Below are positions 1 through 64,000 of a stretch of DNA of 64,000 nucleotides, in pieces. Every line of letters begins with the position of its first letter. The first letter of the stretch is position 1. The notes beneath the pieces were generated by a model. It was given only the letters and a program-made list of their open reading frames with translations. It ran no database searches and was not told the DNA's origin. The translations under genes were made by a program, and so were the position numbers. The DNA lies in the NCBI GenBank assembly GCA_029557965.1, contig JAKQIM010000068.1, positions 1 to 64,000 of the forward strand, in the 5' to 3' direction. Source of the DNA: Chloroflexota bacterium. Its GTDB lineage: Bacteria > Chloroflexota > Anaerolineae > Anaerolineales > UBA4823.

Positions 1-35
1 TCAATCCGCGCTATCATCATTACCAGTTGGCTCAT
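1..35 (-). CDS. 5' end of an unidentified gene (runs off left edge)
   Basis: Only the first 11 codons are visible (MSQLVMMIARI). The start is supported by an AGGAG ribosome binding site six bases upstream of the ATG (complement of 42-46). The gene is divergent from the MFS transporter, so the two share the 170-bp region between them. Too little is present to assign a family. Confidence 0.55.
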   Translation of the reverse strand, partial: MSQLVMMIARI

Positions 36-144
36 AGGGGTCTCCTGATGTTCGCCTCTCGGCGGGATAGAGACATCAAGGATACCCCCGTGGGCCAATT
101 TTTATCAAGGACGCGCCCCATCGGTTTGGCGCGCTAACAAAAGA

Positions 145-174
145 TTTGCATTCGACTGCAAAATCGGTTATAGT
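145..174 (+). promoter_or_regulatory. Sigma-70-type promoter with overlapping dyad upstream of the MFS gene
   Basis: TTGCAT (146-151), a 17-base spacer and TATAGT (169-174) form a good housekeeping-type promoter about 30 bases before the MFS start. A dyad TTTGCA-N6-TGCAAA (145-162) overlaps the -35 box. That is the usual place for a repressor operator, and a LacI- or GntR-type sugar regulator would be the natural guess, although none is encoded nearby. Confidence 0.55.
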
Positions 175-204
175 TAGCAAAATTTCTGCCCATTGGAGGC
201 TCGA

Positions 205-1485
205 TTGAAGACCAGCCGTTCCTACAGCATTTTCGTGATCGTCGTCTTTTTCCTGTTCATGCTGCTGCACCAAACCGATAAGCTCATGATCGGTTCGATG
301 CAAACGCCCATCAGCACCACCTTTGGATTGAACGATTTGCAGTGGGGAATGATCAACTCAGGTTCTCTCATCGTCGCCAGCCTCTTATACCCTGTGTGGG
401 GCTACTTGTGTGACCGCTTCTCGCGCGCCCGGTTGCTGGCTTTAGCCTCCTTCATTTGGGGCGCTACCACCTGGCTGAGCTCCATCGCCAAAACCTTCCC
501 GCAGTTTCTCGTCACGCGTGCCTCCACCGGCATCGACGACTCTTCCTACCCTGGCATGTACAGCCTGGTCGCCGACTACTTCCACCCTGAAATGCGCAGC
601 CGGATCTACGGCATCTTGCAGTTCGCCCAACCCATCGGCTACTTGGTAGGCATGATCTTGGCCCTGATTGTTGCCCCCCTCATCGGCGGCTGGCGCTCGA
701 TCTTTTACATCACCGGCTCTCTTGGCCTGGTGATTGCCGCGGTCATCTTCTTCGGCATCAAAGATATGCCACGCGGCAAGGCCGAGCCCGAATTTGATGG
801 CATGCAAGAGATCACCCAGTTCAAATTTTCCTGGCCGGCGGTCAAAGAGATCTTCAAAAAGAAGACCATGTGGTTCGTCTTCTTGCAGGGTTTTGCCGGC
901 GTGTTCCCCTGGAATGTCATTACTTTCTTCTTCTTCGGTTATCTACAGACCGAACGCGGTTATGATGAGAACGCGGTGCTGATGACCATGGGCCCCGTTG
1001 TTATCATCCTGGCTATCGGCTACCTGGTGGGCGGCTCGCTTGGCGACTGGCTATTCAAAAAGACGCCCAAAGGCCGCATCATTATCTCCTGCATCGGCGT
1101 TGTCATGGGCGCCATCTTCTTATACCTGGCTATCCAAACCCCAATCGAAGGGCGCACCCAATTCTTCATCTTTATGTCCCTCTCAGCCCTCTTCATGCCC
1201 TTCTCTTCGCCCAACGTGGTCGCCACCGTTTTCGATGTAACCGCCCCCGAAGTGCGCTCCACCGCCCAATCGGTAGAATACTTCGTCGAAAACAGCGGCG
1301 CAGCCCTGGCCCCCACCCTGGCTGGCGCTATCGCCCTGGCTACCACCAAGCAAACCGCCATCCTCACGGTCAGCATCACGGCCTGGGCATTGTGCTTCGT
1401 GTTCTACCTGGGTGCCCTGTTCTTCATCGGCCCCGAAACCAAAGCCCTGCGCGACCTGATGCGCCAACGGGCACAAGCCAAGTAG
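205..1485 (+). CDS. MFS transporter
   Basis: Major facilitator superfamily secondary transporter of about 427 residues with twelve predicted hydrophobic helices and the family's usual length. The loop after the second helix reads GYLCDRFSRAR, which fits the MFS signature G-x3-D-R-x-G/S-R-R/K. I chose the TTG at 205 (MKTSRSYSIF) because GGAGG at 195-199 lies five bases upstream; an in-frame TTG at 193 overlaps that ribosome binding site. The substrate cannot be read from sequence. Convergent GH2/GH3 genes and a likely operator over the promoter suggest a sugar or sugar acid. It ends at a bidirectional terminator. Confidence 0.85.
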   Translation: MKTSRSYSIFVIVVFFLFMLLHQTDKLMIGSMQTPISTTFGLNDLQWGMINSGSLIVASLLYPVWGYLCDRFSRARLLALASFIWGATTWLSSIAKTFPQFLVTRASTGIDDSSYPGMYSLVADYFHPEMRSRIYGILQFAQPIGYLVGMILALIVAPLIGGWRSIFYITGSLGLVIAAVIFFGIKDMPRGKAEPEFDGMQEITQFKFSWPAVKEIFKKKTMWFVFLQGFAGVFPWNVITFFFFGYLQTERGYDENAVLMTMGPVVIILAIGYLVGGSLGDWLFKKTPKGRIIISCIGVVMGAIFLYLAIQTPIEGRTQFFIFMSLSALFMPFSSPNVVATVFDVTAPEVRSTAQSVEYFVENSGAALAPTLAGAIALATTKQTAILTVSITAWALCFVFYLGALFFIGPETKALRDLMRQRAQAK

Positions 1486-1493
1486 TGCAAGTA

Positions 1494-1533
1494 GTGAATG
1501 AAAAACGGCGCTCAGGCGCCGTTTTTCATTCAC
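1494..1533. terminator. Bidirectional rho-independent terminator
   Basis: Perfect 18-bp inverted repeat (1494-1511 with 1516-1533) with a four-base loop. It has a GC core (CGGCGC/GCGCCG) flanked by A and T runs, so it works in both directions. It separates the convergent MFS and GH2 genes and touches the GH2 stop codon. Confidence 0.9.
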
Positions 1534-3311
1534 TATCCATACAACGCCCGGTGCGCCAGGCGCAGGCGGGCAAAATCCATCTTCTCTACCTCGCGGTCGT
1601 AAGTCAGGTACCCGTTGACCTCGATTTCTACATCTGTTGTCTGCGTATAAATCGCCGCAGACAGCCCGCGTTCCACCCAGGGCCGCAGTTGGTTATCCAG
1701 CAGGTCCAGGTAGGCTTGCGTCAGCGCCTCGACCGTGGCATATTTGGCGTATCCAAACTCAACCTCCGGTTTCCAGGCATGCTCCTTGAGGTTGAGCGCA
1801 TACCCGCCAAATTCCGAGAGCACCAGCGCACGCCGCGCCTCCGGCTTGTTCAGCGGCAGCTTCTTGAAGTAAACATGCAAACTCTTGAAATCTCCCCCGC
1901 CCTGGTCAAACCAACCGCTGGCATGATCCACCAGGCGCGTGGGGTCGTAGGCTTTGAGCCAGTCGGCCGTCGCTTTGGCGTCAAACTGCCCCCAGCCTTC
2001 ATTAAAAGGCACCCACACCCCAATACAGGCAAAGTTATAAAGATGGTCCACCAGCTCGATCAACTCACGCTGGTAGTCGGCGCGGCTTTCTGCCGCCTCG
2101 CGCCCGGCATAACGGTAATGATGATCGCGCCGCCGCGAGCCAAAGATAATGGTCAAGAAAGAGGTGGTCTCGCTGACCGCATGCCCGCCGCTCATCATAT
2201 CTTGCCACACGATCAACCCCAGCCGGTCGCAGTCGTAATAATAACGCGCTGGCTCAACCTTGATATGCTTGCGCACCATGTTACAGCCCAAGCCCTTGAT
2301 CATCTCCAGGTCAAAGCGCATGGCCTCGGCGCTGGGTGGCGTATACAAGCCATCCGGCCAATAGCCCTGGTCCAACGGGCCATATTGGAACAAGGGCTGG
2401 TTGTTCAGGCATAGGCGCACCCGTCCCTGTGCATCTGGGCCCAGGCTGAACTTGCGCATCCCAAAGTAACTCTCCACCCGGTCCTCACCCACCTCCACCA
2501 CCAGGTCATACAAATGCGGCGTATCGGGGCTCCACAACCTGGGCTCAGGGATCGCCAGGCTGGCCTTCCCGGTTCCGGCATCCACCGCCGCCTGGGCCAC
2601 CGGGCTGCCCTCCATGCCAACCCAAACCCGCACCCCCTGGAGCAGGTCCTGCTTCCCATCCACCCGCACATCCACTTCCACGGTCTGCGCATCAATATCT
2701 GGTGTGATCTTCAACCCCGAAATGAATGTCTCAGGCACAGGCTCCAGCCACACCGTTTGCCAGATGCCCGAGACGCGGCTGTACCAGATGGTGCGCGGCT
2801 CCAGCACCTGTTTGCCTCGCTGCTGCCAGTGGGCATCTGTGGGGTCCCACACCGCCACCAGCAGCTCGTTCTCGCCGGCCCGCAAATAAGGGGTCAGCTC
2901 AAAGATAAAGGGCAGGTACCCGCCCTGGTGCACGCCAAGCTGATTGCCATTCAACCAGGCAGTAGCCTGCCAATCGACGGCGCCAAAATGCAGCAGCACA
3001 CGCTTCGCCGCCCACGCTTCGGGAAGGCTAAATCTCCGCCGGTAGCACAGCCGCTCATCCGGCTGCAGCTCCCGCCCCACCCCCGAGAGGGCCGATTCGA
3101 TGGGATAGGGCACCAGGATCTTCTCTGGGAATTCGTGGGCCATCTCTACCTCAAACGGCACAGTGGCGCAATCCCACAGGCCATTCAAGTTCAGCCATTC
3201 AGGGCGCGCCAATTGAGGTCGGGGGTATTCCAGCCAGGCATTTTCGGGGCTTACCTCTCTGCCCCAACGGGTCATCAGGTTTCCGGATACAGGCTGCCAG
3301 AGGGTCATCAT
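1533..3311 (-). CDS. Glycoside hydrolase family 2 protein (beta-galactosidase/beta-glucuronidase-like)
   Basis: A 592-residue retaining glycosidase with GH2 order: N-terminal sugar-binding jelly-roll (about 35-190), immunoglobulin-like domain (about 195-290) and TIM barrel (about 300-590). The acid/base is probably Glu438 in FNEGWGQF and the nucleophile Glu500 in LVLSEFGGY. There is no signal peptide, so it should act in the cytoplasm on imported oligosaccharides. It starts at a TGATG junction with the GH3 stop, so the two are translationally coupled; a second ATG three bases in is equally possible. The exact sugar (galactoside, glucuronide, mannoside) cannot be told by eye. Confidence 0.85.
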   Translation of the reverse strand: MMTLWQPVSGNLMTRWGREVSPENAWLEYPRPQLARPEWLNLNGLWDCATVPFEVEMAHEFPEKILVPYPIESALSGVGRELQPDERLCYRRRFSLPEAWAAKRVLLHFGAVDWQATAWLNGNQLGVHQGGYLPFIFELTPYLRAGENELLVAVWDPTDAHWQQRGKQVLEPRTIWYSRVSGIWQTVWLEPVPETFISGLKITPDIDAQTVEVDVRVDGKQDLLQGVRVWVGMEGSPVAQAAVDAGTGKASLAIPEPRLWSPDTPHLYDLVVEVGEDRVESYFGMRKFSLGPDAQGRVRLCLNNQPLFQYGPLDQGYWPDGLYTPPSAEAMRFDLEMIKGLGCNMVRKHIKVEPARYYYDCDRLGLIVWQDMMSGGHAVSETTSFLTIIFGSRRRDHHYRYAGREAAESRADYQRELIELVDHLYNFACIGVWVPFNEGWGQFDAKATADWLKAYDPTRLVDHASGWFDQGGGDFKSLHVYFKKLPLNKPEARRALVLSEFGGYALNLKEHAWKPEVEFGYAKYATVEALTQAYLDLLDNQLRPWVERGLSAAIYTQTTDVEIEVNGYLTYDREVEKMDFARLRLAHRALYG

Positions 3312-5725
3312 CAGGGTTTCCTTTTCATCAACAATTTGATACCTGCCACAAGATGCCCATTTAAAATCTCCACCAACCCTTCCACCTGGGCAACCGACAT
3401 CCCCCCGTTAGACATCATGGTCAAAGCCCGCAGCGGCGCATCCACCAACATATTCTCCGCCAGCATCTTCATCTCGGGGTCGTCCTTCATCACCGTGTCG
3501 ATCTGTTTACGCATGTAGTTCCAAATCTGCCGGCCCAGCCATTTATCCTGGATATCGGTTAGAGAAGAATTGATCGTATGGGGGGCGCCTTTTTGCCTCT
3601 CCCTGGCTGGGATCGGCCGTCCTAATAGCGCCTTGAATTCGTCGTCTGAGACCTGCATCCCGCCCGACAGATCGTAATAGCACGGGGCCGTCGCGCGCAG
3701 GTCCGGCAGATGGGCATGCACACTGCTCACTACACGCACCCTGGCCGATAAGCGCAGGTCCCGACTGGAGGCACTGGCCCGCACCTCGTATTCGCCATCT
3801 TCCACGTGCCAACCGCCTAACTCGGTGTTGTAGTAAGCGAAATCTCGTCCAGATAGGGTAAAGCGCACCTCCTGGCTTTGGCCTGCCTCCAGGTACAGCT
3901 TTTCAAATCCCTTCAGCTCTTGCTCGGCCCGGATGATGACCGAACCCTTTCTTGAAACGTATAACTGCACCGCCTCACTGCCCGCCCGCGAGCCAACATT
4001 GGTGACGGTACACGATACGGTCAGCGTATCGCTGTCTTTGATCTGGTCAGCCGACAAGCGTAGGTTGCTGTACTCAAAACGGGTGTAGGCCAACCCGTAG
4101 CCAAACGGATAGCGGACCGCTTTTTGGGCCGTATCGTAATAGCGGTAGCCCACGAAGAGCCCCTCGCGGTATTCCACCGTCAGCGGATAGCCAGGGAAGT
4201 AAACGTGCGAGGAAGCGTCCGCGGCCGTGAAAGGCCAGGTTTCAGCCAGCTTACCGCCCGGATTGACCACCCCCAACAGCAGGTCGGCACAGGCGCCGCC
4301 GCATGCCTCACCGCCCAGGTACATCAGCAAAATACCCTGCACCCCATCGGCCCACACCAGCTCCATGGGCGCCCCCCCGTGCAAGATCACCACCACGTGC
4401 TGGTTCACCCGGCTCACCGCCTCGATCAGCCGTACGTGGCTCTCGGGCATCTTCATGCTCTCGCGATCAAAGGTTTCTGCCTCATAACGGTCGGGCAGGC
4501 CCGCGAAAATATAAACGATATCCTTGCCCTCCGCCACCCGGCAAGCCTCTTGCACCAGGGCCTCATCCGGCAGATCGGTGTCCAGCCGGTAGCCTTCTGC
4601 GTACTCAATATCCAATCCCAGCTTCTTCAACTCATCGCGGGCACTGTCCAGGCGCAGCGGCTGGATCTTCGAGCTGCCTGCCCCCTGGTAACGCGGGGTC
4701 ACCGCAAAAGCCCCAATGACTGCCGCCTTTTGGTCGGCCCTGCCGGGCAAGATATTGTCCTCGTTTTTCAAGAGCACCGCCGATTGCGCCGCCGCTCGCC
4801 GCGCCAGGGCATGATGGGCATCGGCATCGTATCTAAAAGCCTGCCGCTCTTGGGCACGCAAGATCATGGCGGTCAGCCGCACAGCCGCGGCGTCCAAAAT
4901 CTCCACTGGCAGCATGCCGCTTTCCACCGCCTGCACGATACGCGCATCGTTGGTGCCTTCCAGGTGCGGCATCTCCAGGTCAAGCCCGGCCTCCAGGCCC
5001 CTAACCCGGTTTGCGGTAGCGCCCCAATCCGAAACCACCACCCCCTCAAAGCCCCATTCATCGCGCAGGATCTCGGTCAGCAAGCGCTTATTCACGCTGG
5101 CGAACTGCCCAAACAGCCGGTTATACGAGCACATCACCGTCCATGGCCTGGCTTTCTTGACCGCCTGCTCAAAGCCGGCCAGGTAGATCTCACGCAAGGT
5201 GCGCTCATCCACCACCGAATCAACCACCATACGCCGTTTTTCCTGGTTATTGGCCGCAAAATGCTTTAGCGAAACGCCCACGTTCTGGCTTTGCACACCG
5301 TCGATAAAAGCTGCTCCCAATTCTCCAGATACAAACGGGTCTTCGCTGAAATACTCAAAGTTGCGCCCGCACAGCGGCGAGCGCTTGATATTGATGCCAG
5401 GCCCCAACAACACGGCCACACTTTCTTGCCGGCACTCCTCGGCAATGGCCTGCCCGATCTCTGTCAATAATTGGCGGTCAAACGAGCACGCCGTGGCCGA
5501 GGCCGTGGGAAAGCACACCGCCGGCACAGATTGGTTGATGCCCAGGTGATCAGCGTCGGCCCTTTGTTTGCGCAAGCCGTGCGGCCCGTCCGTCACCATG
5601 ATCTCTGGCAATCCCAGGCGCTCCACGCCCTTCATCATCCAAAAATCCTTGCCCGAGCATAAGTTCGCCTTTTCTGCCAGGGTCATCTGCGCCACAAGCG
5701 TCTTTGCCTTTTCGATGTGCTCCAT
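3311..5725 (-). CDS. Glycoside hydrolase family 3 beta-glucosidase-type enzyme
   Basis: An 804-residue GH3 enzyme, probably releasing terminal beta-linked sugars. Order: N-terminal barrel with the nucleophile Asp233 in VVVSDWG, substrate-binding motifs KRSPLCGRNFE and SLKHFAANNQE, alpha/beta sandwich (about 320-560) and fibronectin-III-like domain (about 570-660). The C-terminal tail (last about 100 residues, with PLRALTMMSNGG) resembles tails seen in some clostridial-type GH3 proteins. I chose the ATG at 5725 because GAGGAG lies six bases upstream; a longer reading adds 16 unlikely residues. No signal peptide, so cytoplasmic. It lies downstream of an Opp-type transporter, which suggests that transporter brings in its substrate. 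Confidence 0.88.
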   Translation of the reverse strand: MEHIEKAKTLVAQMTLAEKANLCSGKDFWMMKGVERLGLPEIMVTDGPHGLRKQRADADHLGINQSVPAVCFPTASATACSFDRQLLTEIGQAIAEECRQESVAVLLGPGINIKRSPLCGRNFEYFSEDPFVSGELGAAFIDGVQSQNVGVSLKHFAANNQEKRRMVVDSVVDERTLREIYLAGFEQAVKKARPWTVMCSYNRLFGQFASVNKRLLTEILRDEWGFEGVVVSDWGATANRVRGLEAGLDLEMPHLEGTNDARIVQAVESGMLPVEILDAAAVRLTAMILRAQERQAFRYDADAHHALARRAAAQSAVLLKNEDNILPGRADQKAAVIGAFAVTPRYQGAGSSKIQPLRLDSARDELKKLGLDIEYAEGYRLDTDLPDEALVQEACRVAEGKDIVYIFAGLPDRYEAETFDRESMKMPESHVRLIEAVSRVNQHVVVILHGGAPMELVWADGVQGILLMYLGGEACGGACADLLLGVVNPGGKLAETWPFTAADASSHVYFPGYPLTVEYREGLFVGYRYYDTAQKAVRYPFGYGLAYTRFEYSNLRLSADQIKDSDTLTVSCTVTNVGSRAGSEAVQLYVSRKGSVIIRAEQELKGFEKLYLEAGQSQEVRFTLSGRDFAYYNTELGGWHVEDGEYEVRASASSRDLRLSARVRVVSSVHAHLPDLRATAPCYYDLSGGMQVSDDEFKALLGRPIPARERQKGAPHTINSSLTDIQDKWLGRQIWNYMRKQIDTVMKDDPEMKMLAENMLVDAPLRALTMMSNGGMSVAQVEGLVEILNGHLVAGIKLLMKRKP

Positions 5726-5772
5726 TAGATTCTCCTCGATGCAGTTGCAGTGTTCAACCTGCATTTGCAGCA

Positions 5773-5801
5773 AGTGGGCCAGTCATCTTGACCAGCCCAC
5801 T
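5773..5801 (-). terminator. Hairpin between the transporter operon and the GH3/GH2 pair
   Basis: Seven outer base pairs (AGTGGGC/GCCCACT) and four inner pairs (GTCA/TGAC) with a small symmetric internal loop. No T run follows, so it is at best a weak terminator or a 3'-end stabiliser. It may set a different mRNA level for the glycosidases than for the transporter. Confidence 0.4.
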
Positions 5802-5833
5802 CGCCGCCTTAAAGGTTGAACCTCGTGTTGATT

Positions 5834-6100
5834 TTAGCGGAACCAGACATGTGTACAGAACAGGGTGAACAGCACCATGGTCAACGAGATGACCAACACC
5901 ACGCTCAGCCCCGCCAGCACCGCATACCAGGCATACTGCCAGGTTTCGGAACGGGTCAGACGCTCGCCTTGAGGATATACCATCCCCTCAGCGCGCTTCT
6001 CACCGCGAGCGCGGCGGTCATACCACCGCATCCCTTCAACGTTCATATTGCAGATGACTCTGCCGTCATCGTCGTCGTACTTCTTTGGTTCCTGTTTCAT
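5834..6100 (-). CDS. Small single-helix membrane protein of the Opp cluster
   Basis: 88 residues: an acidic N-terminus (KKYDDDDGRVICNMNVEGM), a charged middle part and one hydrophobic helix near the C-terminus (about 57-82). It starts 16 bases after the oppF stop, with GGGA/GGA-type ribosome binding sequence upstream, so it is the last gene of the transporter operon. I recall small proteins with a similar DDGR-x-I-x-(D/N)-M start at the ends of some Firmicutes Opp operons; that comparison is from memory. Function unknown; possibly a transporter accessory subunit. Confidence 0.65.
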   Translation of the reverse strand: MKQEPKKYDDDDGRVICNMNVEGMRWYDRRARGEKRAEGMVYPQGERLTRSETWQYAWYAVLAGLSVVLVISLTMVLFTLFCTHVWFR

Positions 6101-6115
6101 GAAACATCCAATCCC

Positions 6116-7117
6116 TTAATTGAACAGGTGACAGGCCACCTGGTGCCCTGGTTCCACTTCTTTGGTCTGTGGGATTTCTTTGCTGCAAATCTCCATCCGC
6201 TCGCGACAGCGGGTGTGGAACTTGCATCCCGATGGCGGATTAGCAGGCGAAGGAATGCTGCCTTCGAGGATGATGCGGTTTCGCTTGGCGGCAGGGTCTG
6301 GAACCGGCGCAGCACTTAAGAGGGCCTGCGTGTAAGGGTGCAGAGGATTGCGGAAGATATCGGCCTTGCTGCCGTATTCAACCATGCTGCCCAGGTACAT
6401 CACGCCCACATGGTCAGAGATGTACTCAACCACCGACAGATCATGCGAGATGAAGAGATAAGTGAAGCGGTGCTTATCCTGCAAATCCTTCAGCAGGTTA
6501 ATGATCTGCGCCTGGATTGAAACATCTAAGGCCGAAACAGGCTCATCGCACACAATGAACGACGGTTTAAGCGCCAGCGCCCTGGCGATGCAAATGCGTT
6601 GGCGCTGCCCGCCCGAAAATTCGTGTGGGTAGCGGTCTTTGTGATACGGCTGTAGCCCGCAAGATTTCATCACACCATCGATGTAGTCGTCGTATTCGTC
6701 CTTCGGCACAAGGTCATGTTCTTTGACCGCCTCGCCGATGATCTCGCTGACCGGAAGCCGGGGCGAAAGACTCGAGAAAGGATCCTGAAAGATGAACTGC
6801 ATCTGGGTGCGCATTTTGCGCAGCTCTTCATGCTTAATGGCGTAAATATCCACGCCATTGATAATCACATCACCGCTTGTCTTGTTGATCAGCCGCAAAA
6901 TCGTCTTTCCGGCAGTCGTTTTGCCGCAGCCCGATTCGCCCACCAGGCCCATCGTCTGGCCGCGCCGGATCGAGAAGCTGACCCCATCCACCGCCTTGAC
7001 ATAACCGACAACCCGCTGCACCAAACCGGCCTTGATCGGGAAATACTGCTTGAGGTCTTTCACTTCAAGCATATTGCCGTTCGTGGGCTCGGCGTTCTTG
7101 TGAGATTTTTCTACCAT
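6116..7117 (-). CDS. oppF: Oligopeptide/oligosaccharide ABC transporter ATPase (OppF/DppF type)
   Basis: A 333-residue ATPase energising Opp-type uptake. It has Walker [11 protein letters not shown]-loop [10 protein letters not shown], signature SGGQRQR, Walker B FIVCDEP with Glu, and a switch His in FISHDLS. The oligopeptide-transporter C-terminal domain is present, with a cysteine motif (GCKFHTRC, then EICSKE and VACH) that in OppD/DppD relatives can hold an iron-sulfur cluster. It pairs with the upstream oppD ATPase. Family members move peptides, nickel or oligosaccharides; the adjacent GH3/GH2 genes favour an oligosaccharide here. Confidence 0.9.
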
Positions 7118-7119
7118 AA

Positions 7120-8319
7120 TTATTTAGCTCCCGTATGACCATCCACGTAGTGATAACAGGTCACCATGTGGGTTGGCGAAACATACACTTCCTTGGGATA
7201 TTCACCATTACATACGCCCATGCGCCGTTCACAGCGATCCTTGAAATAACAATAGTTGGGCATTTTGACGGGATTGGGCACACTCCCGGGGATGCTGTAA
7301 AGCCGCTCGGCGGTGGTGCGGTTAATGACCGGCTTGGATGCCATCAGGCCCACGGTATAAGGATGCAGCGGCTCATGGAACACCTCAGACACGGTGCCCT
7401 TTTCAACGATCCGCCCTGCATACATCACCACAACAAAGTCCGCCATCTCAGCAATAACGCCCAGGTCATGCGTGATGAGCATAATGCTCGAATTGATCTT
7501 ATCCTTAAGATTCCTCAGCAGATCGAGGATCTGCGCCTGGATCGTCACATCGAGCGCAGTGGTCGGTTCGTCGGCAATGATCAGCATAGGCGCACAAGCC
7601 AGGGCCATGGCGATCATGATGCGCTGGCGCATACCACCCGAAAGTTCGTGCGGATACATCTGATAAACGCCGGTATTATTGGCGATCCCCACCATCTCAA
7701 TCATCTTGAGCGTGGTTTCTTTGATCTGGCCTTCGGGCATATCTCCAAAGTGCTGCTTGACCACCTCGTCGATCTGATGCCCCACCCGGAATACCGGATT
7801 CAGGCTGGTCATCGGCTCCTGGAAGATCATGGACACCGCGCTGCCGCGGATGGTCTCCATCACCTGGGTCGGCGTCTTGGCGATATTGTAGATCTTAGCG
7901 CCTGCGTTGAAGCGGATCTCACCTTCAACAACCTGCCCCTGCGGCCTTTGCAGTAACTGCATCAGCGATAACGACATCACCGATTTACCGCAGCCCGATT
8001 CGCCCACCACACCCACCGTTTTGCCTTCAGGGATGTCGAAGCTGACGCCATCAACTGCTTTAACCGTACCGATATCGGTAAAGAAAAAGGTGTGCAGATT
8101 ATCGAACTCCACCACGTTCTTGGGGTCCTTCATCTGCGTGACGTATTCACTCTCAGGAACGTTCTTGCGGTTGCGCTTCCGTTCCAGCTCATTGGTGATC
8201 CGGCGGTTGCGAATGGTGGTGCGAGCCAATTCACGCGCCGTGATATGGCTTCTTTCCTCCGGATCAGGATTGAGTTTATCCTTGAGCCAATGAATAAGGG
8301 TTTTCTTCTCTTTATCCAT
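7120..8319 (-). CDS. oppD: Oligopeptide/oligosaccharide ABC transporter ATPase (OppD/DppD type)
   Basis: A 399-residue ATPase with Walker A GESGCGKS, Q-loop FQEPMTSLNP, signature SGGMRQR, Walker B LIIADEP and switch His in LITHDLG. The C-terminal oligopeptide domain has the cysteine motif CYFKDRCERRMGVC. It has a charged N-terminal extension of about 70 residues before the ABC domain, which is longer than usual for OppD. ATG at 8319 is preferred over GTG at 8322 because AGGA then lies seven bases upstream. It is the fourth gene of the operon, in order SBP, oppB, oppC, oppD, oppF. Confidence 0.9.
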   Translation of the reverse strand: MDKEKKTLIHWLKDKLNPDPEERSHITARELARTTIRNRRITNELERKRNRKNVPESEYVTQMKDPKNVVEFDNLHTFFFTDIGTVKAVDGVSFDIPEGKTVGVVGESGCGKSVMSLSLMQLLQRPQGQVVEGEIRFNAGAKIYNIAKTPTQVMETIRGSAVSMIFQEPMTSLNPVFRVGHQIDEVVKQHFGDMPEGQIKETTLKMIEMVGIANNTGVYQMYPHELSGGMRQRIMIAMALACAPMLIIADEPTTALDVTIQAQILDLLRNLKDKINSSIMLITHDLGVIAEMADFVVVMYAGRIVEKGTVSEVFHEPLHPYTVGLMASKPVINRTTAERLYSIPGSVPNPVKMPNYCYFKDRCERRMGVCNGEYPKEVYVSPTHMVTCYHYVDGHTGAK

Positions 8320-8328
8320 CACAGTTTC

Positions 8329-10089
8329 CTACCTTTGCATCTTCGGGTCGTATGCGTCACGAAGCCCGTCGCCAACGAAGTTGAAGCCCAGCACGGTCAA
8401 CAAGATCAACATACCCGCCGGTATCCACATGAACCAATAATTGGTCATCACGAACGCATCCGAAGCTGTATTGATGATGCTTCCCCAAGAGGCCAGTGGA
8501 TATTTGATGCCCAATCCCAAGAAGCCAAGGGTTGCTTCAGTGATGATGATGCCACCCAACCCGGCTGTGGCCTGCACGATCAAGAGCGGCATCACATTCG
8601 GGACCAGGTGCTTGAAAATCCTGCGGCTGGTACGAATACCTGTTGCCTCAGCAGCTACCATGAAGTCTTGCTCACGCAGCGATAGGATTTGACCACGCAC
8701 CACGCGCGCCACGCCCGTCCAACCAAGCACACCCAAGATCCCCATCAAGAGGAAAATACGCACCATGGGGAGAACTTCCAGGGCATCCATCACAGAACCA
8801 AAGATCAGGACAACCGGATAGAACGGGATGCTGTTGAACAGATCAACGAAACGCATCAGTGCAGTATCTACATTGCCGCCAAAATAACCCGAAATACCGC
8901 CGATGACGATGCCAATGGCCACCTCAAGGAAAATGACGACAAAACCGACCATCAGCGAAACCCGCCCGCCGTACATCAGGCGTGTCATCATATCCATGCC
9001 GTTGTTATCCAGGCCCAGCGGGTGACCTACCGAAGGCGATTCGTAGGTCCGGATCAGCTCAGTGGAGGTTTCTCGCTTGATGTTATAGGTATCAATCACC
9101 CGGACGATCGTGTATTCAGTCGTCTCGCCATTGGCTTCCTGGAAAGCGAATTCCTTTTCCTTGTTGCCAATCGCCTCACGCACCGCAGCCTTAAAATCAA
9201 CCGACAGGAACAACGATTGGTCGATGGGGTTGACAATGATCCCCGACACCACAGCGAATTCAGCTCCGGCATCGTTAAAGATCGTGGTTTGGGCATCATC
9301 ATATTGGACGGTGTAGGTATCACCACCCACCACAAACTGGTCTTCTTGGGCCACAAACGCCCGGCTGCTGGCAAGCTTAAAGTCGTACGATGCAACGGTT
9401 TCAGCATCTGCCTCATTGAACGCATCATAGACCGTAAGAATGGCAAGCGCCACATCGTGCTCAGTAGAAATCTGCCAGGCTTTCTTGTTTTGGGTAATGC
9501 GATAGGTCACACCATCCAGCTCGAATACGCCCAATTTCGCGTCGATCGCCGCCTGAGTGGCATCGATGAAGGCATCCGACAGGGTTGCATCACCCAAAGG
9601 ATGGACTTTCCCCAACAGCTCTTCAGCAACTGGGTCAAGCTGAAGAATGCGGTAGATGCCCTCATCCTCGCTCACAAAGTAATAAATGGCATCGCCGACC
9701 TTGAAAGTTTCCTCATTTTTGCCCATGGCTAACAAAAACTGGGCCCGTTCAGCGCTGCCAAAGCTTTCGCCATCCGCAACCGTATAGCGCAGTTCTTTGT
9801 TGTAAATCGCCCCAGCAAATTCCTTGGTCATCGTACCCACGCCCTTAAAGACTTCAGTCTGTCCGTAAGGCGAGAAGATGGGTCCGAGGAACGAAAAAAT
9901 GAACATGAACAACAAGATCGTAAAACCAACCACGGCAAGGCTGTTACGAATAAAACGCTTGAAAACCAGCATGCCCGGCGAGAGCACCTTGACACGCCTG
10001 GCGTCGTCAAGCTGCATCTCTTCTGCATCTGGGCTTTTTTGAACGACTTCCTGTTCTACTTCTTCAGTCGGTTTGTTGGCATCAATCAT
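8329..10089 (-). CDS. oppC: ABC transporter permease, OppC/DppC type, with large extracytoplasmic insertion
   Basis: 586 residues, about twice the usual OppC length of about 300. The N-terminal cytoplasmic segment and TM1 (about 49-72) are typical, as is the canonical part from about residue 355 (HPLGLDNNGMDMMTRLMYGG, then five helices and the EAA-loop motif GWTGVARVVRGQILSL). Between them lie about 270 hydrophilic residues (about 80-350) with mixed helices and strands. By topology these should fold outside the membrane. The coding frame is continuous across the insertion, so it looks like a real domain. It may help dock the unusually large binding protein of this operon. Confidence 0.88.
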   Translation of the reverse strand: MIDANKPTEEVEQEVVQKSPDAEEMQLDDARRVKVLSPGMLVFKRFIRNSLAVVGFTILLFMFIFSFLGPIFSPYGQTEVFKGVGTMTKEFAGAIYNKELRYTVADGESFGSAERAQFLLAMGKNEETFKVGDAIYYFVSEDEGIYRILQLDPVAEELLGKVHPLGDATLSDAFIDATQAAIDAKLGVFELDGVTYRITQNKKAWQISTEHDVALAILTVYDAFNEADAETVASYDFKLASSRAFVAQEDQFVVGGDTYTVQYDDAQTTIFNDAGAEFAVVSGIIVNPIDQSLFLSVDFKAAVREAIGNKEKEFAFQEANGETTEYTIVRVIDTYNIKRETSTELIRTYESPSVGHPLGLDNNGMDMMTRLMYGGRVSLMVGFVVIFLEVAIGIVIGGISGYFGGNVDTALMRFVDLFNSIPFYPVVLIFGSVMDALEVLPMVRIFLLMGILGVLGWTGVARVVRGQILSLREQDFMVAAEATGIRTSRRIFKHLVPNVMPLLIVQATAGLGGIIITEATLGFLGLGIKYPLASWGSIINTASDAFVMTNYWFMWIPAGMLILLTVLGFNFVGDGLRDAYDPKMQR

Positions 10090-10101
10090 GGATCACCACC
10101 A

Positions 10102-11091
10102 TTAGTTGGCTCTTACACGTGGGTCGACCACTGCGTACATAATGTCCGCAACAATCAGACTCACCTGAGAGAGAAGGATCATAAAGGTCGCATAGAACAT
10201 CGCGAAGGGAATATCGCCGCGCGTGATAGCTTCAAAGGATACAAAGCCAATTCCAGGGATTTGGAAGAGCGTCTCTGTGATCAACGAGCCGCCAAACATA
10301 GCCGGCAAAAGATAGCTCATGTAAGAAACCAGCGGGATCAACGTATTACGGAAAGCATGTTTGTTGATCACCACTTTTTCAGGCAGGCCCTTGGCACGCG
10401 CCGTGCGGATATAATCTGAGTTAAGCACTTCCAACATGTTTGTGCGGGTATAGCGCATCAACCCACCAACCGAGAGCATCATCAAAGTGACGATGGGCAG
10501 GACCATGTGATAACCAATATCGACCATCTGCTCGGTCGGGGTCATGGAAGAGAAAAATCTACCGGTCAACCCATACAAGTCAAACCAGCCCAGCTTGATC
10601 GAGAAGACATACTTCAAGATCGTCGCCAGGAAAAAGGTTGGCAGCGAAATACCCATCAAGGCGAAAACCGTGATGCTGTAATCCGTCTTACTGTATTGCT
10701 TCCGGGCTGCCAATATACCCAGAGGTATCGATAGAGCGACCTCGACGATTAACGTGATGATATTGATGATGATGGAATACCAGATCACTTGCTTAAATTT
10801 TTCAGTAACCGGGATCCCAAAATGCCAGGAATCGCCAAAGTTTCCTTGGACGGCATTTTTTGCCCAGCCCAGAAAGCCAGGAACAATGCCAATATCAAGA
10901 CCATAGATCTCATTAAGCTGGTCCAGCCATTCCTGATAGGTTTTGGTGCTCAGGGGGTTTTCAGCTCTCTGCCTGGCAATGGTTTCTACATAAGACGTAG
11001 GAAGCATTCGAATAAAGGTATAGATGATCATCGCTCCAAAGAACGTGATAAATATACCCAGAAAGACTCTCCTAAGGATAAAATTACGCAT
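10102..11091 (-). CDS. oppB: ABC transporter permease, OppB/DppB type
   Basis: A 329-residue permease with one N-terminal helix, a periplasmic loop and a five-helix core with the permease motif region YIRTARAKGLPEKVVINKHA. It ends with DPRVRAN, a typical OppB C-terminus (DPR(I/V)R). With OppC it forms the transmembrane channel. It is separated from the upstream binding-protein gene by a strong hairpin, and from oppC by 12 bases. Confidence 0.92.
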   Translation of the reverse strand: MRNFILRRVFLGIFITFFGAMIIYTFIRMLPTSYVETIARQRAENPLSTKTYQEWLDQLNEIYGLDIGIVPGFLGWAKNAVQGNFGDSWHFGIPVTEKFKQVIWYSIIINIITLIVEVALSIPLGILAARKQYSKTDYSITVFALMGISLPTFFLATILKYVFSIKLGWFDLYGLTGRFFSSMTPTEQMVDIGYHMVLPIVTLMMLSVGGLMRYTRTNMLEVLNSDYIRTARAKGLPEKVVINKHAFRNTLIPLVSYMSYLLPAMFGGSLITETLFQIPGIGFVSFEAITRGDIPFAMFYATFMILLSQVSLIVADIMYAVVDPRVRAN

Positions 11092-11147
11092 AGTGATCCT
11101 TCAAGCCTTCATACAATAATAGTCTGGTAAAGCGCTTATAAATTGAG

Positions 11148-11181
11148 AATTGTGAGCCCGCCCGAAGGCGGGCTCACAATT
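11148..11181 (-). terminator. Intra-operon hairpin between binding protein and oppB
   Basis: A 15-bp perfect stem with the stable tetraloop TTCG on the minus strand. It lies between the binding-protein stop and the oppB start. Only a weak AT-rich tail follows. This position is classic for a hairpin that protects or partly terminates the upstream message, giving more binding protein than permease. Confidence 0.65.
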
Positions 11182-11213
11182 TAGCTAGAGAAACCTAGAA
11201 CAACAACCATCAA

Positions 11214-13799
11214 CTACGGAACATTCATTTCCAGCAGTTCGATATCGTTCTGCCAACCCCAGAAGGTGGTGATGTCGGGGGTGAGTGTATCGATATTGAT
11301 GCGAACGGTGCTGAAGATGACGATGTTCTGGCGCTGGTAGGTCGGGATTTCGACGGCCCAGTCGATGATGATGTCCAGAGCCTGCTTGTAGATCGCCTTG
11401 CGGTAGTTCTGGTCATCGCTCTGGCGAGCATCCATGATCAACTGATCCAGATCGGCATCGCGGATGTGGTAGTGGTTCGAGTCAGTACCGCCCTCACCCA
11501 CCACGTTGGAGCTGTGGTAGACCTGGTACATGTCGGGGTCGATCGAGGCGCCCCAGGCTGCGGTCCACATTTCCTGGGTACCGGCATCCAAGGCATCCCA
11601 CAGGATGTTGGAGTCAGAGGGGTCGTTGATCTTGAGTTCCATGCCCAACTTGGCCAGGGAAGCCTGGGCACCGGTCAGGATGGCGAACGCAGGGTGATCA
11701 CCAGTACCGCCACCGGGGACGATGACTTCGTAGCTCAGCTTGGCGCCTTCAGGAGCAGCGGTGAGCTTGCCGTCGGCAACGGTGAAGCCAGCGGCTTCGA
11801 AGTAACCCAAGGCCGCAGCTTCAGCAGCAGCATAGCGTTCTTCGGGGGTCATTTCGGGGGTGTAAATGGGGTTGCCATTGACATCCGTCGAGAAAGCGAC
11901 CTTGTAGTCTTCATCGGTCGGGCGAGGAGCGGCCCAAGAGGTGTTCGAGATTGGGTAGTTGATGACGCTGGCAGCTTCGCCGTAGTAGCTATCGATGGCA
12001 ACGTCGCGGTAAACGGCCAGGATGGTGCCAAGGGCCTTGCGCAGGTTCTTGGAAGCATCCGAACCCGGATCGCCAGCAACGTTGACGGTGTCGGCGTTGA
12101 TGCCGGCATAGCCGTAGCCAAGGTTGTCCACCTTGTTCAAGGTGATGACATCACCAACGACCTCGCCGTTCGAGTTGTACGAAGCAACTTCGTCAAAGCG
12201 AGCGCGCGAACCGGTCATTTCACCAGCATCGACGGTGCCGGTCTGAACGCCAGAGGGCACTTCAGCAGAAACAGTTTCTTTGAACTGGATCTCTGCGATC
12301 TTGGGGCAGCCACGATAGTAGAACTCGTTGGCTTCGAAGTACACGACCTTGTTGTCGTATTTGACGAACTTGTAGGGGCCAGCACCCATCGGGGTGGCGA
12401 TCAGGCTTTCCTGCTTAGACAGGTCGCCAAAATCAAAGCCGAACATGTTGTTTTCGTAATCGTACTTCGCGGGATCGCCGTAGTAGTGCAGCGGCGTAAC
12501 CGGAACACCCAGGATCGAGTACACTGCGGGGGCAGAGAAACCATTCACGGTCACCTGGACGGTGTAATCGTCAAGCTTGACGATACCGGAAACGTTCGGG
12601 ACGCCAGCGCCGCCCATGCTCTCATCCAGCGGGCCCCAGTAGCCGATGAAGTCGGAGTTCACGTTCCCGAGCACATCGGTGCCATTGGCCGACTCGACGG
12701 AAGCATAAGCAACCGGGTCGCCTTCGTACAGGGCGTAGGTTTCGTTATAGTAGTCTTCAACAGTGGGGAATTCAGTCACCATGTCGTAGGTCTTGCCAGA
12801 CGGAGAAGCGGTGAAGACACCATCAACGACCTCACCGTAACCCCACAGGGCCATACCCAAAACTACCTGCAGGCCTTCGCTCTCGGCGACTTCAGCAGGG
12901 TCCTTGCCAATGTAATCTGCCGCATAAGCATCGCGGTAGTTGGCATTGACGTAGCTCACGATACCCTGAACATCAGCCATCCATTCGGCCTTCAGCCGAG
13001 CCCAGAAATCATCCTGCTGTTCCTGAGTCCAGCCATCGCCATCTGCCCAAGCGTGGTCGGGGCCGGCGGCGAAGATATCGGCAGCCATCGTGGCGTACTT
13101 GTCGTACACTTCGCTGGTGGTCTGGGTCTGGTAGTCCTTCAGGCCAACGATGTCGTAAGACGACAGAGACGTCGAACCAACGTAGGAGGGATCCAGGTAG
13201 GTGTAGTAGGTGAAGATGATGTCGTCAGCGGTGACGGGTTCGCCATCCGAGAACTTCATGCCAACGCGCAGGCGAGCCGTATAGACGGTCGTGTCGGTGG
13301 CTGCATCATATTCAACCTTGGTGTCGGCAGGTCCCTTGTACAGGTAATCGGTGCCGTTGTAGTTGACAACTTCGCCTTCGATCGCATTGAAGATGATACC
13401 GCCAGTGCGGTCGGTGGTCAGCAGGCCAACCTGAGTCAGGCCGGCGACATCCGCATCATACCCGGTCTCAGAGAAGAACGGGCTGAATTTCTGCGAGAAG
13501 TCTTCATAGGCAACCACGAGCGGGATGTCAATCGTCGGCTCGGTGGGTAAATTCTCACCAAAGGGCTGATCTACGAAGGCCGGCGCGGGTTCTTCGGTCG
13601 GGGCCGCAGTCGGTTCCGCAGGAGCAGCAGTCGGTTCCGCAGGCTTTTCAGTCGGGACCGCAGTGGCTGCCGGTTTGGCAGTGGGCTCTTGCACAGGGGC
13701 ATCTATGGGCATCGCTGTGGGCGTTGTGCAAGCACCTAACACCATGCTCGCAACAAGCAATACAGCAAATACAGCATATAACTTACGCATTTTCTTCAT
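11214..13799 (-). CDS. Solute-binding lipoprotein of the Opp-type transporter (SBP family 5)
   Basis: 861 residues. Signal peptide with lipobox VLGAC (Cys about 24), then a Thr/Pro/Ala/Glu linker to about residue 75 encoded partly by a duplicated 17-bp DNA unit (13606-13622 and 13627-13643). The family-5 binding domain follows (LRVGMKFSDGEPVTADDIIFTYY is the SBP_bac_5 signature; shown from 178 on). Family members are usually 500-600 residues, so this one has about 250 extra residues within the binding fold. It captures the ligand outside and delivers it to OppBC. Family 5 includes beta-oligosaccharide binders (for example in Thermotoga), which fits the neighbouring GH3 and GH2. Confidence 0.88.
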   Translation of the reverse strand: MKKMRKLYAVFAVLLVASMVLGACTTPTAMPIDAPVQEPTAKPAATAVPTEKPAEPTAAPAEPTAAPTEEPAPAFVDQPFGENLPTEPTIDIPLVVAYEDFSQKFSPFFSETGYDADVAGLTQVGLLTTDRTGGIIFNAIEGEVVNYNGTDYLYKGPADTKVEYDAATDTTVYTARLRVGMKFSDGEPVTADDIIFTYYTYLDPSYVGSTSLSSYDIVGLKDYQTQTTSEVYDKYATMAADIFAAGPDHAWADGDGWTQEQQDDFWARLKAEWMADVQGIVSYVNANYRDAYAADYIGKDPAEVAESEGLQVVLGMALWGYGEVVDGVFTASPSGKTYDMVTEFPTVEDYYNETYALYEGDPVAYASVESANGTDVLGNVNSDFIGYWGPLDESMGGAGVPNVSGIVKLDDYTVQVTVNGFSAPAVYSILGVPVTPLHYYGDPAKYDYENNMFGFDFGDLSKQESLIATPMGAGPYKFVKYDNKVVYFEANEFYYRGCPKIAEIQFKETVSAEVPSGVQTGTVDAGEMTGSRARFDEVASYNSNGEVVGDVITLNKVDNLGYGYAGINADTVNVAGDPGSDASKNLRKALGTILAVYRDVAIDSYYGEAASVINYPISNTSWAAPRPTDEDYKVAFSTDVNGNPIYTPEMTPEERYAAAEAAALGYFEAAGFTVADGKLTAAPEGAKLSYEVIVPGGGTGDHPAFAILTGAQASLAKLGMELKINDPSDSNILWDALDAGTQEMWTAAWGASIDPDMYQVYHSSNVVGEGGTDSNHYHIRDADLDQLIMDARQSDDQNYRKAIYKQALDIIIDWAVEIPTYQRQNIVIFSTVRINIDTLTPDITTFWGWQNDIELLEMNVP

Positions 13800-14159
13800 C
13801 TCCTAAATGATTTGTGGTTGGGTCAATACAGTTTCACACGCGAATTTAAGTATGTCGATAGCACCTCCATGTTTTATTTGGTCCAGCAAGCTTACGGCGT
13901 ATGCGTATACTCAGAATCGCCGAACCTTATGAACCTCTAGTATAAACCAAATTTCCCCTTTTGGGGCATGACAAATGTTGCAAATCCGCATAATATTATT
14001 CTTAAAAACCGATCCCGTCAACCCCTTTACCGTTCATATTATCTTTTCTTATCAAAAAACTCGCACCTCTCTTCGTTGCTTGTCAACTTGCCAAGTCATT
14101 CCACCGGCGTTATCATTATGCCTAGAATGATGTAATGTCGCCGCTCTAGGAGACCGACC
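13800..14159. other. Non-coding gap between divergent transporter operon and toxin-antitoxin genes
   Basis: AT-rich 360 bp. For the minus-strand transporter operon there is a -10-like TATACT (complement of 13939-13944) without a good -35 box. A small palindrome CCCCTTTTGGGG lies at 13957-13965 and nearby. On the plus strand a ribosome binding site (AGGAG, about 14149) serves the antitoxin. I see no open reading frame worth calling. Confidence 0.4.
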
Positions 14160-14405
14160 ATGATCCGTACACAAATCCAAATCACCCCTGAGCAAGCTCG
14201 CGCCCTCAAACGGTTAGCCGCCAAGGAGGGAAAGTCGGTTGCAGAATTGATCCGCATCAGCCTGGATGATATGCTGCGGGCAGGCGGTGTCAAAGATCAG
14301 GAAGATTTACGACGTAAGGCCCGCGCCGCGGCCGGTAAATTGAGCGGGCCGAAAAACCTGGCTGAAAAACACGATCACTATTTGGCTGAGGCTATCAACC
14401 AATGA
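14160..14405 (+). CDS. Ribbon-helix-helix antitoxin (VapB/CopG-like)
   Basis: 81 residues. The N-terminal strand IRTQIQITPEQARAL and the helix pair (RLAAKEGKSVAELIRISLDD) match the ribbon-helix-helix DNA-binding fold. The C-terminal half (RRKARAAAGKLSG) is the usual flexible toxin-binding tail. AGGAG lies upstream of the ATG. Its stop overlaps the next ATG (ATGA), the normal arrangement with a VapC toxin, but that toxin is broken. It may persist as an orphan antitoxin or autoregulator. Confidence 0.8.
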   Translation: MIRTQIQITPEQARALKRLAAKEGKSVAELIRISLDDMLRAGGVKDQEDLRRKARAAAGKLSGPKNLAEKHDHYLAEAINQ

Positions 14406-14642
14406 GTAATTATGTCATCCTTGAAACCACCACCCTGCTCCAGCATGGCTTCGGCATCGAAGCCGTAAGATCTTTCACTGGTCGATTGCACCAGCTTCGA
14501 AATCATGCGCCTGCTTAGGCTGGATACAGCTTTTACTTTTGACCCACATTTTCGCGAGCAGGGGTTTGAAGTTATTCCAGAAAACATCAGGCCATCCCCC
14601 CCCTGCCCCACCAGCCGCCAGATCATCCATAACACCCGATGA
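14402..14642 (+). pseudogene. Remnant of a PIN-domain (VapC-like) toxin
   Basis: An ATG overlapping the antitoxin stop opens a 38-codon reading frame (MSNYV, then ETTTLLQHGFGIEAVRSF), ending in TAG at 14516. The second half matches the middle of PIN toxins (ETxxLLQxRxGxxAVRxF). In another frame from 14517 comes RLDTAFTFDPHFREQGFEVI, a typical PIN C-terminus with the acidic Asp of the active site. The N-terminal catalytic Asp region and a middle stretch are missing and the frame is broken. The gene therefore appears dead by at least two deletions. Its last codons overlap the cyclase start. Confidence 0.75.
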
Positions 14643-17600
14643 CCGAAATTCAAGCTCTCATTGATGCGATTGCTGCGCTCGAATCTCAGCGCTCTTTATT
14701 GGGCGATGCGGTTGTGGATGCAGCGCTTGAACCGATGCGGCAAAAGCTGGCGCTGCTCCAGGCACAACCGGCCCAAAGCCAGCGCAAACAAGTCACCGTA
14801 CTTTTCGCCGAGTTTGCCGGCCTGACCGCACTTTGGGAGAAGTTGGCCGCCACAGAAGCGCACAATTCAAACGCCCTCTGGCAGCAAATCGATGCGGTCA
14901 TCACCACCCATGGTGGCACAGTCGACAAACACATCGGCGATACCGTAATGGCCCTGTGGGGTGTGCCCATTGCCCGCGAAGATGATCCCGAACGCGCCAT
15001 CAAGGCCGCCATCGCCATGCAATCCGCCTTATACACGTTCCGGCAGGAATTCAATGCCCCTTTGGTGCTGCGCATCGGCCTGAATACTGGCCCGGTGCTG
15101 TTGGGCGAGGTTGGCTCAACACGCGAGTTTACAGCCATGGGTAACACAGTGAACCTGGCATCACGGATGGAGCATGCGGCACCGCCGGATGGCATTTTGA
15201 TCACACACGAAACCTATCGTCATGTGGGCGGAATGTTCGATGTTCAAATCCAGCCGCCCCTGAATGTCAAAGGCCAGGCTGAACCGGTGCAAACCTACGT
15301 GGTGCAGAGCACCAGGGCGCGCACCTTTTGGGTAACCACGCGCGGGATAGAAGGTATCGAGACACGCATGGTGGGGCGGAATGCAGAGCTAAAACGCCTG
15401 CAAAACGCTTATTGCATCAGCGCCGCAGAAAGCAAACTGCAAATGGCAACGGTGGTGGCCGAAGCCGGCATGGGTAAAAGCCGGCTGATGCGCGAGTTTA
15501 ACGCCTGGAACGAAACTCGCCCAGAGCACAGCCTGGTTATCAAAGGACGCGCCAGCCAAGAAATGCAGGCTGCCCCATATGCCCTGCTGCGAGATGCTTT
15601 TGCCTTCTGCTTCCAGATCCACGATAGCGACCCGCCAGAAGCAGTGCGAGAAAAAATGGAAAACGGCGTAGGGTCTGTCCTGCAGCCATCTATGTCAGCC
15701 AACGGCAAAGCCACCTTACCCTTCCTGGCCCCTTGGACAGAAGATGATACCCCATTGCGCGCCCACACAATCGGCCGCTTGCTCGGTTTTGACCTGTGCG
15801 ATAGCCCTTACCTGAAAGGTATTCAGGAAGATGCACAGCAGATCCATGACCGCGCTATCCTGTACCTGGTTGACTATTTCAAAGCGCTGGCGGCGCGCCT
15901 CCCCATCGTGCTGCTGCTAGAAGATATCCACTGGGCCGATAACAGCTCGCTGGATGTTTTGGAACAGATGCTGCGGATGTTAACCCAGCACCGCCTGCTG
16001 ATCATCTGCAACACCCGGCCGACCTTGTTTGAGCGCCGCCCTGATTGGCCCAGCGGGCAGGCTTTTCACACGCGCATCGATCTGTTGCCTCTTTCGCAAT
16101 CCGAAAGCCAGGCATTGGTGGATGATATCTTGCAGAAGGTGGAGGCTGTGCCAGACACGCTGCGCCACCTGGTGGTCAGCAATGCCGCAGGCAACCCTTT
16201 TTATGTAGAAGAACTGCTCAAAATGCTCATCGAAGATGGCATTGTTGTGAAAGGGCCAGGCCGCTGGCAGGTCAACTCTGTGCGGCTGGCTTCGGTGCGC
16301 GTGCCGCCCACGCTGACCGCCGTGCTTCAGGCCCGCTTTGATATGCTGCCCCACAAAGAAAAGGTCACATTGCAGCGCGCATCTGTATTTGGGCGTACGT
16401 TTTGGGTAGAGGCAGTGAACTTTGTTGCCAAAGACCCCGGGCTTTCAGACGCCGCCCCGGCCCTGGCTGCGCTGAACGGGCGCGAGATGGTTTTTCAGTC
16501 AGCAACATCTACCTTTGCTGCCACCGACGAATATATTTTCAAGCATGCCCTGCTGCGCGACGCCACCTATGAGAGTGTGCTCAAGCGCGACCGGCGCGTC
16601 TATCATGCACGGGCAGCCGACTGGCTGCTGCGTCATTCAGCCGCCCGCGAGACCGAATTTGCAGGCCTGATTGCCGAGCACCTGGAGCGTTCTGCCCAGT
16701 TTGAACAAGCAGCGCAGTACCTGGCCCGCGCCGGCGCCAGCGCATTGAGAACCTATGCCTACCGCGAGGCAGCAGACTATTTCAGGCGGGCGTTGGCCCT
16801 GCTGCCTGCCGAGGGTGCTGAGCGGGTTCCTCTACTGGTGCAGTCTGGCGAAGCGCTGTGGTACCTGGGCGAATATGAACAGGCGCAAACGCTGTTGCAA
16901 GAAGGATTAGCGCTCGGAAAAAAGCATGGCCAGGATGGGCACCACGCAGATGCATTGATTCACCTGGCAGGAATTGCCCGCAAGCAGGGGAGATGGGACC
17001 AGGCCAGAGCCTATTTGACCGAGAGCCTGCAGATTGCCCGCCAGTTGGGCGAAAAGAATGAAATCGCCAATGCCTTGCATAACCTGGGCTGGCTAGAAAT
17101 CCGGCAAGGAGCCTATGCCGCCGCCAGCGCTCTGCTCGCCGAGGCCCAAGCGCTCTACCAGGCACTAAGAGATCGCCGCGGGCTGGCCGATGCGTTCAAT
17201 GGGTTGGGGACTGCTGCCCTCAACCTGGGTGAGTATGAAAAGACCACGGCCTTCTATCAGGAAAGCCTGGCCCTGTTCCATGAGGTGGGCGATCGACCAG
17301 GTGAGTCGGCGGCGCTGGTCAACCTGGGCGAGACGGCCCGGCGACAGGAGGACTACACCGCTGCCCGGCAGTATTACGAAGCTGCGCTCAAGATCGATCA
17401 CGAGATCGGCGATGAGCTGCTGGCAGCCATGACGCTGGGTAACCTGGGGCACACCGCCCTGGCCTGCAAGGATTATGCCGCCGCAGAAGGGTACTACCAC
17501 AAAGGGCTGCAAACAGCCGTAGCTATCAACGACATTCCCGATATCTTAGACATCCTGTCTGGATTGGCTGGCGCCCTGGCCCAAACGAACAGGATGGAGC

Positions 17601-17797
17601 AGGCGCTCATCATCCTGGGGCTGGTGTTGCACCATCCAGGGCTCGAAGACGAAAGCCGGCTCATTGCCGGGCAAGCCCTGTCTGCTCTGCAGGCTGTGTT
17701 AACGCCAGATGTAGTGCAGGCTGGGCTGGTGCGTGGGCAAGAGCAGCAGTTGGAAGCAGCGATCACACAGGTTATGGCAGAAGCCAAGTTTGATTAA
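14639..17797 (+). CDS. Class III adenylate/guanylate cyclase - AAA ATPase - TPR regulator
   Basis: 1052 residues. Class III cyclase domain (about 48-225): the first metal-binding position is Glu58 (VLFAEFAG) where Asp is usual; the second Asp101 (HIGDTVMALWG), Lys97, Asn172 and Arg176 (TVNLASR) are present. Activity is therefore possible but uncertain. An AAA_16/STAND-like ATPase follows, with Walker A AEAGMGKS (Lys280) and Walker B VLLLEDI (424-430). The C-terminus (about 690-1010) is TPR-like repeats. Such proteins are common signalling hubs in Chloroflexota and Actinobacteria. The ATG overlaps the TGA of the PIN remnant and no good ribosome binding site is seen, so translation may depend on the toxin frame. 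Confidence 0.85.
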   Translation: MTEIQALIDAIAALESQRSLLGDAVVDAALEPMRQKLALLQAQPAQSQRKQVTVLFAEFAGLTALWEKLAATEAHNSNALWQQIDAVITTHGGTVDKHIGDTVMALWGVPIAREDDPERAIKAAIAMQSALYTFRQEFNAPLVLRIGLNTGPVLLGEVGSTREFTAMGNTVNLASRMEHAAPPDGILITHETYRHVGGMFDVQIQPPLNVKGQAEPVQTYVVQSTRARTFWVTTRGIEGIETRMVGRNAELKRLQNAYCISAAESKLQMATVVAEAGMGKSRLMREFNAWNETRPEHSLVIKGRASQEMQAAPYALLRDAFAFCFQIHDSDPPEAVREKMENGVGSVLQPSMSANGKATLPFLAPWTEDDTPLRAHTIGRLLGFDLCDSPYLKGIQEDAQQIHDRAILYLVDYFKALAARLPIVLLLEDIHWADNSSLDVLEQMLRMLTQHRLLIICNTRPTLFERRPDWPSGQAFHTRIDLLPLSQSESQALVDDILQKVEAVPDTLRHLVVSNAAGNPFYVEELLKMLIEDGIVVKGPGRWQVNSVRLASVRVPPTLTAVLQARFDMLPHKEKVTLQRASVFGRTFWVEAVNFVAKDPGLSDAAPALAALNGREMVFQSATSTFAATDEYIFKHALLRDATYESVLKRDRRVYHARAADWLLRHSAARETEFAGLIAEHLERSAQFEQAAQYLARAGASALRTYAYREAADYFRRALALLPAEGAERVPLLVQSGEALWYLGEYEQAQTLLQEGLALGKKHGQDGHHADALIHLAGIARKQGRWDQARAYLTESLQIARQLGEKNEIANALHNLGWLEIRQGAYAAASALLAEAQALYQALRDRRGLADAFNGLGTAALNLGEYEKTTAFYQESLALFHEVGDRPGESAALVNLGETARRQEDYTAARQYYEAALKIDHEIGDELLAAMTLGNLGHTALACKDYAAAEGYYHKGLQTAVAINDIPDILDILSGLAGALAQTNRMEQALIILGLVLHHPGLEDESRLIAGQALSALQAVLTPDVVQAGLVRGQEQQLEAAITQVMAEAKFD

Positions 17798-17858
17798 TTC
17801 TTGGCTTAGTTAGCGGGCCTGACGGTCGGGGCTCGCTTAGTGAGTAGACCTGGTTATT

Positions 17859-17867
17859 TGTTATAAT
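17859..17867 (+). promoter_or_regulatory. Extended -10 promoter element
   Basis: TGTTATAAT fits the extended -10 consensus TGnTATAAT. It lies about 55 bases upstream of the frameshifted secreted-protein gene. The identical 9-mer is found on the minus strand at 63457-63465. Confidence 0.6.
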
Positions 17868-17922
17868 GGAATATAACGCAGAATATAAGAGAGTTAACCT
17901 TGTCCACCATCGGAGGTGATGA

Positions 17923-18413
17923 ATGAAAAGGTTATTTGGCATGAGTCTCTCTGTTTTTCTGGCGCTGGGATGACCTTAATTTTTATCAAGGCTTCGGCGC
18001 AAGCCACAAACGACGCCGAGCTGCCCAACATGTTGGCTATGAACTTCGCACCTACGGTGGTGAATGTGAGCAATAGCGCTCAGTACGTCACCTTTACCGC
18101 TGTCCTGACCGATAACCTGAGCGGTGTGCAGCATGCCAGTTTCTACCTGACTAGCCCATCGGGGCAGACCACCCTCACCCCCAGCGTGTATAACTTGATC
18201 AGCAGCAGCGTGTTGAGCGGCACCTTCCAGGGTGTCTTGGAAATGCCACAGTATTCCAAGGCCGGTGACTGGCTGATCCATAACGTGTATATGTATGATA
18301 GGCTCAACAACGCGGGCCACCTGGACGAAGCTCAACTGCGTGCCATGAGCATCCCGATCACACTGACGGTGATAACACAGTATGCTGTTTTTCTGTCAAT
18401 TGTGCTTCGGTGA
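17923..18413 (+). pseudogene. Frameshifted secreted protein of unknown function
   Basis: The true start is ATG 17923, with GGAGG six bases upstream (17912-17916). It encodes MKRLFGMSLSVFLALG and then hits TGA. One missing G in the GGG before ATGACC would join it to the other frame, which continues MTLIFIKASAQATNDAE and completes a normal signal peptide ending ASAQA. The mature part (about 140 residues) resembles an extracellular beta-rich domain with phrases such as VTFTAVLTDNLSGVQHASFYLTSPSG and DWLIHNVYMYD, similar in style to bacterial surface Ig-like domains. The C-terminus looks truncated where nitroreductase debris begins. It could be a sequencing error, but the decaying neighbourhood favours a pseudogene. 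Confidence 0.6.
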
Positions 18414-18423
18414 TGAAATACTA

Positions 18424-18489
18424 GAAGACCCGGCCGCCAAATTCCAGCGGTTATTTGCCCTCGGGCAGGCCACGTCACAAGGATCATAA
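18424..18489 (+). pseudogene. 66-bp nitroreductase fragment
   Basis: Encodes EDPAAKFQRLFALGQATSQGS and a stop. It matches residues around EDPAEKFQRLFDLGQA of the intact nitroreductase at 19728. It ends in the same ATCATAA-type break as the second copy at 18970, so the two share a truncated ancestor. Only this scrap is left. Confidence 0.75.
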
Positions 18490-18550
18490 CGGGCGCCGAT
18501 TTTTCTAGCGACCTGCATTCTTTTGAGTCTGTATTGGTGGGGCATAAAAG

Positions 18551-18578
18551 TTGTGCAGGTCGCAACGGCGGGTATAAT
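18551..18578 (+). promoter_or_regulatory. Promoter TTGTGC-N16-TATAAT with immediate ATG
   Basis: TTGTGC (18551-18556), 16 bases and TATAAT (18573-18578). An ATG follows six bases later (18585), giving a 15-codon leaderless reading frame that runs into the palindromic element at 18604. It may be the old promoter of the nitroreductase copy, separated from it by insertion of that element. Confidence 0.5.
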
Positions 18579-18603
18579 AGGCTTATGCAAAAAGGGTTTA
18601 ATG

Positions 18604-18676
18604 AACAGGGATGCACAGGATACATAGGATAAAAACAAAATCAAGCACTATCCCGTTCATCCTGTAGATCCCTGTT
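18604..18676. repeat. Palindromic element made of 9-nt units
   Basis: Two inverted 27-nt arms (18604-18630 and 18650-18676) around a 19-nt AT-rich loop. Each arm is three 9-nt units: left AACAGGGAT, GCACAGGAT, ACATAGGAT; right (reverse complement) AACAGGGAT, CTACAGGAT, GAACGGGAT. The outer unit is identical in both arms. It looks like a small non-autonomous repeat (REP/MITE-like) lying between a promoter and the truncated nitroreductase copy. Similar AGGAT-type repeats are scattered in several bacterial genomes, from memory. Confidence 0.7.
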
Positions 18677-18686
18677 AAAAAATCCT

Positions 18687-18970
18687 ATGAACGTATCTGA
18701 TGCAATCCGTTTGAAAAGGGCTGTCCGCAAATTCACTCCCGACCATCTCCCTGAAGAAGTCATTATTGCCATTCTCAACGCCGGTCGGCGGGCGCAATCT
18801 TCCAAGAACACCCAGCCCTGGCACTTCATCGCCATCACAGATAAAGAAATCCTCAAACAGCTCTCCGAGTGCGGCGAGATGCCCTGGGCGTGGCCCTGCT
18901 TTCCGAAGACCCCGCCGCGAAGTTCCAGATCATGTTCGATTTGGGCCAGGCGACGACACATGTATCATAA
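18687..18970 (+). pseudogene. Truncated nitroreductase copy
   Basis: The first about 70 codons are nearly identical to the intact copy at 19728 (MNVSDAIRLKRAVRKFT, then LPEEVIIAILNAGRRAQSSK and KNTQPWHFIAITDKEILKQL). After GAGATG a 43-bp piece present in the intact copy is missing, which shifts the frame. Homology then resumes (EDPAAKFQ, MFDLGQATTHVS) and ends at TAA 18970. The FMN-binding C-terminal half is absent. It is a dead duplicate. Confidence 0.85.
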
Positions 18971-19054
18971 TTCAAAACAATCGCTCAAAGAGCTCAAGAC
19001 CGGTAAAGATAGTGGGAGGATCTGGTTGCCAAATAAATAACCATCTGCCGCGAG

Positions 19055-19144
19055 TATAATAAGGTTATGGAAGTTGAGCCTTTTCAACGCCAGAAGGAGC
19101 AGAAGCATGAAACTAAGGAATGTGCTCAAAATACTTCGGGATAA
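19055..19144 (+). promoter_or_regulatory. Promoter -10 box and leaderless mini-ORF before the HEPN/MNT module
   Basis: TATAAT (19055-19060) is followed after six bases by ATG 19067. This opens a 25-codon frame (MEVEPFQRQKEQKHETKEC) that overlaps the mntA start in another frame and ends at 19144. It could be a leader peptide that couples or dampens translation of mntA, or chance. Confidence 0.4.
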
Positions 19145-19397
19145 CTCACTCGCTCTCAATCACCTGGGGGTAAAATCACTGGCAGTATTTGGTTCGACAG
19201 CCCGGAATGAAGCCTCCCATTCCAGTGATGTAGATATCCTCGTAACTTTCGTACAGTCTCCCACCTTTGACCAATACATAGAAACTAAATTTTACCTGGA
19301 AGATCTGCTGGGTTGCAAGGTTGATCTGGTGACCCAAGATGGGCTTAAGCCTTTGGTGCGTGCCGAGGTTGAGAAAGAGGCCATTTATGTCGCGTAA
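19107..19397 (+). CDS. mntA: MNT-type nucleotidyltransferase antitoxin (MntA)
   Basis: 96 residues, a minimal nucleotidyltransferase. The motif GSX10DXD is exact: Gly29-Ser30, ten residues, Asp41-Val-Asp43 (FGSTARNEASHSSDVDILV). In characterised HEPN/MNT pairs the MNT protein adds AMP to a Tyr of the HEPN toxin and silences it. AAGGAG lies seven bases before ATG 19107; an upstream in-frame TTG has no such site. It overlaps the next gene by 11 bases, so the two proteins are made together. Confidence 0.85.
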   Translation: MKLRNVLKILRDNSLALNHLGVKSLAVFGSTARNEASHSSDVDILVTFVQSPTFDQYIETKFYLEDLLGCKVDLVTQDGLKPLVRAEVEKEAIYVA

Positions 19398-19731
19398 TCC
19401 ACGTCTATATCTGGAAGATATCCAACAAAGCTGCGCCAAAGTACTGCGCTTTACGGCCGGGCTTTCTTTTGAGCAGTTCAAGCAAGATGATCGCACATAC
19501 GATGCCGTGCTACGCAATCTGGAAATCATCGGCGAGGCTGCCAAGAATGTGCCGGATGAGATTCGCCAGCGTTTCTCCTTTGTGGAATGGCGCAAAATCA
19601 GCGGCTTCCGAGATATCGCCGCTCACCAATACTTTAGCATCAGCGATAGCATTGCTTGGGATATCATCCAAAACAAAATCCCGGAGCTGAGCGCCCAAAT
19701 CTCGCAAATCCTGAGTGAGCTATTGGCATGA
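19387..19731 (+). CDS. hepT: HEPN-domain RNase toxin (HepT)
   Basis: 114 residues, all-helical HEPN protein (DUF86 family). The active motif RX4HXY is complete: Arg75, His80, Tyr82 in FRDIAAHQYF. In characterised HepT, Arg and His are the RNase residues and Tyr is the AMP acceptor. The start ATG 19387 lies inside the end of mntA. The stop overlaps the ATG of the intact nitroreductase (ATGA). Both toxin and antitoxin look intact, so the module is probably active. Confidence 0.88.
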   Translation: MSRNPRLYLEDIQQSCAKVLRFTAGLSFEQFKQDDRTYDAVLRNLEIIGEAAKNVPDEIRQRFSFVEWRKISGFRDIAAHQYFSISDSIAWDIIQNKIPELSAQISQILSELLA

Positions 19732-20261
19732 ATGTTTCGGATGCAATCCGTTTGAAAAGGGCTGTCCGCAAATTCACTGAGCAGCCTCTCCCCGAAGAAG
19801 TCATTATTGCCATTCTCAACGCCGGACGGCGGGCGCAATCTTCCAAGAACACCCAACCCTGGCACTTCATCGCGATTACGGATAAAGAAATCTTGAAGCA
19901 GCTTTCCGAGTGCGGCGAGATGGGCGGCGTTGGCAAAGCCAACGCTTGGCATCTTGCCGGCGCGGCCCTGGGCGTAGCCCTGCTTTCCGAAGACCCGGCC
20001 GAAAAGTTCCAACGGTTATTTGACCTTGGCCAGGCTGCTGCCTACATGCAGTTAGCCGCCTGGGAGTTGGGCGTGGGCTCTTGCCCTGCCAGCATCTACC
20101 AGCCAGACCTGGCCCGCCAGGTGCTTGGCTTCCCCGCCGATCTATACTTGCGCATTGCCCTCTCCTTTGGCTACCCCGCAGATGAAGCCAGGTTAGCTGC
20201 CCCGCCCAAGAAAGGCGGGCGGCGAGAATTGGCTGAGATCACCCATTGGAATAAGTGGTGA
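19728..20261 (+). CDS. Nitroreductase family protein
   Basis: 177-residue FMN-dependent nitroreductase-fold oxidoreductase. The N-terminal MNVSDAIRLKRAVRKFT has the FMN-phosphate-binding R-R/K-x-R/K region; NTQPWHFI is the typical flavin-contact motif. The C-terminal helices (QLAAWELGVGSCPASI, LRIALSFGYP) are conserved. The natural substrate is unknown (quinones, nitroaromatics or other). Its ATG overlaps the hepT stop, so it now reads as the third gene of the toxin-antitoxin operon. Its two damaged relatives lie on the other side of that module. Confidence 0.88.
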   Translation: MNVSDAIRLKRAVRKFTEQPLPEEVIIAILNAGRRAQSSKNTQPWHFIAITDKEILKQLSECGEMGGVGKANAWHLAGAALGVALLSEDPAEKFQRLFDLGQAAAYMQLAAWELGVGSCPASIYQPDLARQVLGFPADLYLRIALSFGYPADEARLAAPPKKGGRRELAEITHWNKW

Positions 20262-20279
20262 TTCGATTTTTTGGCGCGG

Positions 20280-20285
20280 TATAAT
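20280..20285 (+). promoter_or_regulatory. -10 box upstream of the GGDEF-ATPase-TPR gene
   Basis: TATAAT 20 bases before ATG 20306. No convincing -35 box is visible. A CCTGG sequence just before the ATG is a poor ribosome binding site. Confidence 0.45.
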
Positions 20286-20305
20286 CAGGTCATATTGGTA
20301 CCTGG

Positions 20306-23300
20306 ATGAATACCGCTCCTCAACCCGAGAATCTCCTGCGCGATCCCCTCACTGGCGTATATTCACGCGCATCTCTCAACGCGCGCCTCGAAGAAGAAAT
20401 TAAGCGCGCCCGCCGCTACGATTACCCCTTCTCAGTATTGCTGTTGGATATCGACCATTTCAAGAGCATCAACGACGCCTTCGGCCACGTCCGCGGCGAC
20501 CAGGTGCTGATCGAATTCGCCAACCGCATGGAAGGGATGGCACGCGCCATTGATATTCTCTTCCGCCTCGGTGGCGACGAATTCGTCTTCCTCCTGCCCA
20601 ATACCAACAATTCTCAGGCCCTCCTACTGGCGCAGCGCCTGTTGGCCGGCAGCCGCGCCGAACCCTTCCCTGGCGACCCTCCCCTCACCCTGTCTTTCAG
20701 CGCGGGCGTTGCCACCTACCCTTCTGACGGGAACACCGAAGACGAACTGTTTGAGATCGCCGACCAGCGCAGTTACCAGGCCAAGCGCAGCGGCCGCGGG
20801 CGCGTGGTAGGTGAAGAGCAGCCCATGCTTGCCACACCTCACCCCATCGACCCCGCCCGGATGATCGAGCGCGACCAGGCGGTCGAGACCCTTCAGCGCT
20901 TCCTCTCTGCGCTGCCCGAGCTGCGCCGCGGTGTGATGGTTGCCACCGGAGGCCCAGGCTCGGGCCGCACCCGCTTCTTGACCGAGGCCAGCCGCGCCGC
21001 CCGCATGCAGGGCTATGCTGTCCTCGAACTGAACGGCCGCCCGGCCCTGCACAACCGCATGTATGGCACCCTGGTCGAAGCCCATTCCAGTTGGCAGGGT
21101 GAACCCCTCCCATCTGCCCACGAACATCACTTTGTGGCCGCGCTGCAGCGCATGTTCATCCGCGAAGGCCACGTTGGCCTCTTAGTGATCTTAGATAACC
21201 TCCCTGATGTCGATAAAGCCACCCTCGACTTTGTGCGCAATCTCTTCATCTCGGCCGCCTTCCCACAGCTTGCCCTGCTCTACACCGTAAACAACCCCGC
21301 TGCCCACCGCGGCCTGCCCCAAGAAGCCCCCCTGCGCGCCAGTGTGGCCCTTGAGCCGGTCTCGCTCTCAGGGGTGCGCATCTGGCTGCGCCAGAGCCTG
21401 CATTGGGAATTCCCCAACGCCTTCGTCGAATGGTTCCACAAGCATACCCGCGGTTTGCCTGGCCTGGTGCGCACCGGCATGGATCTGCTGATCGAACACC
21501 AGATCATCAAATGGGTCGGCAGCGAGTGGATTTGCCACCCCGATTACGCCACCTTCCCCCTGGCTGAAGAATTAGCCCGCAAAGCTGCCGGTATACCACA
21601 CAACCTGCCCGCCAGCCTCTCCGATTTCGTCGGCCGCGCGGATGAGATCCATAAGCTTCGTCACATCTTGCAAGAGAACCGCCTGATCACCCTGGTGGGC
21701 CCTGGCGGCATGGGCAAGACCCGGCTGGGCATTCAGGTTGCCGCCGAAAGCCTGGAAGACTTCGCAGATGGGGTTTTCTTTGTACCGCTAGCCTCGCTCA
21801 GCTCGGTCGATTTTTTGGTCTCATCCATTGCCGACGCCTTGCGCTTTCCGCTGGCCGGATCAAAAGAGCCCCAAAATCAACTGCTGGCTTACCTGCGCGA
21901 CAAGGAACTCCTGCTGGTGTTAGACAGCTTCGACCATCTCTGCGAAGGGATTCCGCTGATCTACACCATCTTAGAGCGCGCCCCGCAGGTCAAGACCATG
22001 GTCACTGCCCGCGAGCACCTGGGCATCACTGGCGAAGCCAACTTCGAGCTGGGCGGCATGCCCTTGCCCGCCAGCGACAACGAAAACAACCTCGAAGACT
22101 CCAGCGTGGTCAGGCTCTTCCTGGCCAATGCCCGCCGGGCTGCCCCCGATTTCACATTGACCGATGCAGATAAGCCCTACGTGGCGGGCATCTGCCGCCT
22201 GGTAGAGGGCATGCCGTTGGGCATCGAATTTGCCGCCGCCTGGGTGCAAACCTTCTCTTGCCAAGAGATCTACGAGAAGATCCAGGGCAACCTGGCCTTC
22301 CTGGCATCAGACCGGCCCGACCTGCCCCAGCGTCACCGCAGCCTTTTGGCCGTATTCGACTCGTTCTGGAGCTTGCTGTCAGACGAAGAACAAAACATCA
22401 TGCGCTGGCTGTCCATCTTCCGCGGCGGCTTCAGTGCTTTTGCCGCCCAAAAAGTGGCCAAAGCCTCGCCTTTCTTCTTGGATGCCCTGGTAGCACACAC
22501 CTACCTGCGCCGCGTGGCCCAGGGGCGCTACGAAATCCACGAATTCCTGCGCCAATATGCCGCTGCAAAGCTTCAGCAAACGCCCGCCCTAGAAGCCGCC
22601 GGGCGCGATCGCCACTGCGCTTACTTTGCCCAATTCTTGCACCAGCGCGAGAGACGCCTGCGCAGCGACAAACGCGTCCTCGACGAGCTCAATGCTGAAC
22701 TTGAAAACTTGCGCAGTGCCTGGCGTTGGGCCATTGATCGCACCCGCCTGGCTGATATCAGGCTCATGCTTTCTGGCATGGCACGTTACTTTGATATCAC
22801 CGGCTTATCGCAAGAGGGCTTGCATGCCTTCCAGTTGGCAGCCGGCCACATTCACCAACCCATCCTTCGCAACCAGCTCAAGGTCAAAGAAGCCCTCTTT
22901 TTGAACAACCTGGCCATATTCGACCATGCCCAATGGGTTGCCAAAGAAGTCATCGACGTCGCTTTCCAATACAGCAACCAGATCCTGCAAGCCCAGGGCC
23001 AATTGCAGTTGGGCCGTGCCCTGCGCTCAATCGGCGCCTACGAAGTTGCCCACGGCCAGCTCGATGAGGCCTTGCAGATCGCCCGGCGCAAACATCGCTA
23101 TCCCCTGGCCGCCAACTTATACATTGAGATTGGCGACGTGGCCCTCACCCAGGGCAAACACCAAGAAGCATCCAATTATTACCAACAGGCCCTGCGCCTT
23201 TTCCGCGACCGCCTGAGCGACCGCCGCGGCGAGGGCAATGCCCTCAAAAACCTGGGGGTGGTCTCGAAAAATCTCGGCCTATACCAATCGGCCCGCCTTT

Positions 23301-24271
23301 ACTTTGAACAAGCCCTCGATATTTTCAGCGAGATCGGCGAACGCCGCAATGCCTGCTGGACCATGACCAACCTCGGCCTGGCCATGGAAGATCAGGGTAA
23401 TTTCTTTGCCGCGCGCCAATACTTTGAGCGCTCCTTGCCCATCTACCGCGAGGTCGGCGACCGGCCTGGCGAATGCTGGGGGCTGAACACCCTCGGCTAT
23501 TTCTTACATGCCCACGGCCGCCACAACGAAGCCTGGGATTGCTTTGCCCAGGCACTCCAAATCGCACGCGAGATCGGCGACCGCTGGGGAGAAAATATCA
23601 CCCTCAGCAACATGGGCAATATCATGTTAGCCATCGGCGACTATCCCAAGGCCCTGCAGCACGTAGAAGAAGCCCTGCACATCTCTCGCCAGATCGGCGA
23701 CCGCTGGGCCGAGATCTGGCGTACCTCAGAGCTTGGCATGGTCCACCACTACTTGGGTAATTACCAGGCTGCCTGCGACCTGAACGAACAGGCCCTGCGG
23801 ATGACCGAAGATACCAATGACCGGCCCATCCAGGGTTTCGCGCTCACCCGCCTGGGGTATGCGCGCCTTGCGCTTGGCCTGGTCGAAGAGGCGGTTGACA
23901 CCTTCGAACAGGCTGTGGCACTGCGCACAGATTTTGGCAGCCCTAACATGCTCATGGAATCGCTGGCGGGCCTGGCCAGCGCCCTGCTGGCGCACCAACA
24001 GCCGCAGGCGGCCCTCACCCACGTCCAGGTCATTCTCAACCATCTAGATCAGCATGGGCTGGATGGCACAGAAGCCCCGGTTCGCATTTACCAGGTCTGT
24101 TACCAGGTGCTGCTTGCCAACCAGGATGAACGCGCCCGCGATGTCCTCCATCGTGGCTACGTCTTGCTGCAAGATCGCGCCAACCAGATTTACGATGAAC
24201 GGATGCGCCGTATGTACCTCGAAAACGTGGTCTCGCACCGAGAAGTCATCCGCCGCTGGATGAACCCATAA
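20306..24271 (+). CDS. GGDEF diguanylate cyclase - dual ATPase (STAND/NB-ARC) - TPR fusion
   Basis: 1321 residues. N-terminal GGDEF domain (about 10-165) with intact GGDEF at 89-93, metal Asp in LLLDIDHFK and the inhibitory c-di-GMP site RxxD (Arg80-Asp83) five residues upstream, so it should make c-di-GMP. A first ATPase-like module has Walker A GGPGSGRT, with Arg221 where Lys is expected. A second NB-ARC-like module has a good Walker A GPGGMGKT (465-472) and Walker B LLLVLD (535-540). The last third (about 880-1230) is TPR-like repeats of 40 residues, visible as a 120-nt period. There is no C-terminal HTH as in MalT/LuxR-type STAND proteins. The architecture suggests signal-gated c-di-GMP synthesis. 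Confidence 0.88.
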   Translation: MNTAPQPENLLRDPLTGVYSRASLNARLEEEIKRARRYDYPFSVLLLDIDHFKSINDAFGHVRGDQVLIEFANRMEGMARAIDILFRLGGDEFVFLLPNTNNSQALLLAQRLLAGSRAEPFPGDPPLTLSFSAGVATYPSDGNTEDELFEIADQRSYQAKRSGRGRVVGEEQPMLATPHPIDPARMIERDQAVETLQRFLSALPELRRGVMVATGGPGSGRTRFLTEASRAARMQGYAVLELNGRPALHNRMYGTLVEAHSSWQGEPLPSAHEHHFVAALQRMFIREGHVGLLVILDNLPDVDKATLDFVRNLFISAAFPQLALLYTVNNPAAHRGLPQEAPLRASVALEPVSLSGVRIWLRQSLHWEFPNAFVEWFHKHTRGLPGLVRTGMDLLIEHQIIKWVGSEWICHPDYATFPLAEELARKAAGIPHNLPASLSDFVGRADEIHKLRHILQENRLITLVGPGGMGKTRLGIQVAAESLEDFADGVFFVPLASLSSVDFLVSSIADALRFPLAGSKEPQNQLLAYLRDKELLLVLDSFDHLCEGIPLIYTILERAPQVKTMVTAREHLGITGEANFELGGMPLPASDNENNLEDSSVVRLFLANARRAAPDFTLTDADKPYVAGICRLVEGMPLGIEFAAAWVQTFSCQEIYEKIQGNLAFLASDRPDLPQRHRSLLAVFDSFWSLLSDEEQNIMRWLSIFRGGFSAFAAQKVAKASPFFLDALVAHTYLRRVAQGRYEIHEFLRQYAAAKLQQTPALEAAGRDRHCAYFAQFLHQRERRLRSDKRVLDELNAELENLRSAWRWAIDRTRLADIRLMLSGMARYFDITGLSQEGLHAFQLAAGHIHQPILRNQLKVKEALFLNNLAIFDHAQWVAKEVIDVAFQYSNQILQAQGQLQLGRALRSIGAYEVAHGQLDEALQIARRKHRYPLAANLYIEIGDVALTQGKHQEASNYYQQALRLFRDRLSDRRGEGNALKNLGVVSKNLGLYQSARLYFEQALDIFSEIGERRNACWTMTNLGLAMEDQGNFFAARQYFERSLPIYREVGDRPGECWGLNTLGYFLHAHGRHNEAWDCFAQALQIAREIGDRWGENITLSNMGNIMLAIGDYPKALQHVEEALHISRQIGDRWAEIWRTSELGMVHHYLGNYQAACDLNEQALRMTEDTNDRPIQGFALTRLGYARLALGLVEEAVDTFEQAVALRTDFGSPNMLMESLAGLASALLAHQQPQAALTHVQVILNHLDQHGLDGTEAPVRIYQVCYQVLLANQDERARDVLHRGYVLLQDRANQIYDERMRRMYLENVVSHREVIRRWMNP
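23331..23705 (+). repeat. 120-nt periodic DNA repeat encoding 40-residue TPR units
   Basis: The 15-base motif GAGATCGGCGACCGC, with small changes, recurs at 23331, 23451, 23571 and 23691, exactly 120 nt apart. Each copy encodes (E/Q)-(I/V)-G-(D/E)-R at the same place in a 40-residue helix-pair unit. Forty rather than 34 residues is the LGN/kinesin-light-chain style of TPR. Confidence 0.8.
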
Positions 24272-24373
24272 ACCCCAACCCGGCCTGAACCTCACTTGTA
24301 GCGCAACTTTCGTAACCATGGTGCGTAGAATGTAGTGAAAGCAAGTTGGTACGAACCTACAAGGAGGTAACCT

Positions 24374-24565
24374 ATGAGCACCATAAAAACCCTGCGCCGA
24401 TCAAAGCGCAACCGCATTTTTGCCGGGGTATGCGGCGGCATCGGAGAATTTCTTGGCATCAGCGCCTTCTGGTTTCGCCTGGCCTTCTTGATCGCCCTGA
24501 TCCCTGGCGGCGTACCGGGTCTCCTGCTCTATCTGTTGGCCTGGATCGTCATCCCCTCTGAATAA
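24374..24565 (+). CDS. PspC-domain membrane protein
   Basis: 63 residues. RNRIFAGVCGGIGEFLGIS is the PspC signature, followed by two hydrophobic stretches (about 30-60). PspC proteins act in envelope-stress sensing (phage shock) in other bacteria; many stand-alone copies have unknown roles. A strong ribosome binding site AAGGAGG lies before the ATG. It ends directly before a bidirectional terminator. Confidence 0.88.
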   Translation: MSTIKTLRRSKRNRIFAGVCGGIGEFLGISAFWFRLAFLIALIPGGVPGLLLYLLAWIVIPSE

Positions 24566-24568
24566 ACC

Positions 24569-24620
24569 CACAAATGATCAAAAAAGCGGTGCGCAGGCAC
24601 CGCTTTTTTGATCATTTGTG
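24569..24620. terminator. Bidirectional rho-independent terminator
   Basis: Perfect 24-bp inverted repeat (24569-24592 with 24597-24620), loop GCAG, core GCGGTGC/GCACCGC flanked by A and T runs. It serves the pspC-like gene and the convergent phosphatase gene, whose stop codon lies inside the stem. Confidence 0.92.
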
Positions 24621-25148
24621 AAGCGACCAGCCCAACACCATTTTTCGCTGGGCCGGGGTTTCAGGCGACTCTTGCCACGCGTCAACCGTATCTTTGCGCA
24701 GCCGTGCCAGGTGATCCAACGCATGCTGGCCCGATAGTCCAATCCCATTGCGCACCAGGTAACAGCCCACCACCATGCCAGTGCGGCCAATCCCACCTGC
24801 ACAATGCACATACACCCGGTGGCCCGCAGCCAACGCCACATCCAGCGCATCCAGGGTTTGGATCATCTCTTCCTCGGTCGGCACGCCAAAATCTCGAATC
24901 GGCTTATGGTGCCGGATGGCAGTGACCCCGCGCGCCAGAGCCTCTTCCATCAAGATGAACTCATACGGCTCCTTGCCCCCCTCACCTTCCTCGGTCAAAT
25001 CCACAAAAAACGTGATCCCCTGGTCCAGCAGCCAGCCCAGGCGCTGGCGGGTTTCTCCCTCATCCTTTGTCCCCGGATACTTGCCGGCCAGCAAACGCTT
25101 CGACAGCACCCAATAAGATTCGCGTGCCAAAAGATCAGAGGTTTTCAT
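24612..25148 (-). CDS. Dual-specificity/tyrosine protein phosphatase-like protein
   Basis: 178 residues. The phosphatase P-loop HCAGGIGRTG (HCx5R) is intact; the conserved general-acid region probably lies in HHKPIRDFGVP. The family removes phosphate from Tyr/Ser/Thr or from other phosphoesters; the substrate is unknown. ATG 25148 is chosen because TATAAT ends six bases before it, which implies a leaderless message; a longer frame adds 20 residues that would lie upstream of that promoter. Confidence 0.85.
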   Translation of the reverse strand: MKTSDLLARESYWVLSKRLLAGKYPGTKDEGETRQRLGWLLDQGITFFVDLTEEGEGGKEPYEFILMEEALARGVTAIRHHKPIRDFGVPTEEEMIQTLDALDVALAAGHRVYVHCAGGIGRTGMVVGCYLVRNGIGLSGQHALDHLARLRKDTVDAWQESPETPAQRKMVLGWSLHK

Positions 25149-25154
25149 GCTCTT

Positions 25155-25160
25155 ATTATA
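25155..25160 (-). promoter_or_regulatory. -10 box of a leaderless transcript (phosphatase)
   Basis: TATAAT on the minus strand, six bases before ATG 25148. Transcription would start at or next to the start codon. Confidence 0.55.
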
Positions 25161-25185
25161 TGATACTTCTGCAACCTGAATGATA

Positions 25186-28100
25186 TCAATTTGAACCCGG
25201 TGAAGCATTACAAGTCAAGTCCTCATCCACCGTGCGGCCAGTTTCTTCAAAGGCAGTACCGTTCCAGGTATAGGTATAGGTCGCGGTGACGCACGCCCCG
25301 CGGGCCGCATCATAGAACAAGGCCGTGGTTGTAATCGATCCCGTCTCACCCAAAGGCAGATCTCCCATGGCAGTGCCAGGCGAATCCAACACCTGCACCA
25401 TCTGCCCCTCTGTCCAGCGGTACACTTTGAAGCCCGCATCCTGCCCGCCCAACACATTGAAGGCCAGCAAATCTTTGCAGGCGTCCTCCTGCAGGCTAAA
25501 CAAGTACGGCCCCATCAAAAAGCTGGCCGGGCTCTCGGCAATCGAATAGATCCAGGCCTGATGATAGAAGCCGATCTCGTCCATGCTTTCCAGGGTAATG
25601 CCGTTGATGATCTCTGCGTCTGAACCTGAGCTGGGGATGGTTTGCACCCGCTCCACCGTACCGTCGCAGCCCAGGTCTTGTTCGGCCAACAAAACACGGT
25701 ACGAAGTAAGCGGCACAAGCAAAGTCTGCCCGGCATAGATCAAATCGCAACCGCCGGTCAAGCCGTTCACCTGGATGATCGTTTCAACCGAAACACCAAA
25801 ACGGCTGGCGATCAGCAAACAGGCATCCCCATCTTGCACCACATAAGGATACAGCGTTTCTGCCCCCAGGCCTGCAGATGGCAGATGTTCCATCCCCTGT
25901 GCAATCTGCACCAGGTCATCCCGCGTCAGCGCAAATGCCCCTAGCTCATCCCCCGCATCACCGGCCTGGACGAGGCGGTATTCGATGCCCACCAGCATGC
26001 TCGCTTGCTGCCAGGCCAGGTACTGCACTGGAGCATTCACGTCCCAGGGGTACCACTGGTATTCATCCGTCTGCATGCCTTCATCAATTGCCCAATCGCC
26101 GCGTACATACTCAGCCGCCAGGCCCTCGCCAATCCCCACCCGTTCGATGACCGCCCCTTCACCCACCAACCCGGCTGCGCTGCCATACGCCACCGGCCGT
26201 TCCGCAATCCACAACTCTGAGTAGGCCTCCGAGCCAGGCGGCCCGCTGAGACGGTAACCCAACACCGCCATTCCATCGTCTGTCATATAGGCACCTGCAA
26301 ACACGGCGTTTTCTGGCAAACGGCGCGGGGCCAGCAGCATCCCATTCAAAATACCACTCGCCTGGTACAACGTCAGCGGGTTGGCCGATCCGCTGCCCAC
26401 CGGCCCCAGCCGCCCTCCCGGCATAAAGATCGGCCGGTTGAACGTCTGCACAGAAGTTCCTGCGCCCATCGGCACAAAAACCCGGACGGCACCAGCCACC
26501 ATGGGGCTGCGCCACAAGGTCAACCCGCTGGGCAGGCCGGTCGCCAACCAGGCCCCATCGGCAGAAAATGCCAGGGCCCTCACCCCGCCTGGGTTGGCAT
26601 TGTACGGCATCACAACCCCCGCCTGGTGATCCAAGAGGTTCCACAGCCACAAGCCCTGCTCCAAAGTGCCCGAGGCCAGGTAAGCGCCATCTGGCGAAAA
26701 TACCAGGTCGCCCGCCCAATCCGCCAGGGTCAATGCCTGGTCAGCCGTCACCTGCAGGGACCCAAAACCCTTCCAATCCACCCGCCAGATCTGGATCACA
26801 CCATCTTGCGAGCGCGACGCCAGCAGCTCTCCATCCGGCGAGAAAGCCACCCCCACCACACCGGTTTCGTGCCCACCCAGGCGCGCCAGCACCATCCCCG
26901 AGGGGATCAACTGCAGCCATACCGTTCCATCCGCCGCCCCCACCGCCATCAAACCGCCCGCCGGTGACAGGGCAATCCCATTCACTGTGCCCGGCGCATA
27001 GGTCAGGGTCGCCACGCGGGTCATCACCCGGTCGTGATTGCGCCAGAGCCACACAGCCTCGCTCGTTGCCACTGCCAATTCATCCCCCTCAGGCATGAAC
27101 TGCACACTTATAATGCGCCCCGGATGCCCCTCGAGCGTATAGGTCCCCTGGCTGTCGGTCAGGTGCCAGGCGTACACAGACCCATTTGCCGCCCCTGCCG
27201 CCAGCAGTTGATTATCTGGAGAAAAGGTCAGGCTGGTGAAAGCCGACAGGGCCTCACTCTGCAAGGTGGTCTCATAATTCAGCGCATTCACATTCCAAAT
27301 GCGCACCTTGCCATCGCTGTAGGCGCCTGCGAGCAAACTTCCGTTTGGCGAGAAGGCCAGCGCGTTGGCCTGCTGTTGTGTCTCGCTAAACGAGTTCACC
27401 TCATCCCAGTTAAGCTGAGGCATACTGGGCAGCTCGGCAACCGCACGCCGCCAACTGCGCTGCCGGTCGTATAACACCAGCCGGCTTTCAGCCGCCCACC
27501 CCTCCATGCCATGATTCCAATATGAGATCCACCGGGCATCGTCTGATAAGACCGGGAACAGCAGCGTCGTAGATCCCCCAGGTTCCACCAGCCCGGTTGT
27601 GCCGCTTTGCCGGTCGTGCAGATAAAGCGAGCTGCAGCCTTCGACCCGGCAGTTTGTAACCACCTCAGCGGTCAAATTATCAGCCGAGGATAAGAACAGC
27701 ACATAACGACCATCTGCCGAAATCCGCAAACCGTAAAATGGATTACTGGAACCGCTGGCATAATCCGCCAGCCCGCCGCCCACCGCCCGGCTGATCATTT
27801 CGATCTCACCCGTCTGGCGGTCGCGCACAAACACATCGCTATAATTATTCGCGTCCCCCGGCACCAGGTTCGACGAAGACGAAGCAAAGGCCAGGTAACG
27901 ACCATCGGATGAAAGATCTGGAGAAAAAGCCCACCCATTACCAGGCTCACCCTCGGCAGTCTGGCTGCCAATCTCGTAAGAACCTGCCAGCCGGTCGAAA
28001 ACCACCACCTGCATGGTACCGCTCCCAATGCCCAGCGCTGCCCCCAAGCGGCTTTCTCCGGGCACGGCAAAGGCCAGCCATTGCCCATCTGCCGAAAGAC

Positions 28101-29778
28101 CCAAACGGCTAAAGCTAGAGATCAAACCATCCGCGGGCGGCACCCCCACCGGAACCCGGACCAGATTTTTCTCCTGCCGGTCGTACAAGTAGACGTCCAG
28201 GCAGTATATCGTCAGCCCTTCAGCCGTTTCACATTGTCCATCATCATCTGCCATCAGGTTGTTGGCAGATGACCAAAATGCCACCCAGCGCCCATCAGCC
28301 GAAATCGTGGGTGCAATGCTGAACCCATTTGCCGGGACATGATGGAACCCACCCGTGATCTGCGCCGTGGTTCCAGTTTGGCGGTCGTACACAAAAATAT
28401 CGGCACACATTTGCCCATCAGGCGTCAGGCAGGGCAGCCCCCCATCTGCCAAAGCCTTGCCCACGCTGCCGTAAGCCACCCAACGCCCATCCGATGACAG
28501 GCTGGGGGCCATGGCAATCCAATGTCCGAATTCCATATATCCGTCCGTAGCTGAATTCAAGAGCAGTGAGCTGTGCGTAGCGCGTTCGTAGAGCCAGGTT
28601 TCTACCATCACCGCGCCCGGTGCTTCATCAAAGCCAGCCGAAAAACTGGATCTGGTATACGCCAGCCAATTGCCATCCCCCGAGATGGCAGGCGTGATGA
28701 ACTGGTAAGCGTAGGTCGCATCGCCTTGCACCGCTTCTTGCCCACCAGCAATCGATTCTGGAACCGCTCCCATCAACGGTGTTGGGAGGACATCCGGCGC
28801 TTCGATTGCCACAGGGTTGAATTCGCCTGCCAGTGGGTTGGCCAACAGGAGGCTCGCCAACACCACCCCCACCACCACAACCAGGCCGCCAACCCAGGCC
28901 ACCTTGCGCAGTGAGAGGGGCATCATCCCGGCAGTTCCCTTCCGCCGCCCACCGGGCTGGTGGAGAAGGGTTTCAACGCCCTGGCGCAAGTTGTCCAACT
29001 GCCCGCCATCCAATGCAAGCACAGGCCAACGCCCTGCCAACTGCTGCCTCAGTGCGCCATCCAACGCCCGCAATTTTTGCAGGTAAGTTCCGCATGCCTG
29101 GCAGCCGGCCAGATGAAGTTCCAGTTTTTGGCTTTGTTCAAAGGCATCTTCTTTGTCGGGTTCATCGATGCAGGACTGGAGAGCGGGGAGGAGATGCGCA
29201 GCCGGCGGCCGCACCAGCAGTTGATGGCGCGCCGCACCCAGCCGCGCCTGGGCCTCTTGGAGAGAAATACGCAGCACATACGCCAGCTCGGTCAGCCTGA
29301 GCCCCTGGGCATAGTACAACAGAAGAGGCCAGCGCAGTTTATCAGGCAAGGCGTCTACGCTGGCCCAAGCATCTGCATCCGCGTGACAATCCCTTTGCAC
29401 GCCAGCAGCCCGCACCCGGGCCCAACGCCGCTGTTGCTGTGCCCGGCGAAACGCCAACCCCAACAGCCAGCTTTGCACGCGCTCTTCGCCCCTGAACTGA
29501 TCTACGTGCCGCACCGCATCAGCAAAAACGTTTTGCACAGCCAGCCCAATCTCATCATGCGAGGGCGGCGCCTCGGGGTCATCCAGCACCATCTGCACCA
29601 TACCACAAACCGGCGCGGCAAAACGACCCACCAAAGTCTCTAACAACGCAAGGTCACCCGGACGGCTGTTCTGCAGCAGATAAGCCAGTTCAAGCGCTTC
29701 TTCTTCATCCTTGGAATACACCGAGGGCAAGAAGTGCGCCGGGCCCTTGAAGGCTGAACGTTCGCCTAGCTTGGCCAT
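25186..29778 (-). CDS. Membrane-anchored ECF sigma/anti-sigma/beta-propeller/LysM fusion protein
   Basis: 1530 residues, one continuous frame. In order: sigma region 2-like (about 44-118; VFADAVRHVDQFRGEE and SWLLGLAFRRAQQQRR), sigma region 4-like helix-turn-helix (about 143-190; LPDKLRWPLLLYYAQGLRL, ELAYVLRISLQEAQARLGAAR), zinc-finger anti-sigma motif HX3CX2C (His222, Cys226, Cys229) and one transmembrane helix (about 290-313). Outside follow seven or so PD40/TolB-like repeats (SxDGRWVAY type, about 360-770) and about seven WD40 repeats (FSPDGxLLAS type, about 790-1120). LysM lies at 1312-1357, then a cysteine-containing domain of about 170 residues. A sigma factor, its inhibitor and a surface sensor appear joined in one polypeptide. 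The regulatory mechanism is unknown; the sigma part may instead be only a DNA-binding relic. Confidence 0.85.
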   Translation of the reverse strand: MAKLGERSAFKGPAHFLPSVYSKDEEEALELAYLLQNSRPGDLALLETLVGRFAAPVCGMVQMVLDDPEAPPSHDEIGLAVQNVFADAVRHVDQFRGEERVQSWLLGLAFRRAQQQRRWARVRAAGVQRDCHADADAWASVDALPDKLRWPLLLYYAQGLRLTELAYVLRISLQEAQARLGAARHQLLVRPPAAHLLPALQSCIDEPDKEDAFEQSQKLELHLAGCQACGTYLQKLRALDGALRQQLAGRWPVLALDGGQLDNLRQGVETLLHQPGGRRKGTAGMMPLSLRKVAWVGGLVVVVGVVLASLLLANPLAGEFNPVAIEAPDVLPTPLMGAVPESIAGGQEAVQGDATYAYQFITPAISGDGNWLAYTRSSFSAGFDEAPGAVMVETWLYERATHSSLLLNSATDGYMEFGHWIAMAPSLSSDGRWVAYGSVGKALADGGLPCLTPDGQMCADIFVYDRQTGTTAQITGGFHHVPANGFSIAPTISADGRWVAFWSSANNLMADDDGQCETAEGLTIYCLDVYLYDRQEKNLVRVPVGVPPADGLISSFSRLGLSADGQWLAFAVPGESRLGAALGIGSGTMQVVVFDRLAGSYEIGSQTAEGEPGNGWAFSPDLSSDGRYLAFASSSSNLVPGDANNYSDVFVRDRQTGEIEMISRAVGGGLADYASGSSNPFYGLRISADGRYVLFLSSADNLTAEVVTNCRVEGCSSLYLHDRQSGTTGLVEPGGSTTLLFPVLSDDARWISYWNHGMEGWAAESRLVLYDRQRSWRRAVAELPSMPQLNWDEVNSFSETQQQANALAFSPNGSLLAGAYSDGKVRIWNVNALNYETTLQSEALSAFTSLTFSPDNQLLAAGAANGSVYAWHLTDSQGTYTLEGHPGRIISVQFMPEGDELAVATSEAVWLWRNHDRVMTRVATLTYAPGTVNGIALSPAGGLMAVGAADGTVWLQLIPSGMVLARLGGHETGVVGVAFSPDGELLASRSQDGVIQIWRVDWKGFGSLQVTADQALTLADWAGDLVFSPDGAYLASGTLEQGLWLWNLLDHQAGVVMPYNANPGGVRALAFSADGAWLATGLPSGLTLWRSPMVAGAVRVFVPMGAGTSVQTFNRPIFMPGGRLGPVGSGSANPLTLYQASGILNGMLLAPRRLPENAVFAGAYMTDDGMAVLGYRLSGPPGSEAYSELWIAERPVAYGSAAGLVGEGAVIERVGIGEGLAAEYVRGDWAIDEGMQTDEYQWYPWDVNAPVQYLAWQQASMLVGIEYRLVQAGDAGDELGAFALTRDDLVQIAQGMEHLPSAGLGAETLYPYVVQDGDACLLIASRFGVSVETIIQVNGLTGGCDLIYAGQTLLVPLTSYRVLLAEQDLGCDGTVERVQTIPSSGSDAEIINGITLESMDEIGFYHQAWIYSIAESPASFLMGPYLFSLQEDACKDLLAFNVLGGQDAGFKVYRWTEGQMVQVLDSPGTAMGDLPLGETGSITTTALFYDAARGACVTATYTYTWNGTAFEETGRTVDEDLTCNASPGSN

Positions 29779-29802
29779 AAAGCGATTTTACACCCAATTG
29801 GG
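29779..29802 (-). promoter_or_regulatory. Leaderless-type promoter and palindrome for the sigma-fusion gene
   Basis: TAAAAT (complement of 29785-29790) lies six bases before ATG 29778. A perfect 10-bp palindrome CCCAATTGGG (29793-29802) lies directly upstream, between where -35 and -10 would be. That position suits an operator, perhaps for autoregulation. Confidence 0.45.
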
Positions 29803-29878
29803 CCGCACAAGATTACAGTTCCTTTTTCAAGCCCGGCCCCATTCTGCCTGGCTGATGGTCTATTTTAAAAATTGTGAT

Positions 29879-29884
29879 TATAAT
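29879..29884 (+). promoter_or_regulatory. -10 box of a leaderless transcript (HD-domain gene)
   Basis: TATAAT followed by AGGAT and then ATG 29890. Either the message is leaderless or AGGA acts as a very close ribosome binding site; the spacing favours leaderless. Confidence 0.55.
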
Positions 29885-29889
29885 AGGAT

Positions 29890-30798
29890 ATGCTCAAGCC
29901 GTTACAAATCCCCGACTTGATACAGCCCTATGCCCCAGCCTGCCCGGCCGGAGCCGAGGTTCTGCGCAAGATCGCCTTTGACCTAAACCTGAGGCCGCTC
30001 TCAGAAAACGTCTACGACATTCTGGTGCAGTTCTCTGGCGAGCCGCTGGTGGGGTATGCCCTGCTCTTGGCGGCTGAGCGGCATGCGGGGATAACCTACC
30101 AACACGCGGCCGGGGCCTTCCCCTATCTCTATCACCTTGTCGATGTGGCCTGGTGCCTGGCCAACGTCTTATCCGTCACCGATCCCTTCATCATCGTCTG
30201 CGGCCTCTGGCACGATATGCTCGAAGACTTGCTGATCACCGAAAGTGAAGTGCGGGCTTACTTGTCTCAAGTTCGCCCCCTGGCTGGCAAACCATACTCA
30301 CCAAATCTGGATGACGAGATCCTGGCCTGCCTGAAGGCCCTCATCCGGCCCGGCACTGGCAAAGAGGCCGCCATGGTTTATTATGGCGGCCTGGCAGCCG
30401 CCTCGCCAGCCGCGCGCACCATCAAGGCCGCCGATCTCATCTGTAACACCGCTGGTCTGAAATCCCTGCACCACCAATGGTACGGCATCGCACCCATTCC
30501 CCGCTCGCCTCGCATGCATGTGATTGCCAAGTACGTCACCGAAACCGACCGCTACCTCTTCCACCAACCCGCTTTTACCACCCTAGAAACCTACCCCAAA
30601 ATCCATAACACCCTGCTGGGCATCTTGCAAGACCTGCTCCAGTATATCTATCGAGAATACCCCCACCAACTGGGGATGCTCGACTCGGCTGCCCTGCAGA
30701 ATTACCAGACCCCCTTCCGCCCGGCGGCCAATCGCATTCTCAAATTATCGGTAATCTATCCCCAACTATTTAACGATAACCAGGAAAAAAACCCGTGA
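29890..30798 (+). CDS. HD-domain protein, RelA/SpoT hydrolase-like
   Basis: 302 residues, all-helical. The HD metal set is visible: His82 (LYHLVDVAWCL), His108-Asp109 (GLWHDMLED) and Asp182 (KAADLICN). The pattern H-x2-VA...WHDMLED...K-x-AD-x2-N closely follows the (p)ppGpp hydrolase domain of RelA/SpoT (HPxxVA, LLHDxxED, KxADRxxN). No synthetase domain is attached, so it resembles small alarmone hydrolases, but other phosphohydrolase substrates are possible. It overlaps the next gene by four bases (GTGA) and is divergent from the sigma-fusion gene. Confidence 0.7.
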   Translation: MLKPLQIPDLIQPYAPACPAGAEVLRKIAFDLNLRPLSENVYDILVQFSGEPLVGYALLLAAERHAGITYQHAAGAFPYLYHLVDVAWCLANVLSVTDPFIIVCGLWHDMLEDLLITESEVRAYLSQVRPLAGKPYSPNLDDEILACLKALIRPGTGKEAAMVYYGGLAAASPAARTIKAADLICNTAGLKSLHHQWYGIAPIPRSPRMHVIAKYVTETDRYLFHQPAFTTLETYPKIHNTLLGILQDLLQYIYREYPHQLGMLDSAALQNYQTPFRPAANRILKLSVIYPQLFNDNQEKNP

Positions 30799-32849
30799 CC
30801 CCTACAACCCCCAATTGGATCCAGGCTGCCCGCCAACTGCTTCTCTCGCGCCAGATTGACAACCTGGAAATTGATTCCCTTGTCCCCCAGGGTAAGATCA
30901 AATACCAGTTTTCAGCCCATGGGCACGAATTGGCCCAGGTGCTGCTGGCGCAGGCGCTCGATCACCCGCACGACGCCGCCACCGTCTATTACCGCTCCCG
31001 GCCCTTTGTGCTGGCCAGTGGATTATCGCCCACCGCCGCCCTGGCGGCGGGCATGGCCCGCGCCGCAGGCCCCACCCTGGGCCGCGATGTGGGCGTGATG
31101 TTCAACCTCCCCAGCCGCGGGGGCATCACCATCTTCCCCACCTCTGGCGACGTGGGTGCTCAATACACCCCCGCCGTCGGCTGGGCGCAGGCCATCCAAT
31201 ACCGCACCCAGGTGATGCGCCAGGCCGAGTGGCAAAACGCCATCGCCGTGGCCCTGGGCGGCGATGGCAGCGTGGCAGCCAATGGGTTTTGGGCCGCCCT
31301 GAATATCGTCACCACTCTCAAACTGCCTTACCTGTTCTTCATCGAAGATAACAGCTACGGCATCTCGGTCCCTTCTGCTTTTCAGGTTCCAGAGGGCAAC
31401 GTTGCCCAAAACCTGACTTGTTACGGCGGCCTGTGTATCCGAGATGGCAGCGGCAGCCAGCCCGACCAGGCCTGGCAAGCCATCTCGAGCGCGGTGGAAT
31501 ATGTTCGCAGCGGCGCCGGACCCTGCCTGCTGCGCCTGCGTGTACCACGCCTGCTGGGGCATACCTACGTGGATAACCAGGCCTACAAAAGCGCCCAACA
31601 GCGCGCTGAAGAAGCCGCCCGCGACCCCCTGGTGCACCTGAAGGATTACTTGGAGGCCGAAAAGATTTTCACGGCGGCCCAATGGCAGGCCCTGGAACAA
31701 GAGGTAGCACAAGAAATAGATGCTGCGCTACACGCTGCCGAAGAAACCCCCCAACCTGAGCCAGCCAGCGCCCTACACCACCGCTTCTTCGAAGGCGTCG
31801 CGCCTCACCAGGGCGGCCTGCGCCCTGAAGGCGCCAACCTGCCCCTCGGCCCCGATCTGCCTCAACCCTCTGGCCCGCGCATCAACCTGATCGATGCCGT
31901 CCGGCGCACTTTGGAAGTAGAAATGACCCACAACCCCCGCCTGCTGGTCTTCGGCGAAGACGTGGGCGTCAAAGGCGGTGTACACGGTGCCACGCACGAT
32001 ATGCAGCATCATTTTGGCCCCGAACGTGTTTTTGATACATCATTAAATGAAGACGGAATCATTGGGCGTTCGATCGGCATGGCCCTTGCCGGCCTGCTGC
32101 CCGTCCCCGAGATCCAATTCCGTAAATACGCCGACCCCGCCCACGAGCAGATCAACGACCTGGGATTCCTCCGCTGGCGCACCGCCAACCACTTCGCCGC
32201 GCCGGTCATCGTGCGCATCCCGGTTGGATTCAGCAAGAAGACCGGCGACCCCTGGCACAGCTTCAGTGCCGAGGCTGTCTATGCGCATACCCTGGGTTGG
32301 CGCATTGCCTTCCCCAGCAACGCAGAAGACGCTGTCGGCCTGCTGCGCACCGCCCTGCGCGGTGATGATCCCACCTTCTTCTTCGAGCATCGTGCCCTCC
32401 TGGATACCCCCGAAGGCCGCCGCCCCTACCCCGGGGATGCCTACTGCCTGCCGTTTGGCCGGGCTGCCCGCCTCTTAGAAGGGCGCGCCCTCACCATCGT
32501 CACCTGGGGGGCCATGGTTGGCCGCTGCCTGGAGGCCGCCCAGAATTTCCCCGGGCAGGTCGATCTGTTTGACCTGCGCACCATCATCCCCTGGGACCAA
32601 GAGGCCGTGCTAGAAAGTGTCCACCACACCGGCAAAGCCCTGATCGTGCACGAAGATACCCTTACTTCGGGCTTCGGCGCCGAGATCAGCGCCATCATCG
32701 CCGAACAGGCCTTCAACCACCTGGATGCGCCCATCGCCCGCCTGGCAACCCCAGATGTCCCCATCCCCTATAATATCCCCATGATGGATGCCGTCTTGCC
32801 CACCGCCGCCCGCATCCAAGAAAGAATACAAACCCTGCTCGCCTATTGA
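30795..32849 (+). CDS. Fused alpha/beta E1 of 2-oxoacid (branched-chain type) dehydrogenase
   Basis: 684 residues, thiamine-diphosphate-dependent E1 that decarboxylates a 2-oxoacid and passes the acyl group to lipoyl-E2. The alpha half (about 1-320) carries the TPP motif GGDGSVAANGFWAALN with Asp157. The beta half (about 360-684) starts INLIDAVRRTLEVEM and has FGEDVGVKGGVHGAT, the usual E1-beta metal/TPP region. Separate alpha and beta genes are the common form; fusions are known in several lineages. GTG start within the upstream stop. No E2 or E3 gene lies nearby, so these must be elsewhere. Pyruvate or branched-chain oxoacids are both possible. Confidence 0.87.
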   Translation: MTPTTPNWIQAARQLLLSRQIDNLEIDSLVPQGKIKYQFSAHGHELAQVLLAQALDHPHDAATVYYRSRPFVLASGLSPTAALAAGMARAAGPTLGRDVGVMFNLPSRGGITIFPTSGDVGAQYTPAVGWAQAIQYRTQVMRQAEWQNAIAVALGGDGSVAANGFWAALNIVTTLKLPYLFFIEDNSYGISVPSAFQVPEGNVAQNLTCYGGLCIRDGSGSQPDQAWQAISSAVEYVRSGAGPCLLRLRVPRLLGHTYVDNQAYKSAQQRAEEAARDPLVHLKDYLEAEKIFTAAQWQALEQEVAQEIDAALHAAEETPQPEPASALHHRFFEGVAPHQGGLRPEGANLPLGPDLPQPSGPRINLIDAVRRTLEVEMTHNPRLLVFGEDVGVKGGVHGATHDMQHHFGPERVFDTSLNEDGIIGRSIGMALAGLLPVPEIQFRKYADPAHEQINDLGFLRWRTANHFAAPVIVRIPVGFSKKTGDPWHSFSAEAVYAHTLGWRIAFPSNAEDAVGLLRTALRGDDPTFFFEHRALLDTPEGRRPYPGDAYCLPFGRAARLLEGRALTIVTWGAMVGRCLEAAQNFPGQVDLFDLRTIIPWDQEAVLESVHHTGKALIVHEDTLTSGFGAEISAIIAEQAFNHLDAPIARLATPDVPIPYNIPMMDAVLPTAARIQERIQTLLAY

Positions 32850-32903
32850 ACGGAATTCCAAGCAACCCCGGTCGTTCTTACCTACCCTTCCCAGGAGGTC
32901 CGC

Positions 32904-34118
32904 ATGTCCAGGTCTCGCCCCAAGTTGATCTTTAACCAATTGATTGCTGCGCCGCCGGCGCAGGTATTCCGCGCCTTTACCAATGCCTCTGCCATGTGCG
33001 AGTGGCTGTGCGATATGGCAACCCTCGAGCCGCAACCCGGTGGGCGCATCTACATCAAATGGCCTGGCAGTTATTATGCCGCCGGAGAATTCCTCCAGGT
33101 AGAGCCAGAACGCCTGGTTACCTTCACCTGGCAAGGCCGCGCCGAACCGAAGCCCACCCAGGTCACCGTCAATATCCGCCCGGCCCAAAAAGGCACCCGC
33201 CTGCGCCTGGTGCACCGCAGCCTGGGACGCACCGCCGCCTGGGATCAGATTGCAGCCGAGTATGAGAAGGGCTGGCTGAGCAGTCTCGAAAACCTGGCCC
33301 ATGTGCTCGAACACGGCCCCGATTTGCGCGTGGTGCGCCGGCCCATGCTGGGGGTCAACGTGAGTGATTTTAACGCCGAGATCGCCTCTCGCCTGGGCAT
33401 CCCGCTCGCCCAGGGCATCCGCCTAGACAGCGTCGTCGAAGGGCTGGGCGCGCATGCCGCCGGCCTGCAAAAAGATGATGTCATCGTTGGCATGGACGGC
33501 GCCCCCATCACCGATTATGCCAGCCTGGCAGGCGTTGTGGCACGCCACCAGGCCGGAGATGCCGTAGAGCTGGTCTTTTACCGCCGCACCGCAAAGAAAA
33601 CCACCCACATGGTTTTCTCGCCGCGCCCTGTGCCTGAGGTGCCCCCCACCCCCGCCTTGCTGGCGGCCGAGTTTGAGCAACGCTGTACCGCCACCCGCCA
33701 CAGGCTGGACCAATTTTTGGCCGAGGTCAGCGAGGCCGAGGCTGATTTCAAGCCGGCCCCTGGCGAATGGTCGATCAAAGAAGTGCTCGCTCACCTCGTC
33801 CAGGGCGAGCGCGTCTGGCAGCACCTGCTGAGCGATATGATCGGCGGCCATGAATCGCATTATGATGATTGGGCCGGGAATTTGCAAATCTGGATTGAAG
33901 CCACCGTCGCAGCCTACCCCACCTTGCCCGACCTGGTTGGCGAACTCAAGCGCCTGCGCGTAGAGACGCGCGCCCTGCTGGAACGCCTGCCAGAAGCGTT
34001 CACGGCCCGCAAGAGCACCTACTGGCGCCTGGCTACCCAGGTGTTGCAACTGCCTTATCATGACGATATCCACCTCGAACAGATGCAGGCTGCTTTGGAG
34101 GCTGCTCGCGCCGCATAA
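32904..34118 (+). CDS. SRPBCC (AHSA1) - PDZ - DinB three-domain protein
   Basis: 404 residues. AHSA1/SRPBCC hydrophobic-pocket domain (about 8-138; IAAPPAQVFRAFTNASAMCEW, GGRIYIKW). PDZ domain (about 148-235; MLGVNVSDF, VVEGLGAHAAGLQKDDVIVGMDG). DinB-like four-helix bundle (about 255-400; PGEWSIKEVLAHLVQGERVW, HDDIHLEQM with candidate metal His residues). No signal peptide is seen, so the PDZ domain works inside the cell. Strong ribosome binding site AGGAGG before ATG. The fusion has no known role; DinB proteins of this type are often thiol-dependent transferases. Confidence 0.82.
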   Translation: MSRSRPKLIFNQLIAAPPAQVFRAFTNASAMCEWLCDMATLEPQPGGRIYIKWPGSYYAAGEFLQVEPERLVTFTWQGRAEPKPTQVTVNIRPAQKGTRLRLVHRSLGRTAAWDQIAAEYEKGWLSSLENLAHVLEHGPDLRVVRRPMLGVNVSDFNAEIASRLGIPLAQGIRLDSVVEGLGAHAAGLQKDDVIVGMDGAPITDYASLAGVVARHQAGDAVELVFYRRTAKKTTHMVFSPRPVPEVPPTPALLAAEFEQRCTATRHRLDQFLAEVSEAEADFKPAPGEWSIKEVLAHLVQGERVWQHLLSDMIGGHESHYDDWAGNLQIWIEATVAAYPTLPDLVGELKRLRVETRALLERLPEAFTARKSTYWRLATQVLQLPYHDDIHLEQMQAALEAARAA

Positions 34119-34142
34119 AACCGGCCTGCCGATTGCATTTTT

Positions 34143-35438
34143 ATGAAGGCACGCCCTCGCTTCAACGCTCCCCTGTTACCCATCCTGGCTGGCCTGGCCC
34201 TGCTCATGCAGATCATTGACCCCTACCGGGGCTGGATGATCTTGCTCATTGGTTTGGGCGGGGCCTGGCTGTTAAGCTACTTATGGGCACGCTCGCTTTC
34301 AAAACACCTCCGCGTTCAGCGCGAGATGCGCTTTGGCTGGGCACAGGTTGGCGACCAGATGGAAGAGCGCTTCACCATCGAAAACTCTGGCTGGGCGCCG
34401 GCCATCTGGGTCGAGTTGATCGACCATTCCACCCTGCCCGATCACCAGGTCAACTGGGTCACGGGGGTGGGCAGCAATCAGAACACCCAGTGGCATACCC
34501 AGGGGCTCTGCTCGCGGCGTGGCCTGTTCACGCTCGGCCCCACCAGCCTGCGCAGCAGTGACCCTTTTGGGATCTATTCCGTTGAGCTAGAAGACCCTTC
34601 CAGCCGCACCCTGATGGTCATGCCGCCCATTGTGCCCCTGCCCGCCATCGAGGTGGCCCCCGGCGGGCGCAGCGGCGAGGGCCGCCCGCTGCCCAACGCC
34701 CCCGAGCGCACGGTCAGCTCCAGTGGCGTGCGCGAGTACGCCCCCGGCGACAGCCTACGTTGGGTTCACTGGCGCACCACTGCCCGCCGCGGCAAGCCTT
34801 TCGTGCGCATCCTCGACGGCACACCCGCCGGCGATTGGCGCATTGTGCTGGACCTGGACGCATCGGCGCAGGCGGGAGAAGGCTGGGATTCGACCATCGA
34901 GCATGGCATCATCCTGGCTGCCTCGCTGGCTGACCGGGGCTTGCGCCTGCGCCGCGATGTGGGCCTGATCGTCAACGGCAGCCAGATGGTTTGGCTGCCG
35001 CCCCAACAAGGCGAACAACAGCGTTGGGCCATCTTGCGCGCCCTGGCCCTGGCTGAAGCCGGCCCGCGCCCCCTGGGCCAACTGCTCCAGCGCATGGAGC
35101 AAGATATCCGCTCTCACACCAGCATCATCCTCATCACCCCCTCCACGCGCCCCGATTGGCTCGAAGCCCTTTTACCCCTCATGTGGCGCGGCGTCACCCC
35201 CACCGTCCTGCTCTTTGATGCGCCCACCTTCGACCCATCTGGCAGTGCCGCCGGCCCCCACGCCACGCAAGCCACCCTCACCAGCCTGGGCATTTCGAAT
35301 TACGTCATCCCACGCGCCCTGCTCGACCGCCCCGAGGCCCGCCCTGGCAAGTCTGGGGCCTGGGAGTGGCACGTCTCTCCCCTGGGGCGCGCTATATTGG
35401 TCCGGAAACCCGGCGATATGTCGTGGAGGAGCATGTGA
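34143..35438 (+). CDS. DUF58 domain protein
   Basis: 431 residues. Two N-terminal transmembrane helices (about 10-48), a beta-rich middle part and the DUF58 core RPLPNAPERTVSSSGVREYAPGDSLRWVHWRTTARRGKPFVR (shown here only as family landmark; key parts REYxPGDxxRxVHWxxTAR), then a vWA-like C-terminal region. DUF58 proteins usually sit with MoxR ATPases and transglutaminase TgpA proteins; here TgpA follows with a GTGA overlap, while no MoxR is present in the window. Role in envelope or protein-complex maturation is inferred from family context only. Confidence 0.85.
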   Translation: MKARPRFNAPLLPILAGLALLMQIIDPYRGWMILLIGLGGAWLLSYLWARSLSKHLRVQREMRFGWAQVGDQMEERFTIENSGWAPAIWVELIDHSTLPDHQVNWVTGVGSNQNTQWHTQGLCSRRGLFTLGPTSLRSSDPFGIYSVELEDPSSRTLMVMPPIVPLPAIEVAPGGRSGEGRPLPNAPERTVSSSGVREYAPGDSLRWVHWRTTARRGKPFVRILDGTPAGDWRIVLDLDASAQAGEGWDSTIEHGIILAASLADRGLRLRRDVGLIVNGSQMVWLPPQQGEQQRWAILRALALAEAGPRPLGQLLQRMEQDIRSHTSIILITPSTRPDWLEALLPLMWRGVTPTVLLFDAPTFDPSGSAAGPHATQATLTSLGISNYVIPRALLDRPEARPGKSGAWEWHVSPLGRAILVRKPGDMSWRSM

Positions 35439-37840
35439 AAGCACTCCTCGCCCACAAAGGCAACCGGCGGGCATTGGTATCCCTGACCATCTTATTCACT
35501 GCCCTGGGCAGCCTGGCCTGGGGACTGTCAGAGGCATCGGTTGGGACTGAGATCCAGTGGCTCTTGTGGGTCCTGGGCCTTGGTGCGCTGCTGGGCCTGG
35601 CTTTAGCCGGGTCACGCTGCCCTGGCCCCTGGTCTGCGCTCATCATCGCCATCATCTGCTGCCTGGGGGTACTGATCTACTTTGGGCAGCTTGGCACCCC
35701 CCTGGTGGGCCTGGGGCGCGGCCTGCTCAGGCTCATCGGCAGCCTGTGGACCTGGCTGCTATCCTGGCTCCAGTCCCTGCGCAGCGCGCAAGAGATCATC
35801 CCCCCCGATGCCACCCCCCTGGCGCTGTCATGGGTTGATATCATCTCTCGCCTGGGGGCCTTGCTCAGCCGCTTGTGGGCTTGGCTTTACGGCCTTTTCA
35901 CCCGGCGGGCCAACTATGACCCCCTGGCGGCTGAGTTTACCTGGGCGTTATGCTTGCTCTTGCTCGCCGCCTGGGCCGCCTGGCACGCCTTTCGCCGCCG
36001 CGACCCGCTGCTGGGCCTGGCACCTGCCGGCGCCCTGCTGGCTGTGGTCTTGAACTTTACCCGCTCAAGCCCCGCCCCCCTGGCCCTCCTGGTTGGGGCG
36101 CTGCTGCTCTTAATGGCCGTGTTGAGCTATGACCGGCACGAACACCGCTGGATTGTACAGCATACCGACTATGCTGAAGACATTGAGATGGAAAGCGTTC
36201 TCATTGCCACCGGGCTTGCCCTGGGCTTGATGATGCTGGCGCTAGCTGCCCCATCCATATCCTGGCAGGCCCTGGTCAAGTTTGGGCGCGAAATCTTCCA
36301 GCCCTCCAGCCAAAGCGTCGAGGTGGCCGAATCTTTTGGCTTACAGCCGTCCTACGAGGGCATTGCTGGGGCGGGCGGGCTGCCGCGCCAGCACATGCTG
36401 GGCAGCGCACCCGACCTGCTGCGCGCCGAAGTCATGACCATCAGCACCGGCGAGCTGCCCCCCGTTCAAGTGATCCAGATGCTCCCCCACCCACCAGCGC
36501 GTCACTACTGGCGCGCCATCACTTACGATGTCTACACCGGCCTGGGCTGGGAAACATCCCGCACCGTGCCCAACCTTTATGACGCCGGCGAACCGGCCCT
36601 GCAAGACCTTCCGGCTGATATTGCCTCCCAGCAGTTCATTCACCAAGATGTCACCCTGTATCGCGAGGCCGGCAGTCAATTGTTCTATACCGGGCTTTTG
36701 GTCACGGCCAACCAGCCTTACCGTGTCAACTGGCGCATCCCCGCAGCCGAAGGGGCTGATGCCTTTGGGGCCGTGCTCAGCGCCCGTCCCGACCAGGCCC
36801 TGCGCTACCAGGTCAGTTCGCTGCGCACCGCCGCCAGTGTTGAAGCCCTGCGCGCTGCCTCAGGGCCCTTGCCCCAATGGATATCCGAACGCTACCTCCA
36901 ACTGCCCGCCGATCTGCCTGAACGCGTCCGCCGCCTGGCTGCCGAGCTGACCGCCCCTGGCCCCAACGGCCCGCTTTCGGCCTATGACCAGGCCTCGGCC
37001 ATCGAAGCCTATCTGCGCACCTTCCCCTACAGCCTCGACGTGCCCGAGCCGCCCAACGATCGCGATGTAGCCGATTACTTCTTATTCGACTTAAAACAGG
37101 GCTACTGTGATTATTTCGCTACTGCCATGGTGGTGCTGGCGCGCGCCTCTGGCTTGCCGGCACGCCTGGTCATCGGCTATGCCAGCGGCAGCTATGACCC
37201 CTACAAAGCCCTCTACATCATCACCGAGGCCGACAGCCACTCGTGGGTCGAGATCTATTTCCCCGGCATCGGCTGGGTTGAGTTCGAGCCTACCTCCAGC
37301 CTGGCGGCCATCGAGCGCCCCACCCGGCCAGAGCAGACCGTCAGCCTGCCTGAAGCCACGGCTTCGGGAAGCTGGATGGATTGGCTGCCCCGCCAGGATT
37401 GGGACGTGACCGGCTGGGCGGCTGCCGGGGCCATCTTGTGCTTTGTGGTCTACAACCTCGGCGTCGAAATCGACCGCTGGTGGCTCTTGCACCAGGCACC
37501 CGCCGCCAGCATTGCCCGCCTCTATCGCCGCCTCATCCGCCGCACCCAGCATCTGACCCGCTCCCTGCCGCCTGGGGTCACTCCCTTCGAGTATGCCGCC
37601 TGCCTGCAAGAACGCCTGTCGGGCCTGGATCAAGCGCAGGCGCGCCGCCTGTTCGCCCCGGCCCAATCAGAAATTGACGGCCTGACCCTGCTATACACCC
37701 GGGCTGCTTACAGCGCCCACCGGCCCACCCCCGCTGACCGCCGCCAGGCCGTCCACCTGTGGTGGCGCCTGCGCCGCCGCCTGCTGGTGGCCAATGGATT
37801 GAACAAACTGCGGAAAATCATCAAACTAAAAACCTCATGA
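35435..37840 (+). CDS. Transglutaminase-like membrane protein (TgpA type)
   Basis: 801 residues. A block of N-terminal transmembrane helices (about 10-260), a large extracytoplasmic transglutaminase-like domain, one further helix (about 660) and a cytoplasmic DUF4129-like tail. Catalytic Cys558 (GYCDYFATAM) and His602 (ADSHSWVEIYF) are in place. The third member is Glu618 (EFEPTSS), where Asp (FDPT) is usual. GTG 35435 is chosen because GGAGG is five bases upstream and the codon overlaps the DUF58 stop. Activity may be peptidase-like or cross-linking. Confidence 0.85.
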   Translation: MKALLAHKGNRRALVSLTILFTALGSLAWGLSEASVGTEIQWLLWVLGLGALLGLALAGSRCPGPWSALIIAIICCLGVLIYFGQLGTPLVGLGRGLLRLIGSLWTWLLSWLQSLRSAQEIIPPDATPLALSWVDIISRLGALLSRLWAWLYGLFTRRANYDPLAAEFTWALCLLLLAAWAAWHAFRRRDPLLGLAPAGALLAVVLNFTRSSPAPLALLVGALLLLMAVLSYDRHEHRWIVQHTDYAEDIEMESVLIATGLALGLMMLALAAPSISWQALVKFGREIFQPSSQSVEVAESFGLQPSYEGIAGAGGLPRQHMLGSAPDLLRAEVMTISTGELPPVQVIQMLPHPPARHYWRAITYDVYTGLGWETSRTVPNLYDAGEPALQDLPADIASQQFIHQDVTLYREAGSQLFYTGLLVTANQPYRVNWRIPAAEGADAFGAVLSARPDQALRYQVSSLRTAASVEALRAASGPLPQWISERYLQLPADLPERVRRLAAELTAPGPNGPLSAYDQASAIEAYLRTFPYSLDVPEPPNDRDVADYFLFDLKQGYCDYFATAMVVLARASGLPARLVIGYASGSYDPYKALYIITEADSHSWVEIYFPGIGWVEFEPTSSLAAIERPTRPEQTVSLPEATASGSWMDWLPRQDWDVTGWAAAGAILCFVVYNLGVEIDRWWLLHQAPAASIARLYRRLIRRTQHLTRSLPPGVTPFEYAACLQERLSGLDQAQARRLFAPAQSEIDGLTLLYTRAAYSAHRPTPADRRQAVHLWWRLRRRLLVANGLNKLRKIIKLKTS

Positions 37841-38865
37841 CAGCTCTTCTAGAGATCATCAGCGATCAAATCGCCCCCACACTCGGCCTGAAGTCTGGTC
37901 GCATCAGCGTCACGCTCCGCAGCCCCCTTGAAAACCAAAGCAACCGCCTGTACGATGTCTGGGCAGGTGACCGCCACTGGATTGCCAAAGAATACATCAA
38001 GCCCGAAGAGCTTGAATCGGCCCCGCGGCGCGAACACAAGACTCTCTGCCTATTAGCCCCCCTGGATATTGCCCCACAACCCGTCTTTTACGAGCCTGCC
38101 GTCGGCCCAATCGTCATTTACGAATACATGGAAGGCCAGATGTGGGACCGGCGGCATGCCAGCCCTGCCGACTTGCAGAAATTGGCAGAAGTATGGCTCA
38201 AGCTCAACGCGGCACCTGCAGATTGGGCATCGCGCGGCCACGAGCGCTCACTGCACATCATCGAGCAAGAACTCCAACAGGGCATCCAAAACTACCTGGA
38301 TTGGGCCAAGCAAATGTTTGAACCTGCCACAACGGCTGCCGAAATGTGCCTGGAAATATTGGCCAGCCGCCATGCCGTCATTCAAGAGCTGTCGGCCTAC
38401 CCTTCTGTGCCTTGTTTTGGCCGGGGCGATCCCCGTTTTGCCAACGTGATCCAGCGTCCCAATGGACAGTTGGGCCTGGTAGATTGGGAAGACAGCGGTC
38501 TTCGTGACCCTGCCAAAGAGGCAGCAGATATCGTATCCCATCCCAACCAAGAAGACCTGCTCAGTTGGGACGAATGGCAAGTATTCATCGCACCCTACCT
38601 GGCCGCCCATAGCAAAATAGACCCCCGCGTAGGCGTCAGGTTGCAGCGTTACTTGGCAATCTTTCCCATCTTCTGGCTTATGATCATCATCCGGCGAGGC
38701 ATCCAACTGGCCTCGGCAAACCGGTTAGCCGGTTGGATGAGCAACGGCATTCCCGCCAACCTGCGCTTACAACGTTACCTGGCGCGCGCCCTGGCCTGGC
38801 CCAAGATGGATTACAAAGATACCTTGGAGACGCTCAGGGAGATCGAATTCTTCCCTGAGTGTTGA
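37837..38865 (+). CDS. Aminoglycoside phosphotransferase-like small-molecule kinase
   Basis: 342 residues with a kinase-like fold. Catalytic loop GRGDPRFANV gives Asp198 and Asn203 (D-x4-N); the usual His before Asp is replaced by Gly-Arg. The metal Asp216 lies in LVDWED. The N-lobe Lys is probably in HWIAKEYIKPEEL. APH/choline-kinase family members phosphorylate antibiotics, choline, sugars or amino acids; the substrate here is unknown. Its ATG overlaps the TgpA stop (ATGA), so it is the third gene of this operon. Confidence 0.8.
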   Translation: MTALLEIISDQIAPTLGLKSGRISVTLRSPLENQSNRLYDVWAGDRHWIAKEYIKPEELESAPRREHKTLCLLAPLDIAPQPVFYEPAVGPIVIYEYMEGQMWDRRHASPADLQKLAEVWLKLNAAPADWASRGHERSLHIIEQELQQGIQNYLDWAKQMFEPATTAAEMCLEILASRHAVIQELSAYPSVPCFGRGDPRFANVIQRPNGQLGLVDWEDSGLRDPAKEAADIVSHPNQEDLLSWDEWQVFIAPYLAAHSKIDPRVGVRLQRYLAIFPIFWLMIIIRRGIQLASANRLAGWMSNGIPANLRLQRYLARALAWPKMDYKDTLETLREIEFFPEC

Positions 38866-38888
38866 GAATTGGCTGAATCACCCTCCAA

Positions 38889-38934
38889 AAGCGAGAAGGA
38901 GCCGCCTGATTATCCAGACAGCTCCTTCTTGCTT
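38889..38934. terminator. Terminator-like hairpin between convergent genes
   Basis: 14-bp stem with one G-T pair (38889-38902 with 38921-38934) and an 18-base loop. It lies between the kinase stop (38865) and the pstB stop (38945). The loop is long and the T run is interrupted, so it is weaker than the other terminators here. Confidence 0.6.
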
Positions 38935-38944
38935 TCAGAAAGAT

Positions 38945-39700
38945 TTAGAAAAGACCTTGTAAATATGCCCGTGTCCGTTCTTGGCGCGGGTTCTCGAATA
39001 CCTCGTGAGCCGGTCCGCACTCTACCACCTCCCCCAGGTACATAAAGATCACGTAATCCGCCAGGCGCTTGGCCTGCCGCAAGATGTGCGTCACCAGCAC
39101 CACCGTGTAATCTTGTTTCAGCTCCAACAGGCGTTTCTCAATGTGCTGGGCCGAGAGGGGGTCAAGGGCAGAGGTTGGTTCATCGCCCAGGATGATCTCT
39201 GGCTCCACCGCCAAGCCGCGTGCCAGGCACAAGCGCTGCTGCTGCCCAACCGAAAGGCGCACCGCCGGCCCGTGCAGACGGTCTTTCACCTCATCCCACA
39301 AGCCCGCCAGTTCCAGGTAATGCTGTACGGCGCGGTCCAGGTCTTTCCCCTTTCTCATATTATGGATGCGCATACCGTAGGCTACGTTATCATAAATCGA
39401 CATTGGCAAAGGGAAGGGCCGCTGAGGCAGTAACCCGGCTTTCTTGCGCACCGCAGTCACATCGATATCCGGCGCGTAGATGTTCACCCCGTCCAACAGC
39501 ACCTCTCCCGAAATCGACACGCCGTCTGTCAGGTCGAGCAGACGGTCCAGGCTCTTCAACAAAGTCGTCTTACCACATCCCGAAGGCCCGATGATGACCG
39601 TGATCTGGTGCTTTGGGATGGTTACATTGATCCCCTTCAGGGCCTGGTGCTCACTTGTGTAATTGACATTCAGGTTATTGACGCGAATATGGGCTTCCAT
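38945..39700 (-). CDS. pstB: Phosphate ABC transporter ATPase (PstB-like)
   Basis: 251 residues, the usual PstB length. Walker A GPSGCGKTT, Q-loop LLPQRPFPLPMSIYDNVAYG (typical of PstB), signature LSVGQQQRLCLARGLA, Walker B IILGDEPTSALDP and His in VTHILRQA. The signature usually reads LSGGQQQR; the first Gly is Val here, which may lower ATPase activity. Last gene of the pst operon; no phoU follows. Confidence 0.88.
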   Translation of the reverse strand: MEAHIRVNNLNVNYTSEHQALKGINVTIPKHQITVIIGPSGCGKTTLLKSLDRLLDLTDGVSISGEVLLDGVNIYAPDIDVTAVRKKAGLLPQRPFPLPMSIYDNVAYGMRIHNMRKGKDLDRAVQHYLELAGLWDEVKDRLHGPAVRLSVGQQQRLCLARGLAVEPEIILGDEPTSALDPLSAQHIEKRLLELKQDYTVVLVTHILRQAKRLADYVIFMYLGEVVECGPAHEVFENPRQERTRAYLQGLF

Positions 39701-39715
39701 GCGATTAACAAACTC

Positions 39716-40576
39716 CTATTTGATCACATTCTGCGACAGGCGCCCGGCAATCCAGCGCGAGCCCAGGCTCACGAACATGATGATCAGGGTCAAGATCAGT
39801 GCCGCAGCATAGGCGCGCTGCTGCACCTCCGGATAGGGTGTTCCCAGTTGGAAAAAGACCGCCAACGGCAGCGAGGCCACCGGACGCAGGAGCGAGGTTG
39901 GCACGCGATCGGTATACCCTGCCGTGAACAGCACCGAGGCGGCGTCACCAATCCCGCGCCCAAAAGCCAATAACATCGCAGTCACAATTCCAGGCAGCAT
40001 CTGGCGGAATACCACCTTCATGGCGGTTTCAAGGCGTGTTGAGCCCAAGGCATAAGACACTTCTTTTAACTCAAATGGGATCAGGCGGATCACTTCATCC
40101 ATCGCCCGGGTCATGATCGGCAGTTCAACCAGCGCCAGGGTGATGATGCCCCCCAAGAGCGAGGCGCGCATCCCCAATGCCAGCATCAGGGTAAAGCCAA
40201 ATGCGCCGTACACGATGGAGGGGATGCCCCACAACACATCCATCGATAAGCGCACCATATTGGCCCAACGTGTGCCGCGGGCGTATACTTCCAGATACAA
40301 AGCGATCGGCAGGCTGAGCAGCAGCGCCAGGAGTGTACCCCCGGCCGCCAGGTAAAGCGAGCCCAGGATGGCGTTCAAGATTCCCCCCTCCTTGCCCACA
40401 TAATATCCAGCCGTTGGCACCTGGGTCAGCATCTGCCAATTCAACGCCGGCAAACCCTTCACCAACACCGTGACCAAGATAAAGAACAGGGCCGCGGCCA
40501 TGATCAAGAAGGCCCCCCCAGCCAGCCCTTTGAAGATTGCTTCTTCCAATGTTTGGCGGTTGAGACGTTTTTTCAT
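39716..40576 (-). CDS. pstA: Phosphate ABC transporter permease (PstA-like)
   Basis: 286 residues, six predicted helices. The permease loop EVSYALGSTRLETAMKVVFRQMLPGIVTAML carries the EAA-G motif (key part ALGSTRLETAMKVVFRQ). It pairs with PstC to form the channel. Its ATG overlaps the pstC stop by four bases. Confidence 0.9.
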   Translation of the reverse strand: MKKRLNRQTLEEAIFKGLAGGAFLIMAAALFFILVTVLVKGLPALNWQMLTQVPTAGYYVGKEGGILNAILGSLYLAAGGTLLALLLSLPIALYLEVYARGTRWANMVRLSMDVLWGIPSIVYGAFGFTLMLALGMRASLLGGIITLALVELPIMTRAMDEVIRLIPFELKEVSYALGSTRLETAMKVVFRQMLPGIVTAMLLAFGRGIGDAASVLFTAGYTDRVPTSLLRPVASLPLAVFFQLGTPYPEVQQRAYAAALILTLIIMFVSLGSRWIAGRLSQNVIK

Positions 40577-41535
40577 TGCCCACTCCTGCGTAGGATCTGG
40601 CGCAAGATCAACGCCGAGATCACATTGAAGATCACCACCACCAGCATCAACACCAGCGCCGCTCCCATCAAGGCCGCATCGTACAGCGGGATAGACATCA
40701 TTTCGCCGTAATTATTGGCAATCAGGGCCGGCAGCGGATAGGCCGGGTCAAAGATCGACCGGGGCAGCTTATTGGCCACATTCCCCACCACCATCAACAC
40801 CGCCATCGTCTCGCCCATGGCTCGCGAAAGCCCCAAGACCACCGCCGCCACGATCCCCGGCATGGCCTGAGGCATCACAACATACCTGATCGTCTGCCAT
40901 TGGGTGGCCCCCACAGCCAGCGAAGCCTCTCGCATGCCAAACGGGACGGTGCGCATCACCTCGTAAGCCACCGAGATGATCACAGGCGCGACCATCACCG
41001 CCAGAACAATGCCGCCTGATAAAATGCTGAACCCGGTTGGGTTGTCGGATGAAAATAGAGAGATCGAGCCCAGCCATTTTCCTAGCAATGGCGCAATGAA
41101 CTTCTGCACCGCCGGCACCACAGCCAGCATCCCCCACACACCGTAGACCACAGAAGGAATTCCCGCCAGCAGATCCAGCACAGGCTTCATCAATGCCACG
41201 GTGGACGGTCGAGAGTATTCCGATAAATAGATCGCGCTGAGCAAACACAGCGGCACCGCCAGGATCAACGCCACCGCCGTGACCCACAAGGTGCCCATGA
41301 TGAAGGGGAAAAAACCAAATTCGCCCTGGAAAGGCAGCCAGACCTGGCCCAGCAACAACTCTGAGATCGATTTGGCTTCTAAAATTGGTCTGGTGCGCAG
41401 CAGCAAAGCCACAAAGATGATCAAGACCAAAGCCACCGGCATCACGGTCGCAAAGAAGAACAAACGACCTCCCCAGCGCTCTTTGTGACACCGCATGGTA
41501 TAACAAACATCTTTCTGGGTGGTTTTCTGTTTCAT
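40573..41535 (-). CDS. pstC: Phosphate ABC transporter permease (PstC-like)
   Basis: About 320 residues with six helices and the PstC loop REASLAVGATQWQTIRYVVM; SISELLLGQVWLPFQGEFGFFPFIMGT is typical PstC periplasmic sequence (key part WLPFQGEFGFFPFIMGT). The start is unsure: ATGs at 41541, 41535 and 41496 and a GTG at 41592 are all in frame, and none has a clear ribosome binding site. I prefer 41535 (MKQKTTQKD). Confidence 0.85.
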   Translation of the reverse strand: MKQKTTQKDVCYTMRCHKERWGGRLFFFATVMPVALVLIIFVALLLRTRPILEAKSISELLLGQVWLPFQGEFGFFPFIMGTLWVTAVALILAVPLCLLSAIYLSEYSRPSTVALMKPVLDLLAGIPSVVYGVWGMLAVVPAVQKFIAPLLGKWLGSISLFSSDNPTGFSILSGGIVLAVMVAPVIISVAYEVMRTVPFGMREASLAVGATQWQTIRYVVMPQAMPGIVAAVVLGLSRAMGETMAVLMVVGNVANKLPRSIFDPAYPLPALIANNYGEMMSIPLYDAALMGAALVLMLVVVIFNVISALILRQILRRSGQ

Positions 41536-41627
41536 CAGCATCGCCCAAGATAAGAAAGGGGAGTATGCAACGGCCAGAACCTCGCTGCACACTCCCCACT
41601 CATCGATCTGGTAGGATAAGGAATACC

Positions 41628-42590
41628 TTAGCGCAGTTTGTTTTGGCTTGCCTGGATCTGTTCTGCCGTCAGTGGAATATAACCGACTTCGTTAATGTAC
41701 TGCTGCCCATCCGCCAGGATCCACTCTAAGAAAGACAAGACCAGGCCAGATGGCTTCCCGAGGGTCACCAGGTTCAGTGCACGCGCGGGAGGCGAAGGGT
41801 ATAAACCTGTCGCCACAGCATCAATGGCTTCATCCTTGGTCTCCAGCAGCTCACTTGCATCTGCCATGCCATCGCCATTGGCATCCACGGGCACCACGCC
41901 CGCTCCAGCTACGGGCAGGCCGGTGCTGGGGTCAAAAGCATAATTCAAATTATTATACCCGATCCCCAACGGGTCTTTGACCACTGCGTCCAACAAGCCC
42001 GGGTCAGCAGAAACGCCAATGCCGAGCAAGTTCTCCTGCTTGTTGTTGTCCAAGAATTTCGCCCATACCTCGGCGGCTCCGCAAGAGTCAGAGCGCGTGT
42101 AGACATGAATGGCATCCGTGATCTCTGGGCGGCCCACTACCTGCCCCCAGGTGGTGATCTCGCCGCTGATGAAGATGCCCACAAAGATTTCTTTGCTGAT
42201 TCCCCTGGCCATCAGGTCAGCATAAACCGGGTTCTGAGAGCTGATGGTGGGGAAGACCGCGTCTTTGACCACCTCTACCCAAAAAGCGCCGTTCGCTTCT
42301 TCCTCAGGCGAAATATCGCGCGAGACCATCCCGATCTCCACCGCCCCAGACAAAGCATCCGTCATGCCCTTGCCTGCCCCACCAGCCGAGATGTCGAATT
42401 GAACGCCGGGATGCAGGTTGGAATATTCCTCCCCCCAGCGCACCATCAGGGGATAGAGCGCGAAAGCACCGGATATCGTAATGATGCCTTCATCTTCTGA
42501 CTGGACCCCCTGCCCACCACAGCCAGCCAACAGCGGGACAAGCAGAAGCATCACTGCCAGGATGTTAAAAAGATGCTTGGGTTTGTTCAT
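41628..42590 (-). CDS. pstS: Phosphate-binding lipoprotein (PstS-like)
   Basis: 320 residues. Signal peptide with lipobox LLAGC (Cys about 24). The PBP-like domain begins ISGAFALYPLMVRWGEEY and has GGAGKGMTDALSG and GMVSRDISPEE, the anion-contact regions of PstS-type proteins; TRSDSCGAAEVW is also typical. Its ATG shares a base with the upstream regulator stop. A different oxyanion cannot be ruled out, since the gene is led by an Rrf2 rather than a Pho regulator. Confidence 0.82.
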   Translation of the reverse strand: MNKPKHLFNILAVMLLLVPLLAGCGGQGVQSEDEGIITISGAFALYPLMVRWGEEYSNLHPGVQFDISAGGAGKGMTDALSGAVEIGMVSRDISPEEEANGAFWVEVVKDAVFPTISSQNPVYADLMARGISKEIFVGIFISGEITTWGQVVGRPEITDAIHVYTRSDSCGAAEVWAKFLDNNKQENLLGIGVSADPGLLDAVVKDPLGIGYNNLNYAFDPSTGLPVAGAGVVPVDANGDGMADASELLETKDEAIDAVATGLYPSPPARALNLVTLGKPSGLVLSFLEWILADGQQYINEVGYIPLTAEQIQASQNKLR

Positions 42591-43051
42591 CAGTCACTCC
42601 TTTGCTCTTCGTATGCCAGGTCCTGGCGCACCGTTTCAACCCGTCGGGCCACGTCTGCCAGGCTTGTATGATCCAAGATGCCTGAAATGGCATTGCGCAC
42701 ATCCAACATAACCATCCGCAAACCGCAAGTTTCCTCATCTGGGCAGGCACATTTCTCATATGCCATCTGGCTCACACAGCGGATGGGCGCTAAAGGGCCA
42801 TCCAGAATGCGGATGATCTGCCCCAGGCTGACCTGGTCTGCCGGCTTTGTCAGGTAATAGCCGCCGCTGCTGCCCAGGCGGCTGTTGACCAGCCCGGCAT
42901 TTTTCAAGGTGAGCAAGATCTGCTCGAGGAACTTGACCGGTATTTGCTCGCGAGCCGCAATTTCTTTGATCTGCAGTAGCGGCTCCCCCTCACCTGAAGC
43001 CAGGGCAATCAAAGCACGAATGCCATATTCACTGCGTTTCGAAAGCTTCAT
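42590..43051 (-). CDS. Rrf2 family transcriptional regulator with a cysteine cluster
   Basis: 153 residues. Winged helix-turn-helix (about 1-80; MKLSKRSEYGIRALIALA, EIAAREQIPVKFLEQIL, LVNSRLGSSGGYYLTKP) as in IscR and CymR. The cysteines Cys92, Cys101, Cys103 and Cys109 could hold an iron-sulfur cluster, although the spacing differs from IscR. First gene of the operon that ends in pstB, joined to pstS by a TGATG overlap, so it probably controls this transporter and itself. It is a striking partner for phosphate uptake. Confidence 0.85.
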   Translation of the reverse strand: MKLSKRSEYGIRALIALASGEGEPLLQIKEIAAREQIPVKFLEQILLTLKNAGLVNSRLGSSGGYYLTKPADQVSLGQIIRILDGPLAPIRCVSQMAYEKCACPDEETCGLRMVMLDVRNAISGILDHTSLADVARRVETVRQDLAYEEQRSD

Positions 43052-43069
43052 GACTATTCTCTACTAATT

Positions 43070-43093
43070 CTATAGACATTACAATATCGATAG
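43070..43093. promoter_or_regulatory. Candidate operator of the Rrf2-pst operon
   Basis: 24-bp imperfect dyad with ends CTAT and ATAG; 9 of 12 base pairs match. It lies 19-42 bases upstream of the Rrf2 start, in the only gap before the operon, over the likely promoter. The size suits an Rrf2 dimer. Confidence 0.5.
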
Positions 43094-43131
43094 GATATCA
43101 AACTATTGGCCGCCTGTCAAGCGCAGCGCAC

Positions 43132-44226
43132 CTATTTGTCATTTCCCAATGGCATAAAGCCCTTCCCCAACACCTCTTGCGCCGGTGTTACAACCACAAA
43201 GGCATTTGGGTCTCTTGCATCCACGATCGACTTGAAGTGCGCCACCTCGGTGACAGTCAGCGCACACATCAACACGCTGTGCGCCTTGCCAGTGAACATG
43301 CCCCTGCCAGACAGCTCGGTCACGCCGCGCTTCATTTCATCCAACACCCCTTGCCCCACATCTTGGGGCCGGTCGGTAATCGCCAGCGCCAAAAGCTGGC
43401 GACGTTGTTCGCTGGGCCGAAACCAGGCGCGCCACGAACGAGGCCTGAGCATCTCAACCGTTGGATCTTTGAGGTTGCCATTGGCCACCCCATAACGCGG
43501 CAGCACCTCTCCAGTTGCTTGCTGCAGCCTGTACGTCAGCAAGCCAACCGTGAAGATGGTCACGTAGAACAATACCCCCATTCCAAACACCATTTCCCCC
43601 GGCAAACTGCCAATCGCGGCGCGCTGTGTCATCTCAGCCAGCGAGCTTGCCTGGACGGGATGCAGCCACAGCTTAGCAAACCATGCCATCCCCATGATAA
43701 CGAAAATATAAAGATAGTTGCGCCTGAAACGCCGTCCAATCGCTTCCCACACAGAGATGGGAAAATGCGGCTGCAAAAGGTTCTCAGCCAGGCTTTCGGC
43801 CCAATCGGGAGAAGGGCTAAAAGGCGGCACCAGCATCGCGGCGAAGAAATCCGTCTCCATCAGACGCACCCGCGAGGCAAACAGCTCATAATAGCGGTAA
43901 CGGCGCGCTTCGATCACCAGGAACATCGTGATCAGCAGTGTGTTCAAGATCAAGACCGCATGGTGCCCCTCAACCTGCCCAAAAGATAAGCTAAGGGCCG
44001 CGCCGGTCGTCACCACAGCCCAGTTTGTGGTGGCATCCAGGCGCTGCCTCCAAACGTTCGCCCGCGAGATCTCTGCACGGAAGAAATGCACCATGGCTGT
44101 GCTGAACTCGCTGGCGCGCAGCTTATAGCCGCGGTAGGTCCACACCGGCTCTGGGATGGTCTCGTCTTCTCCACTCCCCGCACCAGGGAATGCCCCACCA
44201 CCTGCCCGCATCTGCTCATCATCCAT
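43132..44226 (-). CDS. DUF2270 membrane protein with C-terminal DUF2179-like domain
   Basis: About 364 residues. The N-terminal half (about 35-260) matches DUF2270: YRGYKLRASEFSTAMVHFFRAEISRANVWRQRLD landmarks (key parts HFFRAEISRANVWRQRLD and EARRYRYYELF) with four helices. The C-terminal about 85 residues (VLDEMKRGVTELSGRGMFTG, DPNAFVVVTPAQEVLGKGF) resemble DUF2179, the regulatory tail of YitT-type membrane proteins. Start at 44226 (MDDEQM) uses AAGG nine bases upstream; ATG 44247 is also in frame. Function unknown; perhaps a ligand-regulated membrane protein. Confidence 0.75.
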   Translation of the reverse strand: MDDEQMRAGGGAFPGAGSGEDETIPEPVWTYRGYKLRASEFSTAMVHFFRAEISRANVWRQRLDATTNWAVVTTGAALSLSFGQVEGHHAVLILNTLLITMFLVIEARRYRYYELFASRVRLMETDFFAAMLVPPFSPSPDWAESLAENLLQPHFPISVWEAIGRRFRRNYLYIFVIMGMAWFAKLWLHPVQASSLAEMTQRAAIGSLPGEMVFGMGVLFYVTIFTVGLLTYRLQQATGEVLPRYGVANGNLKDPTVEMLRPRSWRAWFRPSEQRRQLLALAITDRPQDVGQGVLDEMKRGVTELSGRGMFTGKAHSVLMCALTVTEVAHFKSIVDARDPNAFVVVTPAQEVLGKGFMPLGNDK

Positions 44227-44293
44227 TCCACACATCCTTGTCAACATTCTCTAAGATGGCCCTAAGCATTCACCTATTGACGCCCAGGCCGTT

Positions 44294-44322
44294 TTGTTGA
44301 TAAAATCCATCAGAATTATACA
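44294..44322 (+). promoter_or_regulatory. Promoter TTGTTG-N17-TATACA with leaderless start
   Basis: TTGTTG (44294-44299), 17 bases, TATACA (44317-44322), then six bases to ATG 44329. Both boxes and the spacing are good, and no ribosome binding site fits between them and the start codon. Confidence 0.65.
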
Positions 44323-44328
44323 GCCAAA

Positions 44329-44715
44329 ATGGAGTTACCCGTGACCCTTCCTGAATCCACCCAAATCCGGATCATTACCATCACCGAGCCAGCCGCCGAG
44401 GCTGTGCGCGCCCTGATTGAAAAACGCAACCTGCAAGACCACGCCCTGCGCATCTATGTTTCTGGCGCAGGCTGTTCGGGCTTCCAATATGGTATGGCCC
44501 TCGACCAGAACGTCCGTGCCGAAGATACCGTTATCGAGAGCAACGGGATCAAGGTCTTGGTAGATGAAGTCTCTATCCAATACATCAACGGCTCAAGCGT
44601 AGACTATGTCGATGGCCCCACTGGCCCGGCCTTCAAGATCGATAACCCCAACAAATACGCTTCCTGCTGCGATCACTCCTCCGGCAACAGCGGCGGCTGC
44701 AGCGGCTGTCACTAG
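44329..44715 (+). CDS. Iron-sulfur cluster carrier protein (IscA/ErpA/HesB family)
   Basis: 128 residues. The first conserved cysteine lies in SGAGCSGFQYG, followed by VDYVDGPTGPAFKIDNPN, the usual lead-in to the C-terminal CxC of A-type carriers. That end is altered: instead of CGCG it reads YASCCDHSSGNSGGCSGCH, with four cysteines in CC and CSGC pairs. It would carry Fe-S clusters to client proteins. Leaderless promoter and a strong terminator make it a single-gene unit. Confidence 0.88.
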   Translation: MELPVTLPESTQIRIITITEPAAEAVRALIEKRNLQDHALRIYVSGAGCSGFQYGMALDQNVRAEDTVIESNGIKVLVDEVSIQYINGSSVDYVDGPTGPAFKIDNPNKYASCCDHSSGNSGGCSGCH

Positions 44716-44730
44716 CATTCAAGCCATCCC

Positions 44731-44774
44731 CAAAAGCCAAAAAGCGGCGCTTCGGCGCCGCTTTTTGGCTTTTG
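44731..44774. terminator. Bidirectional rho-independent terminator
   Basis: Perfect 20-bp stem (44731-44750 with 44755-44774), TTCG loop, core GCGGCGC/GCGCCGC flanked by A and T runs. It serves the IscA-like gene and the convergent SH3b gene. Confidence 0.92.
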
Positions 44775-44786
44775 TTTATGACCCAT

Positions 44787-45413
44787 TTATCGGCGCTGGA
44801 AGAGCGAGATCAGCAGGCCAAAGATGCCCACCACACCCATCCCCACAATGATCAACCCCATCGGCAGACCACCGGTATTGATGGCTACTGGCTCTTCTGT
44901 GTACGTGGGGATCGCCAGAGGCGGCGGTGCGGTATAGGTTGGCAAGCGAGTTGGCTCCAGGTTGATCACATACTGCGAAGCCAGGGTTGGATCGATCGTA
45001 GGCGTGACGCGCGGGGTGGGCGTGGGAGGCGGCTCAACGATCGGCAGGGTAGAATTGGATGTCACCAGGTAAGCATATACCCAGGCCACTCCGCCTTCGA
45101 CCCCTGGGTAGACAATCTGTACCCAATCACCGCCCACCGAGCGCCCCAAGGCCGGGACCTTCTGCCCGGCAACCAGCACCCCCACGATCGGGTAATCGGT
45201 ATTTGGCCCTGAACGTACATTGATCTGATCTTGATCGGCATTGACCGTGATCACCGGCCCGCTCGGCGTACCAGTGACCGTCGGGATCGCAACCGTGGGC
45301 TGCTGAGCCAGGGGGCTGGCCTGCACCGCCGGCGCAAAGCCCAGCCAGCCAGCCAGGCAGATCATCAGCACAAATGACCCTAAAACCAGGTTAGAAATTC
45401 GCCGCTTTTTCAC
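44787..45413 (-). CDS. SH3b-domain membrane-anchored extracytoplasmic protein
   Basis: 208 residues. Signal peptide (VLGSFVLMICLAGWLGFAPA, cut after VQA), one bacterial SH3 domain (about 60-120; INVRSGPNTDYPIVGVLVAG, GDWVQIVYPG), a Pro/Thr-rich stalk and a C-terminal helix (LPMGLIIVGMGVVGIFGLLI) with FQRR at the end. SH3b domains usually bind cell-wall peptides. It is probably a surface anchor or sensor. GTG start with TATAAT seven bases before it, hence probably leaderless. Confidence 0.82.
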   Translation of the reverse strand: MKKRRISNLVLGSFVLMICLAGWLGFAPAVQASPLAQQPTVAIPTVTGTPSGPVITVNADQDQINVRSGPNTDYPIVGVLVAGQKVPALGRSVGGDWVQIVYPGVEGGVAWVYAYLVTSNSTLPIVEPPPTPTPRVTPTIDPTLASQYVINLEPTRLPTYTAPPPLAIPTYTEEPVAINTGGLPMGLIIVGMGVVGIFGLLISLFQRR

Positions 45414-45420
45414 AAGGCCG

Positions 45421-45426
45421 ATTATA
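45421..45426 (-). promoter_or_regulatory. -10 box of a leaderless transcript (SH3b gene)
   Basis: TATAAT on the minus strand, seven bases before GTG 45413. Confidence 0.5.
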
Positions 45427-45482
45427 ATCTAATTCCGGAACCAATACCGTTATTCTACGTAGATCATTTACGGAGACCTTTT

Positions 45483-46073
45483 ATGGAACAGCGCATTTAC
45501 CATGGCACCCTGACCCCCAATCAAATCGCCCAGGCGTTGGTCGCCAAGTTCAACCGTAGCAACCTGCGCGCCCAGCAAGTTGGCACTGGCAAACAGGTGG
45601 TTGTACAAGTAGCCACCCGCCCTGGCGCATCGTCTGGCGGGCAGACGGCCATTTCCATCACGCTGCAAAAAGTAGAGGATGGCCTGGCTGTTCAGGTGGG
45701 CAAACAGGCCTGGTTAGGTGTGGCCGCCAGCCTGGGCCAAACCGCCATGGCTGCCATTCGCAACCCCTTCAACCTGCTGGGCCGCCTGGATGACCTGGCG
45801 CAAGATATCGAAAATTTGCAAGTCTCTCAACAGGTTTGGGAAACCGTCGAAGAAGTGGCCCGAGCGGCTGGTGCATCCTTTGAGCTTTCAGAACGCCTGC
45901 GGCGCATGGTGTGTGCTTACTGCAGCACCGCCAACCCGGTCGGCGAACCCAGTTGTATCGCCTGTGGAGCCCCCTTGGGCAGCGCCCAACCCCGTACTTG
46001 CACCAATTGTGGTTTTGTGGTCAAGGCAAACGAAAGCAACTGCCCCAACTGCCGGCAGCCGATCCGTCCCTGA
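45483..46073 (+). CDS. Double zinc-ribbon protein of unknown function
   Basis: 196 residues. The N-terminal about 130 residues form an uncharacterised alpha/beta region (LTPNQIAQALVAKFNRSNLR, VVVQVATRPGASSGGQTAISI) with a hydrophobic stretch near 80. The C-terminus has two zinc ribbons, CAYCSTANPVGEPSCIACG and CTNCGFVVKANESNCPNC. Ribosome binding site GGAG before ATG. Such proteins are frequent in Anaerolineae-like genomes; binding of nucleic acid or protein is only a guess. Confidence 0.75.
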   Translation: MEQRIYHGTLTPNQIAQALVAKFNRSNLRAQQVGTGKQVVVQVATRPGASSGGQTAISITLQKVEDGLAVQVGKQAWLGVAASLGQTAMAAIRNPFNLLGRLDDLAQDIENLQVSQQVWETVEEVARAAGASFELSERLRRMVCAYCSTANPVGEPSCIACGAPLGSAQPRTCTNCGFVVKANESNCPNCRQPIRP

Positions 46074-46094
46074 ATTAACGTAAAGATCAGGAAA

Positions 46095-46787
46095 TCAAGG
46101 CGCTTTTAGCATCACCAGTGCCGCCTGCACCACTGGCAGCAAGTCTGTCTCATCCTGCACCGCCGGCGGTGCAAATGGCATTGACTGCTGCCCACCCAGG
46201 CGCGCTTCCAGGCGCGTTGCCAGCCGCTCCAGCGCCGGGATGGCCTCCAAATACCCCACCGAGCCAATAAAATCCACCGCTGCCCGCCGGATCGTTAACG
46301 GCAGCTTGCGCTCATTCAAAATTTCCACCAGGTGCTTGCCCGCGTAGGGGCACACGTTCAGCAGGCGGGCTACGCTTGCCGCCGTATCCGGCCCATCATA
46401 AGCCACTTCCAGCAGGGCATAAATTGAACGCGTGCGCATCTGCGAAAGGGCCGCCACCAGGTAGCGCCGTACCGGCTCAGGGGTCGGGCGGCCTTCCAGG
46501 TCTGGCAGCAGCAGCCCTCCCAAGGCCTGCGCCGCGCGCGCCCTCAGGGCGGCATCCGGGTCAGCCAGGCGCGTGCTCAACAAGTATGCCACCAACGGCG
46601 AAAGGCGCGGCGCTCCCAATGCCATGAGCTGACCCAGCCCCTTGTGCCTCAGCGCCGGGTCTGGCGATACCAGCTCTTCACACGCACTCCACACGGTGGG
46701 GAATAATTCCACCGCACCCGCACTGGCCTCTTCAAACTGGAATAAAGGCGGTTGTTCAAGCTCAGGGAGAGAAAGGTCGAAGTCCAT
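46095..46787 (-). CDS. HEAT-repeat protein
   Basis: 230 residues, helical. Repeats such as ALRARAAQALGGLLLPDL and LTIRRAAVDFIGSVGYLEAIPALERLA match HEAT/PBS-lyase-type repeats, which act as protein-binding scaffolds. It has no signal peptide. It lies 35 bases after the GH13 gene on the same strand and may be read through from the alpha-glucan locus, but there is no functional link I can see. Confidence 0.75.
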   Translation of the reverse strand: MDFDLSLPELEQPPLFQFEEASAGAVELFPTVWSACEELVSPDPALRHKGLGQLMALGAPRLSPLVAYLLSTRLADPDAALRARAAQALGGLLLPDLEGRPTPEPVRRYLVAALSQMRTRSIYALLEVAYDGPDTAASVARLLNVCPYAGKHLVEILNERKLPLTIRRAAVDFIGSVGYLEAIPALERLATRLEARLGGQQSMPFAPPAVQDETDLLPVVQAALVMLKAP

Positions 46788-46821
46788 AGCACACTCAGTT
46801 CATCATCATGAATCGAACGGA

Positions 46822-48222
46822 TTATGTTACCAGCGTGCCGCTCCAGGGCGGCAGGGTCAGTTCAAAACAACCCTGGCTGACCACGTATTCATTCCCCGCT
46901 CGCAGCAGGTCGCGCAGCACAACCCCATCCTGCCAACCTGCCGGCTGCGCAGTAACGCAGTACCGGCGTTCATCAGGGGCGGCGTTCAACACCATCGCCA
47001 CGTTCCCGTCTGCATGGGTGCGGACAAAAGCATAACACCCACATTCTACATCCATGCACAAGCGTTCAAAGCCTCCCCGCCTGAGGGCTGTGAACTGCTT
47101 GCGCAAGGCGATCAATGTCTTGACCCAATCACGCAGTTCGGTATTCCAGTACTTAGGGTCCCACAAGAAGGCCCCTCGGCACTCTGGGTCTTTCCCACCG
47201 GTCAGGCCAATTTCGTCGCCATAATAGACTGCCGGCGCACCGGGGTAAGCAAACTGGAACAAAAAAGCCAGCTTGGCCTTTTCCACGCTCCCCTCCACCT
47301 TAGTCAACAGGCGCTCAGTATCATGCGACCCCACAGGAACATACATCGCATACGCATTCTCACGAGGGTAAAAAGACAACAGGCTTTCCACTTTCTCGGC
47401 AAAGTGCGGGATATCCAGCGTGCCCGCAAACAACAGGCGCAGCAGGGCATCGCGCACCGGGTAATGCATCAAACCGTCAAAATGTGCATCCCCCACCCAA
47501 CGCGTATCCGGATTCCAGATCTCACCCAAGATGTAAGCATCTGGATTGGCCGATTTGACAACCTGGCGAAACTCCGCCCAAAAACTGTCATCATCGATCT
47601 CATTCGGCACGTCCAGTCGCCAGCCATCTGTGCCCTGTTCGACCCAATACCGCGCCACATCCAACAAATAACGCCGCACAGCCGGGGTTGCGGTGTTGAA
47701 CTTCGGCAGGCCTTTCATCCCCCACCACCCCAGGTAATCGCGGGCATCTCCATACGAGTACGCGTCCACGGGAAAATTGTGAACGTGAAACCAGCTCAGA
47801 TAAGGCGAATGCTCTTGGTTTTCGAGGATATCGTTGAAAGCAAAGAAACCGCGCCCGCAGTGATTGAAGACCCCATCCAAGATCACCCGTACATCGTTGC
47901 GATGGGCCAGGTCCAAAAAGGCCCTGAAATCTTCCATTGTCCCCAGGCGCGGATCGATTCTAAAATAGTCGGTGGTGTGATAGCGGTGGTTCGATGCCGA
48001 TTGGAAAATGGGGTTCAAGTACAGCGCATTGACCCCCAGGTCCAGCAAATAATCAAAATGCTGCATGATGCCGCGCAGGTCACCGCCCTGGAAGTGCCAC
48101 ACGGTTGGCGGCGTGCCCCAAGGCTGAACGTTCGGCGGGTCGATACTCGCATCACCGTTCGCAAAACGGTCAGGGAAGATTTGATAAAAAATTGCGTCTT
48201 GCACCCAATCAGGAACAGGCAT
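46822..48222 (-). CDS. GH13 alpha-glucan hydrolase, cytoplasmic (neopullulanase/maltodextrinase-like)
   Basis: 466 residues. All four GH13 regions are present: DGVFNHCG; GWRLDVPNEI with nucleophile Asp204; ILGEIWN with acid/base Glu234; VGSHDTERL with Asp301. The HCG after VFN is typical of neopullulanases and cyclomaltodextrinases. There is no signal peptide, so it should act on imported maltodextrins. ATG 48222 is chosen because GAGGAG is four bases upstream; a GTG at 48234 overlaps that site. It follows the binding-protein gene by 26 bases. Confidence 0.88.
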   Translation of the reverse strand: MPVPDWVQDAIFYQIFPDRFANGDASIDPPNVQPWGTPPTVWHFQGGDLRGIMQHFDYLLDLGVNALYLNPIFQSASNHRYHTTDYFRIDPRLGTMEDFRAFLDLAHRNDVRVILDGVFNHCGRGFFAFNDILENQEHSPYLSWFHVHNFPVDAYSYGDARDYLGWWGMKGLPKFNTATPAVRRYLLDVARYWVEQGTDGWRLDVPNEIDDDSFWAEFRQVVKSANPDAYILGEIWNPDTRWVGDAHFDGLMHYPVRDALLRLLFAGTLDIPHFAEKVESLLSFYPRENAYAMYVPVGSHDTERLLTKVEGSVEKAKLAFLFQFAYPGAPAVYYGDEIGLTGGKDPECRGAFLWDPKYWNTELRDWVKTLIALRKQFTALRRGGFERLCMDVECGCYAFVRTHADGNVAMVLNAAPDERRYCVTAQPAGWQDGVVLRDLLRAGNEYVVSQGCFELTLPPWSGTLVT

Positions 48223-48248
48223 CAGGCTCCTCACAATAGCACCCCCAC

Positions 48249-49979
48249 TCAGGGGGCGCGCAGTTCCAGTAAACGAATTGTAATTGTATCATAAGCGTCC
48301 TGCAGTGCGGTTGCTGGGTCAGCCCCCTGTTCGAAAACGTCCAGGATCACGCCATCCAACGCGTCCAGGTAGGCATACCAATAGCGCTCATTTGGCATGG
48401 GCGGCATTGCCACACCCCCTGCCAGGGCCGCGGCCGCCTGCTGTGAAAGCAGGTTGCGCGGCTCGGCATCCAACACCGCCGGGATCAGCTCCACCTCAGC
48501 CAACAAGTTCTGGACCTCGCTGTTCAACAGGTAACCCATGAACACCAGCGCGGCATATTGTTCATTCCCCGCGCTGTTGATATTCAAATAAGCGCACTCC
48601 GATCTGACGAACCCTGCCATACGACCATCCTGGTAAGCCGGCCAGGGATCGATCGCCAGGTTCTCACTCCCCACGGCAGCTTCCAACGTCCGCATGCTCC
48701 AGGTTCCATCAATGATGAAGCCAATCCGGCCATCCATGAACAATTCCAAATCGCGGTTATTGTTGAAGGTCGCCGTCCCCGCCCGGTCGTAATCGGCCAG
48801 CAGGTCCAACCAGGCCAGGCCGGCGGCATTATTAAATGCCGGGTTGCCGTTTGCATCCATCCATTGGCCGCCCAAGCTGTTCAGGCTTGCCAGCGAATAA
48901 TACGCCCCGCGCTCCAAAAAAGCGCCCAGGTTGCCGGCGCGCGTGGCTTCTCCGGCCAGGGTGACCAACTCGTCAAACGTGCGCGGCGCCTTGGGCACCA
49001 GGGCCGCATTACGATACAGGACCACCCCATCAACCGCATAAGGCAAGCAGATTTGCGCGCCCTGGTACTGCACCGTGCCCAGCGCTGCCTGGCTGAGTGC
49101 CGCCAACAACTGTGGATTCATATAAGGGCTGAGATTCGCCACCAATGCGCCATCGTACAGCCCTGCCCCCCAATCGGCCGGGCCAAGCAGCAAGCTCGGG
49201 CCTCTGCCGCGGTAGGCCTCAGCCTCATAACGCCCACGCAGCTCTTCTCGAGGCATGTACAGCACATCAAAATACACGTCTGGATATAGATCCTGGAAGG
49301 AGCCGATCACCTGCATCAAAGCCTGGCTTTGAGCTGGCGGCCAGGCATGCCAGATGTGCACCGTTGTTTCGGGCGGCGGGGGCGACTGCACCGGGCGGCC
49401 GATATACTCGGTCGGCATGGCTGTGGGCGTACCCGTTGCACCGCCTGCCTGGGCAGTCCCGGCCGTCGCAAGCGTGGCCTGGGGCCAGGGGCTGGGCGAA
49501 GCGGTTGGCGGCGAGGTGGCGGTAGCACCGCCGGGCGGCGGTGGCAAGACCGGGGGAACAGCCGTAGACGGCTCTGGGTAGCCCCCCCCAGCGCCAGGGC
49601 CAGCAGTTGCCGTTGCCACAGCCAGAGGCGGCTCATCAGGAGCAGGGTAGCCCCCCGCCCCCTGATCGCCGGACGGCGTGGGGCTGACAACCACTGGCGC
49701 TGCACTGGGCTCGACTGCCGGCTCAGGATATCCAGGCGGGAGGCCAGGCACGCTGGCAACGCTGGTCGCCGTAGCCGGTTCTGAGCCGGATGGCGGATAG
49801 GCTGGTGCAGATTCCTGCGAAGGCCAGGCGGTCTTCGTCATTTCGCCGGTGGGGGCTGGCGAGGCGGTTCCCGCCGCTTCTGCAGTTGGCGTCAGCGAGG
49901 CCTCCCCGCGGCAAGACGCCAGCAGTAAAACTGCCAGCGCCAGGCCAATACCCATGCAAACAAAACGCACCTGTTTCAC
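48249..49979 (-). CDS. Sugar-binding lipoprotein with long Pro/Thr-rich stalk (SBP family 1)
   Basis: 576 residues. Lipobox LLASC (Cys about 23), then about 170 residues of Ala/Pro/Thr/Ser/Gly stalk, then a family-1 extracellular binding domain from about residue 205 (TTVHIWHAWPPAQSQALMQV, YPDVYFDVLYMP, GRIGFIIDGTWSMRT). It lacks its own permeases here, so it may feed the MalFG pair upstream or hold glucan at the surface. The stalk is unusually long and would put the domain far from the membrane. GTG start; the ribosome binding site is weak. Confidence 0.82.
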   Translation of the reverse strand: MKQVRFVCMGIGLALAVLLLASCRGEASLTPTAEAAGTASPAPTGEMTKTAWPSQESAPAYPPSGSEPATATSVASVPGLPPGYPEPAVEPSAAPVVVSPTPSGDQGAGGYPAPDEPPLAVATATAGPGAGGGYPEPSTAVPPVLPPPPGGATATSPPTASPSPWPQATLATAGTAQAGGATGTPTAMPTEYIGRPVQSPPPPETTVHIWHAWPPAQSQALMQVIGSFQDLYPDVYFDVLYMPREELRGRYEAEAYRGRGPSLLLGPADWGAGLYDGALVANLSPYMNPQLLAALSQAALGTVQYQGAQICLPYAVDGVVLYRNAALVPKAPRTFDELVTLAGEATRAGNLGAFLERGAYYSLASLNSLGGQWMDANGNPAFNNAAGLAWLDLLADYDRAGTATFNNNRDLELFMDGRIGFIIDGTWSMRTLEAAVGSENLAIDPWPAYQDGRMAGFVRSECAYLNINSAGNEQYAALVFMGYLLNSEVQNLLAEVELIPAVLDAEPRNLLSQQAAAALAGGVAMPPMPNERYWYAYLDALDGVILDVFEQGADPATALQDAYDTITIRLLELRAP

Positions 49980-50005
49980 ACTTGCTATTCTACTATACTC
50001 AGGGC

Positions 50006-53000
50006 CTACTCCGTTGCCGCACTCAACATCGGCACCTGGGCAAAATCTGCTGCTGTCAGCTCACTTTGCTGGGCCGGGCTGGGTGTGAAGGCGCTCAGCC
50101 AGGCCTCTTGTTGCCCGGCCTCAGCCCACACCAGGTCGATCACGCGCGTGTGGTTGGTGGCCCCATCGGGCGCACCGCCAAACCGCCACTGTTCAGCCGC
50201 CACGTTGACATCTCGCACGCGCTGCACGCCGCCGCTGGGGTAACCTTCTTGGCTGAGCACCATCACCGCATACTGCCAGGCTTCAGGATTATCACCCAAG
50301 ATGGATTTCGGCACGCGCACGGTCACCTTCTGCTGACCGGGGTCAGCCACGATGACAAATTCACTGGCGCTGGCGATCTTGGTCGAACCTTCATCGCCTG
50401 GCGTGTAGATACCCGCCTCCCAGCCCTCAACCGTAATAGCATAATCCCAGGCATACCCGTCCTGCAAAGACAGGTTGCGCCCCGGCAAGAAGGCATCGCC
50501 GCCTTGCCCATCCCCATCTGTATCGATGTAAATATCAAAAGTCTGAACCGACAGGCCGTTTGGCGAGCCCCAAGAATTATCCACCGGGCCGCGCATGGTG
50601 AACTTAAAGATCACATTTTCGTCATCATACCCAACCTGGAAGTTCAAGATGTCATACGCGCCAGATCCGAACACCGCGTCCGAGGGATAGGTGTAGCTGC
50701 CCGGACCATAATCATCCTTCTCTGGGTCGTTGATATCCAGCACCAGGGTCATAGAGCCCAGGTCCGGAACAGCCACTTGGGCAGGGCCCGCGCCCGGCAA
50801 GAGGTCCGTATCTACCGTCCCTTCCAGGCCCGAGAGCGGCTCTACGTGCACCGCCCGCAAACCAATCCGGTCGCCCGTCTCGGCGCCGCCCAACAGCTCC
50901 AGCGGCACGCCCACCTCAAGCACCTCGCCCAGGGCGACCGTCTCCAATGCAGTTGCCTCGCCCCAGCTCTCTTTGCTGGCCGCGCTGTACAGGTTCACCC
51001 CTGCCAAGGCATTGTCTGCGAACAAGATCTCCACCAGACGGTTGGCCTGGAAACCCAATAGCGACCCATTGCGGCTGAAACTGATCGTATCGCCGCTGCC
51101 GGGGGCCGCCAGGTAAATTTCCACGCTGTCTGCAGCGCTCAAAGACGAATAAGCCGGGTTGGCAGACACCTTGAAATACAGGTTGGCCTTATCGAAGCCA
51201 TAAGCCAGGTCGCTGAAATAGGGTGTTGCCGCAGCCATCGCCCCGCCCGAAGCCTGATACACGCCCGCGGCATCCCACTCGCCTTCGCTCGCCTCGCCAT
51301 CTACGATCACCGAGAGCGTGTTCGAAGAAGCCACATCTGCCGCTACCGGCTGGAGCGGGATCACCGGCACATCCAGCATCAGTGGCGGGGTTTCGCCCAG
51401 GGCCACGTACACTTGCTTGAGGGTGTCGCGGAACTGCTGGTCAAAGGCCTCGTCGTTGCCCGAGTTCTGATCGGTGCCGTACCACCAGAACCAGTCAGAA
51501 CCTTCGGCAATATACATCAGGGTCTGGGCCTCAGCCAGGGCCTCGGGGGTTGTGCTGCGCACCCCGGTCTCATACTTCTGCAAAACCACGCGCGCCTCAG
51601 CCAGGTATTCCCAGGCCAGGTTCTCTTCTTCCTCGCCAATCCAGGTCGAAAAGTCATGGCTGATCCACGAACCGGCCCATAAGTCGTCAATCTTCGGCTG
51701 CTCAGGGGCCATCGCCAGGAACTCGCTGGGGGTCACGGTCCGGATCAAAGGATCGCTGCTCAACAGCGTATACAACGAATTCAAGAACAGCTTGCCGTCG
51801 TTCTCGTAGTATTCCCAGGCGTTCTCGCCATCCAAAATGACCGAGACCAGGTGCGGCCCAGCCGCGCCATCTTCGATCAACGCATCCCGAATATCGTGGA
51901 TGCGGCGGATGAAATCTTTGGCCGCCAGTTCTCCATCCAGGCCAGAATAGGTAAAGCCGACCTTGTCTGAGATGACCACATCGCGGAAGACGATTGCCAC
52001 CGGGTCACCCTGCCCGCCTTGAACGTAGTAGGGCCGGTAGAGCACATCTGGATCGGTAACGGTCTCGCGCGGGTTGCGCGTGAAGCTGGTCATGCCCAGG
52101 CTGTTGGCCAACACGCCCTCGTCCGAGGCCATCCACTGGATGCCCGCCTTCGAGACCATGCTGACGATCTCTTGCGCCACCGAGCCTTCTGCCGGCCACA
52201 TGCCGCGCGGCGGCTGGCCGAAATGTTCTTCATACAACTGCACGCCCAGGTTGACCTGAGCCACGGCATCTTGCCCATAGGTAAAATCTACGCCTGGCAG
52301 CTCTACCGAGGGCATGGCCTGGGTTGCCAGGTCTGTGCTGACCAAGAGTGGCAGGATGGGGTGTGCAAACGGGGTCATGGTGACCTCGATCTGCCCGGCA
52401 TCTTGCAGGCCCTTGTGCACCGGCACCACTTCTGCGATCAGGCGTTCTGTTTCATCAAATACTACCTGCTTATCTGCCTCGCTAAAGTTGGAACCCTTCG
52501 CCACCAGGGCCGCCAACGGTTCTTGGGCCAGCCAATCGGGGTCAAACCAGGCCAGGCCAAACAGGAGCTGCAGATCCAGGTAATCCTGCGTGGTATAGGT
52601 TCCACCGTTATCCCGCAGCTCCAACAGCGCTTGATAGCGCGGGAAGCGCGCAATGATCTTGCGGTTGGTATCGAAGAAGCGCTCCAGCAAAAATGTCTTT
52701 TGCTCATCAGTAAGCTGGTCAGCCGGCACCTCAGCGGTCACCCAATAGAGATCTTTGGTGCCAGAGGCCAGGTCATCCAGTTGGCGGATCAGGCTGGGCG
52801 TAAGGTTGAAGGTAACGTGGATATCGGGGTAATTCTTGAGAATGGCAGCCATATCCACGTAATCTTTGGTGGCATGCACGCGCACCCAGGGCTTGGCATA
52901 AACACCGGTCTCAGGGTCTTTATAATACACCGGCTGGTGTTGGTGCCAGATGATTGACAGGTAGATTGGCTGCTCGCCAGGCGTGGTTTCACCGCTTGCA

Positions 53001-53110
53001 GCTTCCCCCTCGGTTGGAGCAGAGGTGGGAACAGAGGTCTTGCCGCACGCGCTGACCACCATCGCCAGCAAAACAAGTATACTCACCAGCTTCCAGATCT
53101 TCGCTTTCAT
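50006..53110 (-). CDS. Surface GH57 glycoside hydrolase with C-terminal carbohydrate-binding domains
   Basis: 1034 residues. Lipoprotein signal with lipobox VVSAC, then a short acidic linker. The GH57 domain starts LSIIWHQHQPVYY (region 1) and includes GMWPAEGSVAQE with the probable nucleophile Glu and WMASDEGVLANS with the probable acid Asp. After about residue 600 come a CBM9/DOMON-like domain (VDGEASEGEWDAAGVYQ) and a glucodextranase-type C domain (GSYTYPSDAVFGSGAYDIL, FDIYIDTDGDGQGG). It likely cuts alpha-glucans such as starch, glycogen or pullulan outside the cell. ATG 53110 is chosen for GGAGG nearby; a TTG 15 bases earlier overlaps that site. Confidence 0.88.
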   Translation of the reverse strand: MKAKIWKLVSILVLLAMVVSACGKTSVPTSAPTEGEAASGETTPGEQPIYLSIIWHQHQPVYYKDPETGVYAKPWVRVHATKDYVDMAAILKNYPDIHVTFNLTPSLIRQLDDLASGTKDLYWVTAEVPADQLTDEQKTFLLERFFDTNRKIIARFPRYQALLELRDNGGTYTTQDYLDLQLLFGLAWFDPDWLAQEPLAALVAKGSNFSEADKQVVFDETERLIAEVVPVHKGLQDAGQIEVTMTPFAHPILPLLVSTDLATQAMPSVELPGVDFTYGQDAVAQVNLGVQLYEEHFGQPPRGMWPAEGSVAQEIVSMVSKAGIQWMASDEGVLANSLGMTSFTRNPRETVTDPDVLYRPYYVQGGQGDPVAIVFRDVVISDKVGFTYSGLDGELAAKDFIRRIHDIRDALIEDGAAGPHLVSVILDGENAWEYYENDGKLFLNSLYTLLSSDPLIRTVTPSEFLAMAPEQPKIDDLWAGSWISHDFSTWIGEEEENLAWEYLAEARVVLQKYETGVRSTTPEALAEAQTLMYIAEGSDWFWWYGTDQNSGNDEAFDQQFRDTLKQVYVALGETPPLMLDVPVIPLQPVAADVASSNTLSVIVDGEASEGEWDAAGVYQASGGAMAAATPYFSDLAYGFDKANLYFKVSANPAYSSLSAADSVEIYLAAPGSGDTISFSRNGSLLGFQANRLVEILFADNALAGVNLYSAASKESWGEATALETVALGEVLEVGVPLELLGGAETGDRIGLRAVHVEPLSGLEGTVDTDLLPGAGPAQVAVPDLGSMTLVLDINDPEKDDYGPGSYTYPSDAVFGSGAYDILNFQVGYDDENVIFKFTMRGPVDNSWGSPNGLSVQTFDIYIDTDGDGQGGDAFLPGRNLSLQDGYAWDYAITVEGWEAGIYTPGDEGSTKIASASEFVIVADPGQQKVTVRVPKSILGDNPEAWQYAVMVLSQEGYPSGGVQRVRDVNVAAEQWRFGGAPDGATNHTRVIDLVWAEAGQQEAWLSAFTPSPAQQSELTAADFAQVPMLSAATE

Positions 53111-53138
53111 ATCAGTCGCCTCCAATTAGGATATTTGA

Positions 53139-55274
53139 TCACGGCTTATCATATATTACCACGCCATCCAGGCGCGTCCCGAACCATATGCGGCCCAGGG
53201 AATCTTGCGCCACCGCCAGGGCTTCACTGCCCGGGTAACCGGTCAGCACCGGCTTGTAGGTGCGCCAATCTTGCCCGTCAAACCCGGTCACCAGGCCGCC
53301 GGTCTCGTTTGGAATGGAAGTGCAGATCCAAAAATTGCCCGCAGAAAGCTGCGTCACATCTTGTACGGTATTGTACGGCAGGGGCGAGTTGCTGGTGCGG
53401 TAAGATTGCCATTCCTGCCCGTTCCAAAGGCTGATCCCCCCCCCCTGCGTAGAAGCCCACACCTGCCCGCCGGAATCAACCAGCAGGTCCGAGACCCCCC
53501 CCCAGCCCAGGTCAAAATCTTGCCTCGTATAGCGTTCCCAGGCCTGGGCTCCAGGGTCATAGACCGAGACCCCCCACAAAGTGCCAAACCAAATGCGCTC
53601 TCCAGCACCCGCCGGCTCAACCGCCAGCGAAAAGACCGCATTGTCCACCAGGGCTTGTGCACTGGCAGTGTAGGGCGTCCAGGTTGTCCCATCCAAAACC
53701 GCCGCCCCAATTTGCGTACCAATCCACACCCGTCCGGCGCTATCTACTGCCACCGCATTCACCTGCTCGCTGAGCAAGCCAAAATCATCCTTGTGATACA
53801 CTGCCCAGTGCTGGCCATCGTAAATGGCCAGGCCAGCCGCGGTCCCCATCCACAAGCGCGCCTGCCCATCCAGGGCCAGGGCCAACACCCGCTCAGCGGG
53901 CAGAGGCGAATTCTCTGTATCGAACACCTGCCACCGGTCAGATACGTCGCCATCCCGGGCCGCTTCCCACAAGACCAATCCCCGCTCGGTTGCCAGCGCC
54001 ATGCGCCCATCCGGCATGGGCAGTAGATCGTAAATGGTATCGCTGGGCAAGGGGGCAGTGCGTGCCGTGATCGTTGACCAACCGATGCGGTTGGCTGCCA
54101 GCAAAGCATTATTGACGATGATCGCCAGGGTCAGCAAACCAAGCACAATCCCCCCTGCAATCATGTACTTCCGAGACGGCTTGGGAAACATGGTGTTCAA
54201 CCAATCCCAATAGGCTTCTTGCTCGTGGTACAGCGCATACAAACGCCGCAGCGCGCCGGCCGCCAACAGGCACAAGGCCGGCAGCAGCACCAGGGTGTAT
54301 TGCGGCCATTTCGTCGGCCAGAGCAGCAAAAAGAGCAGGCTGCCTGCTGCCCAGGCCAACACCCAGCCCAGGCGCCGGCGTTCGAGCCACATACCTGCCA
54401 CCGCAAACAGAAAGATCAGCCCATCGAAGCCAAAATAGAAGAACACCTCAGGGTGCCAGTTATAGCCATGCGAACGCGAAATCCATAAGAACGGCTGGTA
54501 CCAGGGATAGCCAGATTCCTGTACATGGGCGCTTTGCGAATACTGCACATGAAAAGCGAAGGTGTCCGCAAACCGCTCCAACGGAGCGCTCCACAAAGCC
54601 GGGTTGAAGGCCACGAAAGCCAAACCGGCAGTGCCCAGGTAAAGCAGCAGCTTCCCGATTCGGAAGCGTTTGTCAACCAACGCCACGTAGAGCACAACCA
54701 GCAGGATTGGGAAGTAGCTGTACTTGCCCGCCGCCGTCAGGCCCAAGGCAGCCGCCGAAAGCCAGAACCACGCATCCCGTTCTTTCTGCGAGCGGCGCAA
54801 GGCAAATAGCGCCAACAGGGCCATTGCCAGGGGCAGGGCCTCCAGGTAAGCCTGGCTGGTATACTTGACCACCAGGGTTTGCACCGCCAACAAGCCGCCT
54901 GCCAATGGATCTACCAGCGCCACCAACGCCACCGCCAACGTGCCAAAAGCCACCGACACCAGCCGGCCCGCCAGCAGCACCGCCTCCCAACTGGCGCGCG
55001 GCCCTGCCGCCAACACCACCCCCCCATAGATCAGTTTGACCAGCGGCGGGTGCTCGCTGTTCTCAGGATAATCGATCACCCCCTGCCAATCACCGGCCCT
55101 CATCAGCCCGGCATATTCATACCCGGCCTGCAGGTAGACCGGTTCGTCAAAATCCACCGGAAGCTGCCAGGCTGCCCAGGCGCGCAACAGCAGCCCCACC
55201 ACCACCACAAGCCATACTTTTCGCTGGCGCGTCCAGAAGGGCCGCCGGCTGAGGTTAACTTGAGACGCTTCCAT
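53139..55274 (-). CDS. Membrane glycosyltransferase-like protein (GT39/PMT-like) with beta-propeller tail
   Basis: About 711 residues. N-terminal half (about 15-400): roughly ten helices with DFDEPVYLQAGYEYAG and EHPPLVKLIYG, the acidic first loop of PMT/ArnT-type transferases that use polyprenyl-linked sugars. C-terminal half (about 410-711): propeller repeats of the two-component-sensor kind (LPAERVLALALDGQARLWMG, EQVNAVAVDSAGRVWIGT, ALAVAQDSLGRIWFGT). Joining the two is unusual. The outer propeller may bind glycan or protein. ATG 55274 is preferred over 55316, which lies inside a hairpin. Confidence 0.75.
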   Translation of the reverse strand: MEASQVNLSRRPFWTRQRKVWLVVVVGLLLRAWAAWQLPVDFDEPVYLQAGYEYAGLMRAGDWQGVIDYPENSEHPPLVKLIYGGVVLAAGPRASWEAVLLAGRLVSVAFGTLAVALVALVDPLAGGLLAVQTLVVKYTSQAYLEALPLAMALLALFALRRSQKERDAWFWLSAAALGLTAAGKYSYFPILLVVLYVALVDKRFRIGKLLLYLGTAGLAFVAFNPALWSAPLERFADTFAFHVQYSQSAHVQESGYPWYQPFLWISRSHGYNWHPEVFFYFGFDGLIFLFAVAGMWLERRRLGWVLAWAAGSLLFLLLWPTKWPQYTLVLLPALCLLAAGALRRLYALYHEQEAYWDWLNTMFPKPSRKYMIAGGIVLGLLTLAIIVNNALLAANRIGWSTITARTAPLPSDTIYDLLPMPDGRMALATERGLVLWEAARDGDVSDRWQVFDTENSPLPAERVLALALDGQARLWMGTAAGLAIYDGQHWAVYHKDDFGLLSEQVNAVAVDSAGRVWIGTQIGAAVLDGTTWTPYTASAQALVDNAVFSLAVEPAGAGERIWFGTLWGVSVYDPGAQAWERYTRQDFDLGWGGVSDLLVDSGGQVWASTQGGGISLWNGQEWQSYRTSNSPLPYNTVQDVTQLSAGNFWICTSIPNETGGLVTGFDGQDWRTYKPVLTGYPGSEALAVAQDSLGRIWFGTRLDGVVIYDKP

Positions 55275-55289
55275 AAGAGAATGTAGACA

Positions 55290-55337
55290 AAGGTGGAATG
55301 GCCGCTGGGTCGACACGACCCTGGGTCATTCCACCTT
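55290..55337 (-). terminator. Structured hairpin downstream of the GH13 lipoprotein gene
   Basis: Outer 11-bp stem (55290-55300 with 55327-55337) enclosing an inner 6-bp stem (GGGTCG/CGACCC). Only TTTG follows on the minus strand, so it is a partial terminator or mRNA 3'-end stabiliser between two genes of the locus. Confidence 0.6.
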
Positions 55338-55346
55338 CAGGAAACC

Positions 55347-57008
55347 TTACTTGCCGCCTAGCAGTTGAATCACATAGCTTCCGTAAGCCGGGATCTCAGG
55401 CAGCGGCTGGTACGCATCGAACCCACCGCCGGCATTGGCTGTCAGACCCGGCATCTCGCCCTCGCCCAACAAGGCATACGCCGCATACTTGCCCGCCAGC
55501 GTCCCCTGGCCCAAAGAAAGGCTGTAATCGCTGACCGCTTTATCACTCAGGTTAATGAGCACCAACACCACCTCCTCTTGAGAGACACGCAAGAAGGCCA
55601 GCAGGGCATTGTTGCCGGCGTCCACCGCCACATAATTGCCCACCCGCAGGGCCGCATGGTCGTTGCGCAGGTGGATCAGGGTGCGGTAAAGCGAAAGCAG
55701 AGACTCTGCATCGGCGCTCTGGGTGGCAATATTCACCTCGGCATAGGTCCGGTTGACGGCCTGCCAGGGCCGCCCGGTAGTAAAGCCGGCCTTGTTGTCA
55801 TCGCCCGTCCAGGCCAACGGCGTGCGGATCTTCTCATCCGGCTTCGAACCGGTCATGCCGATCTCTTCACCATAGTAGATGAAGGGAGTGCCCGGGATGG
55901 TCAAAAGTACGGTCGCGGCCAGGCGCGCTTTTTCAATATCGCCGGCAAACTGGTCCATCACCCGGTTCTGGTCATGATTGGTGAGGAAGGTGGCATAGCT
56001 GCCCGGCGGGAAGAGATTGTAGCTCGAACGGATCGCATCGCGCAGACCACGCCCATAGCCGCTGCCCACGTTATCGAGGATCTGGCTTGCCAGGTCGAAA
56101 TTGAAGGCCATATCCAACTCATCGCCTTCCACATACTTTGCCACAGCGCGGTTAGTGGTCCAGATTTCACCGACCGTGATGGCATTGGGGTTAATGGCCT
56201 TATACTGCGGGCGGAAATTCTCCCACCAGGTGTGGGTAGCATCTGAATTTTCCTGTTTCTCACCCTCTTCGATCAGGTGGCGCGCCGCATCTAACCTGAA
56301 GCCATCCACCCCCACATCTTGCAGCCAGAAAGCAGCCACGTTCTGCATCTCAGCCGTAACCTCAGGGTTGGTATAGTTCAGGTCTGGCATGCCCGACCAA
56401 AAGATGGCGTAGTAATAACCGGCAATCGTGGGATACCACACATCCTGCCCCCACGGGCCTTTGTAACCCGGGTTCTCATCGGCCCAAACATACCAGCCGT
56501 GGCGAGCTGATTCGGGATGGTCGCGCGCTTCTTTGAACCATTCATGCTCAACCGCTGTATGATTCAGAACCAGGTCCATGATCACGTAAATGCCGTGCGC
56601 ATGGGCCTCTTCCAACAGCCGCTTGAAGTCGTCCATCGTCCCATAATCGGGGTTGACATCATAATAATCCAGCACATCGTAACCGTGATACGAGGGCGAG
56701 GGGTTGATCGGCATCAACCAGATGCCGGTAACGCCCAGGTCGGTGGTCGTCTTGGGGTCGCCGTCGTTCAGGTAATCCATCTTCTCGATGATCCCGTTAA
56801 AGTCGCCGATCCCATCGCCGTCGCTGTCATAAAAACTGCGCACAAAGATCTGGTAAAAGACCGCATCGCTCCACCAGGGCAGGCCGTCTGTGCCCTGCGG
56901 AAGACCCTCCACCGGCTGGACTGCCCTTGGCCCTGCCGGCGTGCAGGCTGCAAAAAACAGCCCGATCATCACCAGGCCGAGCAACCGAAAAAGTGTATGC
57001 TTCTTCAC
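55347..57008 (-). CDS. Surface GH13 alpha-amylase/alpha-glucosidase lipoprotein
   Basis: 553 residues. Lipobox FFAAC, then the GH13 barrel from about residue 45 (DAVFYQIFVRSFYDSDGDG). Regions: DLVLNHTA; GFRLDAARH with nucleophile Asp240; VGEIW with Glu281; FLTNHDQNR with Asp346. The calcium-binding-like loop DSDGDGIGD matches oligo-1,6-glucosidase/alpha-amylase relatives. GTG 57008 is chosen because GGAGG is seven bases upstream. It should act at the cell surface on starch-like glucan, feeding the MalFG transporter. Confidence 0.88.
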   Translation of the reverse strand: MKKHTLFRLLGLVMIGLFFAACTPAGPRAVQPVEGLPQGTDGLPWWSDAVFYQIFVRSFYDSDGDGIGDFNGIIEKMDYLNDGDPKTTTDLGVTGIWLMPINPSPSYHGYDVLDYYDVNPDYGTMDDFKRLLEEAHAHGIYVIMDLVLNHTAVEHEWFKEARDHPESARHGWYVWADENPGYKGPWGQDVWYPTIAGYYYAIFWSGMPDLNYTNPEVTAEMQNVAAFWLQDVGVDGFRLDAARHLIEEGEKQENSDATHTWWENFRPQYKAINPNAITVGEIWTTNRAVAKYVEGDELDMAFNFDLASQILDNVGSGYGRGLRDAIRSSYNLFPPGSYATFLTNHDQNRVMDQFAGDIEKARLAATVLLTIPGTPFIYYGEEIGMTGSKPDEKIRTPLAWTGDDNKAGFTTGRPWQAVNRTYAEVNIATQSADAESLLSLYRTLIHLRNDHAALRVGNYVAVDAGNNALLAFLRVSQEEVVLVLINLSDKAVSDYSLSLGQGTLAGKYAAYALLGEGEMPGLTANAGGGFDAYQPLPEIPAYGSYVIQLLGGK

Positions 57009-57021
57009 AAGATCACCTCCA

Positions 57022-58089
57022 TCAGCCATATAAAAATTCCAATCCTTTCACCACATCTTCCCGCCAGGCGTTGTAATTGTGCCCTGCCGGGTATTCATTG
57101 TATCCCACCCCATAACCACGCGCCGCCAGGGCCGCCCGCATGCGCCGGTTGGACGGCAGCAAGGGGTGTAAATCATACAGGCCCACATCCAGCCACACCT
57201 TCAGATCGCGCCGCGGGCCATGCTCCACCAACTCGAAGACTACCGAATCATAATCGTCCAGCGTAAAGGCCCCCGATTGGCTGAGCACATGCCCAAAGAT
57301 CCCCGCCATGCGCAGCCCCGTGTACAAAGCCATCAGGCCGCCCATCGAGGCCCCCAGCACACCGTATGCACCGGGTTGTTCCGATACATCCACCAGGTTT
57401 AGGTGCTGGCGGGCCAGCGGCAGCACTGCCTCATACAGCAGGCCCAGGGTCGCCTCACTGCATGCATATTCCAGCGTGCGCGCTTGCCGTCCGTTATCCA
57501 CCATGGCCAATGCCAGCGGGCAGATGCGCCCCTGGCTGATCAAGGTATCCACGATCACATCCAGCCGGGCGCGGCGCAAATAGTCCCGCCCATCCCACAC
57601 CACCACCAACGGCACCGGCTGCTCGGTGGCAGGCCGGTAAAGGTAAACGTTCCGGCGCAGGCCTGCCATCAAATGCTCCGCCTCGATCACATGCCGCTCC
57701 ACCTGCCCCTTCAGGCGGCGCGGCAGGGCCGGCGGCTGGAGGCCTGGAGTGACGTAAAAATATTGGTTGTACTTGCCCATGCCGTTCGAAACACGGCGCA
57801 GGTTGAAGGGGTCGTCCAGGCGCTGGTCGCCATCCACGAAGACGTACTCCATGTAGGCATCTTTCGGCAGCGCCAGGCGGTAAGTCCACACCGAGGGCGC
57901 CTCTTTGACCAACACAACCGGGTCGCCATCCTCCCAACCGCAAAAATCACCGATCAACCTCGGGGCGCGTTTGCCTGCCCACACAAAGGTGGCCACACGC
58001 GTATCCGCCGCATCGCCGGTGGTGTTGGCAACCGGGTCGATCAGCGGCGTACCCTCAGTGCGAGCGCGTTCGACAAGCGGGTGGTTCAT
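57022..58089 (-). CDS. Esterase family protein (enterochelin-esterase-like) with N-terminal E-set domain
   Basis: 355 residues. N-terminal CBM48/E-set-like domain (about 30-115; RAPRLIGDFCGWEDGD), as in glucan-acting proteins. The alpha/beta hydrolase part has nucleophile Ser248 in GASMGG and His337 in PAGHNYNAW. Family members cut esters of sugars or siderophores. Its place between two GH13 genes suggests removal of acyl groups from an alpha-glucan or sugar. There is no signal peptide. Start overlaps the upstream GH13 stop (ATGA). Confidence 0.82.
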   Translation of the reverse strand: MNHPLVERARTEGTPLIDPVANTTGDAADTRVATFVWAGKRAPRLIGDFCGWEDGDPVVLVKEAPSVWTYRLALPKDAYMEYVFVDGDQRLDDPFNLRRVSNGMGKYNQYFYVTPGLQPPALPRRLKGQVERHVIEAEHLMAGLRRNVYLYRPATEQPVPLVVVWDGRDYLRRARLDVIVDTLISQGRICPLALAMVDNGRQARTLEYACSEATLGLLYEAVLPLARQHLNLVDVSEQPGAYGVLGASMGGLMALYTGLRMAGIFGHVLSQSGAFTLDDYDSVVFELVEHGPRRDLKVWLDVGLYDLHPLLPSNRRMRAALAARGYGVGYNEYPAGHNYNAWREDVVKGLEFLYG

Positions 58090-59873
58090 CCGATCACCAC
58101 CCCGCTCAGCGGCGGCAGGTCGAGCCTGTGTTCAAGGTCAGGCGCGCCCAGGCCAGGCTGGCTGGCAAAGAGCAGCCTGCCCTGCCCGCCGGGCAGTGTT
58201 AGCGACCGCTTTTCCTGCGAGAGATTCAAGACCACCACCAACTCGCCCCGCCGGTAAGCCAACACATCATCCTGGACCGGCATGGCCTCAAACGAACCTT
58301 CGCCCAGGGTCACATGCCGGCGGCGGAAGGCCACCAAGTCTTTGTAGAAGTCCAGCAAAGCGATGTTCTGCGCCTCTCCCCACAGCATGGGCAGGCGCGA
58401 TTCTTCCGGCAGCCCGCGCCCATCCTGGCGCACATCGCGCACCTGCGAAAGCCCCACCTCGGTGCCGTAATAGATCACTGGCGCACCCGGCAGCGTGAAC
58501 TGGCACAAGGCCGCCAGCCGCAGCCGGCGCTCATCGCCCCGCGCCGCCCACAAGAAGCGGTTCATATCGTGGTTATCGAGAAAAGAAGGGCGCGAAAAGG
58601 TCTCGGGGAAGTATGCCATGTGGCGCGCTAGGAAGGCCCCCACCTGCCCGGCATTCCAGTTGCCAAAGGCAAAGCCCTGGCGGAATGCCTCCAGCAGGCC
58701 AAAGTCCAGGCAGCCATCCAGCCCGCCCTCAAAATTGAGCTGCGAATCCGGCGGTTCCACCACCTCGCCAAAGGTCCAACTATCCGGACAGGCCTGGCGA
58801 GTGGCCCGGCGGAACTCAGCCCAAAAGTCTGGCGCAGGCCCCACAGCATAATCTACCCGGTACCCATCCACACCCAGCTTTAGCCAATAGGCCGCCGCGT
58901 CCAACAGGTGCTGGCGGGCAGGCGCGTGGCGCAGGTTGATCTGCGGCAGATCTCGCACCCCAAAGAAGGTCTCGTATTGGTCGGGCCAATGGGTGAATGT
59001 GTACCAGTGGTGGTACGGGCTCTTGGAGTCTCGGATGGCTTCCTGAAAACTGGGATGCCCCCAGGACCAATGGTTGGGCACAAAATCCAACAGCACCCGC
59101 ATTCCACGGCTATGCGCAGCGGCCAACAATTGTTGCAGATCTTGCTTGCTGCCCAAGCGCGGCTCGATCTCAAAATAATCCGTGGCGTCATATCCGTGAT
59201 GCGAGGGGCTGGGGAACACCGGCGTCAGCCACAACACATTTGCCCCCAGCTCACTGATGTGATCCAGCTTCTCGGTGATGCCACGCAGCGTCCCACCGTA
59301 AAAGCCTGCCGGCCCATCGGGCTGCTTCCAATCGCTCCCCTGCCCGGGGAAGAAGCGGTCTACAAAGATCTGGTAAACCACTGCCTGCCGGGTCCAGGCG
59401 GGGGTTGGATCATCGGCAATATAGCAAGCATAAAAAGCCCCACCATCGGCCCACATCTCCGCCTGGCTGCCCCAGGCCGCTGAAATGCGGTAGCGCAAAA
59501 CCGTGCCATCTGCCTGGCCAGGCAGGGTGGCCCGAAAATGGCGCACATAGCCCCACACCTGCGTATCCCATTCCACGCCGGTCACCTGCATGGGGGTCGC
59601 CTGCCCCCCCTGCGCCTGCCCCAGGCTTCCAGCCGGGTCGCAGCCATCGTTGGTCCAATAAACCCAGGCCTGCTCCAGCGGATATGCCGGGCCTACCGTC
59701 AGTTCCAGCTCAATCGGCTGGCCCGGAAGCGGGTCGCGCGGCCGGCGTGCCTGTAGATGCGTCACCCCGGCCCGGCGAGTGCGCACCAGGTTGGTGCGCA
59801 GCTCGTCGGTAGCCAGGGTGCCGAAAACAAAGTCGTTGGTGGGTTGTTGGGGATTAGCCTTTGACGCCGCCAA
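58086..59873 (-). CDS. GH13 alpha-glucan hydrolase with N-terminal accessory domain
   Basis: 595 residues. N-terminal starch-binding/E-set-like domain (about 40-155; QPIELELTVGPAYPLEQAWV) and GH13 barrel from about 165 (AVVYQIFVDRFFPGQ). Regions: LDFVPNHWSWG; GYRVDYAVG with nucleophile Asp; TFGEVVEP with Glu; FLDNHDMNRFLW with Asp. There is no signal peptide. TTG 59873 lies inside the malG end (20-bp overlap) and lacks a clear ribosome binding site, so the true start may be later. It likely processes imported maltodextrins. Confidence 0.85.
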   Translation of the reverse strand: MAASKANPQQPTNDFVFGTLATDELRTNLVRTRRAGVTHLQARRPRDPLPGQPIELELTVGPAYPLEQAWVYWTNDGCDPAGSLGQAQGGQATPMQVTGVEWDTQVWGYVRHFRATLPGQADGTVLRYRISAAWGSQAEMWADGGAFYACYIADDPTPAWTRQAVVYQIFVDRFFPGQGSDWKQPDGPAGFYGGTLRGITEKLDHISELGANVLWLTPVFPSPSHHGYDATDYFEIEPRLGSKQDLQQLLAAAHSRGMRVLLDFVPNHWSWGHPSFQEAIRDSKSPYHHWYTFTHWPDQYETFFGVRDLPQINLRHAPARQHLLDAAAYWLKLGVDGYRVDYAVGPAPDFWAEFRRATRQACPDSWTFGEVVEPPDSQLNFEGGLDGCLDFGLLEAFRQGFAFGNWNAGQVGAFLARHMAYFPETFSRPSFLDNHDMNRFLWAARGDERRLRLAALCQFTLPGAPVIYYGTEVGLSQVRDVRQDGRGLPEESRLPMLWGEAQNIALLDFYKDLVAFRRRHVTLGEGSFEAMPVQDDVLAYRRGELVVVLNLSQEKRSLTLPGGQGRLLFASQPGLGAPDLEHRLDLPPLSGVVIG

Positions 59874-60705
59874 GGGTCAAACCGCCTACCAGGTATTTCT
59901 GGAAATAGGTGTAGATGAGGATGACCGGGATGATGGTCATCACAGCCCCGGCTGCAAAGTAACCCCAGGGGATGCTTTGCGTATTTGCCAGGCTGTACAT
60001 ACCAACCATCAACGTGCGCCGCACATCTGGCGCCGGGATCAACACCGAGGCGAACACATACTCACCCCAGCCGCCCATGAAGGCCAGCAGAGCCGTCACC
60101 GCCAGGGCCGGCTTGGCCATCGGTAGGCCCACCAGCAAGAAGGACTGGATCGGGCCGCAGCCGTCGATCATGGCCGCCTCTTCGATTTCGATGGGGATAG
60201 TGTCGAAGTATCCCTTCATCAGCCAGGTGGTGAACACCAGGTTGCCGATCGTATACGCCAGGATCAGCCCCCAATGGCTGGCATACAGCTTGAAGGCCGT
60301 CAACAACTGGGCCACCGGCACCAACGAGAGTACGCCCGGGAAAGCCTGGATGGCCAGCAGCAGGATCAGGCCAAACTCACGCCCATAGAAGCGGAAGCGT
60401 GAGAAAGCAAAGGCTGCCGATGTGGCGATCAGCAGGCAGGCGATCGTGGTGAAGCCCGCCACGAACAGGCTGTTGCGCATCCAGGTCAAGAAGGGATACG
60501 GCTGGCCCGAAAGCATAACCTGGTAATTCTCAAACGTCCATTCTGTGGGAATGAACATGCCCAACAGGTTAAGCGTATACAGGCGGCTGCCCACGCGCCC
60601 AGAGGCCAGGATCACAAACCAGATCGGGTACAGAGCAAAGAGCGTCATCAAGCCCAAAAAGATATACTGTAGAACCAGTACGAGGGGTCTCGGTTTGCGG
60701 CTCAT
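59854..60705 (-). CDS. malG: Carbohydrate ABC transporter permease (MalG-like)
   Basis: 283 residues, six helices. EEAAMIDGCGPIQSFLLVGLPMAKPA is the EAA loop of sugar permeases (key part EEAAMIDGCGPIQSF). The C-terminus FQKYLVGGLTLGGVKG is the standard MalG ending. It overlaps malF by four bases. Together they take up maltodextrin-like sugars delivered by the lipoprotein at 62057. The ATPase (MsmX/MalK type) is not in this window and is probably shared. Confidence 0.92.
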   Translation of the reverse strand: MSRKPRPLVLVLQYIFLGLMTLFALYPIWFVILASGRVGSRLYTLNLLGMFIPTEWTFENYQVMLSGQPYPFLTWMRNSLFVAGFTTIACLLIATSAAFAFSRFRFYGREFGLILLLAIQAFPGVLSLVPVAQLLTAFKLYASHWGLILAYTIGNLVFTTWLMKGYFDTIPIEIEEAAMIDGCGPIQSFLLVGLPMAKPALAVTALLAFMGGWGEYVFASVLIPAPDVRRTLMVGMYSLANTQSIPWGYFAAGAVMTIIPVILIYTYFQKYLVGGLTLGGVKG

Positions 60706-61919
60706 TCGTAGGCTCCTTGTGTAATGCGGCTAATACGCATGCTGTAAAGCGTGGCGATGAACAAGAAAATGAAAATGATCACCGCAAAAGCACCCGCTTT
60801 GGCGTATGCGTTATACTGGAAAACCTGCTTATACGCATAGACCATCACCAGCTCGGTAGCGCCAGGCACGCCTGCGCCCTGAGATGGACCGCCGCCGGTC
60901 ATGGCCCACACCGTACCAAACATCTGGAAGCCGCCGCCGCCGATCGCGCTGAGCACAATTGCCGGCATCACCGAGGGACGCAACAGAGGCAGGGTGATAT
61001 TGACTAACTGCTGCCAATAAGTGGCCCCATCCACATCTGCCGCCTCGTATTGATCCGCAGGGATCGACTGCAAAGCACCCAGGATGATGTTAAAGCAGAA
61101 GGGGAAAGAGAACCACAGGTTGACCAGGATGATCGCTGCCAGGGCGTAATTGCCATTGGCCAACCAGGCCAACCCCTCTCCGCCAAAGGCGCGGAGGATC
61201 TGGTTGATGGTGCCCTGTTCGCGGAAGAAGAACTGCCAGATCAGGGACATGATGATGAACATCGTCGAAGCTGCCCAGGGGATGATCATGATCGCCCGGA
61301 AAAAGGTGCGGCCTTTGATGTAATCGCCGTTCAGCACCAGGGCCAAGATCAGGCCAAAAATATAGTTGAGCGGCACGGTAATCACCACGAACAACAATGT
61401 GCGGAAGACCACGATGAAAAAGTCGCTGCTTGCTTCCAGCGTTTTCATCGCGCCGCCCACATTCAAAATCCATGCCAGCAAAACGGTTATCGCCAGCCCC
61501 CCTATCCAAACCCAAAACGAGGAAACCGGCCGCGTTAGCTGCCGGTCCAGGCGTTTATTCACCTGCCCGGCGATGATCAACGGAGCAAAGAGCAGCGCAA
61601 GCTTGACCAGAGCCAACACACCCTCGCCAGTGAAGAGTTTGCCAATCAGGCTGTCATAATTGGCAAATAACGGCTCCTGGATCACGTATGGCTGGCCCAT
61701 ACCAGCATTTGAGCGGAACATCGGCCAACAGCCCGGCTCAATGACCGAAGTCAGGAATACCGTACAATCTGGATTGGGGTGGTACTGGTTGCGGTTGGTA
61801 AACGAAATATAGACGTTATAGATGATCGGGTAAATATTGAGCGCCAGGATGCCCAACAGTGTTGGCCCAATAAAGGCCAAGATCGTCAGCGCTTTGCGTC
61901 GCCCAGACCAAGAGACCAT
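60702..61919 (-). CDS. malF: Carbohydrate ABC transporter permease (MalF-like)
   Basis: 405 residues with eight helices, as in true MalF rather than the shorter six-helix forms. The EAA loop is YEAADVDGATYWQQLVNITL. A periplasmic stretch after the first helix (about 45-100, NPDCTVFLTSVIEPGCW) holds a possible Cys pair. ATG 61919 is chosen because GGGAGG is five bases upstream; an upstream frame of 36 codons runs through the terminator-like region. Confidence 0.9.
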   Translation of the reverse strand: MVSWSGRRKALTILAFIGPTLLGILALNIYPIIYNVYISFTNRNQYHPNPDCTVFLTSVIEPGCWPMFRSNAGMGQPYVIQEPLFANYDSLIGKLFTGEGVLALVKLALLFAPLIIAGQVNKRLDRQLTRPVSSFWVWIGGLAITVLLAWILNVGGAMKTLEASSDFFIVVFRTLLFVVITVPLNYIFGLILALVLNGDYIKGRTFFRAIMIIPWAASTMFIIMSLIWQFFFREQGTINQILRAFGGEGLAWLANGNYALAAIILVNLWFSFPFCFNIILGALQSIPADQYEAADVDGATYWQQLVNITLPLLRPSVMPAIVLSAIGGGGFQMFGTVWAMTGGGPSQGAGVPGATELVMVYAYKQVFQYNAYAKAGAFAVIIFIFLFIATLYSMRISRITQGAYE

Positions 61920-62008
61920 AAGAACCTCCCATTGGGTATGTGCCGGGCAGAATTGATCTGCCGAGGCACAAATCGGCAGGCTCGCCGCCGAAAAAGAACG
62001 GCGCCGAA

Positions 62009-62044
62009 AAAAGAACGGGGAGGGCATAGACTGCCCTCCCCGTT
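62009..62044 (-). terminator. Rho-independent terminator/attenuator after the sugar-binding protein gene
   Basis: 13-bp GC-rich stem (62014-62026 with 62032-62044), five-base loop, followed on the minus strand by CTTTTTT. It lies between the binding-protein stop and malF. Leaky termination here would give excess binding protein over permease. Confidence 0.85.
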
Positions 62045-62056
62045 TTTAACACAGGG

Positions 62057-63304
62057 TTACTTCATCCCCGCGATGGCTTCTTCAGCCGCAGCCTGAGCCG
62101 CAGCCAGCGCATCCGCTGGGGTCTGAGCGCCGGTCCAGATGGCGTTGGTCATGTCACCAACCGGGCCCCACTGAGCGCCAGCAAAGGGGGTGTTGGCCAT
62201 CGGCACGCCCAGGTTCAGGGCAGCGCCAAAGCCAGCTACGGTCGCCATAGCCTGCACATCAGCATCCAACAGGGCGGCGGTGTTGGCCGGGATGGTCTTG
62301 TTGGCCAATGCGATGGTCTTGGAGTTCTCAGCATTGGTGAAGAACTTGATCACATCCAGCGCAACCTCAGCCGTGCCGCGATCCACCGCGTTGCGGGAGA
62401 TCATGAGGGACTTGATGCCCACGAAGGGGCTGCCCATCGGCAGGATACCGTAGTCGATGCCAGCCGCTTCCAGGTCAGCAATGGCCCAAGGGCCAGTCCA
62501 CCAGGCAGCCGCATTGCCTTCAACCAGCATGGTCTTGCAGATTTCATGGCTGGTTTCGGCCGGGGCAACTTCATGGAACTTGACGATCCACTCAGCCGCA
62601 GCCTGGGCTTCAGCAGAGTTCAGGTACGAATTGCCAGCATCATCGATATAGGTGGGCATACCATGGCCGAAGTACACCGGGGCCACGTGGTAAGCATCCG
62701 CATTGCCCAGGCCCTGGTTGCAGATCAGGTACTTGCCAGAGTTGGCAGCCGCAAAGGCCTCTGCCTTCGCCAGCAGATCGGCGAAGTCGGTCGGGTCAGC
62801 GGGGAAGTCAGTTTCGCTCGCCAGGGCCTTGTTATAGACGATGGCAATGCCTTCCTGTGATTCGGGCAGCGCCCAAATCTTGCCCTGCCAGACCACACCA
62901 GCTACAGCCGCGGGCTCGTAGGTGCTTTCCAAGAAAGCCTGGTCCACGCCCAGGGTGCCCAGGTCAACGATGTTGCCAACCAGGGCCTGGCTGCCGATCT
63001 GATCGTTGGCCCAACCGATGATGTCGGGGCCTTCGCCAGCCGGGATGGCGACCTTCAAAGCGTCCGACACATTGTCGGGCTTGGTCAGGTCAATGGTCAC
63101 ATTGGGGTGCGCAGCCGTGTAGGCATCAAAGACAGCCTGAATGGCAGTCAGGTACGCTCCATCCCACTGGTGCCAGATGGTGATGGTCACGGGCTTTGCC
63201 GTCTCTTCGGTAGCCACGGGTGTCGCGGTAGCCTTGGGCGTGCAAGACACCAGCAGCATCGCAGCGATCAGCAAAACACTCAACATACTCCAAAACTTCT
63301 TCAT
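62057..63304 (-). CDS. malE: Maltodextrin-type sugar-binding lipoprotein (SBP family 1)
   Basis: 415 residues. Signal peptide MKKFWSMLSVLLIAAMLL with lipobox LLVSC, a short Thr/Ala linker, then the family-1 domain (VTITIWHQWDGAYLTAIQAV, AIPAGEGPDIIGWANDQIG, GNAAAWWTGPWAIADLEAAG). The Trp residues suit stacking on maltodextrin rings. ATG 63304 has AAGGAGAG upstream; a longer frame of 40 codons is untranslated leader. First gene of the alpha-glucan operon. Confidence 0.88.
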   Translation of the reverse strand: MKKFWSMLSVLLIAAMLLVSCTPKATATPVATEETAKPVTITIWHQWDGAYLTAIQAVFDAYTAAHPNVTIDLTKPDNVSDALKVAIPAGEGPDIIGWANDQIGSQALVGNIVDLGTLGVDQAFLESTYEPAAVAGVVWQGKIWALPESQEGIAIVYNKALASETDFPADPTDFADLLAKAEAFAAANSGKYLICNQGLGNADAYHVAPVYFGHGMPTYIDDAGNSYLNSAEAQAAAEWIVKFHEVAPAETSHEICKTMLVEGNAAAWWTGPWAIADLEAAGIDYGILPMGSPFVGIKSLMISRNAVDRGTAEVALDVIKFFTNAENSKTIALANKTIPANTAALLDADVQAMATVAGFGAALNLGVPMANTPFAGAQWGPVGDMTNAIWTGAQTPADALAAAQAAAEEAIAGMK

Positions 63305-63456
63305 TTCTCTCTCCTTAGGATTGAAAGTTTTTTCCTTCGCCGGAACGCCGGCGAATTCCACACTGAATTGAAAATGGTCTAGAATTGGCCCTCGGGTTGC
63401 TCGCATCACCTCCTCGCCAAGCATCTCACAGAGCTATAACAGCCTCTTCATAACCA

Positions 63457-63465
63457 ATTATAACA
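63457..63465 (-). promoter_or_regulatory. Extended -10 promoter of the alpha-glucan operon
   Basis: TGTTATAAT on the minus strand, about 150 bases before ATG 63304. It implies a 5' leader of about 145 nt. The leader holds an inverted pair GCCGGCG-like stretch (about 63340-63352: CGCCGGCGAA/TTCGCCGG) which could form a hairpin just before the ribosome binding site. Confidence 0.5.
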
Positions 63466-63502
63466 GACTGGCAGGCGGTAAATTAAGCCCCATCCGACCA
63501 GG

Positions 63503-64000
63503 TCATCCTTTCACGCTTCCCAGCGTCAGACCAGAGATCAGCCACTTGGAAGAGTACAAGAACAAAGCCATCACCGGGATGGCGATCAGGACCGAGGCCG
63601 CCGAGAATTTACCCCATGATACCGTGAAGTCTGATGCATACGTGAAGACACCTAACGGCCAGGTGTATAAAGAGTCTTTCTGCAAGACCACGCGCGCCAC
63701 CAGGTACTCGCTCCAGCCGCCCATAAAGCTGAACAAGAAGGCAATCGCCAGCGCCGGTGTAGAAAGCGGCAGCATGATCTTGGTGAACACGGTCAGGCGC
63801 GAGGCCCCGTCGATCAGGGCCGCTTCTTCCAGGTCCACCGGGATGGTTTCATAATACCCCTTCAACGTCCAGATCGTCAGCGGCACCGAAGAAACCGCAT
63901 AGGCAATGATCAGGCCCAGGTACGAGTTGATCATCTTCATCTTTGCCAGCATAATGAAGAGTGGCAAAAGCAGCATCCCCGCCGGGATCATCTGCGTGGT
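63503..64000 (-). CDS. Carbohydrate ABC transporter permease (MalG-like), truncated by window edge
   Basis: The last about 166 residues of a sugar permease are visible. EEAALIDGASRLTVFTKIML is the EAA loop and WLISGLTLGSVKG the standard C-terminus. It is distinct in sequence from the malG at 59854. The gene runs off the right edge (in-frame codons continue past the Met at 63991). It closes an upstream transporter operon that ends about 40 bases before the promoter of the maltodextrin operon. Confidence 0.9.
   Translation of the reverse strand, partial: TTQMIPAGMLLLPLFIMLAKMKMINSYLGLIIAYAVSSVPLTIWTLKGYYETIPVDLEEAALIDGASRLTVFTKIMLPLSTPALAIAFLFSFMGGWSEYLVARVVLQKDSLYTWPLGVFTYASDFTVSWGKFSAASVLIAIPVMALFLYSSKWLISGLTLGSVKG

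Follow-up and report, generated by a model that had tools for sequence, protein, structure and literature searches.

An ECF sigma-like domain, a zinc anti-sigma domain and a predicted LysM/propeller sensor in one polypeptide of an Anaerolineales bacterium

In the analysed window, i.e. the whole stretch of DNA of 64,000 nucleotides to which all positions below refer, one ORF encodes a sigma-like domain, a zinc anti-sigma (ZAS) domain, a transmembrane (TM) helix, PD40 and WD40 repeats, a LysM domain and a C-terminal tail in a single chain. Fused proteins number at least 23 with this one included and come from 16 genomes, of which 15 belong to the family of the window and one, G029, to another family of the same order; this set appears lineage-restricted. 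By sequence, every fused sigma domain is degenerate; a comparison of the window protein and 22 relatives suggests a switch part whose shape was retained while its promoter-reading surfaces were lost. This part probably works as a decoy or tethered module, not as a normal switch.

The fused ORF (25186..29778, minus strand) starts with ATG at 29778, ends with TAA at 25186 and comprises 1530 codons; the uninterrupted frame claimed in the first-pass annotation was found intact. All features of the protein given below are on the minus strand. The single TM helix described earlier (290-313) was recovered at residues about 288-320 (28819..28917) by hydropathy, with basic residues before and acidic residues after it. 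Since the flanks are charged in this way, the sigma-like part is predicted inside and the propellers outside. Structure prediction for residues 1-330 from the single sequence also gave a helix at 290-313; the predicted structure was poor (pLDDT 45, pTM 0.25), hence, the helix order alone was used. The predicted exported part consists of PD40-type propeller repeats (residues about 350-780, 27439..28731; PF07676, E = 1.8e-15, 56.9 bits), WD40 repeats (residues about 790-1090, 26509..27411; PF00400, E = 2.8e-33, 113.4 bits), a linker without Pfam family, which is partly conserved in the G029 homologues (residues 1091-1311, 25846..26508), a LysM domain (residues 1312-1356, 25711..25845; PF01476, E = 1.4e-9, 38.2 bits) and a cysteine-containing tail conserved in G029 contig 174 (residues 1357-1530, 25186..25710). 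The three Pfam families were above cut-off, and the PD40, WD40, LysM and cysteine-tail assignments made at first pass hold, as does the proposal of an exported sensor with a LysM of the glycan/peptidoglycan type. An ORF for a DSP/PTPase-type phosphatase lies downstream on the same strand (24612..25208) and shares 23 bp with the end of the fused ORF when its first ATG is used; an alternative ATG is at 25149.

An assembly error or a chance ORF was ruled out by homologues of the same architecture in G029. The paralogue on contig 368 comprises sigma-like domain, TM helix, PD40 and WD40 and is 28% identical to the window protein over residues 332-1267; the paralogue on contig 174 comprises WD40, LysM and tail to the same end, with 29% identity over 807-1523. 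Jointly, the two span the whole layout of the window protein, sigma-like domain and tail included. As these parts are shared, the architecture is no assembly accident. The earlier proposal that one chain unites sigma, anti-sigma and membrane sensor is supported.

The sigma region 2-like domain comprises residues 24-125 (29404..29709) and the sigma region 4-like domain residues 134-190 (29209..29379). NCBIfam SigK matched residues 24-138 (E = 6.7e-7), E. coli sigmaE (PDB 1or7) could be aligned with E = 1.3e-4, and an HMM of 13 separate paired sigma factors from relatives matched both domains with 71 bits (E = 1e-21). The sigma2 and sigma4 signatures noted at first pass thus represent real homology over both domains, but it is weak: no sigma model of Pfam or NCBIfam was matched by the window protein at its curated cut-off, Sigma70_r4_2 (Pfam; also supported by alignment) reached 18.5 of the 25.7 bits needed (E = 0.0015), and sigma2 was not matched in Pfam. 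In region 2, the region 2.2 Gln, FRGE and W104 are kept, and the position of sigmaE N80 (numbering taken from the 1or7 alignment) is occupied by Arg. Parts of region 2.3 and two Arg of helix 4 are also kept. The recognition helix reads QEAQARLGAARHQLL in the window protein and GTVHSRLxxARxxL in the separate sigma factors, so that GTVHSRL in the -35 helix stands against QEAQARL, with T and S changed to E and A. The Asn aligned with sigmaE N80 and the other conserved residues are those which we take to have roles in contact with core and with the -10 and -35 elements. Judged by the alignment, the window protein would, with the exception of the region 2.2 Gln, lack the residues for core and -10/-35 contact of a functional ECF sigma factor. 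It retains more conserved sites than most fused proteins, and it could still be a sigma factor with altered specificity, because the full HHCC set of zinc ligands, the region 2.2 Gln and parts of region 2.3 are kept.

With the HMM of the 13 paired sigma factors, the pairs scored 165-256 bits (jackknife), standalone ECFs 122-261 bits and the 23 fused proteins 14-98 bits. The Asn at the sigmaE N80 position was present in 13/13 paired sigma factors and in 1/23 fused proteins, and the region 2.2 Gln was kept in the window protein and about 17% of the fused proteins. Similarity in the conserved columns of the fused forms was 0.77 for hydrophobic and 0.43 for polar positions (p = 5e-5); since hydrophobic columns were retained and polar ones were not, the fold appears to be kept and the functional surface lost. 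One fused relative, L156, passed the Pfam sigma2 cut-off, and in L061 the PhyR_sigma-like model (PF22233) was just under cut-off (E = 8e-6). A sigma-like domain was retained in 23/23 fused proteins. For two close pairs of relatives, both outside the window's own lineage, dN/dS of this domain was 0.10 (L056/L060a) and 0.06 (L059/L060b), which are rough values as dS was high; they argue against a decaying relic in the lineages of those two pairs. The first-pass annotation had taken loss of the core- and -10-binding residues in all homologues as the mark of a mere structural relic. Such a loss was largely found, but for the relatives the relic is contradicted by these dN/dS values.

To characterize the unfused state, 81 relatives were searched with residues 1-330 and the loci were then read. 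Many relatives contain sigma genes of about 185-217 aa, each directly followed by an anti-sigma gene. The separate anti-sigma factors open with 'M-x-L-T/S-H-x-x-A'; HxxxCxxC, LxxRWP and a TM helix follow in this order, and the exported part differs from protein to protein. In the own genome, contig 46 encodes a canonical pair, with the anti-sigma domain at 48167-48550, and contigs 2, 8 and 39 encode others that are sigma/anti-sigma-like. Two genes for sigma and ZAS anti-sigma factor are the usual state. ASDI-linked ECFs are abundant in Chloroflexi (72%; PMC7406223). The exported part of the separate anti-sigma factor at L064 (1973-4786) resembles, by eye, two tandem solute-binding-protein domains. 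A separate sigma factor with a membrane protein partner is encoded at L057 (1995-4871), where the anti-sigma-like protein is without zinc motif and keeps LxxRWP before the TM helix. Stand-alone sigma-like ORFs of 182 aa, scoring about 50 bits, were seen at L199 (1077-1625) and L201 (677-1225); these are perhaps degenerate and unfused.

The zinc anti-sigma domain of the window protein (residues 191-285, 28924..29208) was delimited by its sequence and by alignment with separate anti-sigma factors; Pfam zf-HC2 was below cut-off (13.5 vs 22.2 bits, E = 0.081). The HX3CX2C motif reported at first pass (His222, Cys226, Cys229) is present and more complete than described, the ligands being H195-x26-H222-x3-C226-x2-C229. 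H195, which had been missed, aligns with the conserved His in the opening of the separate anti-sigma genes. With Hx3Cx2C, an upstream His and a following membrane helix predicted as N-in, the domain is a putative class I zinc anti-sigma factor (ZAS/ASDI). Its juxtamembrane LAGRWP (29023..29040) corresponds to the LxxRWP common to fused relatives and separate anti-sigma factors. HxxxCxxC was kept only by the window protein and L162 among the fused proteins; most fused relatives are without the zinc motif, and their anti-sigma helical bundle is much reduced. The LxxRWP/anti-sigma helix segment is conserved (dN/dS 0.03-0.17).

The motif TGAAG-N17-C[GA]TCTAAT, 30 bases long each time, was found upstream of 8/14 paired sigma genes, e.g. 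at G000:C46:47457-47485, L055, L058 and L064. In 7/8 cases its end was 3-9 bases ahead of the annotated start codon, and at the contig 46 gene it lay 58 bases upstream. This position close to the sigma start codon suggests autoregulation, possibly from a leaderless transcript. Allowing a spacer of 14-17 bases, the own genome contained a single match, located at the contig 46 sigma gene. The motif was found upstream of 0/23 fused genes (Fisher p = 8e-5 vs the pairs; the genes are not phylogenetically independent), and the intergenic region upstream of the window ORF (29779..29889, minus strand) is without it; CGTCTAAT is absent from the window. Generic GAA[C/G]-N-[C/G]GTC sites were present upstream of 2/23 fused genes vs 2.7 in shuffled sequences and of 8/14 paired genes vs 1.5. 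Together with the loss of the N80 Asn and the rarity of the region 2.2 Gln, the absence of the autoregulatory motif makes the working sigma domain assumed at first pass doubtful.

The extent of the family was determined with A2, a profile built on the stretch from sigma4 to TM helix in fused proteins, which recovered further single frames. A2 was also run on 248 other genomes sampled from the class and had no match at E ≤ 1e-14 among the up to 14 candidates scored per genome, a number at which weak fused members could be missed. A contig scan with residues 1-331 yielded no relative, ordinary LysM proteins dominated a search with LysM and tail, and a mixed sigma/anti-sigma profile searched over the class returned mostly ordinary ECF sigma factors and was left out of the counts. 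Beyond the window protein, LysM occurs in seven fused proteins (L056, L060a, L061, L155, L156, L158b, L162) and on G029 contig 174, and a weak RseB/MucB-like match (0.01-0.05) was obtained for L059, L157, L160 and L162. A single origin of the fused forms was not rejected (p-AU 0.43); as the branches are long, we make no claim on the number of fusions. Named relatives of one neighbouring gene were mostly from Anaerolineales.

At nine loci in nine genomes of the family (L159, L171-L174, L179-L182), the fused genes lie near genes for pyruvate-dehydrogenase-type E1 alpha/beta, and so does the separate pair of the control locus L189. The window encodes E1 dehydrogenase alpha and beta in one ORF (30795-32849, plus strand), which shares 55-77% identity with genes from MAGs of Anaerolineales, Ignavibacteria and Kapaibacterium. 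Orthology between this ORF and the PDH E1 genes near other fused genes was ruled out (25-38% identity), and no fused gene was found near its orthologues at 52 other loci; the link of the window E1 gene to the fused gene is probably incidental. Acyl-CoA dehydrogenase genes lie near the fused genes of loci L170 and L176 and of G029 contig 174. Two large regulators are encoded on the plus strand of the window, one with guanylate-cyclase, AAA and TPR parts (14639-17797, 1052 aa) and one with GGDEF, AAA/NACHT-like and TPR parts (20306-24271, 1321 aa).

The first-pass annotation had put the protein forward as a candidate for an undescribed system. This was not supported, because fusions of this kind have been published. 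ECF48, ECF52 and ECF53 combine ECF sigma factor, zinc finger and TM helix (PMC8999054), and SCO4117 (ECF52) of Streptomyces coelicolor has a carbohydrate-binding domain as well (PMC5826349, PMC8999054). By architecture, the window protein resembles ECF52 in joining sigma, zinc finger, TM helix and exported part in one chain, with LysM where ECF52 has the carbohydrate-binding module, and with added propellers; the three known groups, however, are actinobacterial with a sigma factor acting on transcription, whereas the window protein is from Anaerolineales and its sigma domain appears degenerate. IutY of Pseudomonas putida (ECF243) likewise carries sigma and membrane anti-sigma factor in one polypeptide and is comparable by description, but it serves cell-surface siderophore signalling, for which cleavage by Prc/RseP is proven (PMC5411451). 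ECF sigma factors with WD40 are known from Planctomycetes (PMC8567305); compared by description, WD40 is the common feature, and ZAS, LysM and degeneracy are features of the window protein. Class I anti-sigma factors such as RsiW have the same Hx3Cx2C with upstream His, TM helix and exported sensor (PMC7406223), but are normally separate genes, unlike the window's, which is joined to the sigma ORF. In the literature on Anaerolineae, ECF and anti-sigma factors, no description of this fused family was found. What appears new in the literature searched is a lineage-restricted family with LysM/propeller sensors and a degenerate sigma domain under selection in relatives.

Tentatively, we put first a fusion after which the sigma part was repurposed, perhaps as a membrane-tethered sigma mimic following the logic of PhyR, or as a like module. 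An ECF sigma gene and the downstream gene of its membrane ZAS anti-sigma factor would have become one ORF, and the sigma part would have been repurposed within the lineage after this fusion. The mimic is preferred because an ECF fold with lost promoter and core surfaces matches the description of PhyR, whose sigma-like domain has a correct ECF fold with degenerate promoter/core regions and titrates an anti-sigma factor (PMC8103513). The likeness to this regulator of the alphaproteobacterial general stress response is one of sequence; unlike the window protein, which is fused to anti-sigma domain, TM helix and exported sensor, PhyR is cytoplasmic with a receiver domain, and the Pfam scan of the window protein gave no receiver domain. 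The sigma-like domain would no longer start transcription; its own anti-sigma helices may keep it bound at the membrane. If the outer LysM/propeller part received a signal, the exposure of the domain could change, and the exposed domain could bind the anti-sigma domains of sister pairs and free their sigma factors. In its full form, a membrane-anchored family in which a former ECF sigma factor captures sister anti-sigma factors on LysM/propeller engagement and without phosphorylation, this proposal is unlikely. Binding partner, signal and any cleavage of the fused protein are inferred.

The main rival, rather doubtful too, is a working one-chain ECF sigma factor of the ECF52/IutY type, which would be released by regulated intramembrane proteolysis (site-1 and site-2) once the LysM/propeller sensor receives a signal; the anti-sigma part would be degraded, and sigma would then act at divergent promoters of its own. 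In architecture, the window protein matches ECF52 and IutY (PMC5826349, PMC5411451), two M50 site-2-protease-type genes above cut-off are present in the own genome, and the residues kept in region 2 and helix 4 of the window protein as well as the sigma2 match of L156 would fit a released sigma factor; M50 genes, however, were present in 14/14 control genomes. The lost N80 Asn, the changed -35 helix, the degeneracy of all fused relatives and the missing autoregulatory motif, with generic sites at the shuffled level, speak against it. Alternatively, the sigma-like domain and its own anti-sigma helices could form a stable cytoplasmic module that passes a conformational signal to a partner. The kept fold with lost functional surface and the conserved LxxRWP segment would suit such an intramolecular lock; it is improbable and, if complete, not general, because the zinc motif is missing from most fused relatives, along with much of the helical bundle. 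That the fusion left behind a sigma domain without function, as degenerate scores and long branches might indicate, is very improbable given purifying selection in two close pairs and the presence of the domain in all fused proteins.

Pairs and fused proteins form a natural series from a sigma/anti-sigma operon to one receptor, in which the later fate of a sigma domain can be followed. The pairs carry an autoregulatory motif, whereas the fused forms are without promoter-reading residues, motif and, usually, zinc site, with the domain under purifying selection in the measured relatives. This series therefore makes membrane sigma mimicry directly testable.
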